Source of the DNA: Thraustochytrium sp. TN22
Lineage: Eukaryota; Sar; Bigyra; Thraustochytrida; Thraustochytriidae
NCBI GenBank assembly: GCA_013306675.1
Contig: JABLUY010000045.1
Coordinates: 62,001-126,000 of the forward strand
Direction: 5' to 3'
DNA: 64,000 nucleotides
Below are positions 1 through 64,000 of this stretch, piece after piece; positions within the stretch are counted from its first letter, which is position 1, and the number at the start of each line of letters is the position of its first letter. Made by a program: the position numbers and the translations under genes. A model generated the notes under the pieces. It was not told the origin of the DNA, did no database searches, and saw only the letters and a program-made list of their open reading frames with translations.

Positions 1-282
1 TCGCTCTGCATGGGCAACCAGGCCCGCGTGCGCCCCGAGGCCACCGTCGTCTCCACCTCCACCCGCAACTTCCCCAACCGTCTCGGCAAGGGCGCCGACG
101 TCTACCTCGCCTCGGCTGAGCTCGCCGCCATCGCCGCCATCTACGGCCGCCTCCCCACCCCGGAGGAGTACCTCGAGAAGCACGCCTTCCTCCAGAAGGA
201 CGCCAACGACACGTACCGCTACATGAACTTCAACGAGATGGAGGACTACGTCGCCAAGGCGTCCACCGCCGAGGCCAAGTAA
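1..282 (+). CDS. acnB: Aconitate hydratase B, C-terminal end (partial)
   Basis: Last 93 residues of a bacterial-type aconitase B, the TCA-cycle enzyme that interconverts citrate and isocitrate on a [4Fe-4S] cluster; the rest lies upstream of the window. The frame is open from base 1 and begins [10 protein letters not shown], the AcnB signature whose Cys (bases 7-9) is the last of the three cluster ligands (Cys772 in E. coli). It continues through [19 protein letters not shown] and LPTPEEY and ends about where E. coli AcnB (865 residues) ends. What is seen is the AcnB motif series; that the enzyme is mitochondrial is inference. Most eukaryotic aconitases belong to the AcnA/ACO family, so an AcnB points to bacterial ancestry or to a lineage that uses AcnB. 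Confidence 0.93.
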
Positions 283-760
283 ATATCTCCGCCTCCTACT
301 CTCCATCAACGTGCACGCAAACATTCATCACCACATAAGTTAGCGCACGCTGCGCTGCATTGTGTTGTGCTGTGCTGTGTTGCGTTCCGTCGCGTGCTGT
401 GTGTATGCAATCACTCGGCCCTTTTGTGCGATCGCAAGGCCCAGTCTAGCTAGCACAATTCCTGGCACGCGAGGTGTCTCAGTCCCGTCCCGCACTTCAT
501 TTCATTCATAAAATTTCCCCCCAAAACATTTCAACGATGCTTATTTGCATGCTTGGTGGGTGATCAACGTGAAGGTAGGTGGAAGGGAGATGTTTGATTT
601 CCTTGCGCTTTTAGCACCCAGTCAGCCAGCTATGGCTAGTGACCGTACGTCCACCTGTCTGCCCACCTGTCTGCCAAGTGAGTAGGGTTGGACTGGGTAG
701 GAGGGTACCACTCGTTCTCTTCTCCAAAGAAGTGAGGTCAAGGCCAAATAGTTATTATTT
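283..760. other. Intergenic, between convergent aconitase and G-alpha genes
   Basis: This stretch should hold the 3' UTRs of both neighbours. It is less GC-rich than most of the window. It contains tgtgctgtgctgtg-type simple sequence near 364-382 and a short direct repeat of ccacctgtctgcc near 650-676. No gene or RNA was recognised. Confidence 0.6.
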
Positions 761-1942
761 TCAGTGTAGAAACGCAGAGTCCGTCATGGTTTGCTGAAGG
801 ACACACCGCCCGAGCTCATCCATGATCTTCCGCATTAGCTCCGAGTCAGTGGCGCATGTGGAGATCACGTTGTCCATCTGCTGGAGTTTTGCCCCATTGC
901 CATCCGACGCCACGTCCGAGCGCTTACTCGCGGAGCGTTCCTTGGCTGCCAGGTGTGGAGCACGAGGGGCTCGCTTTGCAGAACCTGTGCCGAGAATAGC
1001 CCTCACCTCGCTCTTAATGAAATCCACCACGTCGCTGACATTGTTCTTGCCGTGAAAGTCCGGAAAGAAGGATTGGAAATCAAGACTCCGTAACCGGATC
1101 TCCAAGAGATCCACTTTGTTCAGAAGCACAATGACCGGGACGCGGTCAAACTCTGAAATTCGTCGCACGTCACGTAAGAGATCCAGCTGGGTCTCCAGCA
1201 CATTCGCACCGCGGCAGTCCAGACTGCTAAACTCAGCCAGGGACACCAAGTAGATGACGGCGTCAAGGTTGCTGCCGTGATCAGCCCAGCGCGCTCGGTC
1301 ATGGGCCTGGCCGCCGACATCGACACATTCTACTTGCAGCGTGACTTGCCTTCCAATGAGCGAGGTGGTCTCCATCTGAAATTCGAGTCGCTGCTGCTCG
1401 CTCGTCGACCGTCGAAGACGCAAAATATCGGCGTCCGAAGGAACGTAGTCCTCGCGCCGGATGCGGTCGATCTGGTCGAGGAAGTAGCCCGAGCTGACCG
1501 CCAGACTCCATTCTTTGAAGATCACGTCGTCGCGCGTGGGCTGTTGCACCTCTTGAAAGACAGCCTGGATGCCCGGGTCATTCCATAGGTTGTCCAAGGC
1601 GTCCCAGACTAAAATGTCGGGCGCCGGCTCGTCCATGTCGCGCACCTTGTACATGAGCAACACGGGCTTGATCTCGTCCACCAGGTCTTCGTTCTCCTCG
1701 ATCATCTCCACGCCGAATACATCCGTGGCAGCGTCTAGATCGACCAGAGTTTCCATAATGTTCTCCACGATGCAGCCTCGCGCCCACGCGCGCTCCGCAT
1801 CATCGAAGCCGCCATCGTACAGCAGCTTCATCTGCCGAAAAAAGGTGCTCTTGCCCACGTTTGCGCCGCCCAGCAGCAAGAGCTTCACGCGCTTTGGCGC
1901 CGGCGCCACCTTCGCGGGGCTTGGTGAGCACGTGTTGCCCAT
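761..1942 (-). CDS. Heterotrimeric G-protein alpha subunit
   Basis: 393-residue G-alpha, the GTP-binding switch that couples membrane receptors to effectors. The start at 1942 gives MGNTCSPS, with Gly2 for myristoylation and Cys5 for palmitoylation; the frame opens further upstream (Met at 2050), but that extension is unlike any G-alpha. Visible motifs are the P-loop GGANVGKST (residues 25-33), switch I DILRLRRST (172-180) with the transition-state Arg177 and Thr180 at the canonical spacing, DVGGQ (208-212) with the catalytic Gln, NKVDL (from 275) and TCATD (about 360). The protein is about 40 residues longer than typical, mainly in the loop before TCATD. The P-loop differs from the usual GAGESGKS, so the subfamily (Gi, Gq, Gs, G12) cannot be given by eye. 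Catalytic residues are intact. It is head-to-head with an adenylyl cyclase. Confidence 0.93.
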   Translation of the reverse strand: MGNTCSPSPAKVAPAPKRVKLLLLGGANVGKSTFFRQMKLLYDGGFDDAERAWARGCIVENIMETLVDLDAATDVFGVEMIEENEDLVDEIKPVLLMYKVRDMDEPAPDILVWDALDNLWNDPGIQAVFQEVQQPTRDDVIFKEWSLAVSSGYFLDQIDRIRREDYVPSDADILRLRRSTSEQQRLEFQMETTSLIGRQVTLQVECVDVGGQAHDRARWADHGSNLDAVIYLVSLAEFSSLDCRGANVLETQLDLLRDVRRISEFDRVPVIVLLNKVDLLEIRLRSLDFQSFFPDFHGKNNVSDVVDFIKSEVRAILGTGSAKRAPRAPHLAAKERSASKRSDVASDGNGAKLQQMDNVISTCATDSELMRKIMDELGRCVLQQTMTDSAFLH

Positions 1943-2909
1943 GCTCACCTCGCTTGTTTGCCGCCGGGGCGTACACCCCTCCGCCCCCCTCGCACGCTCA
2001 GGCCGCACTCGACCTGGTGAACGCGTGCGACTACTGCACAAGCAATGCAAGGGTATAAATGCTCACGTCGATCTCCACGGCCTCGGTCCGTGCAAACAGA
2101 GGCTTCGAAGGCGAGCGGTTGCATTCGGCATGAACGAACATAACATGCAAGCGGCCAAGGAGAGTAGCCAGCAGATAGTTGGGAAAGCCAACCCGCAACG
2201 CCCCAGTGACCTGGTCGCAGCCGCACGGGGCGCCTTCACTCGCTCTGTTCCGCATGCGCTTGCGGTGTGAGTCCGCCTCGCCTTACCGCATCAATGAGCC
2301 GTTGGGCCCCCGCTCGAAAACGTCTCGCGAGTGTACTGCTGGGTAGACCTTTTACTCGGACTTTGCTATGCGAGAACCGCGACCCAGACGCGTGGAGGCT
2401 CTGTGGCGCGTGCAATGCGTGCCCGAAGAGATCAGTTCGTAGCCGGCGTCACCTACGCGGGAGGGGGCGATTGACACGTACGCTTTCTTCGCGCTTTTCC
2501 CAGGCTGGCTCTACGTCTCTTTCACTCTCTTCCTCTTCCTGTCCCTTTCTCTTCATTGAAAGCTAAGGTTTGGGGGGGGGGGTTGGGTGTAGGCGGACAC
2601 GGTGAGAGCAGGAATGCAAGCAGCAAGCGAAAGGAAGAAATAGAGCGACCAAGATTCCGGCAGAAGCACATGGCAAGGCCACCCTGCCCGGCAGGTCGGC
2701 CAGGCCGGATACGCGCGTCGTCGCGTTGCCGCGAGGCGCGGGTGACGCGAAGCGCGGGTGGGTGGGGGAGGAGAGAGCGGAGCGCAGCGTGGCGCCGTGC
2801 GCGCTGAAGCTGAAGGAGGGGGGTGTGCGGATCAGATCAATCCACTCAGCTTGGTTTGGTTTGCTGCGCAGGTACGCCACGCCGGCGAACCGCCGGCCTG
2901 GTAGCCGAC
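1943..2909. other. Shared 5' region between G-alpha and adenylyl cyclase
   Basis: About 970 bases between two divergent genes, presumably with both promoters and 5' UTRs. It includes a run of about ten G near 2573-2583 and a T/C-rich tract near 2515-2555. The cyclase frame is open from 2823 and contains a Met there. No RNA gene or known regulatory motif was recognised. Confidence 0.5.
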
Positions 2910-5900
2910 ATGCCGAGCGAGGGCAAGGAGGTCGACTGCGACGCGAGTAGCTACCAGCACATGATTGAGGATGAGACGAAGAACGACTCCATACTCATGC
3001 AAATGGTGAGCGATGCCTCGCGCCTGTCGAGAGCCATGAGCGGTGCTTCCACCGAGGTCGATACGCATACGTGGCATACGATGCGCACATCGAGGGAGAT
3101 GCCTGATTCGCCGCACTTGCGAAGCCACCTGACGCTCTCATATCTGACGGATGAGGTGATGACGCCGCCGGAGGCGACAACGCCGCACGAGACGGTCACG
3201 CCGCACGAGACGACGACGCCGCACGAGGCGACAACACCGCACGAGACGACGACGCCGAACGAGACGACGACGCCGCGCGATGCCAGAACGTCACGCGAGG
3301 CGATGACACCGCACACTGCAGGAGGAATACATGTGCCGGGAAACGTCACATCGAAGATTCCAGCAGAAGCCAAGTCCGACGAAGACAGCACGCCAGAGCA
3401 AGAGAAGGAGACAACGCCGAACGAAGCGCTTTCAAAACCCAGCCAGAGCCTGCTGCCAGTCATGGCTGACGGCACCAAGCTGAACGAGATCCGCGAACCA
3501 GCGCCTATTGGAGCAGAAAGCAAGACGGAGCCGGCGGCAAGTGTGACAAAGCGACAGAGTCATTCTGCAACTACCGTCGAGGACTTCAACGGGAGGTCAT
3601 TCAAGATGCAGCGGTCCAACACCGAGACACTGCTTGGCGCGAGCTTCAAGCAGCGGCGTGGAGGCCAACTGGTCCTGAATGACCGCGTGCAGTCATGCGC
3701 AATTCAGTCCTTCAGGAAGAAGCCCATGTCCATGACGGGGTACTCGCCAAATGTTCATGTGGTGGGCCAGTCACGGTCGTCCGGAGTTATCGGTCCGAAT
3801 GGCCGATTCGCTGCGCTGCAAGAAGGTGAGCAGGATGATGCGGTGTATGCCACGATGCAAGAGCAAGTCAACGAATTCAGCGTCAAAGACTTCCCAAAGC
3901 TCCTGTCTTTCGTGCCGCAGCAGCTCATTCCGATACTGCAAATCGAGGCGCCGCTGGAAATGTCATGCCACTCCTCGCACGCTCTGTTGATGCTGGCCGA
4001 CATCTCGGGCTTCACAGCGCTCAGCGAGCACCTCTGTACGCGAGGTCCAGAGGGTGTGGACGAGCTGTCGGAAATTATTAGCGATTTCCTCGGGGCGCTT
4101 GTGGAAATGGTCAAGGCGTATGCCGGGGACATTGTCGCCTTCGCCGGCGACGCGCTCATCATCACCTGGCCAATTGGCGAAGAGGAAGATCGCGTGAGGC
4201 AGACTCTCCGCGTCTTCAAGTGCGGTCTTGACTTGGCCGCCCTGACACGCCCGCAGCTCACGCTCCACATCGGTATCGCGTCCGGCGAGACGCACTTCAC
4301 CACGATCGGCGGCTTCAACGACACATGGAGCTGGCTCGTCATTGGTGAAGCCATCGTGCGCATGGGCGATGCTGAGGGCCACGCTAGCAGTAAGGAGGCT
4401 GTCGCTACGCTGGAGTCCTACGAGATCGTCAAGGAATACTGCTCGGTGGACATCATTGAGGAGACACGCGCTGACTCGCCTAACGCGATCGGACGTTTCG
4501 ATCGCAAGCGCGGTCTCGTTAGGCTCCTGGACGTGCGCAAATCCGGCGTATACCCCTGGCAGGTGAACACCGTGCTTCCGCAGCGTCCTAGTGGGTACTT
4601 TGATATGGGACCGCGAAGGAGCCGCCGATTGAGCAAGAGCATTAGCGACGCCAGCTCGCTCGTCTCGTGGTCGGAGGTGAACAACCCTGGAGAGGTGGCG
4701 CAGAAGCTCCTCTCCTTCTTGCCGGAGCCGGCTCTCGGTGTGCTTCGCGCAAGCGGGAACTACGTCAACGAGTTTCGGAACCGCATCTGTGTCCTCTTCA
4801 TGATGTTGGACGGCTTCCCATTGGATATTTACGATGGTGAGGGCGATGGCTGGGCGCTGTGCAAGATGTTTAATGACATCTTGCTCGACCTGCAGCGCGT
4901 CCTCTTCAGCTACAACGGCATGATGCGCCAGTTTCTTGTTGACGACAAGGGTTGCGTCTTCATCGCCTGCTTCGGTGTGGCGGGCTTCACGCACCGCGAC
5001 GACCCGCAGCGCGCCCTTGCGTGCGGGCTCAATATGGCCAAGGCTACGGCCAACCGCGGGATTCGCAGTTTCACGGGCCTTTCGACCGGCGCAGCTTTCT
5101 GCGGCGCAGTGGGGTCCAAGGAGCGCCGCGAGTACGCCATGGTGGGCCGTGACGTCAACCTGGCGGCGCGCCTCATGAGCTTAAGCCGCACGAAGGCAAC
5201 GCAAGGAGACCGCTTCTCCATGCTTATTTGCGACGAGGCAACCTACGCGGAAACAAGGGCGGATGCACCGGCGCGCTTCATCCCTAACGAGCTCGTGCGT
5301 CTCAAGGGCTACGAGAACATGATGCAAACCTACCAGTGCGAGCAAGTCGACGAGCGTCCCACGGCGAGCCGCGTCAGCGAAGAGATCTTGCCGCAGACCG
5401 TGCTCATTGGCCGCGCGCCGCAGATGGAGGCGATGCGCGACCTCGTTGAGAAGGCCGAGGACTGCGAGCCTGTTGTCTGCATGCTAACTGGCGACCCGGG
5501 CATGGGCAAGTCGCATCTCCTCGCTCATCTCTTGGAGGACCTCGACCAGGCGGGCGTCGCCACTGTGTACCAGCCTGCTCTCAGCACCGCTCAACAGACC
5601 CCATACGCCACGTTTCGTGGCATCTTCTGGCAGCTGCTTGAGCAGAGCGTGCGGCCCTCTCTTACGGACGAAGTTTCGATTGCAGCCAGAGAATCTGCCG
5701 AGACCCTTGAGACGCGCCACAAGGAGCTCTTCTTCGGCCTCATGGAGAGCGTCGTGACACAAGACGAGAAATACACGAGCGGCAGGCACTCGTACGCAGG
5801 GGCAGGATCGCTCCCAAGCACAACCCTTTCCAACATGGCTGACGAGCCGTCCCAGGCAAGCACGTCCCATCAAAGCCCGCACGCAGCAAGTTCTGGCGGC

Positions 5901-7922
5901 GCCGGCTCGCCTGCACCGCCCCGTCGTACCAGTAAGAGCTCCAGCGCGCTTGTTGGAGGGAACGGCAAACCAGCGAACCAGCAGGTCCAGCTCAAGCGTT
6001 CCGCAACAGGAAAGCTCGGCGGCGCTACGGATGGATGGGTTCGTGGAGAAAAGACCAACAAAGACACCAGCGAGGAGTTCGCAAGCATTAGTCTCTTTCG
6101 TGTCGCAGCAGGCCGCGCTGCTCGCCGACGCAGGAGCGACGTGGGCATGCCAACGCATGGGCAGCAGCAGCAGCAGGTCCAGACCCGCCAAGACGTTGGA
6201 GATATGCATGGCTCCTTCCTTGGGCGACCCATTGGGCACTCGAGCAAGAGCCTCGATGGCATGGTTGACGAGAACCTACTGGAGGAGCTGCGGGACGCGA
6301 GGAAGCTTATGCACACGGCTTCCTTGGACCAGCCAGCTCGTCGCAGCTTCAAGGCGGCTGAGTCACGTGGGAGCTTCAACAGCAGGACCACAACCGAACA
6401 GATGCGTACAGCGCGCCGCGACAAGCGCATCGAAAACTTTGCAGCCCCGCTCCTCTCGCAGGTGCTCAATGCCGCTTGGTCGCGTGACGCGGCGCGACCA
6501 CTCGCAGGTCAAGGCAAGGGCCAATCTGTCTTGAAGAGGCAGACCTCCTTCGATCTCGTCAAGGGCGCGGCGGCCCTCAAAGAGCGCCTTCGCAAGGTCC
6601 TGCACGGTCTTCTTGCGAGGTTTGAGGGAGCCGGTCGAAAGGTGGTCATCCTCCTGGATGACGCGCTTTTCGTGGACAGCATGAGCGGCAAGGCGCTGCG
6701 AGATCTGCTGGAGGTAGCGCCCGGCAAGGTCGTACTCGTCCTCGCGAGCAAGAAGGTGGTGCGCCTGCCGGAGTGGCTGGAGGAGATCGACAAGCTGTAC
6801 ACGATTCAACCGCAGCAGCTGCCGCCGCTGTCCCGCGAAGAATGCTTGCAGCTCATGTCCGGGGTGTTGGCCCTTCGCAACTTCAAAGGCCACGCCATCG
6901 AGTTCATCCTCGACCGCTCCAAGGGCAATCCAGGGCAGTGCGAGGAGCTGGCGCGCAGTCTGGCCGAGTCCGCCGACACAGACCTGGTGGAGAATAACAC
7001 ACCCAAGCTGCTCATCGAACGCGCCACACACGCGAGGCTAGACATGCTCCCGGACTCGCACCGCGCGTTGCTGAAAACGGCAGCTGTGATTGGGGACATC
7101 TTCTCCGTGGCGTGCTTGCGCGACATCGTGCCACGGAGCATCAGTCGGAAGGGGATTGAAATCCTCCTCCGCGTCCTCGAGGATTTGGTGCGCAGCGAGT
7201 GGCTCGACGAGGCCAAGATGGGCCTCATGGAGGAGCAGACCTACGCGTTTCGCTCCCAGCTGGCACGCGAGGTATGCTACAACCTAAATCCGTCGCGCCA
7301 CCTGAAGCTGCTCCACCTCGCGGTGGCGCAATTCTACCAAAAGCGCTTCAACGACGACCTGCGCCCATACTATGCAACACTGGCTACGCACTATCGCAAG
7401 GCTCACAATGATGCGGTAGCGCTCGCCTATCTGTTGCGCGCCTTCGAGAACAACATGAGCATAGGCGCCCTGCCTGAGGCTTACATGACTCTCGAGACGG
7501 TCTGCGCGCTGCGCCTGGGTCGCGAGAAGCTCCTGCCTGCGCTCTCGTCCATGAAGGCCGTCGTGGGCGAGTATTGCGACATTTGCTTCGAGGACCACGA
7601 CAATCCGTTCGCTTCCGGCGGGGACGCCCTTTCCTTTCGCAACGCGTCACAATCCATCAACAGCACAGCGGCCTCTTATCGTAGTAGGGCGCGGTCCTCG
7701 TTTTCACGAAGCAGCCACGCGCGCTACGGTGTCACGGCGCTCATGAGCAAGATCGAGCTTGCCCGCAAAGACATCCACCTCACGCGCTACAGCGAGACAC
7801 ATATCGTAGCTTCCGACGCGGGAAGCCCGCCGGAGGATTACGCTCCAAGTGTCGCACCGCATGAGCTGCTGCGGCCGCACGACGAGCACTTGGAGCGCTC
7901 CAGAATGTGCTCCATTTCATGA
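2910..7922 (+). CDS. Soluble-type (ADCY10-like) adenylyl cyclase with ATPase module
   Basis: A 1670-residue protein with the ADCY10 layout: two class III cyclase domains, a P-loop ATPase and a long helical C-terminus. The start at 2910 (MPSEGKEVD) is preferred; an in-frame Met at 2823 is the alternative. Residues 85-130 hold a Thr/Pro/His/Glu tandem repeat (TTPHE units). Cyclase domain 1 begins LMLADISGFTAL with metal ligands Asp364 and Asp414 (FAGDAL). Domain 2 (about 620-770) carries GRDVNLAARLM, the Asn/Arg catalytic segment, but its first metal site reads MMLDGF and is divergent. Walker A is GDPGMGKS (861-868) and Walker B is VILLDDA (about 1246); a Ser/Gln-rich insert of roughly 250 residues lies between them. 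No membrane segment was seen. Mammalian soluble cyclase responds to bicarbonate and calcium, not G proteins; whether that holds here is unknown. Confidence 0.9.
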   Translation: MPSEGKEVDCDASSYQHMIEDETKNDSILMQMVSDASRLSRAMSGASTEVDTHTWHTMRTSREMPDSPHLRSHLTLSYLTDEVMTPPEATTPHETVTPHETTTPHEATTPHETTTPNETTTPRDARTSREAMTPHTAGGIHVPGNVTSKIPAEAKSDEDSTPEQEKETTPNEALSKPSQSLLPVMADGTKLNEIREPAPIGAESKTEPAASVTKRQSHSATTVEDFNGRSFKMQRSNTETLLGASFKQRRGGQLVLNDRVQSCAIQSFRKKPMSMTGYSPNVHVVGQSRSSGVIGPNGRFAALQEGEQDDAVYATMQEQVNEFSVKDFPKLLSFVPQQLIPILQIEAPLEMSCHSSHALLMLADISGFTALSEHLCTRGPEGVDELSEIISDFLGALVEMVKAYAGDIVAFAGDALIITWPIGEEEDRVRQTLRVFKCGLDLAALTRPQLTLHIGIASGETHFTTIGGFNDTWSWLVIGEAIVRMGDAEGHASSKEAVATLESYEIVKEYCSVDIIEETRADSPNAIGRFDRKRGLVRLLDVRKSGVYPWQVNTVLPQRPSGYFDMGPRRSRRLSKSISDASSLVSWSEVNNPGEVAQKLLSFLPEPALGVLRASGNYVNEFRNRICVLFMMLDGFPLDIYDGEGDGWALCKMFNDILLDLQRVLFSYNGMMRQFLVDDKGCVFIACFGVAGFTHRDDPQRALACGLNMAKATANRGIRSFTGLSTGAAFCGAVGSKERREYAMVGRDVNLAARLMSLSRTKATQGDRFSMLICDEATYAETRADAPARFIPNELVRLKGYENMMQTYQCEQVDERPTASRVSEEILPQTVLIGRAPQMEAMRDLVEKAEDCEPVVCMLTGDPGMGKSHLLAHLLEDLDQAGVATVYQPALSTAQQTPYATFRGIFWQLLEQSVRPSLTDEVSIAARESAETLETRHKELFFGLMESVVTQDEKYTSGRHSYAGAGSLPSTTLSNMADEPSQASTSHQSPHAASSGGAGSPAPPRRTSKSSSALVGGNGKPANQQVQLKRSATGKLGGATDGWVRGEKTNKDTSEEFASISLFRVAAGRAARRRRSDVGMPTHGQQQQQVQTRQDVGDMHGSFLGRPIGHSSKSLDGMVDENLLEELRDARKLMHTASLDQPARRSFKAAESRGSFNSRTTTEQMRTARRDKRIENFAAPLLSQVLNAAWSRDAARPLAGQGKGQSVLKRQTSFDLVKGAAALKERLRKVLHGLLARFEGAGRKVVILLDDALFVDSMSGKALRDLLEVAPGKVVLVLASKKVVRLPEWLEEIDKLYTIQPQQLPPLSREECLQLMSGVLALRNFKGHAIEFILDRSKGNPGQCEELARSLAESADTDLVENNTPKLLIERATHARLDMLPDSHRALLKTAAVIGDIFSVACLRDIVPRSISRKGIEILLRVLEDLVRSEWLDEAKMGLMEEQTYAFRSQLAREVCYNLNPSRHLKLLHLAVAQFYQKRFNDDLRPYYATLATHYRKAHNDAVALAYLLRAFENNMSIGALPEAYMTLETVCALRLGREKLLPALSSMKAVVGEYCDICFEDHDNPFASGGDALSFRNASQSINSTAASYRSRARSSFSRSSHARYGVTALMSKIELARKDIHLTRYSETHIVASDAGSPPEDYAPSVAPHELLRPHDEHLERSRMCSIS

Positions 7923-8045
7923 GCCGGTAATCTGAAATTTTGAGAAAGCAAGAGTATCATTTCACATGGTCAATCAATCAGTGTCCGCCCGTCACGCAGA
8001 CGGACGAGAAAAAAAACAATTCCCTTGCGGGGCCCGGAAGGGAAC

Positions 8046-10160
8046 TCACCGCCAGCTCGGCACGGGATCGTCCCCGAAATCGGGAGAGGCGGAGTCCAGG
8101 TCTTCGACCGCGGTGAAGGGGCGCGCCACACAAATCGGCCCGTTAAAGCCGTGCTTGATGCTGAAGCGAACGCGCTCGTAGCGGCCGCGCTTGTCGCTCC
8201 AGCGCCAGGATGCGCCATCGCGGTCTTTCACCCAGCGCGGAATGGAGTCGCCGCGTGAGCGCACTTGAAGCGAGGCGCGAACCGTGGATGTACGCCGCCG
8301 GGCCGGCCAGATGCTCGTGCGGTGAATAAGCGTGTCCTTGCGCTCCACATGGTTCTTTTGCTGCTCCTGCTGCCGCTGGTGCTTGGCGGCCGTCGTGGAT
8401 TCACGGCGCAGCATGTTGGCAATCGTGGGAAAGCGCACGCTAGGCAGGCTGCGGCGCCGAGTCCTGCGCTGGCCAGCGTCCTCCTCCGCCTCCGCCTGCG
8501 CATCGGCCGCCGCTGCGGCCGCCGCCTCCTTTTCTTCCTCCTCCTCGCGCTCGACGTCGTCACTGCTGACGTGGTGGCGCGATTTGCGGTGGCGGTGGCG
8601 ATGGCTGTGGTGGCGGCTGCTGCTGCTGCTGCCGCGGCGCGACCGAGGGGAAGAAACAGCGCGGTCGTCCCACTCGTGCTCCTCCGGATCATCGCCCACT
8701 TCATGGCCTCGCTCCTCCAGCTCCTCCAGCTCCTCCTCCTCTTGGAGGCGAGCAAGATCATCGCTTTGACGGGCGTGGCGGCTGCTGCGGCTGCTGCGGC
8801 TACTGCGCTGAGTGCCGCTCGAGTATGATGCAGCACGGGCACGCGTGCCGCCGCCACCGCCGCCGTCGGCCTCGTCAAAGTCGTCCTGCGAGGAAACTGC
8901 GATGGTGGAAGCGCGACGGTGGCGGCGGCGGCCGCCGTGGCGCGCAGCACGAGCCTCCTCCTCCTCGCAGGCCGCAGCGAAGGCCTCTTCGGTAAGCTTG
9001 ACACGACGTCCGCCCGCGGATGTTAAGCGGCGCGAGCGGTGGCGGTCCTTGATGGTGGCGGGGGCAGCAGCGGCCGTAGCACGCTTACTGCGCCGCGGGG
9101 ACGCGGCCGGCGAGGCCAAGAGGCTAGGCGCTTCGTCGGCGGGCGCGGACATGGAGCGATGGCGAGAGAGTCGAGAAGCGTGGGCGAAGTCCTCGGTGGA
9201 GGGCTCTTCCGCGAGTGAGGTGGCCCGTGAGGAGCGGCGCGCGCGCGACCCATTCCGGCGGGCACGAGAGAGGCGGCGGAATTCGTTCTCCATGATCTCA
9301 GCTGTGTCGGGGTCCAGGGCCTTGGCGCGGCTCGAGAAGGCAGCACCCTGGGTGTCAGAGGAGACGAGGTCGGGGTCGGCCTCCTCGGAGTCGTAGTCGG
9401 AAAGGTCGAAGCGGCCGCTGCGCGACATCTCGATGGAACCTTGCAAAAATTCATCGCGCAACTGCTCGAGCTTGAGACGCTCCTCACGCGACAGGTCGAT
9501 GCGGTACTTGTCTTCGGGCAGCCTGGCCACGATCTCCTCCAGGTCGATGTCCTCGTCGAGGGCCAGAACCGCGCCAACGAGGCGCAGCACTTCGTTGTAC
9601 AGATCCTCGCGGATCTCCCTCTTCTCGTCATCCGTAAGAGTAACTTCACACGGGAGGGCTGGGATGCGTGCATGAGAGGCAAGAATACGTGCCTGCATGA
9701 GAGACTTGGACAGGGCCTCGCGGTTCTTGTACAGGTCGATCGCCGCCGCCACGAGGCGCTCCTCGAAAGTGAGGTGGTGCAGCGGGTGGCGCTTCTTGAG
9801 CCGCAGCTCCTGGAAGGGGGCACCAAACTTCATGCAGTTGAGCGCCTCGGCGCAATTGGGGCGAGTCAGGTCGTTGTACGGGCGCATTTTGGCGTCGAAC
9901 TCCTCCGCGTCCATGTCCCAGGCGCACAGCAACGAACGCTTAACGCCGAAGCGAATCACCGTGCGCTTATTGAGCACGTCAAGCTCGCTCTTGTACGAGA
10001 AGATGAGCTCCGTCCACTCCTGGTTGTGGCGCCAGATCTCCTCGCGCTGCGTCTGGTGCTCGGCCTCGCCAGACACGCACCCATCGCATTGGCCCACTCG
10101 GTGCGTGTGGAACTCCACCGCCGCTGCCGCCATGCTGCCGGACGAGGCCAGGCCGGGCAA
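8046..10160 (-). CDS. Conserved-looking protein of unknown function, Ser/Arg/His-rich
   Basis: 704 residues that I do not recognise; a second start lies 27 bases in (MAAAAVEF). The first 240 residues look globular and mostly helical, with a Cys/His cluster near the N-terminus (HTHRVGQCDGC) and the phrases WTELIFSYKSELDVL and HHLTFEERLVAAAIDLYK. Residues 240-600 are low-complexity: charged, Ser/Arg-rich, with a His/Arg tract (SRHHSHRHRHRKSRHH), acidic runs and an alanine run, suggesting a disordered nuclear or RNA-associated region. The last 70 residues are again ordered-looking and aromatic-rich (PRWVKDRDGASWRWSDKRG). Codon use and frame length support a real gene. It is convergent with the adenylyl cyclase, only 123 bases apart. 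Confidence 0.75.
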   Translation of the reverse strand: MPGLASSGSMAAAAVEFHTHRVGQCDGCVSGEAEHQTQREEIWRHNQEWTELIFSYKSELDVLNKRTVIRFGVKRSLLCAWDMDAEEFDAKMRPYNDLTRPNCAEALNCMKFGAPFQELRLKKRHPLHHLTFEERLVAAAIDLYKNREALSKSLMQARILASHARIPALPCEVTLTDDEKREIREDLYNEVLRLVGAVLALDEDIDLEEIVARLPEDKYRIDLSREERLKLEQLRDEFLQGSIEMSRSGRFDLSDYDSEEADPDLVSSDTQGAAFSSRAKALDPDTAEIMENEFRRLSRARRNGSRARRSSRATSLAEEPSTEDFAHASRLSRHRSMSAPADEAPSLLASPAASPRRSKRATAAAAPATIKDRHRSRRLTSAGGRRVKLTEEAFAAACEEEEARAARHGGRRRHRRASTIAVSSQDDFDEADGGGGGGTRARAASYSSGTQRSSRSSRSSRHARQSDDLARLQEEEELEELEERGHEVGDDPEEHEWDDRAVSSPRSRRGSSSSSRHHSHRHRHRKSRHHVSSDDVEREEEEEKEAAAAAAADAQAEAEEDAGQRRTRRRSLPSVRFPTIANMLRRESTTAAKHQRQQEQQKNHVERKDTLIHRTSIWPARRRTSTVRASLQVRSRGDSIPRWVKDRDGASWRWSDKRGRYERVRFSIKHGFNGPICVARPFTAVEDLDSASPDFGDDPVPSWR

Positions 10161-10319
10161 GGCGGCCTAGGTGCGAGGCGCCCGCTGCCTGTGCTGAGAG
10201 CGAGGGCGAGAGCGGGAGGGACCGACCGAGCGATTGAGCAGCACGCAAAGCCGGGGGAGGGAGAGAGGGGCGGGGGGGGAGCGCCTCACGCCCGCCGACC
10301 TGTCAGCCCAGCGGCCGGG

Positions 10320-10373
10320 CGCCGCGCCGCGCCGCGCCGCGCCGCGCCGCGCTGCGCCGCGCCGCGCTGCGCG
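10320..10373. repeat. CGCCG pentanucleotide array
   Basis: About ten tandem copies of a 5-bp unit (gcgcc/cgccg), with scattered gctgc variants that continue to about 10402. It lies in the presumed promoter region of the unknown gene to its left. Confidence 0.85.
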
Positions 10374-11446
10374 GTGGAGCGCCTCGCTGCGCTGCGCTGC
10401 GCCAAGCCACACGTGCCGAGCAGCACCTGCGCGGGCTGCCGCGATGCCGCTTTGGTCGCCGCGCTCCGCGTCTCCTCAGACTCTCCTGCTGGTCGGCCAC
10501 TGCCGCTTGCTTGCGTACCTGCTGCCAGCGCCACGCTTGTGCGCGCTTGTGCTATGCGCAGTGTTCCACTTGTGTTGTCCTTTCTCCGTGTGCCAGGTTG
10601 CGGAGACTGGTGCTCAGCTCAGCCAGCTGTTGCCTGCTGCTGCTTCCCGGCAAGCGGCCAGCAGCCAGCGCGAGCGGCCGGCGGCAGCCGCGGCGAGCTC
10701 GTGCGGAACCTTCAAGCTGCTCTGCAGCTCTGGTCCTGCTGTCGAGGCGTGAAGGCAGGCCAGGCGCGACCGTCGCGACGAACGTGGCCGGGCTTGGCAG
10801 ACTGCAGACAGACAGAGCCTCCCTCGCGTGTGATCCAGCAAGCGTTGCGTAGTGCAGTGGCGTGGCGTGGCGTGGTCGCCGTGGCCGAGCACCCCAGTGG
10901 GCTACTAGTAGCCTCCGGATTCGCTCGCCCGGCGCCGGCGGCAGGACTCGGAGAGCGGAACCGCGGCGCGCGGCGGCGCGTCGGTCTCCTCGTTCTCCTG
11001 TCTGTCTGTCGCCTCTCCGCGCCGCCGCCGGCGAGCCGCGAGCGCGCGTCCAGCGGCCAGCACTGACTCGGCTCAAGCGCCGAGCCGAGCGCGCCGCCGC
11101 CGACCGCTGCACGCAGGCCTGGCAGGGCCGCCGGCCGGGTCGGGTCAGTTTGGCTGCTGGCTGCCGGGCGCTACGCCAGCTGGGCGCGCGCCGCTTGCCG
11201 CCCGGCCGCCGCCGCCCGGCGCTGCCGCTCCAGCGCGCGGCGGCCACGGCGGCCTCGGCGGCCTCGGCGGCCGGCGCGGCTTGGGATTTGAACTTCGGGC
11301 GTGCGGCGGCGCGCGCGGATTTGAACGCGCGCGAGCGCGAGACCGCGCCTCGAGGCGAACTTGAAGAGGGCGGCGCGGCCGGGCCGGGAGACCTGGGAGG
11401 CAGACAGACCTCGCGGCGCGGCGCGGCCGCAGCGGCAGCGACGACG

Positions 11447-11530
11447 CGGCGCGGCGCGGCGCGGCTCGGCTCGGCTCGGCTCGGCTCGGCTCGGCGCAGA
11501 GCGGAGCGCGCGGAGCGGAGCGGAGCGGCG
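11447..11530. repeat. GGCGC/GGCTC/GGAGC pentanucleotide array
   Basis: A 5-bp tandem array whose unit drifts along its length: ggcgc, then six copies of ggctc, then ggagc units. The stepwise change of unit suggests expansion from successive variant units. Confidence 0.85.
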
Positions 11531-12047
11531 ACCGTTCTCCTGGCCCGCCGGTCGCAGCAGCAGGCAGCTGGCAGCTGGCTCAGCCTGGCTGCCGTGGCGG
11601 GCCCTGGCGGCGGAGAGGTGGCCAGCGCGCTTGCTGGGCTGGCGGAAGAAGGAAGGAGGGAAGGGAAGCAGGGGCTCGTTTTTGCCCGGGAGCTGCGTCG
11701 CTGGCGTCGCTGGCGGCGAGCGCGCGCTCTCTCTCTCGCTCTTTGCTCTCGCACTGCCGACGGCTTGGTCGCCGGAATGAGCCACCCCTGGAAGGCGCTC
11801 TTGCTGGCCGCCTCCGCGTCACGCTCTGGAGTCTCGTCCTTCTCATCCGAGCTCGGCGAGCTGGCGGCAGGTTAGCGGCAGCGCGTGAATTTGGCGCGTG
11901 CAGCGCGCAGCTCGCTTGCAAGGGGCGGTCGATTTGCCAAATTGACAGAGGCAGTCGCCGCGCGGCGGCGCAGCGCGTTTGTTTGCCGGGCCACGGTGGC
12001 TGGAGAAAGACCATCGCGGGAAAGCTTTGATTGACGCAAAATCTTCG

Positions 12048-14119
12048 TTATGGCAACAAGGCGGCCTTCCAGTCGTCGAGGAGCTGATAGGCGATCTCGA
12101 CGACGAGGACGCGGTGGGCGTCCTCAGCCTGCTTGGCGAGCTTGGTGACGACGGCGAAAAGGTTGTGCTCGAGAACGAGGTGCTCAAGGTCCTGGTGGTG
12201 CTCGCCGATGATTTTGAGGATCTTGAGGAGATTGATGCGGACCTCGGCCTTGGGGAAGCTGAGGCGCGCGACGAGCTCGGCCATGAAGAGGCCGGAGCGG
12301 CCGATGGCCTCAGAGAGCCTGGCGGAACGCGTGAGCATGAGCAGGAGCTCTTTGACGTAGTTCTCAAAAGCACCGCCCTGCGCGGACTGGAAGAGCGTGA
12401 CGAGGCATTGCAGGGAGCGTGGCCGGAGCACGGCGCGCTCGACCTCGGGGCTGGCGTGTGTGAGCCAGGCGCCGAGCGAGATGAGCGCCTTCTCCTGCCA
12501 GAAGACGTCGCCGGACACGAGCAGGTCAAGGTAAAACTCGAGCGCCTCGCAGCGCCAGAGCTGGTCGCGCGTGAGGTCGGAGGTGTGCGCGAAGTCGGTG
12601 AGGATCTGCAGCGCGAAGGTTTTCACCGGGCTGCGCGTCGCGACAGCGTCCATCAGGTAAGGAATGATGCCGGAGATGGCGGCCTGCTCCTGGCGCGAGC
12701 GGCTCAGCCGGCACAGGTAGAACATGGCGAGCATGACGAGGTTCTGGATCTCCTTGACGAGCTGCTCCTGCGAGGCGCTGAGCAGGCGGCCCGGCACGAA
12801 GGAGTTGTTGCGCCGCCGCCGCCCCGGCCCGTTGCCAATGGGGCTGCCGCCACCGTGGCCACCGTGGCCGCCGCCGTCGCCCGCGCCGCCTCGCTTGGGC
12901 GAGCCGCCGGCCTTGGCGCGGGCCAGCTTGCTCATGGAGGAGCAGTAGGCCAAAAAGGGCACAAGCGTGGGGATGGCGCCAGCCGCCTCGAGCGCGTCCA
13001 AGACCGAGGGTTCCATGGTGAGGTTCTTGATGCACTTGAGCAGCGTCTTGATCAGCGGGCCGATCTCCTCCTCGCCGAGCGCCACGTTCCCAGAGCGGCC
13101 CACGTCGGGCGTCTCGGGGCGCGGCGCGGCCGACCCGCGGCCGCTCGTCAGATGGCCCAGGGAGGCGGGCTGGAAGAAGGGCGCCTCGAGCGCCAGCGTG
13201 CGCAGCATCCCCTCCAGCACGGAGGTGTCGGCGAAGTGCTGCTTGACGACGCTGTCACCGTGCGAGAAGACGAGCAGCGTCTCGCAAATGTCCATGATGA
13301 GGCTGGACGCCTCGAAACCTAGTTTCGCGCACTCCGCCTCGCCGCGCGGGCTGCGGCAGTGCTCCAGGAGCGCGACGAGCTGGCGCAGGACGCCTTCCTT
13401 GGCGAAGAGCCGGCAAAAGTCGTTCTTGGGGATGGTGCCGCGGCCCGAGCCTAGCGCGCTGAGGTCGAAGACGCGCTTGATGCCCTCCACCGCGACGCAG
13501 GCCAGCGCGATGTCCGGCACCTGCTGCTGGCCCACGCCGAGCGCCGCGCGGAAGTGCGCCGTCTCCGGTGTCTCCTCTGGCGTCGCGTAGCACGGCACCA
13601 GCAGGCCTGCCAGCACGGGCAGGCCGCCGCACGCCACGAACATCTGCAGCGTGACGCCGCTGGTCTTGAGGAACTGCCGCACGAGCGAAGCCGCCTGCAA
13701 CCGGATGGGCCGGCTCACGGACGGACGGCAGAACTTGGCAACGATGGGCACAAGGCCCGCCAGCGAGAGCAGCTCCTGGAACTCGCGGTCATTCTCGATG
13801 ATCTGGCCCACCACCTTGAGCACCGCGTGGAGCACCTTGGTGTTGGACATCTCAAGCATGTCCATGATGGGGATGACGCCGTGGTGCGTCAGCAGCGTGC
13901 GCCGCTGCGCCGGCTGCTCGCGGAAGAGCGTCGTCAGCTTCGCGCACGCGCTCAGCACCACCTCGTCGTCCTGGTCTGGCCGCAGCAGCGAGATGAGCTT
14001 CTCTACTTGCTGCGAGTGCCGCGCCTCCAGGGAACGCCCGGCGTCCTCCACAAAGTCGCGCTCGTCGTCCGCATCCTCGAAAAACTCGTCCAGAAATGGG
14101 TCCGCAGGCTCCTCCTCCT

Positions 14120-14162
<43 letters not shown>

Positions 14163-16076
14163 ACCACCATACAGGGCGCCGGACTTGCCGCTGCCAGGGC
14201 CGCCCTCGCCGTCCTGAGCCACCGTCATCCGGCGCCGTAGCACCTCCAGCACATCCGAGCCGGCCGTGTCGGTGCGCGACGAGAGCGACCGCGAGCTCTC
14301 GCCCATGCCACCGCCCACGCCAATGTCCATGAAGTCCTCCTCGGCGTCCTCGTCCTCGCGAAAGCGCGCCAGCCGCGACTCCAGGTTCTGCGTGCCCTGC
14401 TCGCGCGAAGGCTTGAGCTCCTGCGCCAGCGGCTTCACGTCCGCGTCCTCGCCAAAGGCGCCGTCCAGGTCGTCCATATCCACGTCGCCCACGCCCGCGC
14501 CCACGCCCACGCCCAGGTCTCCGGCCTGGGCCTGCCCGCGCACGCTCGACATCTTGCCACTGTTGCGGCTGCCCATCATGGCGCGGAACTGTTCGCGCAG
14601 CTTCTGGCCCACGGCCGGGTCCTCCACGTCGTCGAAGCCAAAGTCCAGCTCGTCCGAGTCGTCATCCTCGTCGTCCTCATCCTCATCCTCGTCGCGCGCG
14701 TCGCCGCCCTCGTGCGACGCGCGACGGGCCACAGCCCCTGGTTTGGCCTCCGGGTCGCGTCGCGAGCGCTGGCGCTCCCGCCCGCGACTCGCAGCGGCGC
14801 GTAGGTCGCTCTGGTCCCACTTGCTCCAGTCCTCATCGCCCGCATCGTCCCCCGCGCCGCCCTGGTCCTCCCGCTGCGACTGTCTGCGCTCCGTCTCGGC
14901 CTGTGCCGCCGCGAAGCCGGCGGCGCGCTGCGCTTCCGACAGCTTGATGGTATTCATGACGGACTTGCGCCAACGCGAGCGCTCCTCGGAGACGCGCTTC
15001 GAGGCGCGGCTCAGGCGCTTGCTCGTGCGCCGGCGCGCCTTGGCCGCCTCGTCATCCTCCTCGTCATCGTCCAAGAGGCCCAGGTCATCGCCGGCGGCGG
15101 CCGCTGCGCCGTCCACGCCAGCCTCGTCGCCGCCAACGGCGTCGAGGGCAGCGTCCAGGTCCAAATCGTCGCCCGCGGCACCCGCCGCGAGCAGATCTTC
15201 GGCACCGTCGCTCGAGATGGCCCCGGCCTCGTCCAGGTCCTCCGTAAACTGTTTCTCCGACACGCCGCGAGTCTTTTGCACCCAGCGGTGGCGCAGCAGG
15301 TCCTTGGCGGTGCTGCGGAGGCGCGGCTCCTTCTTGAAGCACAGCAGGAGGAACTCGCGCAGCGCCGGGCTCAAGCCCTCGGGCAGGGGCGGGTGCTCGT
15401 CCTGAACGATGCGATAGAGCGCCGCCATGGGCGGGCTGTCAAAGTATGGAGGCTTGAGCGTGAGCAGCTCGATGATGGTGCAGCCGACGCTCCAAATGTC
15501 GCACGCTGTCGTTGGGCCCGAGATCTCGATGATCTCCGGCGCCATCCAGTACGGCGTGCCCACCACATCGTTGCTCTGCGCCGACGTGTGCGTGGCAACG
15601 CCAAAGTCTGCCAGCTTCACCAAGCCCTGCTTGGTTGTCAAGATGTTGGCGCCCTTGATGTCGCGGTGGATTACGCCCTGGTCGTGCAGGTAAGCCAGGC
15701 CGTTGAGCACCTGCCGAATATAGAGCGCGCACAGGCTCTGCGAGAGCGCGCCAAAGAGCTTGAGGTTGCGCGCCAGCGACCCGTTCTCCATGTACTCGAG
15801 AATAATGTGCAGGTGGTCATGCGTGCGCACCGTATCAATGTACTTGACAATGTTGGGGTGGTCCAGCTTCTTGAGCAGCGAGACCTCCTCCTCGATCAGC
15901 CGCAGGCTGTCCTTGTTCAGGTTCCGCAGCCCAATGCGCTTCACCGCCACCGTCTCGCCCGTTTCCGAGTTGCGGCACGCGAACACCGTGCCGAAGCCGC
16001 CTCGCCCGATCTCCTCTCCCAGCGTGTACTTTTCGCTGATCTTTTGCCCCGGCCGCGACCCGCCATGGTGCACCAT
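12048..16076 (-). CDS. STE11-type kinase with Armadillo-like tail (MAP3K-epsilon/Cdc7/SepA-like)
   Basis: A 1342-residue Ser/Thr kinase. The N-terminal kinase domain (about 16-275) is complete: Gly loop GRGGFG (24-29), Lys46 in VAVK, HRD at 137-139 within VIHRDIKGANIL, DFG at 157-159 and the activation segment VVGTPYWMAPE. This combination and the position at the very N-terminus match plant MAP3K-epsilon, Dictyostelium SepA and yeast Cdc7, which act in septation and cell-division signalling. Residues 275-700 are acidic, Ser/Arg-rich and disordered, with a glycine run from a GCC/ACC repeat near 14130-14170. Residues 700-1335 form an Armadillo/HEAT-like helical array (for example LLTHHGVIPIMDMLEMSN), as in the plant and amoebal relatives. 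All catalytic residues are present. The role in cytokinesis is inferred from the family. Confidence 0.92.
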
Positions 16077-16818
16077 GTTCTCTCTCTCTCTCTCTCGCGC
16101 GCGCGCGCACGATCTTCGTTAGCCTTGTTTGTTGTGCTCTCCCGCCAGCCCGGCGGCCCGTTCGAAAAAGAAAGCACGCCCGGCAGGCAGGCAGGCCAGG
16201 CCAGGCCGCCCGCCCCGCGGCCGCCGCTTCTCTCCTCTCCGCCAGCGCCCGCGCCAGCGCCTGCGCGCCGCGCGCCGGTGCGCGCCCGCCTTCGCCCGCG
16301 CGCCCCCGCCCGCGCGCCCGCCGGCCCGCGCGCGCGCGCCGCCCGCGGCCCTGCCGCCCTGGCCGCGCACCGGCGCGGGGCGGGCAACCCGGCAACGGGC
16401 TTTGCTGCGCAAGTTCAATTTGAACACTGCAAGGCGGCTTCGAGCGCGCGATAGGCCACTTGGCGCGCCGCCCGGGCCCGCCTGCCCCCCGGCCGGCCGG
16501 CGCCGCCTGCCTGCGCGCGGCGGCCGCGGGGGCGCGCGGCGACTCCGCGCCGGTCGGCGGCGACCTCGCACCGCCGCGAGGGCTCGACCGAGTCGGCGCG
16601 GCTCGAGGTGGTGGGCCGACGGCTGACGACGCTGACGCATCGCCGGTGAGAGAGAGAGGCGAGTCAGCGGGCGCCGGCAGAGAGAGACCGAGGAGACCTC
16701 GCTGCGCTGCGCTGCGCTGCGCTGCGCTGCGCTGCGCTGCGCTGCGCGGCCTGGCCGGGCGAGGAGGCGCGCGCGAGGTCTTCTGCGGAGCTGGCTGTCA
16801 GAAGCGCAAGCGTACGCG
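16077..16818. other. Shared 5' region of kinase and membrane-protein genes
   Basis: About 740 bases between divergent genes. It has a (ct)n(cg)n microsatellite at 16078-16110 right at the kinase start and a 5-bp array at 16701-16747. Otherwise it is GC-rich, with no recognised element. Confidence 0.55.
16701..16747. repeat. GCTGC pentanucleotide array
   Basis: Nine near-perfect tandem copies of gctgc, ending about 70 bases before the start codon of the membrane-protein gene. Confidence 0.9.
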
Positions 16819-17484
16819 ATGGCTGCGCACGAGGGCTCCTGCTGCGAGCCGCTCAAGCCGCTGCGCAGCGGCAGCGGCAGCGACGGTACGTGCGGCAGCT
16901 ACAGCCGCGCCATCGATGCCAGCAAGTCCGCGCGGAGCAATGACATGGACGTGGCGCGCAGGGGCCTGCGCTTCGTGCTAGATGGCATCAAGGAGGCGAC
17001 CTTGAGCACGGTCTCGCTCAAGCAGGACGTGCAGCGAGCCTGGTCGGAGCAGCACGTGAGCATGGCGGCGTGCCGCCGTCGCGGCTGTTGCGAGGCACTC
17101 ATCTGGAGCAACTTCCTCCTGCTCGTGCCGGCGTCGCTCTACCTGGTCAACGGCTTCACGCTGGCGTCCTGCACGGTCATGCTGAGCGCCACCATGTCCT
17201 GGCTCTATCACCTGCACCACGAGACCGTGCATTGGCACCTCGTCGCAGACAAGGCCGCTGCCGTCCTGGCCTTTGGGAGTACTGTGCCTTCGATCGTCCC
17301 GAGCATGACATGGGCGGGTCTGGTCTTTGCTGCTTTTCTCGTCTGCCTTGCGTTCTGGTTCAAGCACCATCAGGAGGAGAACTACCAGGTCTATCACTCG
17401 CTCTGGCACTTTAGCATTTGGGTTGGCCAGCTCTTCCTCACCTCGCATTTGCCCTGGGGCCCCTTGGCCGCACTGTGGCCGTGA
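16819..17484 (+). CDS. Small polytopic membrane protein, CREST-superfamily-like
   Basis: A 221-residue protein with a soluble N-terminus of about 90 residues, rich in Ser/Cys/Gly, then five or six hydrophobic segments (about 93-112, 116-132, 145-160, 164-182, 197-218). The membrane part places Ser127 and His131 at the end of one helix (TMSWLYHLHH), Asp144 at the start of the next (VADKAA) and an HxxxH pair, His193/His197 (YHSLWHF), near the C-terminus. This Ser-His, Asp, HxxxH order is the signature of the CREST hydrolase superfamily (alkaline ceramidases, Per1/PGAP3, the TMEM8/myomaker group), where these residues bind zinc and hydrolyse lipid amides or esters. The motif order is seen; enzymatic activity is inference. 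It is shorter than most CREST members, so one helix may be missing or lie in an unrecognised upstream exon. Confidence 0.6.
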   Translation: MAAHEGSCCEPLKPLRSGSGSDGTCGSYSRAIDASKSARSNDMDVARRGLRFVLDGIKEATLSTVSLKQDVQRAWSEQHVSMAACRRRGCCEALIWSNFLLLVPASLYLVNGFTLASCTVMLSATMSWLYHLHHETVHWHLVADKAAAVLAFGSTVPSIVPSMTWAGLVFAAFLVCLAFWFKHHQEENYQVYHSLWHFSIWVGQLFLTSHLPWGPLAALWP

Positions 17485-18125
17485 CCTGGCGCCGTCCAAA
17501 TGCCATGTGCGCCCCTGCGCAGCGCAGGAAAGACACGAGTCAGACACGAGAGCACGAGTGTGGCCGTGTCTGGGAGGACGGTACTGGTATGATAATAAGT
17601 TTCAATAAAGGAAAGAACCTCCTCGGGCCGCCTGCGTCGCTGTCTGCCTGTGCTCATCGAACAGGCCTGGCCGTCACGTACTTTACAAGCATGCTTGCAG
17701 ACGACGAGCACACGAACTCCACATTTTTCACGTCGCCTACGGCGTTGCTGTCTGCCGACTCCCGGCCATCACGCAAGCACGCTTGCAGGAAACACATCTC
17801 CCCTCCGTCGCCCGGACTCCTCCTGCCGCGTGCGCCTTTTCGTGGCCCGCTCCACCGTCTCGAAGCCTGACTGTGAGCCTGGCTGACTGCGAGTCCGGGT
17901 CCGAGTCGCGGACGTTGGGCCCCAGGGCAGCGGCAAGTGCGCTATCCCACCTTTAACGCATTGGCGCGGGCGAAGGTGCTACTTGCGGCTGCAAGCGGCA
18001 GCGCAAGTTTCGAGAAGCCGCGCGCGACGGTTGCCCGGCCGGTGGCGCGGCGCCCGGCGCGCTCGAATAGAATCACTACTCCGTGCGCGCGGGCAGACGA
18101 CAGCAGCCCGGCGTGCGCGCGGAGA

Positions 18126-18156
<31 letters not shown>

Positions 18157-18344
18157 GCAGCAGCGGCGGCGGCGGCGCGCGACGGCAGGGCGGAGCGGCG
18201 CGCGTGGGGATCGCGCACCGACGGCCATCGGCGATCGCCCGCTCCCGTTAGAGCGGCAGCAGCAGCAGCAGCGGCAGCAGCAGCAGCAGCAGCGGCGGCG
18301 GCAGTAGCGCGCGCGCGCGCGCGAGCGGCAGACAGGCAAGCAAG
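17485..18344. other. Intergenic and 5' region of CCT2
   Basis: 860 bases. They start with the 3' UTR of the membrane protein, including a poly(A)-type signal, and end with the CCT2 5' region, which has (ggc)n at 18127-18180 and (cag)n with gcggcggc at 18252-18305. No further gene was recognised. Confidence 0.55.
17604..17609 (+). terminator. Possible AATAAA polyadenylation signal
   Basis: The hexamer aataaa lies 120 bases after the stop codon of the membrane-protein gene, in a locally AT-richer stretch. It is one of few such hexamers in this GC-rich window. Whether the organism uses this signal is not known. Confidence 0.45.
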
Positions 18345-20047
18345 ATGGCGGACCCGAACAGCGTGCTGAGCGCGGAGTCGATGATCGACAAGGGTGAGAA
18401 CTCGCGCATGAGCTCGTTCGTGGGCGCGATCGCCATTAGCGACCTGGTCAAGTCGACGCTGGGCCCCAAGGGCATGGACAAGATTCTGCAGAGCATGACG
18501 AACCCGGACTCGATGAACATCACAAACGACGGTACGTAGAAATGATTTGGCCGGAGGGAGAGAACAGGAAAGGGGGAAAGAAAGAAAGAAAGAGGAAGAA
18601 AAGGAACGATGGCTGACGAGCGAGTGTTGGCACGCACGCACGCAAAACAGGGGCGACGATCCTGAGCGCGATCCACATCGACAATCCGGCGGCCAAGGTG
18701 CTCGTGGACATGAGCCGGTCACAGGATGACGAGGTGGGCGACGGCACGACGTCTGTGGTGGTGCTGGCCGGCGAGCTGCTGCGCGAGGCGGAGCAGCTCA
18801 TCCACCAGCGCGTGCACCCGATGACGATCTGCGACGGTTGGCGGCTGGCCGTGGCGGCTGCGCGCAAGGCGCTTGCGGACAGCGCGGTGGACCACGGGAG
18901 CGACCAGGAGGCCTTCCGTGCGGACCTGCTCAACATCGCGCGCACGACGCTCTCGAGCAAGCTGCTGAACAAGGACAAGGACCGCTTCGCGAACCTGGCC
19001 GTGGACGCGGTGCTGCGGCTTGGCGGCAGCACGGACCTGAACCTGATCCAGGTCATCAAGGTGCCGGGCGGCAGCCTTGAGCAGTCGTTTTTGGACGAGG
19101 GCTTTCTGGCCGACCTTAAGATCGGCGTCGGGCAGCCCAAGCGCGTGGAGAACGCCAAGATTATGGTCGCGAACACGCCCATGGACACGGACAAGGTGAA
19201 GATCTACGGGTCGCGCGTCAAGGTGGACTCGATGGACGCGGTCGCGGAGATCGAGGAGGCCGAGAAGCAGAAGATGAAGGCCAAGGTGGACAAGATTCTC
19301 AAGTCCGGCTGCACCGTCTTCATCAACCGCCAGCTCGTCTACGACTGGCCGGCCTCGCTCTTCGCGGAGGCGGGCGTCATGTGCATTGAGCACGCCGACT
19401 TCGATGGCGTCGAGCGCCTGTCCACCGTCACGGGCGCCGAGCTCACCTCGACCTTTGACAGCCCCGAGGCCATCCAGCTGGGCCATGCCGACCTCATCCA
19501 GGAGACTATGATCGGCGAGAAGCGCTTCATCAAGTTCTCTGGCGTGCAGAGTGGCAAGGCCTGCACCGTCGTGCTGCGCGGCGCCTCCACGCACGTGCTC
19601 GACGAGGCCGAGCGCTCCCTGCACGACGCCGTCGCCGTGCTCTCGCAGACCGTCAAGGAGTCGCGCGTCACGCTCGGCGGCGGCTGCGCCGAGATGCTCA
19701 TGGCCAAGGCCGTCGACGAGATCACCCCGACCATCTCTGGCAAGAAGGCGCTCGCCGTCGAGGCCTTCGCCAAGGCGCTGCGCACCCTGCCGGCCACCAT
19801 CGCCGACAACGGTGGCTACGACTCCGCCGATCTCGTTAGCCAGCTTCGCGTCGCGCACCACGAGGGCCAGTCCACCGTGGGCCTCAACATGAACGACGGC
19901 ACCATTGGTGACATGCGCGAGCTCGGCATCTTTGAGAGCTTCAAGGCCAAGGAGCATGTGCTCCTCGCGGCCGCCGAGGCCAGCGAGGCCCTCCTCCGTG
20001 TCGACTCCACCATTCGCGCCGCGCCTCGCCAGCGCGACGCCTATTGA
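18345..20047 (+). CDS. CCT2: T-complex protein 1 subunit beta (CCT2), two exons
   Basis: Beta subunit of the cytosolic TRiC/CCT chaperonin, which folds actin, tubulin and WD40 proteins using ATP. Exon 1 is 18345-18531 and exon 2 is 18651-20047; the 119-bp intron (18532-18650) starts gtacgt, ends acag and splits a glycine codon in phase 1, restoring the conserved TNDGATIL. The product is 527 residues, close to the family's about 535. Group II chaperonin motifs are intact: [27 protein letters not shown] (ATP site with catalytic Asp), the beta-specific [27 protein letters not shown], and a C-terminal [11 protein letters not shown]. The start follows a CAG/GC repeat and is supported by homology (MADPNSVLS). 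Expression is probably constitutive. Confidence 0.97.
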
Positions 20048-20652
20048 GTGAGTTGTCTTGCTCTACGTGCGTATGTGCGTGCATGCGCTGCCTAAGATTT
20101 GCGCATGCGAACGTTGCGGGCGCGTGTGCGTAAAGTCGTAGATTGCTTCGTACTTACATACCAAAGAAAATCCGTTCTGGCTTGTGCGTGACGAAGGCAG
20201 ACAGAGACGGGCAGAGAATGCTGCTTTGGGGGCGGGAGAGCATCCACCGCATTCAGACGGCGCCTAGCTACGAGCCGCCACCTGAGAAGCTTGTACTCTT
20301 TGCTGCCTGTAGACCATCATCCCGGCGGCATGTCTTGTCTGTCTTGTCCGCAAGAATATCTTGTTTGCAAGCAAGCATTTCTTGTTGCAAGCAAGCATTT
20401 CTTGTTTGCAAGCAATTCTTGTTTGCAAGCAATTCTTGTTTGCAAGCAATTCTTGTTTGCAAGCAATTCTTGTTTGCACCCTCGCGCGGCGCGAGGTGCA
20501 CGTGGTCATGACGACTTCGTCTTTTACGTTCTTTTCCTCTTCTCATTTCTTCCCTTTACTTCCTTCCAAGATGAAGCTCCACTCTGCCAAGCCACATACA
20601 TCCAAGAGGTTACTGGAGTCACATGTTGGCTGGATCTCATGGTCTTTTCTAT
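20048..20652. other. Intergenic between convergent CCT2 and RDD-protein genes
   Basis: About 600 bases of 3' flank from both genes, noticeably less GC-rich than the surroundings, with a tandem repeat in the middle (20345-20478) and a T/C-rich tract near 20520-20565. No gene was seen. Confidence 0.6.
20345..20478. repeat. 17-21 bp tandem repeat (cttgtttgcaagcaatt)
   Basis: Two longer units ending gcattt are followed by four nearly identical 17-bp units cttgtttgcaagcaatt and a truncated copy. Each unit contains the short self-complementary core ttgcaa flanked by ttgt/agcaa, so a transcript could form a series of small hairpins. Confidence 0.85.
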
Positions 20653-21774
20653 TTACGCATCCTTGGCATCGTCAGCATCGTCGACACGAATCTTCTCGTC
20701 GAGACGCTCCTGTCGGTCGGGCTGCTCGCTAATGACGCGAGTCTGGGCGATAAAGTCGCCGAGACGCTGACGCTTGGAGGTGAAGAGCATGAGGCCGAGG
20801 TCTGCAGCGGAGAAGACAAAAATATAAGGCATGAGGAAGGCAGAGCCGAGGTAGACGGGCAGGTAGACCTGGCGGAAGAAGGTGTTCCAGCGCGAGGGTA
20901 GCTGGCCGTCGGCACGCACAATCTCGAGCTTGAGCAGCCGCTTGCCGGGCGAGCGGGTGCCGCGCTCAAAGATCATGTCGCGGCCCATGAAGAGGGCCCA
21001 AGTCGACATGCTGATGGAGGCGCCGGCGCCCATGAGGTTGCCAATGTCGAGGTAGACGAGCGCGCCAAAGCCGCAGCCGGCAGTGAAGGCGAGGCCGGCG
21101 TCCACAACGCCCGCGAGAATGCGCCTCCCCGGCGCCGCGGACGGCACAGTGGCCGGCACGGCCTTGAGCGTGCTGCCCATCTCCTCAATCTCCTTCTTGA
21201 AGACATCAAGGTCGGGCTGGTCGGGCGGCGCCCAGGTCACCTCCCGCGTGGCGAGATTGAAGTAGTACGGGCGCTTGGACTGGAACTCCACGTACTGGAC
21301 CCAGTCCGGGTACAGCGGGTCACTCCAGGCCGTGGCGTACTCGGGTTTGCGCCGCTGGCCGTCCGGGAGAAGCTCGTCCTGCGAGTCCTCCTCGATCACC
21401 ACCTTGCGCGTGGCGGGCCGGTCGTCGCGCGACTCCCACGTCTGCTCGTTGTAGTAGAAGAGCGACTTGCCTTCGCCGTCCAGCTTCGCCACCCAACGCG
21501 CGCCGGCCAGGTCCACGATGACATCGCCGTCCTTGTCACCAGCAGGCGCTTCCGCTGCCGCCGCCGGCGTCGTCGTCGTCGTTGATGTCGAGGGCGAGGA
21601 AGGAGGTGCCGCCGGCGTCGCCGTCGCCGTCGTCGTCGTCGTCGTCGTGGACGCCAGCCAGCGCCGCCGCGCCGCCGCGCCGGCCCAGCTGGCGGGCGCG
21701 GGCACACGGCGGCCGGCCGCCACCGCCGCCGCCAGCGGCCGTGCCGCCGGCACGCGCAGCGCCGCGAGCAGCAT
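20653..21774 (-). CDS. Mitochondrial-type RDD membrane protein with WW-like modules
   Basis: 373 residues. The N-terminus (MLLAALRVPAARPLAAA, then RRWLAS) is Arg/Ala-rich without acidic residues, a good mitochondrial presequence, and is followed by a Thr/Ala/Pro linker. Two WW-like segments come next: LFYYNEQTWESR (about residues 107-118) and RPYYFNLATREVTWAPP (about 167-183, the better match). Residues 210-350 are an RDD domain: Arg and Asp in RRILAGVVDAGLAF, GTRSPGKRLLKLEIV, and a later pair of hydrophobic helices ending TSKRQRLGDFIAQTRVI. RDD proteins are small membrane proteins of poorly defined, possibly transport, function, mainly bacterial. The combination with WW domains is unusual; WW domains bind proline-rich peptides. 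Location in the mitochondrial inner membrane is inferred. Confidence 0.8.
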   Translation of the reverse strand: MLLAALRVPAARPLAAAVAAGRRVPAPASWAGAAARRRWLASTTTTTTTATATPAAPPSSPSTSTTTTTPAAAAEAPAGDKDGDVIVDLAGARWVAKLDGEGKSLFYYNEQTWESRDDRPATRKVVIEEDSQDELLPDGQRRKPEYATAWSDPLYPDWVQYVEFQSKRPYYFNLATREVTWAPPDQPDLDVFKKEIEEMGSTLKAVPATVPSAAPGRRILAGVVDAGLAFTAGCGFGALVYLDIGNLMGAGASISMSTWALFMGRDMIFERGTRSPGKRLLKLEIVRADGQLPSRWNTFFRQVYLPVYLGSAFLMPYIFVFSAADLGLMLFTSKRQRLGDFIAQTRVISEQPDRQERLDEKIRVDDADDAKDA

Positions 21775-22047
21775 GGTCCGGGAGCGCTCAAGGCCGACCA
21801 GGATGGACTTTTGCCTGCCTGCCTCTTTGCCTGCGACTGGTTGGCGCGCTCTTCAAGTTGGGCAAGTTGGGGAATGATGCAAGCAGACTCGGCCGGGAGC
21901 GGAGCTGGCGCTCGCGGGGCGCGGCCGCCGAGGCTGCAGAAGCAGGCAGACAGGCGGGCCTCGCTCGCGCGCTGTGCGCGGCGTCCCCGCTTGCTTTCCG
22001 GCCTGGCTGGCGGGCGGGCAGGCGGCCGGCCACCTCCCTCCGTCGTC

Positions 22048-22596
22048 ATGGAGTGCTACGAGCGCGGCGAGGCGCCCTCGGCGCGCTTCAAGGCGGCGCA
22101 CCTTGCCGTCTTTGGGGACGAGGCCCCGAGCGAGGAGGCGTGGCGAGCGCGTATGCGCGAGGGCGCCAGCTGGGCGCTGGCCAGCGACCAGGGCTTCCTC
22201 GCGGCGCACGATCGCGAGGGGGGCGAGGTGGTGAACGTCTGGCTTGTCGGGGTGCGGCCGGAGGCGCGCGGCTCGGGCGCCTTCGGGGAGCTCGTGCGCG
22301 GCCTGCTGCGCGCCGTCCTGCGGGCGAAGGGCACGCGAGCCTTTCTGCGCACGCGGCTCACCATGACCACCCGGCCGGCCAAGTTCGGCAAGATGCTCGC
22401 CATTCTCACGGCCGTCGCGCAGCGCTGCGACACGGCGGAGGACCAAGCGCAGGGCAAGGCGCGCTTCTGCGTGGCCGCGCCGCTTGTGGCGCTGGCCGCT
22501 TGGCGCCGCGACCTGCAGCGCGCAGGCCTCGTGCTTGGCGCCCTATTGGCCGTGACCGCGGCGGCGGCGGCTGCGAGGGCCCGCGGGGCGAGATGA
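22048..22596 (+). CDS. Small GNAT-like acetyltransferase with C-terminal membrane tail
   Basis: 182 residues. The middle reads as the core of a GNAT fold: a beta strand VVNVWLVGV, then PEARGSGAFGELVRGLL (from about residue 69), matching the acetyl-CoA pyrophosphate-binding R/Q-x-x-G-x-G/A motif and following helix. The N-terminus (residues 1-60) is short but has an expected helix and WALASDQGFLAAHD. The C-terminal half departs from ordinary GNATs and ends in a hydrophobic stretch (VLGALLAVTAAAAAA) followed by Arg, like a tail anchor. The start at 22048 is chosen because it opens the conserved-looking part; the frame is open upstream with low-complexity sequence. It is divergent from the RDD gene with 273 bases between. 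The GNAT call rests on one motif and could be wrong. Confidence 0.55.
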   Translation: MECYERGEAPSARFKAAHLAVFGDEAPSEEAWRARMREGASWALASDQGFLAAHDREGGEVVNVWLVGVRPEARGSGAFGELVRGLLRAVLRAKGTRAFLRTRLTMTTRPAKFGKMLAILTAVAQRCDTAEDQAQGKARFCVAAPLVALAAWRRDLQRAGLVLGALLAVTAAAAAARARGAR

Positions 22597-22841
22597 TGCG
22601 CCACGCCGCGCAGACGGTGAGGTCTTTCCTGCAAGAAGCGGGGGAGAGAAAGCGAGAATACGAGAAGCTGAGCTAAGGTACATACAGTTGGATACTTGCT
22701 TGTGCCGCGAAAGAGAGGAGAGAGGAAGACGATGTTCTGCCATGTCGTCACGTCGTCACTCACATCAACGTCAACTGCAGCGTCGCCATGTCGCAGGTCT
22801 GGGTGCTCGTGTGGGCGGGCGGTCGCGAATCTCGTCGTGAC

Positions 22842-23672
22842 TCACTGCAGTGTCACGTCGTAGGTCTGCACGGGCGGCTTCTTGTGCAGTAAGAGCGACC
22901 GGCTGCTGGAAAGGCCATAGTCAGAATCACTGAGCGTGGAGTCCGCGCGCACCATGTCTGGCGCGTCAGCGCCGGTGGCGGCCAGGCGCTGGCGCAGCAC
23001 CTCGTTCTCCTTGATGAGCGCCTGGTGCTCGTGGCGCAGCTTCTCGAGGCGCTTGTGGTCGACCTCGTGCACATCGGAGAAGATGCCATGGCCAACGCGC
23101 AGCAGGCGCCAGAAACGCACGAAGATGAGCAGGCCGCCGGCCTCCTGCGCAAGCTCGGCGCGCAGTACGAGCTCCAGCACGACCGCGACCGTGACGACAA
23201 CAAAGTCGAAGATGTACAGCGCGTTGTGGAAGAAGAGGTCGCGCAGCGCCGCCAGCAGAAGCGCCAGCTCGAGCTCGAAGACCAGCAGGATGCTCACGGT
23301 GATCCAGAAGAGCGCCTCGTGCGCCACCTCGAGCCCATGCGCGTGCTCCAGGCAGACCGCCGCGCACTGGCCCGCCACCGCCTCCACGGCCTCGTGCGAG
23401 GCCTCGTGCGCCGAGGCGTTCACGGCCACGCAGGCCTCCTCGATCACCGAGCACGGCGGGTACTGCGCCGACAAGAGGAGCTCCACGACCAGCACCACCA
23501 CGTCCAGGCCCAGCAGCGCCGCCAGCGTGCCCTGCACGTAGCCTGAGTGGATCCACGCCAAGAGCCTCGCCTGCCACGAGTCCTCGCCGTGCCGCTCCCT
23601 CAGCGTCTGCCGCTCGTGCGCGTACGACTGGAACCACGTCTTGGACGGGAAGTACATGAGCCACCGCCCCAT
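22842..23672 (-). CDS. Voltage-gated proton channel Hv1
   Basis: A 276-residue four-helix voltage-sensor protein with no pore domain. S1 has Asp57 in LGLDVVVLVVELLLS, aligning with the selectivity-filter aspartate of Hv1. S2 is VSILLVFELELALLL with an acidic charge-transfer residue. S3 is LYIFDFVVVTVAVVLELVL with Asp156. S4 is GLLIFVRFWRLLRVGHGI with Arg186, Arg189 and Arg192, the Hv1 RxWRxxR pattern. A coiled coil (about 205-235, HKRLEKLRHEHQALIKENEV) would dimerise it, as in known Hv1. The S1-S2 loop is unusually long and holds four Cys (74, 81, 103, 107), several His and a possible N-glycosylation site at Asn85. The start at 23672 is preferred; an upstream Met at 23810 adds a low-complexity leader. 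Such channels extrude protons across plasma or vesicle membranes. Confidence 0.88.
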   Translation of the reverse strand: MGRWLMYFPSKTWFQSYAHERQTLRERHGEDSWQARLLAWIHSGYVQGTLAALLGLDVVVLVVELLLSAQYPPCSVIEEACVAVNASAHEASHEAVEAVAGQCAAVCLEHAHGLEVAHEALFWITVSILLVFELELALLLAALRDLFFHNALYIFDFVVVTVAVVLELVLRAELAQEAGGLLIFVRFWRLLRVGHGIFSDVHEVDHKRLEKLRHEHQALIKENEVLRQRLAATGADAPDMVRADSTLSDSDYGLSSSRSLLLHKKPPVQTYDVTLQ

Positions 23673-23834
23673 GCTGCCGCCGCCGCCGCCCTGCCTGCGC
23701 CGCGCGCCCGCCGCGCCCACTCCCGCGTCTTCGGGCGGCAGCGGTGGCAGGTCGACCCGACCGTTCTGCCTCGCGCCAGCCTGCGCCTCGCCATGGCATG
23801 CCACGGCCAAACCGTGCGTCCAAGGCGGACCACG

Positions 23835-23863
23835 CCTGCCTGCCTGCCTGCCTGCCTGCCTGC
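23835..23863. repeat. (CCTG)n tetranucleotide array
   Basis: About seven perfect tandem cctg units, just upstream of the Hv1 start. Confidence 0.9.
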
Positions 23864-24538
23864 CGTGCCGCAGCGAGCGCCCTCGCCAGCCAGCCCGCTC
23901 ACCTCCGGACCGAAGCGCCCGGCAGGGACGCGGTCCCCGTCGCCGCGGCTCGCTGCCGCGCCCGGGCTCTGCAGTGCCTGCCCGCCGCCGCGCTCGGCCG
24001 CTCGAGATCGCTCCCGAAGATCACAGCGACCATGACGACGATGACGACGAACCCCCGCCCATACCAGGTGTGCACCACCGGCGTGAGTGCACGCGGTGAC
24101 GGCGCACGTGACGCGGTGCAGTGTCCCAGCGCCGCGCCCTGCATCCCCGCTGCCGCTGCTGCCCATCATGGACGGGGCACCCGCCGCGGCGCGCCGCGCC
24201 GAGCCAGTGGCCCTGCGCCGCGGTCATGCCAGTGTCAGTCGAGCCTGGCTGCCGCTCGCGGCGCGGCGCGGCGCGGCGCGACTCCGACTCGGACTCGGAG
24301 CGCGGCACCGCTCTGCCATGCGCGGCCCAGGTGCGGCTGCGCCATCCTCCTCATCAGCTCGCCGGCGCGCGGTGCACCGGCCGCGGCCAGGCGCGGCAGC
24401 CTGGCAGGCAGGCGGCAGCGGCGCAGCCCCCAGCCGCCAGCCAGGCGCGACCGCCTGCGAGGCCGCGCCGCGTGCCAGGGCTCAGCTGAGCGGCTCGCGC
24501 TTGCCAAGAGCGACGCTTGAGCTCGCCGCCGCCGTCGC

Positions 24539-24592
24539 CGGGGCAGGGCAGGGCAGGGCAGGGCAGGCCCGGCAGGGCAGGGCAGGCCGGGC
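24539..24592. repeat. GGGCA pentanucleotide array
   Basis: Tandem gggca units in two blocks separated by ggcccgg. This is a variant of the 5-bp unit seen elsewhere in the window. Confidence 0.85.
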
Positions 24593-25760
24593 GCCAGCGC
24601 GCCGTACGGCCCCGCGCCAGGCTGCGGCGCTGGCGGTGACGGCTGGCTGGCCCACGGCGGCCGGCAAGCAAGCCAGGCAGGCAGGCAGCAGGCGGCAGGC
24701 GCCCAGCCGCGGCCCAGGCGCCGAGCCGGCCTCGGGCAGGGCGCGTGCGCGCCGTCGCACAGCCGCGGGCCGGCGCCGCGCCGGTGGGCGGGCTGCTGGC
24801 CACTGCTGCCTGCGGTGCTTCCGCGGAGGGAGGGAAGGAAGGCTGGGCGGGCGGGCGGGCGGGACGAGCGCGCCCGTGCCGGCGTCGGCTCGGCTGGGCT
24901 CGGCTGGGCTGGGCTGGGCTGGCCGCCGCTGGGCTGATAGACAGATAGCCAGAGGGCGCCAGGGGCGAGAGCGGGAGCGCTGGAGGTCGCGAGTCGACGG
25001 CCTTCTGGGCCGGTGCAGGGCGCAGGCAGGCCGCGCGCGCTACAGGCAACGAGCTCAGTAAACTGCTGACAACTTTAAACTTGAACAAGGGCACAGGCGA
25101 TTCACGACGAGCTGGCTGGCAGCTGGCGAGCAACCACCGCAACCACAGCGCGGCAGCCTCAGGCCGGCCTGGCCCGTGGCCTCACTGCCTCAGGACCGTC
25201 GCCGCACTCGCCATCGCTCTCTGGTTGTTGCCATGGCTGCCGGTTTGTCGCTTGCGGCGCGCGGTGCTCGCTCGCCGCGCTCGCCCGCTTCGACTCGCGT
25301 GCCTTGCAACTAACTACCCTCCCTGTGCTCCGCCTCCGGCCTGGGCTGCCTGCCTGGCTGCCAGCTTGGGCCTGGCTGGCGTGGGGCCGGTCGCCGTCGC
25401 GGCGCGCGCATCAAGTCGCGCCCAGGCACGGTGGCGCGGGCTGCCAGTGCCTGCCAGGCTGCTGCTGAGCTCGGCACGAGCGGCGAGCGAACGTGGACGG
25501 AGAGGCCGCCGGGAGCCACGAGAGAGAGCGGCGCAGCAACGACCGTGACTCCAGCTCAGAGGCGCGCCTCGACCTGCCTGGTCGCTGCCAAGACGGCCTC
25601 GCTCTCCGCAAGCTCAAGCTCCACAACTTGAAGCACCGCAAGTGGCAAGCTTGTACGCGCGCACTTGCAAGTGGACTTTTGCTTGTCTCACTCAGGGCTC
25701 TTGCCATGACAGCCAGACAGACTCCGACAGCTTGAACACAGCACACTGCACTGCAGCCGA

Positions 25761-25854
25761 GTCAGGCAGTCAGTCAGTCAGTCAGGCAGTCAGTCAGTCA
25801 GTTAGTCTCATCAGTAGGGCGAGTGACGAAGCAGGCAGGCAGGCAGGCAGGCAG
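25761..25854. repeat. (CAGT)n and (GGCA)n tetranucleotide arrays
   Basis: Two blocks: cagt units with two ggca variants (25761-25806), then six ggca units (25831-25854). The sequence change between blocks is a single base per unit, so they may share an origin. Confidence 0.85.
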
Positions 25855-25929
25855 AGCCGTAGCGCCGAGTCAGCCTCGGAGCGCCTCGGCACGCGGCGCG
25901 TCGCGCGGCGGCGCAGGAGCGCTGCTGCC

Positions 25930-25968
25930 GCGGCGCGGCGCGGCGCGGCGCGGCGCGGCGCGGCGCGC
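25930..25968. repeat. GGCGC pentanucleotide array
   Basis: About seven perfect ggcgc units, some 700 bases upstream of the PARP start. Confidence 0.9.
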
Positions 25969-26653
25969 GCCGAGCGACCACCGCCGCCGTGCGGCCGCGC
26001 GCGAGAGCGCGCGCCCCCTTGCGCGGCGCCCCCCCTCCGCGCGGCGCGGAGAGCGCGTCGGACGCCCTCGCTCATCCGCATCGCGGGGTCACCTTTTCGA
26101 AAAGCGCAGCGCGGAGGAGGCGGCGGCGGGCCCAGCCCTGGGCGGCCGACCGGCCGGTCGGCCTCTCTCGCTCGCCCGCCAGCTCGCGCGCGGCGCGCGC
26201 GCGCCCCCGCGCCCTCGCGCCCGCGCCCGCGCTCGCCCGCCCGGGCGCGCGCCCGAGCGCTCGCAGCGCGCGCGCGCTAGGTCGGCTGGCCGGCCGGCTG
26301 GCGACGGCACGCCGGCCCGAAGCCGGCCACGAGCGCGAACGGGCGGCCAGCCGGGAAAGCGGCCGAAGAGCGCACGAGCCGCGGACACCGCGCGCGCCGG
26401 CGGTCGGCGCGACGCGGGTCGACGCGGCGCGGCTGGCGGCGCGGCTGGCGGCGCGGCTGGCGGCGCGGCTGGCGGCAGCTCACGGGGTGGGCGTCCGTCC
26501 TGGCCCGCGGCTCCTTCTTCTCTTTCTTCGCCTTCCTTTCTTTCTTTCTTTCTTTTCTTCGTGCTCGCCCTTTGGCCAGGCGGCTTGGTCGTGGTGAGCA
26601 GCGAGGGTCGGCGCAACGCAGCGGCGCGCGCGCCGCGCCGCGACGGTGGCAGC

Positions 26654-29251
26654 ATGATGATGATGGACACAACGTCGGCAGAGATGGCGGCGGGCGGCGA
26701 GCGTGGCCACCTGGCGGAGCTCGTGGCGCCGAACGAGAAGGTCTTCTTCTCGACGCACCTGAGCGAGCTGGTGCGCGAGCTCAAGGCCGACGCTGAGTCG
26801 GATCTGGACCTGCATGAGAAGCTCGATCTCCTGGTCTCAAGGGTAGGCTACGACCCGCCCATTTTCTATGATCTGCTGCAGGTCGCCGGCATGCCGCTGT
26901 ACCCGTGCGAGCCAGGCTACTCGCACCGGCTGGAGCGGGCGCTCGTGGAGCTCTCCCTGCACGTTTCCCGGGAGGCGCTCGCGCGCGCGGTCGAGACACT
27001 CAAAGCGAGGGACACGGTCTCAAAACACGAGGGCTACGCCTGCTACATCGACCTGGCCCGCGACTCAACGCGCTGGAAGAGCGTCGAGGCTGCCTGCGGC
27101 GAGCACCTCGAGGTCGTGCGCGCGCAGGCCGTGCATAACGAGTACCTGCGTGAGCAGTACGAGTCGTTCAAGCACCGCATGTCCAAGAAACCTTTTTTCA
27201 ACGGCCTCAACGAGCGCCTCCTCTTCCACGGCACGGGCCGCACCGACCCGGGCCTCGTGTGTCTCGGCTCCGAAGGTTTTGACCCGCGCTGTTCGCGGAC
27301 AGGAAACTACGGCTGCGGTAGCTACTTTAGCACCACACCCAACTACAGCGCCAAGAACTACGCCTTTTTGCCGGACCAGTGCGGCCTCTGCCCCGAGGCC
27401 GGCTCGCGCATGGTTGAGAGCAAGGAGGCGGCCCTCCTCCGACCGCGCCAGATTGTGCTGGCGCGCGTCGCCCTGGGCAACGTCTACGACATGAAGAACA
27501 CCATCAACCAGCGCCTCACGCGGCCACCGCCGCTCACGCGCTCCGGCCACGTGCTTTACGACTCAGTCATGGGTGGACCTTTCTCGAGTCGCTCTTCGGA
27601 GATGCACATGGTCGTCGTTTACGACAAGGCCCAGGCCATGCCCGACTACCTGGTTACTGTGCGCTACCGCAGCTCCTTCGAGGAGGCCAATCGCCCGTCG
27701 GCGCAGGCGCGCCGCGCCATGATGGCGGCCCACGCGCAGCTCGCCTTGCGTCACCATCTGCGGCCCAACTCGCTCTCCACGCTGCCTTCGCACTGCGCGA
27801 CGACCTCTGCGCAGAACGCCTCCGCCGCATGCTCCCCCGCGCCGTCTTACTCGCCGCTGCCCTGCTCGGCGTTTTCAACCATAGCCGGCAGCACCACCAG
27901 TATGCGCAGCAGCACAAGCGCCAGCACCAACTCCAGCACCGGCGCTGCCACCAGGAACGCCAACAGCAAGAACGACGACGACATTATTGCACCGGCCTTT
28001 TCGGCGCCATCCGCTTCGGCATCGGCCGCGCCGGCTGCCATCGCCGCCTCGGCCGCCGTCGCTGCTGCGGCCGTCGCCTCGGCCCGGAGCGTCAACAACG
28101 GCAACGGCAGCAGCAGCAGCAATCCTTTGTACACACCCACCCCTATGGCGCACGCCCCTCCACAGCGCCCGCAGTCGCTGCCCAGCAAGCTCACCAACCT
28201 CTCGGCGCTCTTCAACGATGGCCCCATGTCCACGTCGTCCTCGTCCTCCCTGATGCTCTCTGGGTCCACCGCTGACGCAGCCTCGCTCCCGCCCACCTCG
28301 CCCACCAACTCGATCGCCTCCGCGGCCGCATTCCACAGCCACCTTCACCCCTTTGACGCGTCCTGCTTTTCGTCTGCCTCCCCATCGTCCTCCTCCTCCT
28401 CCTCCCACTCGTTGAATGCATCGCCCATGGTCGCCATGCCGCCTGCGTCCTCTTCTTTCGAACCGGACCACCACATCGACACGACGTATGCCTACCACCA
28501 GCACAAGCACCCCCGCCAGCAGTCCTTGCCGGCCTTGCCGGCGAGTACCGCGCTCAACAAGCTCAACAAGCGTCGCGCGTCCTCGGGCGACTCGCAGCGC
28601 CACGAGCACAACATGGCCACCCTCGAGTCGCTGCTCTCGGCGCCCATCGTTCCTACGCCCAAGGGCCTCAACCCAAATCACTGCCTGTCCTGGCCCTCGT
28701 CCGGCGCCGACGCCGCCGCACCGGCCTCAGCCTTCTCCCCGTCCCCGGGCTCGCGCAGCGATAGCATGCTGCCGGGCGCCCGTCGCGGCTCGCGCGCGCT
28801 CCTGCGCCGTGCCAAGTCCACCATGGCGTCCTTTTTTGTCAAGTCGAAACGGACGCGCGCGCCCAGCGAGCTCGGCGAGGAGAACGATACCTTTGTACCC
28901 CGCGTCCGCGACGACGTCGTCGCTGAGCCTCGCAAACTGCTCGAAACCGTTGAGCGCCCGGCGCCGCGTCGCGACGTCCCGTTGCGCGCCGACAAGAAGC
29001 GCATGATCTCGCGGTCCAAGAGCGAACACATCACGCGGACCACGCTCCGCGCGCTCAACCACACGCCGCCCCCGCACCTCTCGCTCCCGCCCGTGCAGCC
29101 CGACCATCTCGAGCCGCAATACAACCACAATCACGTTAGCCCTTATCAGGACCAGAATGATGGCCCTCACCTTCCGCACCAGCGCCACCATCAGCTCCAC
29201 CACCATTCGTCCGAGCTCGAGGCCGCCACCTATGACGGCCCCTTTCTGTAG
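26654..29251 (+). CDS. PARP-family ADP-ribosyltransferase with long disordered tail
   Basis: 865 residues. The start at 26654 (MMMMDTTSAEM) follows open low-complexity frame. Residues about 90-345 contain a PARP catalytic domain: NGLNERLLFHGT with NAD-binding His192, then GNYGCGSYFSTTPNYSAKNY with Tyr224, VALGNVYDMK, and SEMHMVVVYDKAQAMPDYLV near 325-334. The family's third catalytic position (Glu in polymerising PARPs) falls in or beside MPDYLV; an aligned Glu is not visible, so mono-ADP-ribosylation is more likely. The LFHGT and GCGSYFS style resembles the PARP7/10-16 group. After 350 the protein is Ser/Ala/Pro-rich with His/Gln tracts, then a short basic block (RRGSRALLRRAKSTMASFF, about 714-732) and KKRMISRSKS. 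No WWE or zinc finger was seen at the N-terminus. Confidence 0.88.
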   Translation: MMMMDTTSAEMAAGGERGHLAELVAPNEKVFFSTHLSELVRELKADAESDLDLHEKLDLLVSRVGYDPPIFYDLLQVAGMPLYPCEPGYSHRLERALVELSLHVSREALARAVETLKARDTVSKHEGYACYIDLARDSTRWKSVEAACGEHLEVVRAQAVHNEYLREQYESFKHRMSKKPFFNGLNERLLFHGTGRTDPGLVCLGSEGFDPRCSRTGNYGCGSYFSTTPNYSAKNYAFLPDQCGLCPEAGSRMVESKEAALLRPRQIVLARVALGNVYDMKNTINQRLTRPPPLTRSGHVLYDSVMGGPFSSRSSEMHMVVVYDKAQAMPDYLVTVRYRSSFEEANRPSAQARRAMMAAHAQLALRHHLRPNSLSTLPSHCATTSAQNASAACSPAPSYSPLPCSAFSTIAGSTTSMRSSTSASTNSSTGAATRNANSKNDDDIIAPAFSAPSASASAAPAAIAASAAVAAAAVASARSVNNGNGSSSSNPLYTPTPMAHAPPQRPQSLPSKLTNLSALFNDGPMSTSSSSSLMLSGSTADAASLPPTSPTNSIASAAAFHSHLHPFDASCFSSASPSSSSSSSHSLNASPMVAMPPASSSFEPDHHIDTTYAYHQHKHPRQQSLPALPASTALNKLNKRRASSGDSQRHEHNMATLESLLSAPIVPTPKGLNPNHCLSWPSSGADAAAPASAFSPSPGSRSDSMLPGARRGSRALLRRAKSTMASFFVKSKRTRAPSELGEENDTFVPRVRDDVVAEPRKLLETVERPAPRRDVPLRADKKRMISRSKSEHITRTTLRALNHTPPPHLSLPPVQPDHLEPQYNHNHVSPYQDQNDGPHLPHQRHHQLHHHSSELEAATYDGPFL

Positions 29252-29531
29252 GCTAGCCTAGTTGCGCTGTCGCTTCTGCCTGGCCTGCCTGACAGTGAGA
29301 GACTCTCACAGACTGACAGGCAGACAGACAGTCAGACAGCTGCTACCTCCGCTCTATAGAGTGATGAGGCTTCGAGACGAGCCACCGCCTTCAAAGCGAG
29401 CTCCGGCCGTTTCGCAGCCTTCTTCACGTCTGCCATTGATTGATGAAAAGTACCACTTCTCGTGACAAGATGATTGTTTTTTTTTGGGGTGACTGACACT
29501 GCCAGACACACTTTTCGATTTCCGGAAACAT

Positions 29532-31973
29532 TCATTCGCTCGAACCTGTCGCCAGCGAGTGGAAGTGGTGAAAGCCAACCTTGCCGTCGTCTGACTTGGT
29601 CAAGTAAAACTCCTTGCGCGCCCATCGCTGCGTCAGCGAACGCAGCCACGCGTCCGCATCCTCCTCCACTTGTACGTGCGCTACATAGGGGTCGTCGTCT
29701 GCCTCCAACGCGCCTAGCCGGGCGGCAGAACCCTCCTGAGCGTGGCCTTGACCCTGCCCCTGCCCCTGCCCCTGATCCTGATCATGATCCTGACTCTGAT
29801 CCCAATCCTCGGCCGGGGCCACTGCAGCGAAGTCTCCTGTTTGCCGTGGAGGCTCGCCGTGGCGCCCAGCGCGCGCCGACCCTTGCTGTGCCCCGACACC
29901 AGCCTCAGCCTCGCGCAGCTGCCGCTCGAGGCGCATCGCGCGGTGCTTCTCCATCTCCTCGCGCTGCCGCTGCATGATGCTCTTCCGCCGGAAGTTTTTG
30001 GACAGCTGCGGTTTCGCGCGTCGCGCCCTGTACACTGGGCCAGCAGGCGCCGCGTCCGTCAGCGGTGCTAGCGACTGATACATGCGCTCGCGCCGGGCCA
30101 CGGTCAGCGTACGCGTGGCAATGCGTGCGTGCTCCGAAGGGTCGACCTGTGCGTCCACCCCGCCGCCCGCAGACGCGCCGACCGCCGCCGCTGCCGAGTC
30201 CTCGAACCGGGCCAGCTTCAGCGCCTCGAGCGCAACCTTAATCTTCTCGCTCGACTGCAGGCTCGGCTCGTGGTACTCGGTCAGCGGCAGCGGCGGAATG
30301 TCCTCGTCGATCCACCCGTCGTAGCAGGTCGCCTCCGCGGCGTCCGACGGATATTCCGGCTCCGCGTGCCGCCTCGGCGCCGCGCGCCGCTCCGTCTGCG
30401 CGGGCCCTGAAGTGCGAACGCTCCGCACCACGCTCCGCACCGGACTCGCTTGGCTCCTCGCCAGGCTCCCCGCTTCCTCCACGCTCTCGTCATCGTCCTC
30501 ATCCCCGACCTCGCTCTCGTCCTTGTCGCGCCGCCCTTGCGCGTCGCTTGTACTACCAACGTCCGCATCCTCGATCTTCCCGTCCGTGTAGCTCCCTGAG
30601 TCTTCGGTCTCGTGCATGCTGAGCTGTGCGGGCGGCTGTGGTCGCGGAACGGGCACGGGCGCGTAGTGAAGTGGCTCCTCGGGCTCCACCTCGACGCCAT
30701 CTTCGTCCGCGTCTGTCCGGTCGCCCACAGCGGCAACAGCATTGAGAGAGCCCTCCTCGCCCCCCGCATCGCTTCTGTCCAGCAGCGCTCCCAGCTCGTA
30801 CGTGTGCATGCCATGCTCGCAACTTGCAAGATGCAGCTGGCCGCGCGCATCAAACGCGCAGCCCACAACTGGCGAGCCAACACACCAGCGACGGACGAGG
30901 CGCCACGGCTCCGAGCGCAGGGGCCGTTCCGTGGCGGCCTCCGGGCCGGCGTACAGCCAGACGTTGCCGGCGTCGTCGCCCACGGCAACCACCGGCTCGA
31001 TCAGGTCTCCGTCTCGGCCGCGGGTCGCCTCGAGCACCGCCACGCAGTGCACCGGGTCGCCGGCGAAGTTCCCGATTGAGGCGAGCCGCGCCGATGCCTC
31101 CTCGGGCCGCAGGTCCCACACGAAGACGCATCCGTCCTCCGCGCCGGAGACCAGGAGCGGCTGCGAGCTGCCGCTGCCAAAGGGCCGATCGAAGCCCTGC
31201 AGCGAAGTTACCATACACGGCTCGGAGCGAAAGCAGAGCTCTGGCGCCTGACTCCCGCCGCGCAGCCTCCACACGCGCACCGTGCCGTCCGCAAAGCCAA
31301 AGGCGACCCTCCCACGCGGCAGAAACGCCGTCGAGCCCACACCCGCGCCTCGCTCCTCCGCAAAGGCTAGCACCAGGCCATCCCCGCGAAGGGAAGAAGA
31401 AGACGACACAGCCGCGGTCTGCGTATCCACAAGGTCCTCCGCTACCACGAAGACGAACGCAAGGCCGTGCTCGGTTCCCCACGCCACGCAGCGGCCCTCG
31501 CCGCACGCCAACGCGCTCACTGCGCCCGAAGCGGCCTGTCCCGCCGCGCCGGCGCCGCGCAGGGCCACCACGGGCGCGCCGCCCTCCCCCACGCTGGCCA
31601 GAGCCGGCGTCAGCAGCACCTCGTTGCTCTGCCAGAGCGCCACGGCGCACTGGTCTGCGCCGCCGCCCTGGAGCGCAGCCACAGCGCCGACGGGCGCCGC
31701 CACGGGCCTCAGCTCGGGTCCGCTCACCAGCTCGAAGCGGTCCGCGCCAGCTCCAGCTCCAGCTCCAGCTCCAGCGCCGCGGACGCCGGCGGCGCCGGCC
31801 CGCGCCTGCCGCCACAGCACGCCCGCCGGCGCGCCACACACCAGCGCCGCGCCGTCCTCGGCCACGGCGAAGCTCGCCACCTGCGCCGGCGCGGCTCCGC
31901 CCCCGCGCGCCGCGCGCCGCACGCGCACGTGCGACAGCCTCGCCGCCGCCTCGGCCCCGCCGCCGCCCGCCAT
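29532..31973 (-). CDS. WD40-repeat protein with charged C-terminal half
   Basis: 813 residues from the Met at 31973; in-frame Mets further upstream (to 32276) add only basic low-complexity sequence. The first 400 residues hold degenerate beta-propeller blades, clearest at FADGTVRVWRLRG, SGAEDGCVFVWDLRP and VGDDAGNVWLYAG. I count at least five candidate blades and assume a seven-bladed propeller. The second half is acidic and Ser-rich, then mixed-charge with a helical stretch (NFRRKSIMQRQREEMEKHRA) and a short Asp/Gly-Gln repeat coded by the (ctgccc)n tract near 29750-29785. The end (EEDADAWLRSLTQRWARKEFYL) looks ordered. I do not recognise the orthologue; propellers of this kind usually act as scaffolds. 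Confidence 0.78.
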   Translation of the reverse strand: MAGGGGAEAAARLSHVRVRRAARGGGAAPAQVASFAVAEDGAALVCGAPAGVLWRQARAGAAGVRGAGAGAGAGAGADRFELVSGPELRPVAAPVGAVAALQGGGADQCAVALWQSNEVLLTPALASVGEGGAPVVALRGAGAAGQAASGAVSALACGEGRCVAWGTEHGLAFVFVVAEDLVDTQTAAVSSSSSLRGDGLVLAFAEERGAGVGSTAFLPRGRVAFGFADGTVRVWRLRGGSQAPELCFRSEPCMVTSLQGFDRPFGSGSSQPLLVSGAEDGCVFVWDLRPEEASARLASIGNFAGDPVHCVAVLEATRGRDGDLIEPVVAVGDDAGNVWLYAGPEAATERPLRSEPWRLVRRWCVGSPVVGCAFDARGQLHLASCEHGMHTYELGALLDRSDAGGEEGSLNAVAAVGDRTDADEDGVEVEPEEPLHYAPVPVPRPQPPAQLSMHETEDSGSYTDGKIEDADVGSTSDAQGRRDKDESEVGDEDDDESVEEAGSLARSQASPVRSVVRSVRTSGPAQTERRAAPRRHAEPEYPSDAAEATCYDGWIDEDIPPLPLTEYHEPSLQSSEKIKVALEALKLARFEDSAAAAVGASAGGGVDAQVDPSEHARIATRTLTVARRERMYQSLAPLTDAAPAGPVYRARRAKPQLSKNFRRKSIMQRQREEMEKHRAMRLERQLREAEAGVGAQQGSARAGRHGEPPRQTGDFAAVAPAEDWDQSQDHDQDQGQGQGQGQGHAQEGSAARLGALEADDDPYVAHVQVEEDADAWLRSLTQRWARKEFYLTKSDDGKVGFHHFHSLATGSSE

Positions 31974-32376
31974 CGCGCCGCCGCCGCCGCCGCCCCTGCC
32001 CCGCGCGCGCGCCGCCGCCGCCGCCGCGCGCCGAGGGAAAAAACGCGCTCTGCTGCCGCCACATGGCAACCGCCGCGCGCTGCCTCTCATTGCCAACTGA
32101 GGCACATGCACGCGCGCCTCCGAGTTGTTGCGAAGCGACGGCGGCGTGAGGCTCCGCCAGCGAGCGATGCAGAACCGAGACCGGCGACGGCGCCCGCGGC
32201 AGCGAGCGCCTCGTGGCTGGGGCTGAGAGAGGGCGCGCGCGCGCCGGCGGTCACGGCTGGCAGCGTGCGAGTTCAATCAACTCAGCCTGAGCCTGCCTTC
32301 TGGCGTCGTCAGCGAGTCAGAGCAGCCCGTCAGGCGTCAAGCGTCGCGCCGCGTCGCGCCGCGCCTCGGCACGGAG
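31974..32376. other. Shared 5' region of WD40 and photolyase-family genes
   Basis: 400 bases between divergent starts, with GCC repeats near 31975-32035 directly upstream of the WD40 start. No recognised regulatory motif. Confidence 0.5.
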
Positions 32377-34020
32377 ATGGCGCAGAACCTGGGCGCTCGC
32401 GTCGAGGCGCGGGCGCCCTTCCTGCGTGCACGCGTGCGCGAGCTCAAGGGCGCGAAAGACGAGGTGGAGCCGGACAAGGCGGAGGCGGGATTTGTGCTGT
32501 ATGTCCCGACGGTGGCGCTGAGGGGCCACGAGAACCCGGCGCTGCTGGCGGCCCAGCTGGCGGCGGTGGAACTGGGCGCGCCACTGCTGGTGCTGGCGCC
32601 GCTGTTGGATGATAGCAAGCACTTCACGGCGCGGCGCCTTGCGTTCACGCTGGAGGGAGTCAAGGAGATGGCGGCCGAGGTGGAGGAGCAGTCGCAGTCA
32701 AAGGCACGCTTCTTCGCGCTCGTGACGAGACCTGGGCGCCGCCGCAAGGCGCACCTCACGCTGGCCGCCAAGGCGCGCCTGGTCGTCACGGATGAGCCCT
32801 TCGTGGCGCCCTTCACGGACGTTGCCACGCAGCTGCGCGCAGCCGCCAAGCGCCTCTGGCATGTGGACGCCTCCTGCCTCGTCCCGGTGGCGAGCACCGG
32901 CCGCCACTTTGAGCGCGCCTTCCACTTCGAGCGCGCCGTCGCCGCGACCCGGGCGCGCCTAGTGTGCGAGAGTCGCAATGCCTTTGGCGCGGCGCCGTCT
33001 TCCGAGGCGATGACGCCATGGGCCAGCTCGCGAGAAGAAGGCACGCGGCGCGCGCGCGAGCTCATGGGCCTGGGTGGCTCCGCCGAGCCGCCCGACCTCT
33101 TCACCGAGCAAGACCTGCGCTCGCTCGACCCGGTCGTCTATGCGCGCGCCCATTCCGGCGCGGACCAGGCCGTGGCGCCCGTCTCTGTCATCACGCGCGG
33201 TGGCAGCACGCGAGGGTACGCGCGGTGGGGCGACTTCCTGGCGCAAGGGCTCGACACCTATCACGCGCGACGCGGCGATCCGCTCCAGCACTTTGCGCAC
33301 GGCTGCTCGCGCATGTCTAGCTACCTGAACCTTGGCATGGTGAGCCCGTTCCGCCTGGCGCGCGACCTGGACGCGAGACCGCCGAGCCAGGGAAGGACCA
33401 AATTCAAGGACGAGTTCTTCAAGTGGCGCGGCGTCTCGTACAACCACGCATTCTATGCCGCCAAGCCGCCGCACACCCCGGAGGCGCTCCCGGCCTGGGC
33501 GCGCCAGACCCTGCGGGAGCACGCCAGCGATTCGCGCATCCACTACTCGCTCGAGGCGCTCGCTGGCCGCGCCACTGAGAGCACCGTTTGGAACGAGATG
33601 CAGCACTTCCTTGAGCTCACTGGCGAGCTGCACAACAACTGCCGCATGTCCTGGGGCCGCGCCGTGGTCGCCTGGTCGGCCGGCCCTGAGGATGCCATGC
33701 GCAAGCTCGTCCACCTCAACGACCACTACGCGCTCGATGGGCTCTCGCCGCCCAGCTACGCTGGCCTTGGCTGGTGCCTCGGCCTGTTTGACAAGCCTTA
33801 CGCGGAGGTGCAGGTTTTCGGCAAGCTGCGACCCAAAAATGTTGACCGCCACCGCATCTCCACCAAGCTGGACGACTATCGCAGGCTGGCTGAGGCCGCC
33901 GTGCGCGCGGGGGGTCGTCGTGGCTGCCAGCCGCGCCTCGAGTCCTTCTTTGCCGCTCGCCCGAGCTCTGGTCCGGGCTCTGGCTCCCCCGCTAAGCGCC
34001 GCAAGTTGCATCTCGCTTGA
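32377..34020 (+). CDS. Photolyase/cryptochrome-family flavoprotein with C-terminal PIP box
   Basis: 547 residues of the DNA photolyase superfamily, whose members repair UV lesions or sense blue light using FAD. An N-terminal alpha/beta domain (about 35-200) precedes the FAD-binding helical domain. Visible are GYARWGDFL, SRMSSYLNLGMVSPFRLARD, FKDEFFKWRGVSYNHAFY, VWNEMQHFLELTGELHNN plus CRMSWGRAV (flavin-binding and lesion-facing helices), LNDHYALDGLSPPSYAGLGW and VFGKLRPKN. LNDxYxLDG and VFGK are typical of class II and the related plant photolyase-like (PPL) group; by eye it is nearer to these than to class I/CRY-DASH. The tail reads QPRLESFF (518-525), a consensus PCNA-interacting motif, then a Ser/Gly linker and the basic AKRRK, a likely nuclear signal. 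Repair versus signalling is not decidable by eye. Confidence 0.87.
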   Translation: MAQNLGARVEARAPFLRARVRELKGAKDEVEPDKAEAGFVLYVPTVALRGHENPALLAAQLAAVELGAPLLVLAPLLDDSKHFTARRLAFTLEGVKEMAAEVEEQSQSKARFFALVTRPGRRRKAHLTLAAKARLVVTDEPFVAPFTDVATQLRAAAKRLWHVDASCLVPVASTGRHFERAFHFERAVAATRARLVCESRNAFGAAPSSEAMTPWASSREEGTRRARELMGLGGSAEPPDLFTEQDLRSLDPVVYARAHSGADQAVAPVSVITRGGSTRGYARWGDFLAQGLDTYHARRGDPLQHFAHGCSRMSSYLNLGMVSPFRLARDLDARPPSQGRTKFKDEFFKWRGVSYNHAFYAAKPPHTPEALPAWARQTLREHASDSRIHYSLEALAGRATESTVWNEMQHFLELTGELHNNCRMSWGRAVVAWSAGPEDAMRKLVHLNDHYALDGLSPPSYAGLGWCLGLFDKPYAEVQVFGKLRPKNVDRHRISTKLDDYRRLAEAAVRAGGRRGCQPRLESFFAARPSSGPGSGSPAKRRKLHLA

Positions 34021-34150
34021 CGTGTACGCGAGGTTGCGGAGACGCTCGCCTCGCAAGGTGGGAGCGGGGGACCATCGCTCACTCATCATTGACTGTAAAA
34101 TGAATTCGCCACGTAAACACAACATCATCCTCGATCCCGACCCCGACGGC

Positions 34151-34459
34151 TCACTGCGTTCGGAGCGCGAGCACGGCGGCCTCGCCGACGTAGAAGAAGG
34201 CAAAGTGCTTGGCGTCGTGGATGCAATGCACGCCGAAGTGGCGGCCCACCACCACCTGCCAGCTCTTGCCATAGCAGTCATCGCAAAAGTCCTTAATCTG
34301 CGCGGCGTGGTCCTGCGTGGGCTCCGACCCGGGCGGCAGGTCTTGCAGCACCTCCTTCGACTTGGCCACCAGGTTCTTGAGCTCGTCCATGTCCATGTCG
34401 CACGGCACACTGACCTTGGCGCCCCACATGTGCCTCCACTCCGCCGCGCTCTCCGTCAT
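34151..34459 (-). CDS. Dynein light chain, LC8 type
   Basis: 102 residues, a complete LC8/DYNLL-family light chain. LC8 is a small dimeric hub that binds dynein intermediate chains and many other proteins through TQT-like peptides. The conserved core is seen in order: IKDFCDDCYGKSW, VVVGRHFGVHCIH and HFAFFYVGEAAVLAL. The N-terminal 40 residues diverge from canonical LC8 (about 89 residues), so an axonemal LC8-like variant is possible. It is convergent with the photolyase-family gene (130 bases apart) and head-to-head with the giant ankyrin/zinc-finger gene (406 bases between starts). Confidence 0.9.
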   Translation of the reverse strand: MTESAAEWRHMWGAKVSVPCDMDMDELKNLVAKSKEVLQDLPPGSEPTQDHAAQIKDFCDDCYGKSWQVVVGRHFGVHCIHDAKHFAFFYVGEAAVLALRTQ

Positions 34460-34526
34460 CCTGCCCTGCCGCAGTATCGCAGCGCCGCGTCGCGCCGCGC
34501 TGCGACCGGACGCTCTGATTTGATTG

Positions 34527-34562
<36 letters not shown>

Positions 34563-34865
34563 TGCGCCGCGCCTCCTGCGCCTAATCAACGGCCGGGACG
34601 CGCGCGCCGCGTCCCACTCCACCATAACGGCAACCCGGCGCTGGGCCCGGCGGCGCGGCGCAGCGCCCAGGGCCGCCGGCGCAGGCGCTCGCGCTCGCCG
34701 CCGCGGAGCCCGCTCCCGCGGCTGGAACTCGGCAGCGGACCCGCGAGGCCCGCGTCGCGGCCCCGAGCCCCCGGGCCCGGCGCGGCCCGCCTCGCCTCGG
34801 CAGACCCGGGCGCGGGCGCGGGCGCGGGGCGCTGCGCGAGGACATGCCGATTGACGCACAAGGGC
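34460..34865. other. Shared 5' region of LC8 and the ankyrin/zinc-finger giant
   Basis: 406 bases between two divergent starts, holding a (TGCC)n array at 34525-34561 and GC-rich sequence. The right-hand frame is open through this region but codes only Ala/Arg/Pro-rich sequence. Confidence 0.5.
34525..34561. repeat. (TGCC)n tetranucleotide array
   Basis: Nine perfect tandem units, 65 bases from the LC8 start codon; the same unit as the array beside Hv1. Confidence 0.92.
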
Positions 34866-37800
34866 ATGGACGCCGAGGAGGACGGGACACAGCAGGCGCA
34901 GAGCGGCGCGCCGCGCGAGGCGCGGCGGTTTGAGCAGCTGGTGGCGAGGTATGACCTCGAGGAGGCGCTCTGGCTCGTGGACGCAGGCGAAGTCAAGGCT
35001 GACTACCGCTGCGCGGGCGGCGAGACTCTGCTCAGCAAGGCCGCCGGCGCTGGCGACCTGCGCGTCGTGCAGGCGCTGCTGCAACACGGCGCCGACCCAG
35101 CTGGGATTAATCATGGCGGCAGGTGTGCGCTCATGAAGGCCGCCGCCGGCGGGCACGACCGCATCGTCGAGGCGCTGCTGCGCACGAACGCCGTGGACGT
35201 CTTTCGCCGCGACGCCTCCGGCAGGTCGGCGCTAGACTGGGCGCGCATGGCGAGACACAAGACATGCGCGCACATGCTCGAGCTCGCCATCAACGAGCGT
35301 GTCGTCGGCCAGCGCCGCAGGCTTGCCGACGCTGCGCGACGCGAGAAGCTCGAGGCCAATGTGTTCGCGGAGAACATGCGTCTGGCAGCTGCCATGCGCG
35401 ACCTGGTTCGCTCAAACGACCTTGAGGAGATCTACACGCTCGTGGTCGAATGCACGCTCTCTCGGCCTACCTTCGAGCGCGCGGTGCGCGAGCGTCACAA
35501 GCTCGTGGACCGCGCCGAACAAGACAGTGACCCTGACACCCGCCAGCGGTCTCGGGAAGAGGAAGACTCGCGACGACGGAATACTCCCAAGCAAGATCGC
35601 GCGGCTACAAACGCCCCGCCAGCGTCGCAAACGCCCGACCTCTCCGAGCAGTATTACGTGAATGCGCAGATCGAAGGCGGCATGAGCGCCCTGCACCGCG
35701 CCGCCGCAGCCAGCCACCTGGAGCTCCTCGGGCTGCTCATTCACCACGGCGCCGAGGTCGACCTCGCGACGCTCACGGGCGACCATCACACACCGCTCAC
35801 GTGGGCCGCGGCGTGCGGCCAGTACGAGGCGGTGCGCGCGCTCATCGTGCAGGGCGCGAGTCTGGAACACAGGACGCGCGGCGACGCCAAGACTGCGCTC
35901 ATGCACGCAATCGTCAACGGCCACAGCCGCATCGCCATGCTCATCGTTGACCACGCCCTGGACTTGGCCATGCGACAGCACGGAGACCTGCTCGCTGCCG
36001 TGGATGTCGAGACGACCGACCTCGATGGCATCGAAAGGTACAAAGACTGGAGCACGTTCTTTCTGGATCTCATGCGCGCGCAGGACGCGCGTGGCCGCGA
36101 CGCAGCCGAACTCGCGCGCCTTGCTGGGGACACGGAGGTGCAGGAAGTGCTCGGAGAGGCCGTGGACCGCGTCGATGCCCGCAAGGCGCGCCTCCAACAC
36201 GAGGCTGATGTCAAGGCGCCGAAAGCGTGCAGGAACGGCTGTGGGTTTCATGACCGCCCTGACCGCCTCCTGCGCCACGAGCAGTGGGCCTGCCCGAAGC
36301 GCATCTTGCAGTGCGAGCGCGAGTGCGGCGCTCAGGTTCCGGTGTCTGAGATGGAAACGCACCTGCGCGATGCCTGTCCGCGGCGCATCGTCCTCTGCAG
36401 CAACGTATACCTCGGGTGTCGTACCAAGCTCACCCATGCGGAGATGCATGCCCATGAGACCCACAAGTGCGAGTTCCGTACCCGCAAGTGCCGCCTGGAC
36501 TGCGGCGCCCAGTTGCAGCACCGCCACCTTGCGGAGCATGAGAATGCGGACTGCGAGCTGCGGGTGGTGCAATGCAACACGACATCCACGCACGAGGGCT
36601 GTGGCGAGTACATGGAGTGGCACCGTCTGGCGCCACACCGGCAGCACGCCTGCCCCAATCGCTGGGTCACCTGTCGCGTGGGCTGCGGTCTGCGCTTGCG
36701 CTATGTGGAGCGGAATCAACACGAGGACGAAGTCTGCCGTCAGCCCTGCTCGCTCGGCTGCGGTGTGGTCCTTGGCCCGCTCGACCGCCGCCAGGTGCAC
36801 GAGCGCCACTTTTGCCACCTTCGAATCGTGGCTTGTCGTCATCAGTGCGGGACGCCAAAGATTCAGGCGCAGAACATCGCAGCGCACGAAGACGGCCAGT
36901 GCGAGCGCAGACCTGTCCCGTGCCCACTGGGCTGCGGCGAAACCATGGAGGTACGCCACGTGCACGCGCATGTCACCAACGAGGCCGGCACTTGCCCAAA
37001 CCGCATGCTGCCCTGCCTGCTGGACTATGTGGGTCGCCGCGTGCGCTTTGACCAGGGGCGGCAGGTCGGCTTCGTACTCTCCTTCGACGCAGAGACCGGC
37101 CGACACCGTGTTCGCCCTGCGCAAGACGGCCGAGCCATCGTTGAAGCAGTCCTGGGTGACCCGAACGGCGCCCTGCGCGATGCGGAGGCCATCGACCTGC
37201 CTGGTTGGACCTGTGGCACGATGCGCGCAGCGGACCGTGAGCGCCACCTCGGCACGACGTGCCCAAAGCGCAAGATGGAGTGCCCAAACAGCTGCGGCCA
37301 GGTCATGCTCGAGGAGCAGCTGCCCGTGCACCTCGCGGAGGGCTGCGTGCGCCGCGTCGTGACCTGCCGCAACGCCGGTTGTGACACCGAACTCCTCCAC
37401 TGCAACCTGTGGAGGCACGAAAACACGGAGTGCCAGCACCAAAAGGCCAAGTGCTCGTGCGGAGAGTGGATCGACAAGATCGCGCTTGCCTCGCACGCGG
37501 TCAGAGAGTGCGAGGCGGCCAAGGTCCGCTGCCTGCTGGGCTGCGGCGCCTACGTGGAGCGCAGGGACATGGAGACGCACCTCGAAGCCGCGTGCCCGAA
37601 ACGCGAGGTCCAGTGCCGCTTCGGCTGCGGCATCGAGCGCATGTGGGCCGAAGAGCAGCCTCGCCACGAGGGCGAGGACTGCGCGCTGCGCGTTGTTGTC
37701 TGCCCACTGTGCGCCGCGGAGTGCGCCTATCGCGACCTTGACGCGCACGGTCGAGACCTGTGCCCGCGGCGACCTGTGGTGTGCGAGTGCGGCCAGACCC

Positions 37801-40800
37801 TCCCGCTGGACGAGATCCCGCGGCATGAGGCCACCCTGTGTCCCAAGCGCAAGCGCTGGTGCGCGCTTGGATGCAAGCAGCGCATCCCGGACGACGAGAT
37901 GGAGGAGCACGAGGCAAGTCAGTGCCCGAACCGAGTCGAGGATTGCCGGCAAGGCTGCGGGATGGCCGTACGGTGCAGCCAGCGGCCGGTGCACGAGCAG
38001 ACAATCTGCCGGCGGCGGCCCATGGCGTGCCCGAACAAGTGCGGCGACATTCTGCGCGCCGAGCAAATCGACGAGCACCTGCGCACCTGCTTGTTCCGTA
38101 AGTTGCCGTGCGGGTCCGAGAGCGCGGCTTGCACGCGCAGCCTTCATGCATGGCTTACGGGCGACGTGGCTCGAGGCGCGGCGCGCCTGGTGTTGTGCGA
38201 GGAGCACCAGGAGACCTGCCTCAGCTTCGCTTGCGCCAACGGCGAGCTGGCACTCGTGCAGACCATCTTGGCGCACGTCGAGAACCTGCCGCGCGAGGCG
38301 TACGAGGTTCCCCTCGACCGTGCGGAGGAGGCGCGTCGCAAGCGCGAGCAGCTCGCCGACATGCTGGCGAAGGAAAGCCGCGTGGGGCACTCGCCTGTAA
38401 CGCGCGCTTGCGCCCGCGGCCATCTCGACGTTCTCAAGGTCCTCATGGAGCGCGGCGCCGATCCGAACCGCGAGACTTCGCGCGGCCGCACCGCCTTGCT
38501 CGAGGCGATCATGCACGGCCACGTCGACGTCGTGGCCCACCTGATTGAGGAGGGCGTTTCGGTGGATCGGCCCAATTGTAATGGGCTCGAGCCCGCTCCG
38601 CTGGCGCGGCGACTCGGCAACAGTACGCTGGTCAACATGCTGGAGGAGGCGAGCCGCTTCCGTCGCGACCTCGGCGCACTCTTTCGTCACATCATGCTGG
38701 GCAAAATGGAGTCCCTGGACGATCTCCTGGCACTCGGCGAGCCGCACTTTGCAGATCAGCAGACCATCCTGAAGACGAACTGCAGAGACTTGGAGGCGCG
38801 TCTTGCGGACCTAGAGGTGGAGATCACGGATCTTGAGACGCAAAAGGAGGCCGCGATGCCAGGCTTCGAGCGTCGTAGTGCGCAGCTGCGTGAGGTCATG
38901 GCAGAGGCGGACGCGCTACGCGCCAACACTGAGGCCCTCGAGGCAGAGTGCGCCGCGCTGGAGGAAGAAGGCATCGAGCCGCTCGTGAGAGCCGCCACGC
39001 GCAGCCTTCAATACGTGAAGCCCGTGCACGTGCGGAACCTGGACACCATCTCGGAGCCGACACCGGCCATGCATCGCATCATGCAGGCGGCCTGCACATT
39101 GCTGGAGCTCGAGCCGCTGCGCGAGCGGGACCGAATGCGCTCCAGCATCCTTGTGGAGAACTACTGGAAAGTCGGTCGCCAGGAGCTGCTGCGCGACCCG
39201 CACCTGAAGCGAAGGCTCATGCTGCTGCTCGGGGCGGGTCGCACCGAGGAGCTCGCCGTGCAGCGCTGCGAAGGGCTCTTGGAGCAGATTGATGCGGACC
39301 TGGTCGAGGCCGGGTCGAGCTTTGACACGCTCTGCAAGTTAGCCACGCGGACTTTGGCGGACTCTGAGACCAAGGAGGAGGAGGCGCGGCGCAAGCACAG
39401 TGAGGCGCTTGCGGCGATGCGCGCCCGAGTGGCAGCATTGGAGGCAGAAGGCAGCGGAGATGAAGAAGAGGGCGGGGCCGGAAAGGCGCTGCGCGACGGA
39501 ACAGAAAACGGGAAAGAACGGCATCCGTCTTCGGGCGCAAGCGATGACGAACAAAACGATAAGGAGTCTGAGGACGAGGACGAGGACGAGGACGACATGC
39601 AGCTGCTCCACGCGCTCAGCATTTGGGCGCATGCCGTGGTCACCAAGCACAAGGTCACGACCGAGTCCGTTGCTCCGAAGCGACGGGCGGTGAGTGCGAT
39701 GCGCGGCGATCTCAACAAATTGCAGCTCCGCGTGGAAGAAGCGGAGCATAACGCGCGCTTCGCGGAGAGCAAGGTTTTGGCCGCGTCGGTGCCTCTGGAG
39801 GACGCCTTGCAGGAGAAGGAGCGCTACACCCAGGAGCTGCACGACAAGCGGGCGCAACTGAGTTGCGTGCGGCTCCTCTCCGCCCGAACGCCGGCCGGCC
39901 ATACGGCGCTCTCGTGGGCGGCCACGTATGGCGACGTGCGAGTGGCTGACCTCCTGCTGGACCGCGGCGCCGCGGTGGAGTATGAGGACGAGCAACGCGC
40001 GCTTGCCGCGGAGCTGATCCAGGTCGCGACGCGGCACCACCAGCGGCGCAAGCGACGGCCGTCGTGGACACGTTCGCTGGCTGCACAGTTTCGAAACGAG
40101 GACCTGGTGGCGCTCCTTCGAGTCAAGTCTCTGGCCAGGCAGCACCGGCGTTGGCGGCAGTCAACGCGCAGCCCGCTGGCGCAGGCGCTCTACAACGGGC
40201 ACGTGGAGTGCGCGAAGCTGCTGCTGCGCCACGGCGCCATGTCTCATCGCGAGAGCCCGGTGCTGCCCGTGGGCCCTATTCCGTACCGCTTCCCAACACC
40301 GTGGGATCGCGTGAACGCGCGCTTTTTACGCGGGCACGCCACGGTATATGCGGTGGAGGAGCTGCGCGAGGAGGAGATGACGCGCCTGCGACTCCTAGGC
40401 CACGATATGGACGACCTCCCTGAGGAGCGACGGCCGCTGCGCTCGATGCTGGACGCGGCGCGCGCAGGCTTGCAATTCCAGGCGCGCGCCGGGTGGAAGC
40501 ACGGCGTCGGGTGGACCGGCGTCGGGCCAAACGCAGAGACTGTGCAGCTGGCCGAGGAACTGGAGCAGCGCGCCAAGGCGCGCAGGCTGGAACTGCAAGA
40601 GCAGGACCGGCAGCGCAAGGAGCGTGCCGCGGAGATCGACAAGGTGAAGCGGCTGAACGCTCGCCTGGCCTCTGCGGTCCTGCGCGAGGACTTCGAGAAC
40701 GTCGCGCTGGTCGTAGAGCTTGGCGCTTCAGTGGACTTCGAGCTGGACGAAGGCCACACGGCCCTCACGTATGCGGCGTGGCGCGGCACGGAGTCGACCA

Positions 40801-42542
40801 ACAAGGATGGCGAGCGCGTGCTGGCGGTGGAGCTTCTGCTGGACCTCTCGCTGAAGGCGCCCAATGTGAACCGTGAAACCTCGCTTATGCACACGCCGCT
40901 TTCGATGGCTAGCAAGGCTGGCCGCATCAACGTGATGGAGGCCCTGCTGAAGCGCGGCGCAACGCCAGACGCCGTGCTGCAGGACGGCAAGTCCGCGCTC
41001 ATCCATGCTGCGGCCGCTGGCAAGTGGGAGGCATGCCGGCTACTGCTGGAGCACGGCGCGGATCTTGACCGGAAGGACGTCCACGGGCGCACGGCGATTG
41101 AGCGCGCGCGCGACGCGAACTTCGTGGAGGTGGTGCGCCAGCTCTCACAGGTGCGATACGGCAATATGGGCCGCGCCGTGGCCCAGAGGGGGCAGGCGAA
41201 CGAGGTGGTCATTTGCGGCTGGGGCTGCGGCGCAAAGCTTCGCGTGCTGCCCAAGTCACACTTTTCGCGCACCAAGACGCGCGCGGAGATTGAGAGCGAG
41301 GAGGATCCGAACTTTGTCGTCTACCACGAGACGCACCTGTGCCCCAAACGGCCTGCCGAATGCCCTTACTCGTGCGGTATTCAGCACATGTGGGCGGAGG
41401 AGCTCGAGGAACACATGGGCGAGGAGTGCCCGAACCGGCCGGCCGTTTGCCCGCGCGGGTGCGGCACGCAGGGCGTACAAGCGCACAACCTGCAGCGGCA
41501 CATGGACCGCGACTGCATGAAGCGTCGCATTCCATGCCTGCGATGCGACGCCTCGGTGATTTTGGAGAAGATGCACTTGCACGATACGTCGGACTGCCCC
41601 ATGCGGCCGCAATCGTGTGAGAATGGCTGCGGCGCGGTGCTGCCGTGGAACAAGTACTCGGAGCACCGGCGGTTGCTTTGCCCGGACCGCGCAGTGCGCT
41701 GCCGCGTGCCTGGCTGTGGCAAGGAGCTGGCGGCGCACCAGCGAGACGCTCACGAGCAGCTGCGCTGTAGCCTGCGCATCGTCAAGTGCCGGTGGGAATG
41801 CGTCGACGGCGTGCGGTACCAGGACCGTGTCGCACACGAGCTCAAGACGTGTCCGCGGCGGCCCGTGCCATGCCCGAACAAGTGCAGGGCGCATGTGGAG
41901 GCGCGCAGCCTGGCGGAGCACCTGCGCAAGGACTGCGTGCGGCGATTCGTCAAGTGCGAGGCCGGTTGCGGGCGCAAGGTCCCGCACGCGGACATGGAGA
42001 CGCACATGGACACCGAATGCGCGGAGCGCGTCATGTGGTGTCCGAACTTCGGATGCCCGCTGTCAGACACGTATGAGGGCCCTCAGGCGCGCCTGGACGA
42101 CCGCCTGCGGCAAAAGGACCTGCGCCAGCACCTGGAGGAGGAGTGCGAGCGGCGGCTGGTCACGTGCGCCCGCGGGTGTGGCGAGCGCGTCCCGCTCGTC
42201 AAGCTCGAGGAGCACAAGGAGCTTACCTGCATGAAGCGCGAAGTATGCTGTCGTGTGGGATGCCCGAAGCGCATGCCCATGGACGAGCTGGAGACGCATG
42301 AGAAGTACGAGTGCCGCAAGCGCGTCGCGTGGTGTGGCTTAGGCTGTAACGCCACGATGCCTGCGGACAAGCTCAAGCGCCACGAGCGGCGCGAGTGCCC
42401 AAAACGCATCGTCCTGTGCTCGCTTGGCTGCGGCGAGGAGGTGCGCGAGGAGGACCGTGTGCTGCACGAGACTGCGGAGTGCATCCGCCGCTCGGCGGCG
42501 CCAGCGCCGCGAGACTTTGTGGGATCTGCCAAGAAGAAGTGA
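34866..42542 (+). CDS. Giant ankyrin / TRAF-like zinc-finger / dynein-stalk-like protein
   Basis: 2558 residues in one exon. Domains in order (residues): ankyrin repeats (about 50-140 and 270-370); 20 TRAF-like zinc-finger repeats (451-1082), each C-x2-GC then H-x3/4-C followed by xR; ankyrin repeats (about 1109-1259); a coiled-coil region (1259-1669); ankyrin repeats (about 1669-2090); 14 more zinc-finger repeats (2112-2545). Zinc finger 10 of the first array is split by a Tudor-like insert (about 717-779, VGRRVRFDQGRQVGFVLSFD). In the coiled-coil region, TPAMHRIMQAACTLLELEP, WKVGRQELLRDPHLKRRL and LSIWAHAVVTKHKV with VAPKRRAV follow the order of the dynein heavy-chain stalk, with an acidic low-complexity insert between. 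No motor, membrane or catalytic motif was seen. The start at 34866 (MDAEEDGTQQ) is preferred over open sequence upstream. Function unknown; a large scaffold linking cargo, zinc-finger partners and perhaps microtubules is inference. Confidence 0.85.
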   Translation: MDAEEDGTQQAQSGAPREARRFEQLVARYDLEEALWLVDAGEVKADYRCAGGETLLSKAAGAGDLRVVQALLQHGADPAGINHGGRCALMKAAAGGHDRIVEALLRTNAVDVFRRDASGRSALDWARMARHKTCAHMLELAINERVVGQRRRLADAARREKLEANVFAENMRLAAAMRDLVRSNDLEEIYTLVVECTLSRPTFERAVRERHKLVDRAEQDSDPDTRQRSREEEDSRRRNTPKQDRAATNAPPASQTPDLSEQYYVNAQIEGGMSALHRAAAASHLELLGLLIHHGAEVDLATLTGDHHTPLTWAAACGQYEAVRALIVQGASLEHRTRGDAKTALMHAIVNGHSRIAMLIVDHALDLAMRQHGDLLAAVDVETTDLDGIERYKDWSTFFLDLMRAQDARGRDAAELARLAGDTEVQEVLGEAVDRVDARKARLQHEADVKAPKACRNGCGFHDRPDRLLRHEQWACPKRILQCERECGAQVPVSEMETHLRDACPRRIVLCSNVYLGCRTKLTHAEMHAHETHKCEFRTRKCRLDCGAQLQHRHLAEHENADCELRVVQCNTTSTHEGCGEYMEWHRLAPHRQHACPNRWVTCRVGCGLRLRYVERNQHEDEVCRQPCSLGCGVVLGPLDRRQVHERHFCHLRIVACRHQCGTPKIQAQNIAAHEDGQCERRPVPCPLGCGETMEVRHVHAHVTNEAGTCPNRMLPCLLDYVGRRVRFDQGRQVGFVLSFDAETGRHRVRPAQDGRAIVEAVLGDPNGALRDAEAIDLPGWTCGTMRAADRERHLGTTCPKRKMECPNSCGQVMLEEQLPVHLAEGCVRRVVTCRNAGCDTELLHCNLWRHENTECQHQKAKCSCGEWIDKIALASHAVRECEAAKVRCLLGCGAYVERRDMETHLEAACPKREVQCRFGCGIERMWAEEQPRHEGEDCALRVVVCPLCAAECAYRDLDAHGRDLCPRRPVVCECGQTLPLDEIPRHEATLCPKRKRWCALGCKQRIPDDEMEEHEASQCPNRVEDCRQGCGMAVRCSQRPVHEQTICRRRPMACPNKCGDILRAEQIDEHLRTCLFRKLPCGSESAACTRSLHAWLTGDVARGAARLVLCEEHQETCLSFACANGELALVQTILAHVENLPREAYEVPLDRAEEARRKREQLADMLAKESRVGHSPVTRACARGHLDVLKVLMERGADPNRETSRGRTALLEAIMHGHVDVVAHLIEEGVSVDRPNCNGLEPAPLARRLGNSTLVNMLEEASRFRRDLGALFRHIMLGKMESLDDLLALGEPHFADQQTILKTNCRDLEARLADLEVEITDLETQKEAAMPGFERRSAQLREVMAEADALRANTEALEAECAALEEEGIEPLVRAATRSLQYVKPVHVRNLDTISEPTPAMHRIMQAACTLLELEPLRERDRMRSSILVENYWKVGRQELLRDPHLKRRLMLLLGAGRTEELAVQRCEGLLEQIDADLVEAGSSFDTLCKLATRTLADSETKEEEARRKHSEALAAMRARVAALEAEGSGDEEEGGAGKALRDGTENGKERHPSSGASDDEQNDKESEDEDEDEDDMQLLHALSIWAHAVVTKHKVTTESVAPKRRAVSAMRGDLNKLQLRVEEAEHNARFAESKVLAASVPLEDALQEKERYTQELHDKRAQLSCVRLLSARTPAGHTALSWAATYGDVRVADLLLDRGAAVEYEDEQRALAAELIQVATRHHQRRKRRPSWTRSLAAQFRNEDLVALLRVKSLARQHRRWRQSTRSPLAQALYNGHVECAKLLLRHGAMSHRESPVLPVGPIPYRFPTPWDRVNARFLRGHATVYAVEELREEEMTRLRLLGHDMDDLPEERRPLRSMLDAARAGLQFQARAGWKHGVGWTGVGPNAETVQLAEELEQRAKARRLELQEQDRQRKERAAEIDKVKRLNARLASAVLREDFENVALVVELGASVDFELDEGHTALTYAAWRGTESTNKDGERVLAVELLLDLSLKAPNVNRETSLMHTPLSMASKAGRINVMEALLKRGATPDAVLQDGKSALIHAAAAGKWEACRLLLEHGADLDRKDVHGRTAIERARDANFVEVVRQLSQVRYGNMGRAVAQRGQANEVVICGWGCGAKLRVLPKSHFSRTKTRAEIESEEDPNFVVYHETHLCPKRPAECPYSCGIQHMWAEELEEHMGEECPNRPAVCPRGCGTQGVQAHNLQRHMDRDCMKRRIPCLRCDASVILEKMHLHDTSDCPMRPQSCENGCGAVLPWNKYSEHRRLLCPDRAVRCRVPGCGKELAAHQRDAHEQLRCSLRIVKCRWECVDGVRYQDRVAHELKTCPRRPVPCPNKCRAHVEARSLAEHLRKDCVRRFVKCEAGCGRKVPHADMETHMDTECAERVMWCPNFGCPLSDTYEGPQARLDDRLRQKDLRQHLEEECERRLVTCARGCGERVPLVKLEEHKELTCMKREVCCRVGCPKRMPMDELETHEKYECRKRVAWCGLGCNATMPADKLKRHERRECPKRIVLCSLGCGEEVREEDRVLHETAECIRRSAAPAPRDFVGSAKKK

Positions 42543-42709
42543 AGCAGAGAAAGAAGGCCTGAGCCAGAGGGGAGAGAGAAAGGAAGTCGGAAAGAAAAGA
42601 AAGAAAGAAAGAAAGAAAAAAAAAGAGAAAGGTCCTTTTGCCCTGAGGTGGTGGGGTAATCGTAGCGCTACATGTCATCCATCGTCTCGAATCCTTCCAC
42701 GTCTCCTTT

Positions 42710-43607
42710 TTATCCCTCGCCAGTCGACTTGAAGTGGTTGTCGTCAATGGTGGAGTACAGGTGGCCCTCGTTGGTGAGCATGCTGATGGCCGCGGTAACC
42801 TGCTGCAGCGTGACGGAAGAGCCTTCCTTCTGCAGGGCCTCAAGGACTTGCTCGGGCGTGAAGCCCTCCTCGAGGTCAATAGCCTCGGGCGAGTTGAAGA
42901 TGCGCAGCGCCTGCATGGACAGGTCACCACCAGAGCCCTCCTGCGCGCCGGCGCCGCCGCTGCTAAGCGGCTGGCCCATGGAGACCGCCGGATTGGGCTC
43001 GCCGCCGTAGGCCGGCGCGGCGCCCCCGAAGGTGCCGCTGGCGGCGCCGTTCGGCTGCGCAATGACCGAGGCGTACGGGTCGGTGGTGCGCAGCTCTGGG
43101 TTGGCCGCACCCTTGGTGACCTGCAGGTGCGTGAGAATGGACTCGAGGAAGTGGTGCGTGAGCGCGTTGTGGTCCTCAACCGGGCGGATGGCGAAGGCGC
43201 TGATGTTGCGCTTCTGCGCGAAGGTGCGCAGCATGCCGTAGACCATAACCATGGAGCCAAGCGGAAATTCGGGCGGCTCTTCACCGTCGGTGATCCACTT
43301 CTGGATGGTGAAGTTGCCGGTGGAGTCCTCGATCTCGAACTCGATGCTCGCCTGCTTGCGGTCCGTGTTCATGACCTTGCCCACGCAGCGCACCTTTTGG
43401 ATGATGCGGCCGTCGACGTAGAACCCACCGTCCGGCTGTTCCTCGGCGTCCAGCAGCTGCCGGATCGTCACGGGCACCATGTACTCCACCTTGGCGCGCT
43501 GCTTGGACGGCGAGCCGCCCTGGCCGCCGGCGCCGTCATTCATAAAGCCGCCGCCGCCGCCATCCCCGCCGCCGTTGTCATAGCCGCCATAGCCGTAGCC
43601 GCCCTCA

Positions 43608-43644
<37 letters not shown>

Positions 43645-43705
43645 ACCCGCCGCCGTAGTCGCCGTACCCGCCGCCGCCGCCGCCGTAGTCCCCATAGTCG
43701 CCCAT
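42710..43705 (-). CDS. RPA2: Replication protein A 32-kDa subunit (RPA2)
   Basis: 331 residues. RPA2 is the middle subunit of the heterotrimer that coats single-stranded DNA in replication, repair and checkpoint signalling. A Gly/Tyr-rich N-terminus (about 1-60, GDYGDYGGG units) replaces the usual Ser/Gln phosphorylation region, though SPSKQRAK follows. The OB fold (about 70-175) has VPVTIRQLLDA, GRIIQKVRCVGKVMN, DSTGNFTIQKW and VYGMLRTFAQKRNISAF. A Gly/Ala linker leads to the C-terminal winged helix (EEGFTPEQVLEALQKEG, LTNEGHLYSTIDDNHFKST), the docking site for repair proteins. Length is slightly above the human protein (270) because of the glycine tract. Confidence 0.95.
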
Positions 43706-43814
43706 CTTTTCAAACTCGCGCCGGCGGATCCGCGCCCCGCGCCCGCTTCTTCGCCCGCTCGCTCCGGCCAGGGCCAGCTCCTCCCCCGGCTCCCGCGCGC
43801 CGCGCCGCGCACCA

Positions 43815-43853
<39 letters not shown>

Positions 43854-44353
43854 GCGCGCGCTCCGGCGGTGGTGGTTGAGTTCGTTGTCTGCTCTCGCTC
43901 TCCCTCTCTCTCCTCCAGCTCCGCTCCTCTTCGCGGCGCCGCGCCGTCGTTAGGTTCCGCGCCCTATCGCAGCGCCGCGGCGGCCTATCTGCGCAACCCC
44001 TTTGGGCGCAACCCATTTCTGCGCGCTGCGCAACCCATTTCGCGGCGCCGCGTAACGGGACAGTCCCAGGCGCGATCGATCGAGCAAGAGCAAATCGCCA
44101 AGCCGAGGTCCTCCGCCGCCGAGCACGGCGCGCGCGGCCGAGCAGGGCAGCGCGGCGCGGCGCGGCGCGGCGCGGCGTGGTGCCTGGCAGCGGGCGCGCG
44201 GCGCGGCGCGAAGACCCGGGCGGCGGCGGCGCGCGTGGCGTGGCGTGGCGTGGCGTGGCGTGGCGTGGCGTGGCGCGGGGCGGCGGGGCGCGGCGTTGCG
44301 GTGGTCGAGCCTGAGCCGCAGCAGGCGAACGCGCGCGCGCGGGGCGGGGAGAG
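43706..44353. other. Shared 5' region of RPA2 and the CBS/TPR gene
   Basis: About 650 bases between divergent genes: a (gcc)n run at 43810-43855, ggcgc units near 44154-44178 and ggcgt units at 44236-44276. Three copies of a gcgcaaccc(a/c)ttt-like word near 43993-44042 form a short direct repeat. No gene. Confidence 0.55.
44236..44276. repeat. GGCGT pentanucleotide array
   Basis: Eight near-perfect ggcgt units about 80 bases upstream of the CBS/TPR start codon, following a shorter ggcgc array. Confidence 0.9.
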
Positions 44354-46990
44354 ATGGGCGCGCGCGCGAGCCGCGGCGGCAGCGGCGGCGGCAGGGCGGC
44401 GCGCGAGGCGGCGGCAGCGGACGAGGGAGACCTCGGCGCGAGCGCGGAGGACAGCGACGAGTTCTCGACGCTGCTCGGCGGCGAGCGCGACGAGGACGCG
44501 GAGCCGCAGGGCCGGCTGCGCGGCCGCCTGCCGAGCCTGAGGTCCGTGCTGAGCGGAACGGGCAGCCGCGGCAGCAGCTTCAAGGCAGCCATGCGAGGCC
44601 GCAAGGGGGTGACCGAGCAGCGGCAGCAGGCTTCCGAGACGAGCGCACGCCTGGAGGCGGCCCTGGGCGCGCTGGAGCGGCCGCGGGTGCGCGCGCGCAG
44701 CCTGGTGACGGCGGCCTCCGTTGTGGTGGCACAGGACGCCCAGCACGTGGGCGTGAGCATGGTCGCGGCCGCGCAGATGCTGCGCGCGCAGCGGCTCAGC
44801 TGCGTCATCGTGCTCGACAAGGACCGCAAGGTGTGCGGCATCGTTACAGAACAGGACCTCGTGCGTAAAGCGGTGGCCGCCGCGCTGCCCGCCGAGGAGG
44901 ACATTGGCACCTGCATGACGGTGAACCCTCAGTGCCTGGATGTGGACGGCACGCGCCTGAGCGAGCAGTTCGAGCGCGCTCTGGAGCTCATGGCCAAGCG
45001 CAACTTTCGCCACGTCCCCTTCGTGAGCCAGTCGTCGCGCGCCTACGCGGGCTGCGTCGACATTGTGGGCGCCATCGCATCAGGCAAGGCCTCGGGTCTT
45101 GCACACGCGCTGTCCTTTCCGGCTGGCAAGCTGGTCCGCGTGCTCAAGAGTCTCCGTGCGGAGCGTGCCGCCGCGGCCTCTGCCAAGGCGCGCGCCGCGG
45201 GCAGCGACACGGATCGCATCCCGGGCACCATGAGCGTGCGAGAGGCGGCCCAGCGCATGCAGGTGCAGCACTGCACGAGCCTTTTGGTGGTGGACGCTGA
45301 CAATCAGGGCGCGACCAAACTCGTCGGCATCCTGACCGAGTCGGACGTGGTGCGCAAGGTGCTTGCGCGGTCCCGCGACGCGTCTGCCGTGCAGGTGAAG
45401 GACGTGATGACGCCCCGGCCCCTGACGGTCAACGCGGAGATCAACCCGTATCAAGGCCTCCGCACGATGATCGAGCGCGGCTTTCGTCACCTGCCGGTGG
45501 TGGACCGCGAGGGCCAGCTCGTGACGACGCTCGACATCTTGACCCTTGTCAAGATTAGCGTCACTGCGCACAGCCAGCGCTCAGAGCCGGAGCAGACCTC
45601 GGGCGGCTCTGTGGCTGCCCCGCCTGCCTCAGCTGCCGTTGACGAGACGGAAAGAGAGCGGCCCGTCGAGCGCCAGGCCGGCAACCTGTGGGAACAGGTG
45701 CTCTCCGCGAACCTGCCGAGCGGCGGCAGTACAAAGGCAAGCGAGGGCGGTGCAGCCGCCAGCCCCACCCAGCTCAAGTCCAAGCGCTCAACCGACGAGC
45801 TCGTGGAGCTGGCCGAGGCGGTCAATGCAGGCTTTCGCCAGGCGCAGGCCGATGACCAGCTCACAGATGACGACGACGACGACGATGACGACGAGGAAGA
45901 AGAGGAGGAAGAGGACGCGCAGGAGGAGCAGGAGGAGCAGGATAAATGCAGGGACGAGAAGGACGCTGAGGATGAGCGCGAACATGAGGAGCAAGACGGC
46001 ACGAGCATCCCGGCTCAGGACGCGGAGCCGAAGAAGGTCGCACCGGCCGCGCCGGTTTTCCCGGCGCGCGAGAAGGAAGCCATCGAGCTGGTGCTGGCGA
46101 GCAAGTTCACCGAAGCAGTAGCCTGCTTGAATGCGGCGCTCAAGGAAGAGTGCGAGTCGGAGGCGACTCGGGGCCGGCTGCTGACGCGGCGTGGCCATAT
46201 TAAATCATGCACGGGCGACCTGCAGGGTGCGCTGGCCGACTTGGAGCTCGGCTTGGAGCTGGCGGAGGCGAACGGGGTGAGCGGGCTGGCGGCCGAGGCG
46301 GCGAGCGGGGCGTGCGAGATCATGATCGAGACTGGGCGCTATGAGGAGGCGGCGCGGCGTATCGAGGCCGGCCACTTGCAGGCGCAGCAGGTGGAGGAGC
46401 TCCGTACGCAGCTGGAGCGGGAGACGCAAAAGTTCAAGGAGCTGGGCCGCGATCTCTTCGCGGCGCGTGATTTCTCCGGCGCCGTGGTCGCCTATACGAG
46501 CGCGCTGCGCGCGGTGGACGCTGCGATGCGCTGCGGCAGTCCGGACGACGCGCGTCTGCGTGCCATTTTGCACAGCAACCGCGCCGCCTGCTACCAGAGC
46601 CTAGCCGACTTTCGATATGCGCTGCAGGACGCAGAGGCGGCCATCAAGGCGGACGCCTCGTATGGCAAGGGGTGGACGCGGCTTTGCGCCTGCCTCCTGG
46701 AGCAGTCGCGGTTCAAGGCGTGCGTGGAGCGCGGGCGATTTGCGGTGACGCAGCTCGCTGACACGGACCCGGCAGCCGCGCAGAAGCTTCGGGAGCTGAC
46801 ACGGCGCGCCGAGGACAAGCTCGAGGCGGCTCGCGCTGCAGACCTGGGCGCAATCAAGTCGCTTGGCATTGCACTGAGCGGGATGGCGCCCAAAGCTGGC
46901 GCTGGCGCTGACGCAACGAGCATGTCTGAGGAGAAGTCAGAAGACTCTTTGACGTCCCCAACCGCAGCTGACAATCTCCTCGGGCTCTAA
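44354..46990 (+). CDS. Four-CBS-domain and TPR protein with N-terminal myristoylation signal
   Basis: 878 residues. It begins MGARASRGGS, with Gly2 and a small residue at position 6 fitting N-myristoylation. Four CBS motifs, probably two Bateman pairs, fill about 115-402: LSCVIVLDKDRKVCGIVTEQDL, NFRHVPFV, TSLLVVDADNQ with LVGILTESDVVRKVL, and VKDVMTPRPLTV with HLPVVDREGQLV. Such pairs bind adenine nucleotides and act as energy or redox sensors. An acidic Asp/Glu tract follows (about 500-535). The C-terminus (about 575-830) holds TPR repeats; the final set (KELGRDLFAARDFSGAVVAY, NRAACYQ, YGKGWTR) resembles the carboxylate-clamp TPR that binds Hsp70/Hsp90 tails, but the first clamp Asn is Arg. 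The CBS part resembles the four-CBS proteins that carry PB1 domains in plants and fungi; here TPRs take PB1's place. Confidence 0.85.
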   Translation: MGARASRGGSGGGRAAREAAAADEGDLGASAEDSDEFSTLLGGERDEDAEPQGRLRGRLPSLRSVLSGTGSRGSSFKAAMRGRKGVTEQRQQASETSARLEAALGALERPRVRARSLVTAASVVVAQDAQHVGVSMVAAAQMLRAQRLSCVIVLDKDRKVCGIVTEQDLVRKAVAAALPAEEDIGTCMTVNPQCLDVDGTRLSEQFERALELMAKRNFRHVPFVSQSSRAYAGCVDIVGAIASGKASGLAHALSFPAGKLVRVLKSLRAERAAAASAKARAAGSDTDRIPGTMSVREAAQRMQVQHCTSLLVVDADNQGATKLVGILTESDVVRKVLARSRDASAVQVKDVMTPRPLTVNAEINPYQGLRTMIERGFRHLPVVDREGQLVTTLDILTLVKISVTAHSQRSEPEQTSGGSVAAPPASAAVDETERERPVERQAGNLWEQVLSANLPSGGSTKASEGGAAASPTQLKSKRSTDELVELAEAVNAGFRQAQADDQLTDDDDDDDDDEEEEEEEDAQEEQEEQDKCRDEKDAEDEREHEEQDGTSIPAQDAEPKKVAPAAPVFPAREKEAIELVLASKFTEAVACLNAALKEECESEATRGRLLTRRGHIKSCTGDLQGALADLELGLELAEANGVSGLAAEAASGACEIMIETGRYEEAARRIEAGHLQAQQVEELRTQLERETQKFKELGRDLFAARDFSGAVVAYTSALRAVDAAMRCGSPDDARLRAILHSNRAACYQSLADFRYALQDAEAAIKADASYGKGWTRLCACLLEQSRFKACVERGRFAVTQLADTDPAAAQKLRELTRRAEDKLEAARAADLGAIKSLGIALSGMAPKAGAGADATSMSEEKSEDSLTSPTAADNLLGL

Positions 46991-47265
46991 ACATTGATCT
47001 ATCTTAGTGGTCGGCAAGAGGTGATGGGCAGGCAAGGTGCCGGCCTGCCTGTGGTGGCGGTGGGTGGTGAAAGTGGACAAGGCGAACGAAGGTGGCAATG
47101 GGCAATGCGGATGCGCTGCAGTTGTGCTTGCGGTCCGCGAGGACCAAGCAGCCACTGCAGTCTGAGACACGATGGAGAGTTTTCTTATGTTCACGAGAGA
47201 GCGCTCATTGCTTGCTTGCTTGCTTGCTTGCTTGTGCCTTTTCTCTCCCATGTTTGTTCCAGCGG

Positions 47266-49614
47266 CTACTTCAAGCTGAGCGTGGAAAAATCCTGCGGCA
47301 CTGCCATGGTTGTCTGCAGCGCGAGAGTGGCAGCATTCATGGCAAAAGTGATGTGGTGGGCCATGTTGCCCTCAAGCTCAGCAAGGACGCCTCGGCGTTC
47401 GGGTTGGCGAGCCAGGAGGCTAAAGGCGAGCGACCCAGCGAAAGTGTCACCTGCGCCGTTGCTGGACTTGACACAGTCGGGCGGGATATGGCGCGCCGGG
47501 TGAGTGACCTCGTGGACCTGGCCGTCTGGGTCGCAGCGCACTTCGAGAAGGCCCTCCTCGCCGAGCGTGACGAGCACGTACTTGGTCTGGCCGCCTGGTT
47601 GGTGCATGTGCTGCGCTACGAGCCGCGCGTCCTCCTGAATGGAGCCGCCGGCGTAGCGCTGGTCGCCGGCGATCTCCTCGGCCAGGGCAGTGACCTCGTC
47701 ACGGTTGGGCGTGATGATGGAGATGTGTTCGAGCACCGGGACAGCGCGCTTGCCCTTGGAGACAGAGACGGTTTCGAAGAGCACTGGGACATCGCGCGCC
47801 GATGCGTACTGGCAGAGGCGCTCCACAAAGCCGGCCGGCATATTGGCGTCAATGACGAAGAAGTCATACTTGTCAAACTGCGCGTCCGGCGAAAAGGACG
47901 TGAGGCGGTCGAAGACCTCCATATCGGCGATCGAGACGAGAAGATCGCCGGCGGCGTCCTGGATGCTACAGTACGTGGAGGTTGTTTCACCGTGAAAGGC
48001 CTGCACCATGGAGGTGTCGATGCCGCGCTCGTTGCTGTGCTCGATTATGCTGCGCCCGCGGTTGTCCTGGCCGATAGCCGTCATGAGCCCGGCATGCAAA
48101 ACGTCGCCAGCCGGGTCGGCATCGGCGCGCCACTGCTCGAGACGCGCGATACACTCGGCGATGTTGCGGCCGACGCCACCCATCTCCTCGCGAATCTTGC
48201 CCATGTTCGAGGTGTGGAAGGTCGGGCCCTCCAGCGGCTTGGCGTGGATGTCGATTGCCGCGCCACCCACCACGAGCAGGTGGCTGACGCGCGCGCTGGG
48301 CGAGGCGTCACGTGCCGGCAGCGAGATGGCCTCACGACGCAGTGCCGTGAGTTCAACGGCGATCTGCGCGCCGATGCGCGCATTATTCTTAACGAGCGCC
48401 ACGTTGGCCTCGAGGGAGCTGCCGCCCGTGGCCTCGTTGAGGCCCTTGAGAAGAAAGGGCGTGAGTTCCTTGCCGGAAACGCCGGCCTCCCGCGCCTCGC
48501 GCAGCACCTGCTCCAGCGCGCGGTCGTGCACCTCCTGGTCAAGCGGCGACGGGTTAGGCACAGCAATGAGCGAGCCGCTCTGCAGGCCAATGGTGTTGTT
48601 GCTGGCGTGGATGACAGCAGCGATGTCGCGCACCTCGTCGAGACGCATGGGCGACTTGTTGGGCGAGGACGACGTCAAGAATGCCGGGAACTCGTCCTGG
48701 CCGTGCGTCACGACGGTGACGCCCTGCGTCTCGAGATACTCGAGCGTGCGGCGAATGTCGAGGATGGACTTGACGCCTGCGCACACCACCGCGACATTGG
48801 TCTGGCCCAGCTCCACGAGATCTGCCGACACGTCTATCGTCGGGTCTTCGCCGTCAAAGGCGCCGCGGTGCACCTGTGCGCATGCCAAATCAGGCAAGTA
48901 GTCACGTCAGTTTGCCATTCTCTCGGTCTCCTAATCTCTCGATCGACCTGCCCACCTGTAGCAACCCGCCCACCTGTGGCAATCTGCCCACCTGTGGCCA
49001 AGCTTCACAGGACGTGCGAGCATTTTCTGGGGAGGCGAGAAACTGCGCAACTGGAAACCTACACCGCCGATGCCGCCGGTAACAAAGACCTGGATGTTGG
49101 CCTGCTTGGCAAGAATCATGGTGCTCGCCACGGTCGTGGCCGCACACTCGCCGAGCGCGACGCTTAGGGCCAGATCGCGGCGCGAGCACTTGCGCACCTG
49201 GTCGGGCGGTAGGCTCGCGAAGCGCTCGAGCTCCTCGCGGTCCAGGCCTACGCGCGGCACACCGTCGATAATGGCCACGGTGGCTGGTGTGGCGCCGTTC
49301 TCATAAACAGCGGCCTCCACCTGCAGCGCGCACTCGAGATTCTGGGGGTACGGCATGCCGTGCGAGATGATGGTGGACTCCAGCGCCACAACCGGCGACC
49401 CGGCCAGCAGCGCGCGCTCCACCTCTGCGCTCAACCGCACGCTGGTGGACCCGTAGTGCAGCCCGCGCCGCGCGACCTGCAGCGGCCGCAGCGCGTGCCG
49501 GCCTGGCGCCAGGCCGGCGGCCGCGGCCGCGACATGGCCACCGCCCTCGCCATGGGTCCCTTGGGGCCCGCCCTCCAGCAGCCGCCTGCACGCGCGCGCG
49601 CCGCGCGCGAGCAT
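47266..49614 (-). CDS. Bifunctional pseudouridine-5'-phosphate glycosidase / pseudouridine kinase
   Basis: A fusion of the two pseudouridine-catabolic enzymes: the C-terminal PfkB kinase phosphorylates pseudouridine and the N-terminal glycosidase breaks the C-C bond to give uracil and ribose 5-phosphate. Exon 1 is 49614-49063 and exon 2 is 48873-47266; the 189-bp intron (gtaggt...cacag, phase 0) rebuilds the conserved GGIGGVHRGAF. Total 719 residues. Glycosidase signatures: ALESTIISHGMPYPQN with the catalytic Glu, DVSADLVELG, CAGVKSILDI with the Schiff-base Lys. Kinase signatures: MGGVGRNIAE and the catalytic SSNGAGDTFAG. The Arg/Ala-rich first 60 residues could be a mitochondrial or peroxisomal leader. 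In E. coli the activities are separate (YeiN, YeiC); fused forms are known in eukaryotes. Confidence 0.95.
48946..49000. repeat. Short tandem repeat inside an intron (cccacctgtggcaatctg)
   Basis: Three imperfect copies of an approximately 18-bp unit containing cccacctgt, within the single intron of the pseudouridine enzyme gene. A similar cccacctgt word occurs in the aconitase 3' flank near 660. Confidence 0.7.
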
Positions 49615-50169
49615 CCTCGCCCGCCGGCCTTGCCGGCTCGCCCCGCCTCTCGCTGCCTCGCGCGCGCGCGCGAGACCGGTTTTTGCCTCGTCCGGGCCGG
49701 CGGCGGCCGCCTCGCGGGTTGCGGCGAGCTCGGTTGAGCCAGGGCTACGCGCGAGCTAACGCTACTTGACCTAGAACGAGCGAGCGAGCGAGCGAGCGAG
49801 CGAGCGAGCGAGCAAGGCACCGAGCGAGCGCCGAGGCGCCGAGCGAGCTACGAAGCTAGGCACGAGCCGGAAAGCGCCGGGATAGCGCCCCAAGTCCTTT
49901 TGTGGCACGGGGCACGATACGGCTCAAAGATGCATCCTTTCACCGCACTTCAAGCATGCGGGCAAATCTGGGAACACTACAATGGAAGGTGCGTTGCGCT
50001 GGAGTGGCTCGCGAAGAATGCGCAAGGGTACCGGAAAGCCATGACCCGGCCCTGCCATGACCCGTCGCGGAGAAGGACTTGATGCTCGCAACGGCGGGAG
50101 ACTACACCGGTGGCGGCTGAACGAAGCTGGTTTCCAGGCACGCAGCACTTCACGCAAATGGCCTTGTAA
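49615..50169. other. Intergenic between two minus-strand genes
   Basis: About 555 bases: promoter side of the pseudouridine enzyme and 3' flank of REEP5. Contains a (GCGA)n array at 49777-49815 and otherwise unremarkable sequence. Confidence 0.55.
49777..49815. repeat. (GCGA)n tetranucleotide array
   Basis: Nine perfect tandem gcga units in the promoter region of the pseudouridine enzyme gene. Confidence 0.92.
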
Positions 50170-50876
50170 TTAACGGTGCTTCTTGCCCTCGGCACGCAGA
50201 TCGAGGTCATCGTCGTCCTCCTCGTCCGGGTCCACATCATCGTCGTTGAGGGGGGCGTCCTCATCCTCGTTGAGACGGTTCATCGCAGCCTCGAGACGCT
50301 TCTCTTGCTTCAAAAAGGTGGGCAGGAGAAAGTTAGTGTAGAGATACTGCGCGCCGCGCACGTTGGGCAGAAAGAGCCAGATGAGGAAGCCGAACTTGAA
50401 GGAGTAGTAAAAGGGGAACCAGAAGAGGATGACGCCGGCGAAGGTCTCAACGAGATTGAAGACGGCGTAGACAACCCAGTAGGTGAGCCACTGCGTGTCA
50501 TCGTCCTTTTGCTCCGACTCGATGGCCTTGAAGGACGCGTACGCAGGGTACACAAAGCCAACCAGGTTGCAGAGGAGGCCGGGTCCGGCCACGACGTACA
50601 TGACGACAAAGCTCAGAAGCCCGAGCGTCGCGGCCACGACGACCTTGGGCACCGAGGTCTTTTCCTCGACGGCGCGCAGCCAGGCTGTACGAGAGCGTAG
50701 GGCGTCAGGGCGTCATATGTCAGTCATCCGTCATCAGCGCCAGCGACTGCGACAGTAAAAGCGTGCTCGTGCTCGTTCGCATGCTCGCATACTCGCGCTC
50801 GATTCCCGAACCGAGGCGCACACCACGTACCATAGTCTTCAAGGTCGCGCTCCAGCTCCTGCGTCGCCTCGACCAT
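50170..50876 (-). CDS. REEP5/Yop1-type ER membrane-shaping protein, two exons
   Basis: TB2/DP1/HVA22-family protein that bends the tubular ER with hairpin membrane segments. Exon 1 (50876-50831) codes only MVEATQELERDLEDY; the 146-bp intron 50830-50685 (gtacgt...acag, phase 1) joins it to exon 2 (50684-50170), giving 186 residues. The splice was chosen because it supplies a start codon and a REEP5-like linker (AWLRAVEEKTSVPK). Core motifs are LLCNLVGFVYPAYASFKAIE, DDTQWLTYWVVYAVF, and WFPFYYSFKFGFLIWLFLP. The tail is acidic (DDDVDPDEEDDDD) and ends KKHR, so a dilysine-type ER signal is possible but not canonical. Divergent from NAA30. Confidence 0.93.
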
Positions 50877-51585
50877 CTTGTTGCCGGGCGAGCCATCGGT
50901 CTTCTCTGCGTCTCCGCCCGCTCCATCAGTCCTCCGCCCCTCGCGCGCGTCCTCCTTCCTCCTCCGCGTGGCTTCGCTTCGCTTCGCGTCACCTCGCGTC
51001 GCGCCGCCTCGCCTGCCGCGGGCCTCGCCGTTTCCCGCTCGCTCGCTCGTCCGCGCGCTACCTACCTTCCACGCGAGACATGGTGCCGCGCTGCGCCTGC
51101 CGAGGCCGGGCGGCCGAGGCCGAGCTCGGCGCAGGTCCCTCCCCGCCGCGCGCCGCGCCGCTGCCGCCGCCGCCGCCGCCGCTGCCGCCGCCGCTCGCTC
51201 GCGCGCGCGCGCCCGGACTCGGCTTTGGCTCAGACTTTCAAACCTTCGGCTTCTACAGCACAGCATGCGCCGGCGAAACCTGGCGCAGGCGGGGGTAGGT
51301 ACCGTGTTTAACCACCCGGCGTCTCCGCCCCGCGTGCTTCACGGCGCGCCGCATGGGGCGAGTGGTTGCGCCGTGCCCCCCCTCCAGGTTCCGCCGGCGC
51401 GCGGGCGGCTCGCGGCTTGCAGAGCGCGAGGCAGGGCGGGCGCGGCGGACTCCGCTGCGCGGCGCGCGGCGGCGGGGGCGGCGGCGGCGGCGGCGGCCTG
51501 CGGCGGCCCGCGGCCTCCCTGCCCTCGCGCAGGCGAGCGGCGCCTCGACCTCGCGTCGCCCGGCAAGGTCTCCGCGTCGGGAGGG
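50877..51585. other. Shared 5' region of REEP5 and NAA30
   Basis: About 710 bases between divergent genes. T/C- and GC-rich, with gcttcgcttcgc-type units near 50985-51000 and GCC runs near 51165-51195 and 51470-51495. No gene was seen. Confidence 0.55.
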
Positions 51586-52394
51586 ATGGCGGCGGGCGAC
51601 AAGGATGCCGCCCTAGTCGACTCGGCGGGCGGCGCGAAGACGGAGCCGAGGAAGATGGCCGGCATCGATGCGCCGCGCGAGGGCGACGGCCCGCAGACGG
51701 TCGGGCGCAAAGGCACAATCCGGTACGATTTCTTCAAGGTAGGTTTTGCGTCGGGCCCGAGACGGCGATGCGCGAGTTGAGAGTGCTGACGACGCAACCC
51801 AACTCACAGGACGAGTCGGAGCTCGGGGAGATCATCGCGATGATCGACAAGGATCTGAGCGAGCCGTACTCGATCTACACGTACAGGTACTTCATCCACG
51901 GGTGGCCGCGGCTGTGTATTATTGCGTACGACGAGGCGCAGGACGGCAAGATGGTGGGCGTAATCGTGTGCAAGATGGACGAGTCGCGGCGGAAGCGGTA
52001 CCGCGGCTACATTGCGATGCTTGCCGTGGACACGACGCTGCGCCGCAAGGGCATTGGGTCGTCGCTGGTGACGCTGGCTGTGCGCGAGATGGAGGAGTCT
52101 GGGTGCGACGAAGCGGTCCTGGAAACGGAGATCACCAACAAGGTGGCGATGCGCCTGTATGAAAACTTGGGATTCTTTCGGGACAAGCGCCTGCGCAGGT
52201 ACTATTTGAACGGCGTGGACGCCTACCGGCTCAAGCTCTGGCTCAAGGATGTGCCAGACTGCGGCGACGCCGTGGCGGCGCGGCGTGAGCAAGAGGCGGC
52301 CGCGGCTGCTGCTGCTGCTTCGGCGGCGGCGGCGGGCGGTGAGGGGGGTCCTGCTGCGGCGTCTGCGGCTGCGCCTCCTGCGGTTGCGCCGTAG
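51586..52394 (+). CDS. NAA30: N-alpha-acetyltransferase 30 (NatC catalytic subunit), two exons
   Basis: Catalytic subunit of NatC, which acetylates N-termini beginning Met plus a hydrophobic residue. Exon 1 is 51586-51738 (51 codons) and exon 2 is 51810-52394; the 71-bp intron (gtaggt...acag, phase 0) joins IRYDFFK to DESELGEIIAMI. Total 245 residues. Family motifs are nearly identical to animal and yeast Naa30: DLSEPYSIYTYRYFIHGWP, RGYIAMLAVD, the acetyl-CoA loop RRKGIGSSL, VLETEITNKVAMRLYENLGF and RYYLNGVDAYRLKLWL. The C-terminal 45 residues are an Ala/Gly tail absent from the family core. Exon 1 is less conserved and its start is the least certain part. A 14-bp minisatellite begins directly after the stop. 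Confidence 0.95.
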
Positions 52395-53073
52395 TGAATT
52401 CCAGGCTTGGTGGCGCCACAATGAGCCCAGGCTTGGTCGCCCAGGCTTGGTCGCCCAGGCTTGGTCGCCCCAGGCATGGTCGCCCAGGCTTGGTCGCCCA
52501 GGCTTGGTCGCCCAGGCTTGGTCGCCCAGGCTTGGTCGCCCAGGCTTGGTCGCCCCAGGCATGGTCGCCCAGGCTTGGTCGCCCAGGCTTGGTCGCCCAG
52601 GCTTGGTCGCCCAGGCTTGGTCGCCCAGGCATGGTCGCCCAGGCTTGGTGGCCCAGGCTTGGTCGCCCAGGCTTGGTCGCCCAGGCTTGGTTGCCCAGGC
52701 TTGGTCGCCCGTTTTCTGCGGTAACTTCTTCGTGACTGACAGTGAGGCCAGACTCGAACTCGCTCGCCGCGCTTGCCGCTACTACTGCAGGCAGTGATGA
52801 AGAAAAAGAAAGAGAAGACCTGGCATGAGCTCGGCAGCTTCAAGCCAGTCAGCCAGCCATGTGTCAAAGGAAGCCTGGAAGTCAGGAAGTCAGGAAGAGA
52901 AACAAAAGAAAAAAGGAAAAGAGACTGATAGCTAGCTAAAAATGAACTCGAGCCCCAGTAGGTTTCATGTATCGACTGGTATGTTTGGCGGAGCGGTCGG
53001 TCCGCATTGGCGCTGAACTACTTATGACCGTGCTTGCTCGGAAGGGAGCCAGCCTGCCTGCCTGCCACCTCAC
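52395..53073. other. Intergenic between convergent NAA30 and SEC14-PH genes
   Basis: About 680 bases of 3' flank, filled in its first half by a minisatellite and then by A-rich sequence (aagaaaaagaaagagaag near 52799, aaaagaaaaaaggaaaag near 52903). No gene. Confidence 0.65.
52401..52712. repeat. 14-bp minisatellite (gcccaggcttggtc), about 20 copies
   Basis: An isolated copy at 52401 is followed by 20 contiguous copies from about 52434. Copies 4, 10 and 15 carry gcatgg instead of gcttgg, and copies 4 and 10 also have one extra C, so the array shows a higher-order period of five or six units. The last copies vary (ttggtgg, ttggttg). It probably lies in the NAA30 3' UTR. Because 14 is not a multiple of three, all frames are open and give a Pro/Gly/Arg-rich pseudo-collagen translation. 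Confidence 0.95.
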
Positions 53074-55140
53074 TCAAAAGAGCTTGAACATGTGGAGGAC
53101 GCGCTTGCGAACGTCGGCCATCATGGTGTCCTCGTCCGGCATCTCGCCCTGGCTGTCCTTGCGCAAAAGGCGCAGGTCCGCAGCGACGGCGAGGAAGTCG
53201 CTGGCGAGCGAGGTGAGGCCGAAGATCATGGTGGAGGAGGTGCGGCCGAGCGTATCCTGCGTCTCCTCGTCGATGTTGCGCATGAGGGGCACGTCAGCAT
53301 CGTCGGCCGTGACGGTGGTGCCCGTGCCGGTGAGGGTGCCGGTGCGGCGCGCGGCGATGGCGGCATGCTCGTTCTCGACGGTGGAGGAGATGGTGGAGAG
53401 CCACTCGTTTGCGTCGTCCTCGGTGTCGGCACGCAGGTAGTAGACACGGCCTGGCAAATGGACGGTGAACTCGCGCGTGCTCGTGCCGAGGACGTCCGTG
53501 GCGGTGACGCGGTAGAGGTCGATGCGGCCCTTGAGCAGGGCGCCGACGCTGGTGGGCACGTCGGTGTAGTAGTAGAGCGCATGGGAGGTGAGGACAAAGT
53601 AGCGCTTGCGCCAGCCGCGGTTGAAGGCGCCGCGCTTGTAGAGGAAGCCGGCACTGACGTGGCTCTCGTTGCCGTGGTCGTTGACGGCCTCGATGTCGAT
53701 GGCGCAAATGTCGTTCTCGGCTGCCGAGGTGATTTCGTTGACCCAGCGTTGCGTCTCGCCGGCCAGGTCGATCTCGTCTTCGAGGTCGGCAGGGTCGAGG
53801 CGCATCTGAAAGACGCGGCGCGGCGTGTGGAGCTCAAAGAGGCCGTCGCCGCCGCTGCCGTCGGCCGAGGTGAGGCGCGCCTCGGAGATCATGTGCAGCT
53901 CGACCTTGCCGCGTGGCGTGTGGCTCTCGGGCGTGGGCAGCGCGGTGAAGTAGTAGAGCGCGGTGGGCGTGAGCACAAAGTAGCGGCGGCGCCAGGCCGT
54001 GTTGACGTTTCCCTGCTTGCTGAGCCAGCCCTGGAGGATGACCTCGTCCTCGTTGTAGACCTCCTCGGCCACGTCAGCGCCGAGCTCGCCGTTGTGGTTG
54101 GTCGCGGAGGCGTCGTTGGAGTTACGCGCCGAGAGACGCTTGCGGAAGGTCTTGACAGCGCGGCTGCGGGACATGCGGCCGATGAGGCTGGGGCGGCGCT
54201 CGAGCTCCTCGAGCTGCTTGCGGTGGGCGGCGACCTCGCTCGGGTTGGGCGCCACAGGGTTGCAGGTGAACTGGTGGTCCTCGACGTCGGGCTCGTCAAT
54301 GAGGCGCTCCACGACCTCGCGCAGCATGATGGTCGAGCCCTGGCCGCCGATCTGCTCCGGGATGCTCTCGATGGGGATGTCGGACTTGACCATGGCCGGG
54401 ATGTAGGCGCTCTGGCCGGCGAGGATGCGGATCTTGGCCTTGACGACCGGGTCGATCCAGGGCGAGATGATGCGCCAGATCATGCGGAAGCTCATGGGCG
54501 CATTGATGATGAAGAGGTTCCACAGGCTGTCCGGGTAGTAGTCGCCCGAGACCTTGAAGATGGGCTGCAGGATGGCGCGCACCTTGGCGGTGAAGTGCTT
54601 CTTGATGGACAGGCCCTGCAGGTCCATGACGTAGATGTACTGCGCCACGCGGTAGCCCAGGCGCCGGCTGATCTCGCTTTTGATGGCCACGAGCGCCTCG
54701 ATGGACTGGGCGCGGTACCGCAGAACGGTCTCCTCGTCGTACTTGCTCAGCGCGCCCACCTCAAGCTCCTCCACGCGGTCCAGGAGAATCCAGTGGCCGT
54801 ACTTGTCCTCGCCGCCAATGTACGAGGGCCAGCACGCGTGGTACTCGTCGTGCAGCGGCATCCGCGTCTGCATGATGTTGTCGATGTTCTCGCGCTGCCG
54901 CCAGTCGTAGATCTCTACGGCCGCATCCTGCAGGTCGCGCACACGGTGAGAGCGCTCCCAGTAGCCCCGGATCAGGCACAGCCTCTCTTCGTGGCCCAGG
55001 GCCTCCCAGCACTCCGGCCGGCCCCGCTTGCGCAGCTCGGCCTTGACCTCGGCCACGCAGGCCAGCTCCTCCGGGTCAAACACGATGGACCTCTCCTTGG
55101 CCAGCGAGAAGTCCACGTACTTTTGCCACGTCGACGCCAT
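53074..55140 (-). CDS. SEC14 (CRAL-TRIO) protein with two PH domains
   Basis: 688 residues. The N-terminal 320 residues are a CRAL-TRIO lipid-transfer domain: YIYVMDLQGLSIKKHF, YYPDSLWNLFIINAPMSFRM, PWIDPVVKAKIRIL, with the N-terminal CRAL-TRIO helices before (RECWEALG-like GRPECWEALGHEERLCLIRG). Two PH domains follow, about 400-505 (LQGWLSKQGNVNTAWRRRYF) and 525-625 (SAGFLYKRGAFNRGWRKRYF); each ends with the invariant Trp (RWVNEI and EWLSTI). PH domains of this kind bind phosphoinositides. The protein should exchange or present phosphatidylinositol or a related lipid at membranes. The C-terminus (625-688) is polar. No GOLD domain. Start at 55140 (MASTWQKYVDFSLAKE) directly precedes the conserved part. 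Confidence 0.92.
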   Translation of the reverse strand: MASTWQKYVDFSLAKERSIVFDPEELACVAEVKAELRKRGRPECWEALGHEERLCLIRGYWERSHRVRDLQDAAVEIYDWRQRENIDNIMQTRMPLHDEYHACWPSYIGGEDKYGHWILLDRVEELEVGALSKYDEETVLRYRAQSIEALVAIKSEISRRLGYRVAQYIYVMDLQGLSIKKHFTAKVRAILQPIFKVSGDYYPDSLWNLFIINAPMSFRMIWRIISPWIDPVVKAKIRILAGQSAYIPAMVKSDIPIESIPEQIGGQGSTIMLREVVERLIDEPDVEDHQFTCNPVAPNPSEVAAHRKQLEELERRPSLIGRMSRSRAVKTFRKRLSARNSNDASATNHNGELGADVAEEVYNEDEVILQGWLSKQGNVNTAWRRRYFVLTPTALYYFTALPTPESHTPRGKVELHMISEARLTSADGSGGDGLFELHTPRRVFQMRLDPADLEDEIDLAGETQRWVNEITSAAENDICAIDIEAVNDHGNESHVSAGFLYKRGAFNRGWRKRYFVLTSHALYYYTDVPTSVGALLKGRIDLYRVTATDVLGTSTREFTVHLPGRVYYLRADTEDDANEWLSTISSTVENEHAAIAARRTGTLTGTGTTVTADDADVPLMRNIDEETQDTLGRTSSTMIFGLTSLASDFLAVAADLRLLRKDSQGEMPDEDTMMADVRKRVLHMFKLF

Positions 55141-57968
55141 CCTTGGAACCGCAAGCCCGGAGAGCGACCTCGGCCGCGCGCGCCGCGGCGAGCGAAAGAA
55201 AGAGCGCTCCGCCGCGCCTGCCTCAGGCCTGCCGGCCTCTCGCGCCCGCCACCTCGCGCCCCGCCTCGCCTCCTCTCGCCTCCTCTCGCCTCGCCGCGCC
55301 TCGCCGCGCCGCGCCGCGCGCCGCCGCTCGCTCGCCGTCCGCCGCGCCGCCGCGCACACGCCTCCGCGTTGATGTTTTGCTCTGCGCCTCCGAGCCTCTC
55401 CTGCCGCGCCAGCCTGCCGCCGCGCGCTGCTCGTTCTCGCCTAGCTCGCTCTGCGGCGCGGCGCGTGCCGCCCCCGCCGAGAGGCGAGCCCGCTCGACTC
55501 GGCCGGGCTCGAGCCCGAGTCGAGCCCCTGCCGCCTCGCTCGCGCCGCGCGGGCCCCGGCTCCGCTATGCCGCCGCCGCCGCCGCTATGCCGGCGCGCGC
55601 AGGCTGCTGCGCCGGCGCGCGCCTGCAGTGGCCGCCGGGGCTCGCGCGCGCCGGCGCGCGCCGCTGACCGGGTCGGGCGAGGTAGGTACTGAGTGGGCGG
55701 GCAGCTTTTTTGCGGCCTGCGCAAGCGCGCGAGGCCGTGGCCGCGCGGAGCAGCGAGCAGCCTGCAGCGAGGCGAGGCGAGGCGAGGCGAGGCGAGGCGA
55801 GGCGAGGCGAGGCGAGGCGAGGAAGGAAGCGCGGAGGCGAGCGAAAGCGAAGCGCCGAGCTTGGCAAGAGCGTGAAAGCCGTGAAGGCGGGGACAAAAGA
55901 AAAGCGACTCAAGGGCAGCGTTCCCGCGTGCGCGGACGCGGCGCACAACCGGGCGGCAGGCTGTGGGACAAGCGAGGATGGGACGACGAGGAGGACTCGG
56001 AGGCGGCAGAGGCCAAGGCCGGTGATGGCTGATGGTGGGGCGGGGCGCGGGCGGGGCGGGCAGCGCAGAGGGCGGGGCCGGCGAGAGGCGGGCGCGAGGG
56101 CGCGAGGGCGGGCTCCGAGGCCGGCGGCACGGCGAGGCGCGAGGGCGGCCATAGCTGGCAGATGGGGGAGGTCCCGCGGCGACAGGGGGCGCGCGCGCGG
56201 CCTGCGTGCGCGCGGCCTGCGTGCGCGCGGCCTGCGTGCGCGCGGAGCGCTTGGCCCGGGTGGAGGGCGCGGCGGCGCCGGGCGCGGGCGAGCGCTGTCC
56301 GCGAGAGCGATGATGGATGGGCTTGGACTAGCCGAGTCCGTCAGTGGTGATGGATGGCAGCTGTTCTGCTCTTGCCGAGCCACCGTCATCAAATCTTGCG
56401 TCAATCATCGCGGCCAATCTGCCCGTGCCAGTCATCGCGGCCACGTTGCCCGTTCTGCGTGGAGATAGCCACGGATGGCAGGTCGACCTCCTCGACTGAC
56501 TCCGTCAGTGGTGCCAGCCTGAGATGAATGGCAGCGGCTCTTGCCCGGGCCACCCGTCGTCAAGTCTTGCGCCAATCATCGCAGCCAATCTGCCTGTGCT
56601 GCGTGAAGACGAGCGAGGAGGTCGATTTGCCCGCCGGCACCTCCTCCTGGCCGCTGCAATGCTTCTTGGCCGCAAGACAGGCCACGCGCTTCGCAAGCAG
56701 CGCTGCGTCGGCGCTGCCTGGCTGCCTGCCTGCCTCGGGCACAGGCCACTCACTGCACGGGAGGCAACTTGCACGACGCAGGCGGAGAGGCGGGCACTGG
56801 CTACCCGTTCGACTTGTCGGCTTTCACTCGGCCTGTGAGTCTCGCTTGCAGTGAGACGCACTCCGCTCTGACGAACGACGAGTCGCTACGACGCAGCTAA
56901 CTTAGGTCGTGTTGCGTTGGCCTGCCACTGGCCATTCACTGCCTTGCAGGAACAGGCAAACGTAGCGCCGCGTCGAGCCGCGTCGAGCACACCATCACCC
57001 GAGCCTGGGAATGACTGTGGCTGCTCAGCGCGGCGCTCAGCTCTGCTCAGCTCTCGCCGCGCGAGACAGGCAGGCAGGCGCTCGTGACATGTGCGGTTGC
57101 GTGCAGTGGCACTGACACCTGCCTGCGTCGAGCACTGGGCCGTGCTCAACTCGCCCGCCACAATGTCGGAACGGTTGCCGGATGCTCGCATTGCCTCGCA
57201 TTCCACGCTTGCGTGGAGCCGCGGGCAGACAGGCAGCCAGACCGGGAGTTGCTCATCCCGCCACGTGGCCGCCTCCCACTCCTTGCACTCGGAGGCGGCG
57301 AGGCGGGTGAGCTCCTCTAGCTAGTAGCCAGCTAGCGTTGGTGACGGCGGCTGCGATTGCCGCACGACTCGGACCCTCCGAGTCTGGCACTCTTGGAGGG
57401 CACAGTTCGGAAAGCAGTTAATTAACGTGACTGGCACCGTTTCTGTGACAGTGATCGATCCGAGGCGTGGATTCCACAAGTCACACAGGAGCCTCCTGTC
57501 CCTCAGGCTGCGTCCCGGGCCGAGTCGCACCTCGCCACTGTCATGTCATGTGGCCGGCCAAGGGCAGCACCGCGGCGGCAGCCGTGCCACGGCAAGTCGC
57601 GTTGACGACGGCCGCGCCTGCCTGACGACCGCTTGCTCACGCGGTCCTGGTGCGGTTGCGAGCGCGGCGCATCTGCGTGGCCATGCAATGCCACTGAGCA
57701 CGAGTTTCGACTACAGTGTGGTGCGAGCCCCGGCGCTCACTGTCAGTGGCCATGATGGCACGCCTGGCTGCGAGCCTTCACTGTTGCCAGTCAAGCCTTC
57801 GCGCTGGACCGCGCATTAGCTCCACTACCCTTGCTTCAAGGTGCCAGCCAGAGCGCGAAGAGTCGGCACAAGGGAGGGATAACCCAATCACACCTCTATG
57901 CTTACTCGTATCCGCCTACCACGCGGGGGTCCCTCGGTGACGCCCGGCACAGGGGGCACTAAAGCGTA
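55141..57968. other. Long gene-free stretch
   Basis: 2.8 kb from the SEC14-PH start to the presumed transposon edge. The left half is very GC-rich with a 5-bp array (55770-55822) and ggcctgcgtgcgcgc triplication near 56198-56245. The right half (56300-57960) is closer to average composition and contains two related segments near 56345-56460 and 56510-56610 (words such as gatggcag, ccaatctgcc, aatcatcgc(a/g)gcc), which look like an old local duplication. No protein family, tRNA or rRNA was recognised. Confidence 0.6.
55770..55822. repeat. GGCGA pentanucleotide array
   Basis: Ten perfect ggcga units, another member of the 5-bp family, upstream of the SEC14-PH gene. Confidence 0.92.
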
Positions 57969-60193
57969 TTAAGAGGGTACTTTACTCCCGATTTGCTCCA
58001 AAAAAGTGGCCTAGAGTCTGGCGAAGTTAGTTCCGCATTCGATCAAAAACGCAGCGATGGGGCCGAGCTTGAAGAGGCCCACTCGAAGCGACCCAAGGCT
58101 CCTGCCCCCTATTCATTTTGGCCGAAGGCGTGGTGGTTAGGATGAGATGAGCTCGGCAGTTCGCCCAGAGCGGCTTTGGGGGGAGCTCGCGCGCGACTTC
58201 GTCGCGGAGCGCGCTGGAGCCGCAGGCGCTGCGGCGCGCGGCTGCAGGCGGCCCTGGCGGGTGCCTTGTGCCTGCTCTCAGCTCGCACGCCCCTGCCGCA
58301 GCGCTTGGACGTGGAGTCGGGCCCGCACTGCGACATCATGGCATCGGCGAGGCCTAACCACCGCGTGGAGGACGACAGCGACAGCGACAGCGACAGCGAG
58401 TTCGTGCCCCTGGACAAGCGGGACACAGGGGACGAAGACGAAGAAGGAGAGGAGCTTGGCGACGAGGATGCTCGTGCTGAGGCCGCTGCGCAGCAAGACT
58501 TCGAAGACATACTTGCGTTGGTCGACGAACCGACGCGTGGTGCGAGTGCATGTTCGAGGTCGGCCTCATTCAGCACAAGACCGTTCCGGGGCTCGCAGTC
58601 TCGCCGGATGGAGTCGCTCGCGTCCGGCTTCCAGGCGCGGAGTGCGACGCATCGTCAGTACTATGCAGCGTCGAGATCAAGACGCGCGTCGCGCCTGGAG
58701 GCGCGGTAGACGCACGTATCGTGAGCACCCAGATGAACACGTGGGGGACGAGACTTGGTGGAAGGCCATACCTGCCGAGCACCGCGCGCAAGTCTTGCAC
58801 CAAGCTGTGGTCCTCCAAATCGATCACGTGCTCTACGTTGCTGCCAGCACGAGTTCGTGTTTGTACGCCTGCCTCGTTGAAGTGCCTCCGGACGCCCGGC
58901 TCGCCATGGAGCGCGCTCTGAAACCGTGGGCGGACAAGCTCACGACATGGGCGCACCAGAGCATCGACAGCGGGTGCGCCGCCCAAGCCACCTGCCATCT
59001 TCGGCGAGGAGGAGGGGGCGGTGCTGAGCTCGCACTTCCGGCTGTGGCGCGCCATGCGCAAGCTTGTCGCTCTGAAGGGGCCCATGCGGCCCGTGCATGT
59101 CATCAAGTGCTTACCGCAGGAGCTATACAACGTCGCAAAGGGCGGCGTCGACGGAAGCACACAGTACGTGGAGCAGATCACCAACACGCAGTGCATGAAT
59201 CTGAGCTGCGACCAGAACATCGCGTTGCGCACGTACAAGCAGCTCGTTGTCAACGCCATCGTGGTCTACCGCTACTTACAGGCTGCGAGGAAGAGCAACC
59301 TCGAAGACAGCGACGGGCTAAAGGCCCTCCGCGACAAGGTGAACCGCTCTGAAGCGCTCAGCACTGTCTCGTTCCGCCTCACTGTCGACATGGTCCGTCA
59401 CGTCTACAGGAGCAGGCAGCTCGATACGGCGCAGGTGGAGTTCAACATGCAGCCAAGCATGCCCAAGCCCACTGGGCTCACCAGGGAAGCGGCGAGGGAC
59501 CTCGTGACCGCCGGTAAGCGCAAGCGAACCCCCGAGTTGCAGAAGTTCTTCAACCACGGCCAAGCCCGCGACATCCGCCTCGATGCCGCACTGCAACATG
59601 ACTCAGAGGCAGCGGGAAAGGCATCCTTCAACGCCAACACCAAGAGGATTCCCGCCAAGCGGCTCTGCGTCATCTGCGGCAAGCAAACGCACCGTCGTTG
59701 CACCATCTGCGGTGTGCCTCTGCACGTGTTCATGAGAAAGAATGAACGCACAACCTGCTTTTCCAAGTGGCACACGCGCGTGCGCGTCGAGCCTCACGAA
59801 GGCTTCAAGAAGCGCAAGACAAACGTCAACGGAACACCTTCGCCCATTTGCCTCGATCATGTCGATTCGAGCAGCGCCAGTGCCTCGTCCGGTACCCCTA
59901 CAGCGCAGAGCAGGAACGACCACGTAGCCCAAGCCAGCTACACCGACACCCCATCAAGCCATAGTTCAAGATCCTCTCGCAGCAGCCTCAGCACGAGTCC
60001 ATCGTGCCCTTGATGCAGCCCAAGTTGGCCTCAGCATCCGCACAGGCCAGTCGGAAGTGACCAACACTTTACGCTTCCATACAAACCCAGTAGTTGAAAG
60101 TTCCAAAAATGATTAGAATCATGATAGCAACAGGTCAGTCGAGCGCAAGCAGGAGAGCCGATTTACTAGGGATAATATGGCTATCCTGATTAA
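57969..60193 (+). mobile_element. Decayed piggyBac-like DNA transposon (borders tentative)
   Basis: A 2.2-kb segment bounded by TTAA at 57969-57972 and 60190-60193, the target site of piggyBac elements. Just inside, the left edge reads gagggtactttactccc and the right edge, on the opposite strand, tcaggatagcc...tatccc; the match is partial, so terminal inverted repeats are weak. The interior codes for transposase-like protein fragments and its flanks are AT-richer than the surrounding host DNA. The borders are a best guess. Confidence 0.4.
58338..60013 (+). pseudogene. Transposase-related coding remnant with nuclease-like part
   Basis: The coding parts lie in more than one frame, so the element looks inactive. 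In order: an acidic segment (EDDSDSDSDSEF, from 58375); a PD-(D/E)xK nuclease-like piece with GLAVSPDG and CSVEIKT (58580-58690), resembling YqaJ-type exonucleases; and a long open part (about 58940-60013) with LYNVAKGGVDGSTQYVEQ and LVVNAIVVYRYL, which match the GGVD and NAYILY signatures near the end of piggyBac-type transposases, followed by a Cys/His zinc-binding segment (CVICGKQTHRRCTICGVPLH). The family call is by motif only. YqaJ-type nucleases also occur beside transposases in other DNA transposons and in viruses. Confidence 0.55.
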
Positions 60194-60595
60194 ACTCCGT
60201 CTAGGGCGATGGGATTGGGATAAGCGTTTCTGAATAAAAAACTGTGTCAGCGAAGAGTCCGTGTCGGCAGCCCGCGTTGATGACCGTGCAGTGACGCCCC
60301 GCAGGCTGCGCTGGGCCGACTGCCTACACTGCACGGCGCGTTGCTCACGACCGCGATGATGCTGCGGCCTGGCACCGGCCAGCGCCGGCGACCGTGGCAG
60401 CCAAACAAACCTTCATCGCAAGCGAGCCGGAGACTGCAAGGGCTTGCCTGGCCGATGCGACACAGTCCCAACGAGATGGTCTTTTTCAATTCTGTGTGTC
60501 TCGATTGGCAGAGGAGCTACGGCAGAGAAGCGAGAGACAGGGCCAGAGATAACTAGGCGGGCGGAGGCAAGGGACCGAGAGACGCTGTGCTGCTG
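60194..60595. other. Intergenic between transposon remnant and polyQ gene
   Basis: 400 bases, AT-richer at the left, with aataaa at 60233-60238 that could serve as a poly(A) signal for the element. No gene was recognised. Confidence 0.5.
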
Positions 60596-60771
60596 CTAGA
60601 AGCGGTCACGCCCGGAGTCTCCGGGAGCAGATTCAGGGTGCTGAGAGGATGCCGTGCGCGACGGACTGCTGGACGGAGCGTAGAGATGCGGAGCGTAGAG
60701 ATGTTGGGCAGGATGTTGGGCTGGTCCTGAGGACGCCCGGCGCGCCTCGGCGAGGTATGAGTTCGCATTAG

Positions 60772-60856
<85 letters not shown>

Positions 60857-62500
60857 CGCAAGCGAGGTGTAGTGCCTTCGCAGGAACTCCTCATGTTGCA
60901 GCGACAGCTGCACCGGGCCATGATTTGACGACATTGAAGGCATGACCTGAGCCTGTGCGGCAACTGTCATGGCCACGTGCAAGGCTTGCGCCTGAGCACT
61001 GAGACGCGCAACCGAATCGTCGAGCTGCGGCGGCGGCTGCTGCGGTTGCCGCGGGTGGTGAGGTTGACCTTGTCGCTGGAAATCCTGGTGCTGCCGTTGT
61101 TGCAACTGCGACTGATAGAGCTGATGCTGGTTCATGCGGTTGGCGAAATCCGGGGCAGCGACGAAGGGCTGATTCGGTGGAACAGGAGCGCCAAGGCCCT
61201 GTAACGTGTGGATGTATTGGAGTCGGAGTGAACGGTCAACCTCTTCAACGTCGGCAGGAAGGAGAGGCAGCCCGAGCGAGGCAGGTGCAGTGACGGAGGA
61301 CGAATCATTTGAGGAATGAGACGAAGAAGAAGACGAGGAGGAGGATGCCGAGGATGCGGCGCCGATGCCCGTGGGGGCGAGGGGGCCCGCAGCGGTGACA
61401 AGAAGGCGGCTGAGGCGGGCAAGGCTCTCACAAATGCCCTCCTCGTGGTGCTGTGCGAGGCGGCCGTCCGGGCTGCTGCCAGCGACCTCCACGATGCGGT
61501 TGACGATCTCTGCGAGCGACTCAATCAGCTTGTCCATTTGGCGGCCCACAGAGGGCTGCGCGATGGCAAGACTGTTGCGCGCTTCAATGGCGATGGGACT
61601 GTCTGCGCTATGGATGGGTTGGGCATCGGTGTGGCGATACGGAAAGGCAGAAAGTACGCGGTTAGCATTGTTGATGCTGTCGAGCGTGGCGTAATAGAAG
61701 GTACGTTGCGAGACACGCGCGATATTATCGGCTGACTCGTCGCGAATGAAGTTACAGACGGCAGTGACGTCCGCGAGGCTGGCGTTGGGGCCCGAGGTGC
61801 TTGAGTTGAACTGCTTGTCGATGAGCACGCAGGCGACATTGATAGCACTCTCGTAGTCCTGCAGGAATTTTTCCTTGAGCTGCGTGAGCACGTGATTTAC
61901 TCCACCGCTTGCGCTGCTGGAGTCACGGCTGATGCCGTAGTAGGAGATGAGGCCGCGCACGACCTTGCGCGCAATGTTGAGGCGGTCTGAGGACAACGTG
62001 CTGGAAGACTCTTCATTGGACCGATTGCCGCGGCGCTGCCGTTTCCGGGTTGGTCGCGTCCGCGCCCGCGCCTGCGCCTGCGCTTGCCCTTGTGCCTGCG
62101 CCTGCTCCTGCGCCTGGGCCTGCGCCTGCACCTGACGCTCTTGGTGATTCTGTTCCGGGCTACGCTGCATGGACTGTGGAGGCAGCGGTAGGGACGAGGC
62201 TTCGGACAGGGCCTGAGAGGAGGCTTGGCGCGCGGAGGCCCCGGAGGCCCCCTCAGCGCCGCTCTCCGTTTCGTCTGCGTTGTCCTTCTTCCTTGGCCGG
62301 CTGGCCTTGCTGCCAATGCGGTTGGTGGCGCCTTCCTTTCGCTGTCCTTGTCGCCCGCTCGAGGTTCTGTCGTCTTTTGCTCGGTTTTTGTTGCTGCTGT
62401 TCGCTTTCGCGCCGCCGCTACTGCTAGCGCTTTCCCTCCCGCTACAGCTGCTATTGCCTTCGTCCTCCTCTGGGACCGACGTCGCGGTTTGGCGATTCAT
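60596..62500 (-). CDS. Unknown protein with polyglutamine tract
   Basis: 634 residues, not recognised. Residues 1-170 are polar and disordered, with a Gln/Ala repeat (QAQAQEQAQAQGQAQAQ) and a basic block RPTRKRQRRGNR that looks like a nuclear signal. Residues about 170-360 look helical and ordered: DRLNIARKVVRGLISYYGI, FLQDYESAINVACVLIDKQF, FYYATLDSINNANRVL, MDKLIESLAEIVNRIVEV. After a serine run, the C-terminal third is Gln/His/Pro-rich and contains an uninterrupted run of 28 Gln. The pattern (NLS, helical core, polyQ activation-like tail) resembles transcription co-regulators, but this is analogy only. Codon use is less GC-biased than in neighbours. Confidence 0.7.
60773..60856 (-). repeat. 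CAG/CAA repeat encoding 28 glutamines
   Basis: On the coding strand, 25 CAG and three CAA codons; 19 CAG are uninterrupted at the 3' end of the tract, while the three CAA interruptions cluster toward its 5' end. Confidence 0.95.
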
Positions 62501-62667
62501 CTTGAGCAGCCTTCACTTTCCGTGGCGAGGCGGTGGGCACGGGCCGGAGAGGCTGCACGCCGGCCGAGCGCTCGAGGTCGGCGCGCCGCGCTGCGTGCAA
62601 TTTCGCTTGCTTCGTATTTGCTTCCTGCCTTGCTACGCGCCCTCGCCATGAATGAAAAGGCGAGGTG

Positions 62668-62698
62668 AAGCGAGGCGAGGCGAGGCGAGGCGAGGCGC
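62668..62698. repeat. GGCGA pentanucleotide array
   Basis: Five to six ggcga units, the same unit and strand as the array at 55770, upstream of the polyQ gene. Confidence 0.85.
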
Positions 62699-63237
62699 GG
62701 CTGCGGGTGCGACGAGCGCCGCTCGCCGTCCGCGGCTGACCTGACCGGCGCGCGGCTTGACCGCGCGCCCGCGCCCACGCGCGAGAGAGACGAGCGTGGC
62801 CAGCGCCTCGAGCCCCGCGCTCCGGGCCGCCGCTGATGGAGAGAGGCGGCGGGCTTGACGGCGGGGGTGGTCCCCGGCAGGTGCTCGCTCGCCGCGCGCA
62901 CGGCACGGCACGGCGCCACGCTTACCGACCGGCCGCGCGGCGGCCGCGCTCAGGCTGCCTGCCGCGCGCCCGCGCGCCGCGCCGCGCCTGCCGCGCCGCG
63001 CCGCGCCGAGTCGCGGGGGCGGGCGGGCGAGCGGGCGGGCGGGCTGGCGAGCGCTCTGGCCGAGCCTCGAGGCGGTCGGGACGGCCGCCTGAGAAGGAGC
63101 GAAGCGATCTCTCCCTGACGCAAACGCCGCTCGAGCGGGGGCACCTCGCGCTTTCTTCCCGCCTGTCTGCCTGCAGGACCGCCGCTCGCTCTCGCCCCGC
63201 CGCGTGGACCCCCACCACGCTGCGCCGAGCCCCGTAG

Positions 63238-63300
63238 CACCGCGCCGCGCCGCGCCGCGCCGCGCCGCGCCGCGCCGCGCCGCGCCGCGCCACGCTGCGC
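63238..63300. repeat. CGCCG pentanucleotide array
   Basis: About eleven tandem copies of gccgc, with one gctgc variant near the right end; the same unit as the array at 10320. Confidence 0.9.
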
Positions 63301-64000
63301 CGCGCCGCGCCCGCGCCGCGCGCCGCCAGCCGCGATGGCGAACTGCCATCCGAGCGAGCGCGTGGAGCGGCGAGCGGGTTGAGGACGCCCGTCCCCCCAC
63401 CTGTGAGTTCACAACCAGCTGCGGGAGGACCCCGGCCACCCACCGCGCAAGCTGAGACTCCGCTCGCCAAGCTGCCGGCATCGCCCGCAAGCTGCCCGCT
63501 TCGCGGCGCAGGTTTGGCCGCGCAGGCCGCGCGCAAGCCGCGGGGCCAGCCGCCGCCGCGCAGAAGCCGCGCAGCTCGGCGGCGCCAAAGCGCAACGCAG
63601 TGACGTAGCGCGGTCGCCTGCGTTGCTCAGCTGGCCGCCGCGAGGCCCGTTGCGGCCGCTGTGGCCAGCCAGGCTCACTGGCACTGGCAGGCAGCGGGAG
63701 AGAGAGAGAGAGGCCTGCGCGAGGCTGGCCAAAGTGGGCGGGCGCTCAGGCGCTGCCACCATGACCACCGACCAGTGCACTGCCATCACCAGTGGTGGGC
63801 GTGCCCGCCGCCCACTGCTGGCCGGGCACTGGCAGCCTGGCAGGCGTGAAGCGAGCTCCGTCCGCGGCGCGCGCCGCGGACCAGCCCTCCGCCTCGGAGT
63901 CAGGCTGCGGCTGGCAGGTAGTTAGTTAGTTTGGCGGGCTGCTTCTGCCGCACTGCACCGCTTGCTGTTGGCAGCCTGCGCAGTGTAGGCTGAGCTTGCC

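Follow-up and report, generated by a model that had tools for sequence, protein, structure and literature searches.

A dynein-stalk-like region without a detected motor in a protein of ankyrin repeats and TRAF-type zinc fingers

The long open frame in the middle of the window (the whole 64-kb stretch of DNA analysed, C393:62001-126000, which lies on one of the 453 contigs of a 37.9-Mb genome that is eukaryotic judging from its dyneins) encodes a protein of ankyrin repeats and TRAF-type fingers with a dynein-stalk-like core. The evidence supports the view that a motorless dynein stalk is embedded in an ankyrin/TRAF scaffold, and the initial annotation was thus right in substance. We consider it fairly probable that the core is a divergent stalk and tip, derived from an inner-arm dynein and held by ankyrin repeats in place of a motor, which would make the protein a passive tether or crosslinker of microtubules. 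The gene and its repeat blocks, all on the forward strand, are as follows:

34866..42542, forward strand: the gene, encoding the ankyrin/TRAF-finger protein with a dynein-stalk-like core; stop-free open frame of 2558 residues
35019..35267, forward strand: ankyrin block 1, residues 52-134 (Pfam Ank_3 at 52-78, Ank_KRIT1 at 56-134)
35691..35963, forward strand: ankyrin block 2, residues 276-366 (Pfam Ank_2)
36228..38090, forward strand: TRAF-type finger array 1, residues 455-1075 (Pfam zf-TRAF; Cys/His pattern)
38403..38642, forward strand: ankyrin block 3, residues 1180-1259, the final repeats ahead of the stalk (Pfam Ank_2 and Ank in a scan of residues 1140-1300)
39897..40238, forward strand: ankyrin block 4, residues 1678-1791 (Pfam Ank at 1678-1708, Ank_2 at 1738-1791)
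40695..41141, forward strand: ankyrin block 5, residues about 1944-2092 (Pfam Ank at 2040-2071; matches to the genome's other ankyrin genes)
41361..42482, forward strand: TRAF-type finger array 2, residues 2166-2539 (Pfam zf-TRAF; Cys/His pattern)

In a Pfam scan of the whole protein, both repeat families scored far above their cut-offs, with 212.7 bits for zf-TRAF PF02176 (gathering score 27), 152.7 bits for ankyrin PF00023 (21.1) and 207.5 bits for ankyrin PF12796 (27.3). The domain order is ankyrin, ankyrin, TRAF array 1, ankyrin, stalk-like region, ankyrin, ankyrin, TRAF array 2. The stalk-like region (residues about 1292-1671) has Pfam ankyrin repeats on both sides, and block 4 resumes in frame 7 residues beyond the descending helix. 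The proposed absence of an AAA motor was also upheld, since the 12 Pfam families that match the whole protein at E<=1 include no AAA and no dynein heavy chain family; the AAA+ ring and linker that characterize dynein heavy chains were not found in that search. When the genome was searched with the whole protein, 21 matches were obtained, and among the best 18 of 435 candidates scored there was no second gene of the same make-up. No fusion of ankyrin repeats with a dynein stalk was met in the open-access literature searched, which is thin evidence for the novelty of the scaffold.

Several other features of the locus were recorded. One TRAF finger contains a long insert (residues 716-784, window about 37011-37217, VGRRVRFDQG...GRHRVRP) that by eye has the look of a Tudor/SH3-like barrel and has no significant Pfam match. 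The antisense frames 35415-38747 and 40247-41275 gave no Pfam match at E<=0.01, and the 64-kb window contains neither an Rfam match at gathering score nor a tRNA. A protein kinase with weak ARM-like matches is encoded at 12051-16076 on the reverse strand, and its make-up is like that of the Fused/STK36 kinase of motile cilia; at 2823-7919 on the forward strand a class III cyclase domain is accompanied by matches to AAA_16 and to an NPHP3-like NTPase, as in a protein resembling soluble adenylyl cyclase.

The Pfam stalk family PF12777, suggested at the outset as the check on the dynein-like core, did not report the region: hmmscan was silent with the whole protein and with the stalk region alone, and a genome-wide search for the family at E<=10 listed 21 places, the ankyrin/TRAF stalk not among them. 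Judged by Pfam's cut-off, the region is thus no member of PF12777, and because this profile is blind to it, phmmer against PDB sequences and profiles from the genome's own dyneins were used instead. With these, and with profile-profile comparison, significant similarity to dynein stalks was found, and the claim of a dynein-stalk-like core was borne out. With residues 1259-1669 as query, 13 of 14 PDB matches at E<=10 were dynein heavy chains, led by 8glv_Me (E 2.7e-10) and including the DNAH1 stalk 8i3j (E 2.2e-7); some of the 13 carry generic or wrong molecule names, and a true dynein stalk finds all of them at E<=1e-20. An HMM of the genome's 18 near-full-length dynein stalks gave 36.2 bits for the whole protein and 46.8 for the stalk region, compared with 9.0 bits for the best of 996 shuffles and 9.6 bits (best domain 12.3) for the reversed region. 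Profile-profile comparison of the region put the probability at 87% (E 3.9e-6) against 13 own stalks; against 18 own tips it was 62% (E 7.4e-5). Homology of the region to the dynein stalk is well supported at the level of sequence, and for the ascending helix and the H1-flap-H3 segment it is demonstrable by computation.

The sequence segments had been said to follow one another as in a dynein heavy chain, and the alignment agrees: CC1, H1, flap and H3 come first, then H6, VxPK and CC2. The parts of the stalk and tip are the following, where the second model is the seeded structure prediction described below:

38739..39008, forward strand: ascending helix, CC1-like, residues 1292-1381 (stalk HMM; second-model helix 3-92)
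39063..39101, forward strand: tip helix, H1-like, residues 1400-1412 (phmmer to 8glv_Me and 2rr7; second-model helix 111-123, pLDDT about 67-73)
39117..39161, forward strand: flap-like hairpin, residues 1418-1432 (second-model strands 129-132 and 140-143)
39162..39194, forward strand: tip helix, H3-like, residues 1433-1443 (18-stalk alignment; second-model helix 144-154)
39198..39359, forward strand: divergent H4/H5 region, residues 1445-1498 (second-model helices; HMM match ends at residue 1452)
39360..39599, forward strand: acidic insert in the tip, 80 residues, 1499-1578 (composition, net charge -18)
39603..39680, forward strand: return helix, H6-like, and VAPK, residues 1580-1605 (HMM 13-16 bits for the return limb)
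39681..39878, forward strand: descending helix, CC2-like, residues 1606-1671 (second-model helix 284-382, pLDDT 85-98 here; 18-stalk alignment)

The ascending helix, with pLDDT 93-97 over residues 11-70 of the second model and about 65 at its distal end, contains P1372, the conserved proline of dynein, which is followed by a segment equivalent to dynein's 'xPPxGV' and then by helix H1 (EPTPAMHRIMQAACTLL). The segment 'TPAMHRIMQAACTLL', initially read as the stalk base, turned out to be this tip helix. An insert at the position of the flap is present also in the own dyneins C51, C405, C406, C157, C17 and C398a in the 18-stalk alignment. H3 keeps W1434 and the basic residue at W+4 (R1438), a position occupied by K or R in 15 of the 18 own dyneins. 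Toward the end of the acidic insert the DNA is a tandem repeat of the hexanucleotide GAGGAC (39570-39595), and pLDDT in the second model falls under 50 over residues 1479-1501 and 1531-1565. H6 reads LSIWAHAVVTKHKV, with W1587 kept and VAPK following, and the descending helix holds EKERYTQ, like dynein GEKxRWT. From P1604 of the VxPK motif to E1650 there are 46 residues, compared with 74 (P227 to E301) in own dynein C406; on the present alignment this makes a difference of 28 residues (four heptads) in the length of the descending limb. With the 18-stalk HMM the return and descending limb alone scored 13.4-16.1 bits, barely above the 12.3 bits of the best domain in the reversed region, and its assignment is therefore based mainly on the motif order W...VAPK...EKERYT. 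Within the six-helix tip, H1, flap and H3 are supported by the alignment and the seeded model and H6 more weakly, and H2, H4 and H5 are not distinguished singly.

The initial annotation had also expected an antiparallel coiled coil with a small helical tip. AlphaFold2 without relatives (unseeded) gave two long helices matching those of dynein stalks, and that part of the expectation stood; the tip was not resolved without dynein sequences in the alignment. Foldseek with the unseeded model returned 105 matches at E<=10, none of them at E<=0.001 and with Rad50 in the first row; VIA re-ranking placed the DNAH1 stalk first, with unrelated coils close behind. Tip and flap appeared in a second model, which was seeded with dynein fragments and is thus partly circular, as is its best Foldseek match, the DNAH1 stalk (E 4.1e-7). 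An antiparallel two-helix coiled coil is accordingly a matter of prediction, and on these models a dynein-stalk fold is reasonably supported. Neither of the two results named at the outset as contradicting the claim came about, since profile similarity to dynein was found and the predicted structure is a pair of long helices matching dynein stalks, with a tip in the seeded model.

The strongest alternative retains the dynein origin and holds that microtubule binding has been lost, so that the stalk would now be a rigid spacer or a protein-binding hairpin. It would accommodate the end of the HMM match in H4, the 80-residue acidic insert in the tip, the retention of only 18 of the 44 columns that are conserved in at least 15 of the 18 own dyneins, and the length of the region's branch in the tree discussed below. 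However, the tip is best kept from H1 to H3, which comprise two of dynein's three tubulin-facing helices, an HMM of the tip alone still gives 24 bits, and W1434, the basic residue at W+4, W1587 and VAPK are all retained. On balance, a loss of binding seems unlikely.

Considerably less probable is that the region is an ordinary coiled coil and owes its resemblance to dynein to composition and chance. The silence of PF12777 and weak matches to coiled-coil families, for example Fez1 (E 6.5e-4, below its cut-off), would fit such a reading, as would the score that the reversed region achieves with the stalk HMM. However, the tip-only profile, which omits the long coils and was built to exclude coiled-coil bias, gave 24.1 bits for the ankyrin/TRAF protein (E 2.9e-5 with 15,000 proteins assumed); of 768 frames taken from the window and from two further loci, none but two other tip-bearing proteins scored higher (64.3 and 34.9), and the next frame reached 5.3 bits. 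In phmmer against PDB the tip alone gave weaker matches, five of nine at E<=1 being dynein, and these were still topped by 8glv_Me (E 3.3e-4) and 2rr7 (0.012). The dynein order of the sequence blocks also speaks against a chance resemblance.

A misassembly, gene-model chimera or pseudogene, conceivable in a draft genome of this many contigs, is slightly less probable still: the protein is encoded in a single frame of over 2,500 codons in which the ankyrin repeats return so soon after the stalk, the stalk shares only 26% identity with the own dynein that matches it best and so is no freshly copied piece, and in a simple splice-motif list the in-frame intron candidates near the insert are only 48 and 105 nt long with poor acceptors, so that a hidden intron in the acidic insert was not supported by that list.

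The source of the stalk was probably an inner-arm (flap-bearing) axonemal dynein. Its nearest relatives among the own dyneins are C406, C51, C157 and C405, and the best PDB relatives of C406 are DNAH12 and DNAH7, with DNAH3 slightly lower; DNAH3 and DNAH12 are of the same kind as DNAH7. DNAH7 itself is described as a monomeric inner-arm dynein whose flap contacts the next protofilament (PMC6629372). The insert between H2 and H3 that marks the flap-bearing class was found in the region, where it aligns with that of six own dyneins and forms a hairpin in the seeded model. In a phylogenetic tree the region grouped with nine own dyneins, six with a flap-like insert and three without (support 86/85), on a very long branch (6.84 vs a median of 0.62), and because of the long branch and the low support only a probable inner-arm origin is claimed.

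Relatives were also sought outside eukaryotic genomes. On viral contigs, none of 87 candidate stretches encoded a relative when the stalk region was the query, and the same was true of 69 and 248 candidate stretches in two scans with own dynein stalks. On bacterial and archaeal contigs, 2 of 108 candidate stretches found with four own dynein stalks encode dynein. This dynein heavy chain sequence lies in two contigs of bacterial MAGs, NYVR01000135.1 (L061) and JAIYDP010000205.1 (L062) (Planctomycetota; Verrucomicrobiaceae), and is most likely eukaryotic contamination of these records; the return helix is 36% identical to the former fragment and 18% to the latter.

The ankyrin/TRAF protein is not the only one in the genome with a dynein tip outside any detected motor. 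A protein on C22 (L009, G000:C22:199000-208999, frame 2-7351 minus) has a tip of the dynein microtubule-binding type at residues about 727-901 (64.4 bits with the 18-stalk HMM; PF12777 E 1.2e-12), together with IQ motifs and, more weakly, matches to abhydrolase and SAM; the 2450 residues scanned contain no AAA motor. A second protein, on C353 (L010, G000:C353:140500-150499, frame 3226-9999 plus), has a dynein-tip-like segment at residues about 490-610 (32.9 bits; PF12777 E 6.2e-4, below its cut-off). WW domains accompany this segment, as do weaker matches to TPR and p25-alpha, and the scanned part of the frame shows no motor domain. Both differ from the ankyrin/TRAF protein in their other partner domains and in that the PF12777 match starts at model position 93 or beyond, without the long coiled coil. 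A fourth candidate on C416 (L063, G000:C416:98500-108000, 2519-6829 minus) scored 20.4 bits, below the PF12777 cut-off, and as it was missed by the own-dynein HMM and by Pfam hmmscan of its frame, it was not counted as a tip. The motorless tips on C22 and C353 suggest that reuse was not a one-off accident, and judged by these sequences the dynein tip may be a reusable module in this lineage.

In the preferred reading the protein would be a passive tether or crosslinker in which ankyrin repeats stand where dynein has its AAA ring. These repeats would hold the base of both antiparallel helices, which would fix the helix register and thereby preset the grip of the tip. The tip would attach to a microtubule along its side, and whatever is bound by the finger arrays and the other ankyrin blocks would in this way be tethered to the microtubule, possibly a flagellar one. 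The 18 near-full-length dynein stalk matches in the genome make a cell with a motile flagellum very likely, and a flagellar site is therefore possible. A more far-reaching combination, which we regard as rather doubtful, is that the ankyrin solenoid acts as an ATP-free switch of the stalk, that the acidic insert is self-inhibitory and that the tip is a module reused in the lineage. The register, and with it the grip on the microtubule, would then change when the ankyrin repeats clamping the base come under tension or bind a partner; a motor part would thus have become a microtubule clutch that is mechanosensitive or ligand-gated. The insert could inhibit the tip by imitating the acidic tail of tubulin; as it is partly encoded by the GAGGAC repeat, such mimicry is offered as speculation only.

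With ankyrin and TRAF-type zinc-finger proteins in general the protein shares both repeat families, well above the Pfam cut-offs, but a dynein-like insert is not known from other proteins of this kind. With inner-arm axonemal dyneins (comparison structures: DNAH1 stalk, PDB 8i3j; dynein-c tip, 2rr7; DNAH7 tip, 6rza) it shares the block order, a predicted pair of long helices that matches their stalks, and the flap-like insert; in contrast to them, it has no detected AAA ring, its stalk base lies in ankyrin repeats, its descending limb is shorter, its H4/H5 region is divergent, and its tip contains the acidic insert. In dynein the stalk projects from the AAA ring as a hairpin, the affinity of the tip depends on how CC1 slides against CC2, and a construct in which the stalk base is held in seryl-tRNA synthetase fixes the register (PMC6629372, PMC7042235). 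In this SRS-MTBD chimera the dynein tip, with 12 heptads of stalk, is joined to seryl-tRNA synthetase (PMC6629372). It resembles the present protein in having, at the stalk base, a non-motor globular protein that could fix the register of the stalk. However, the chimera is laboratory-made, whereas the stalk and tip described here, with ankyrin repeats where the ATPase ring would sit, would be a natural case of the reuse of a motor part. The ankyrin-held stalk would thus be a natural counterpart of the construct with which dynein's affinity switch has been studied, and with it one could ask directly whether a stalk is able to serve as a stable, passive binder of microtubules.
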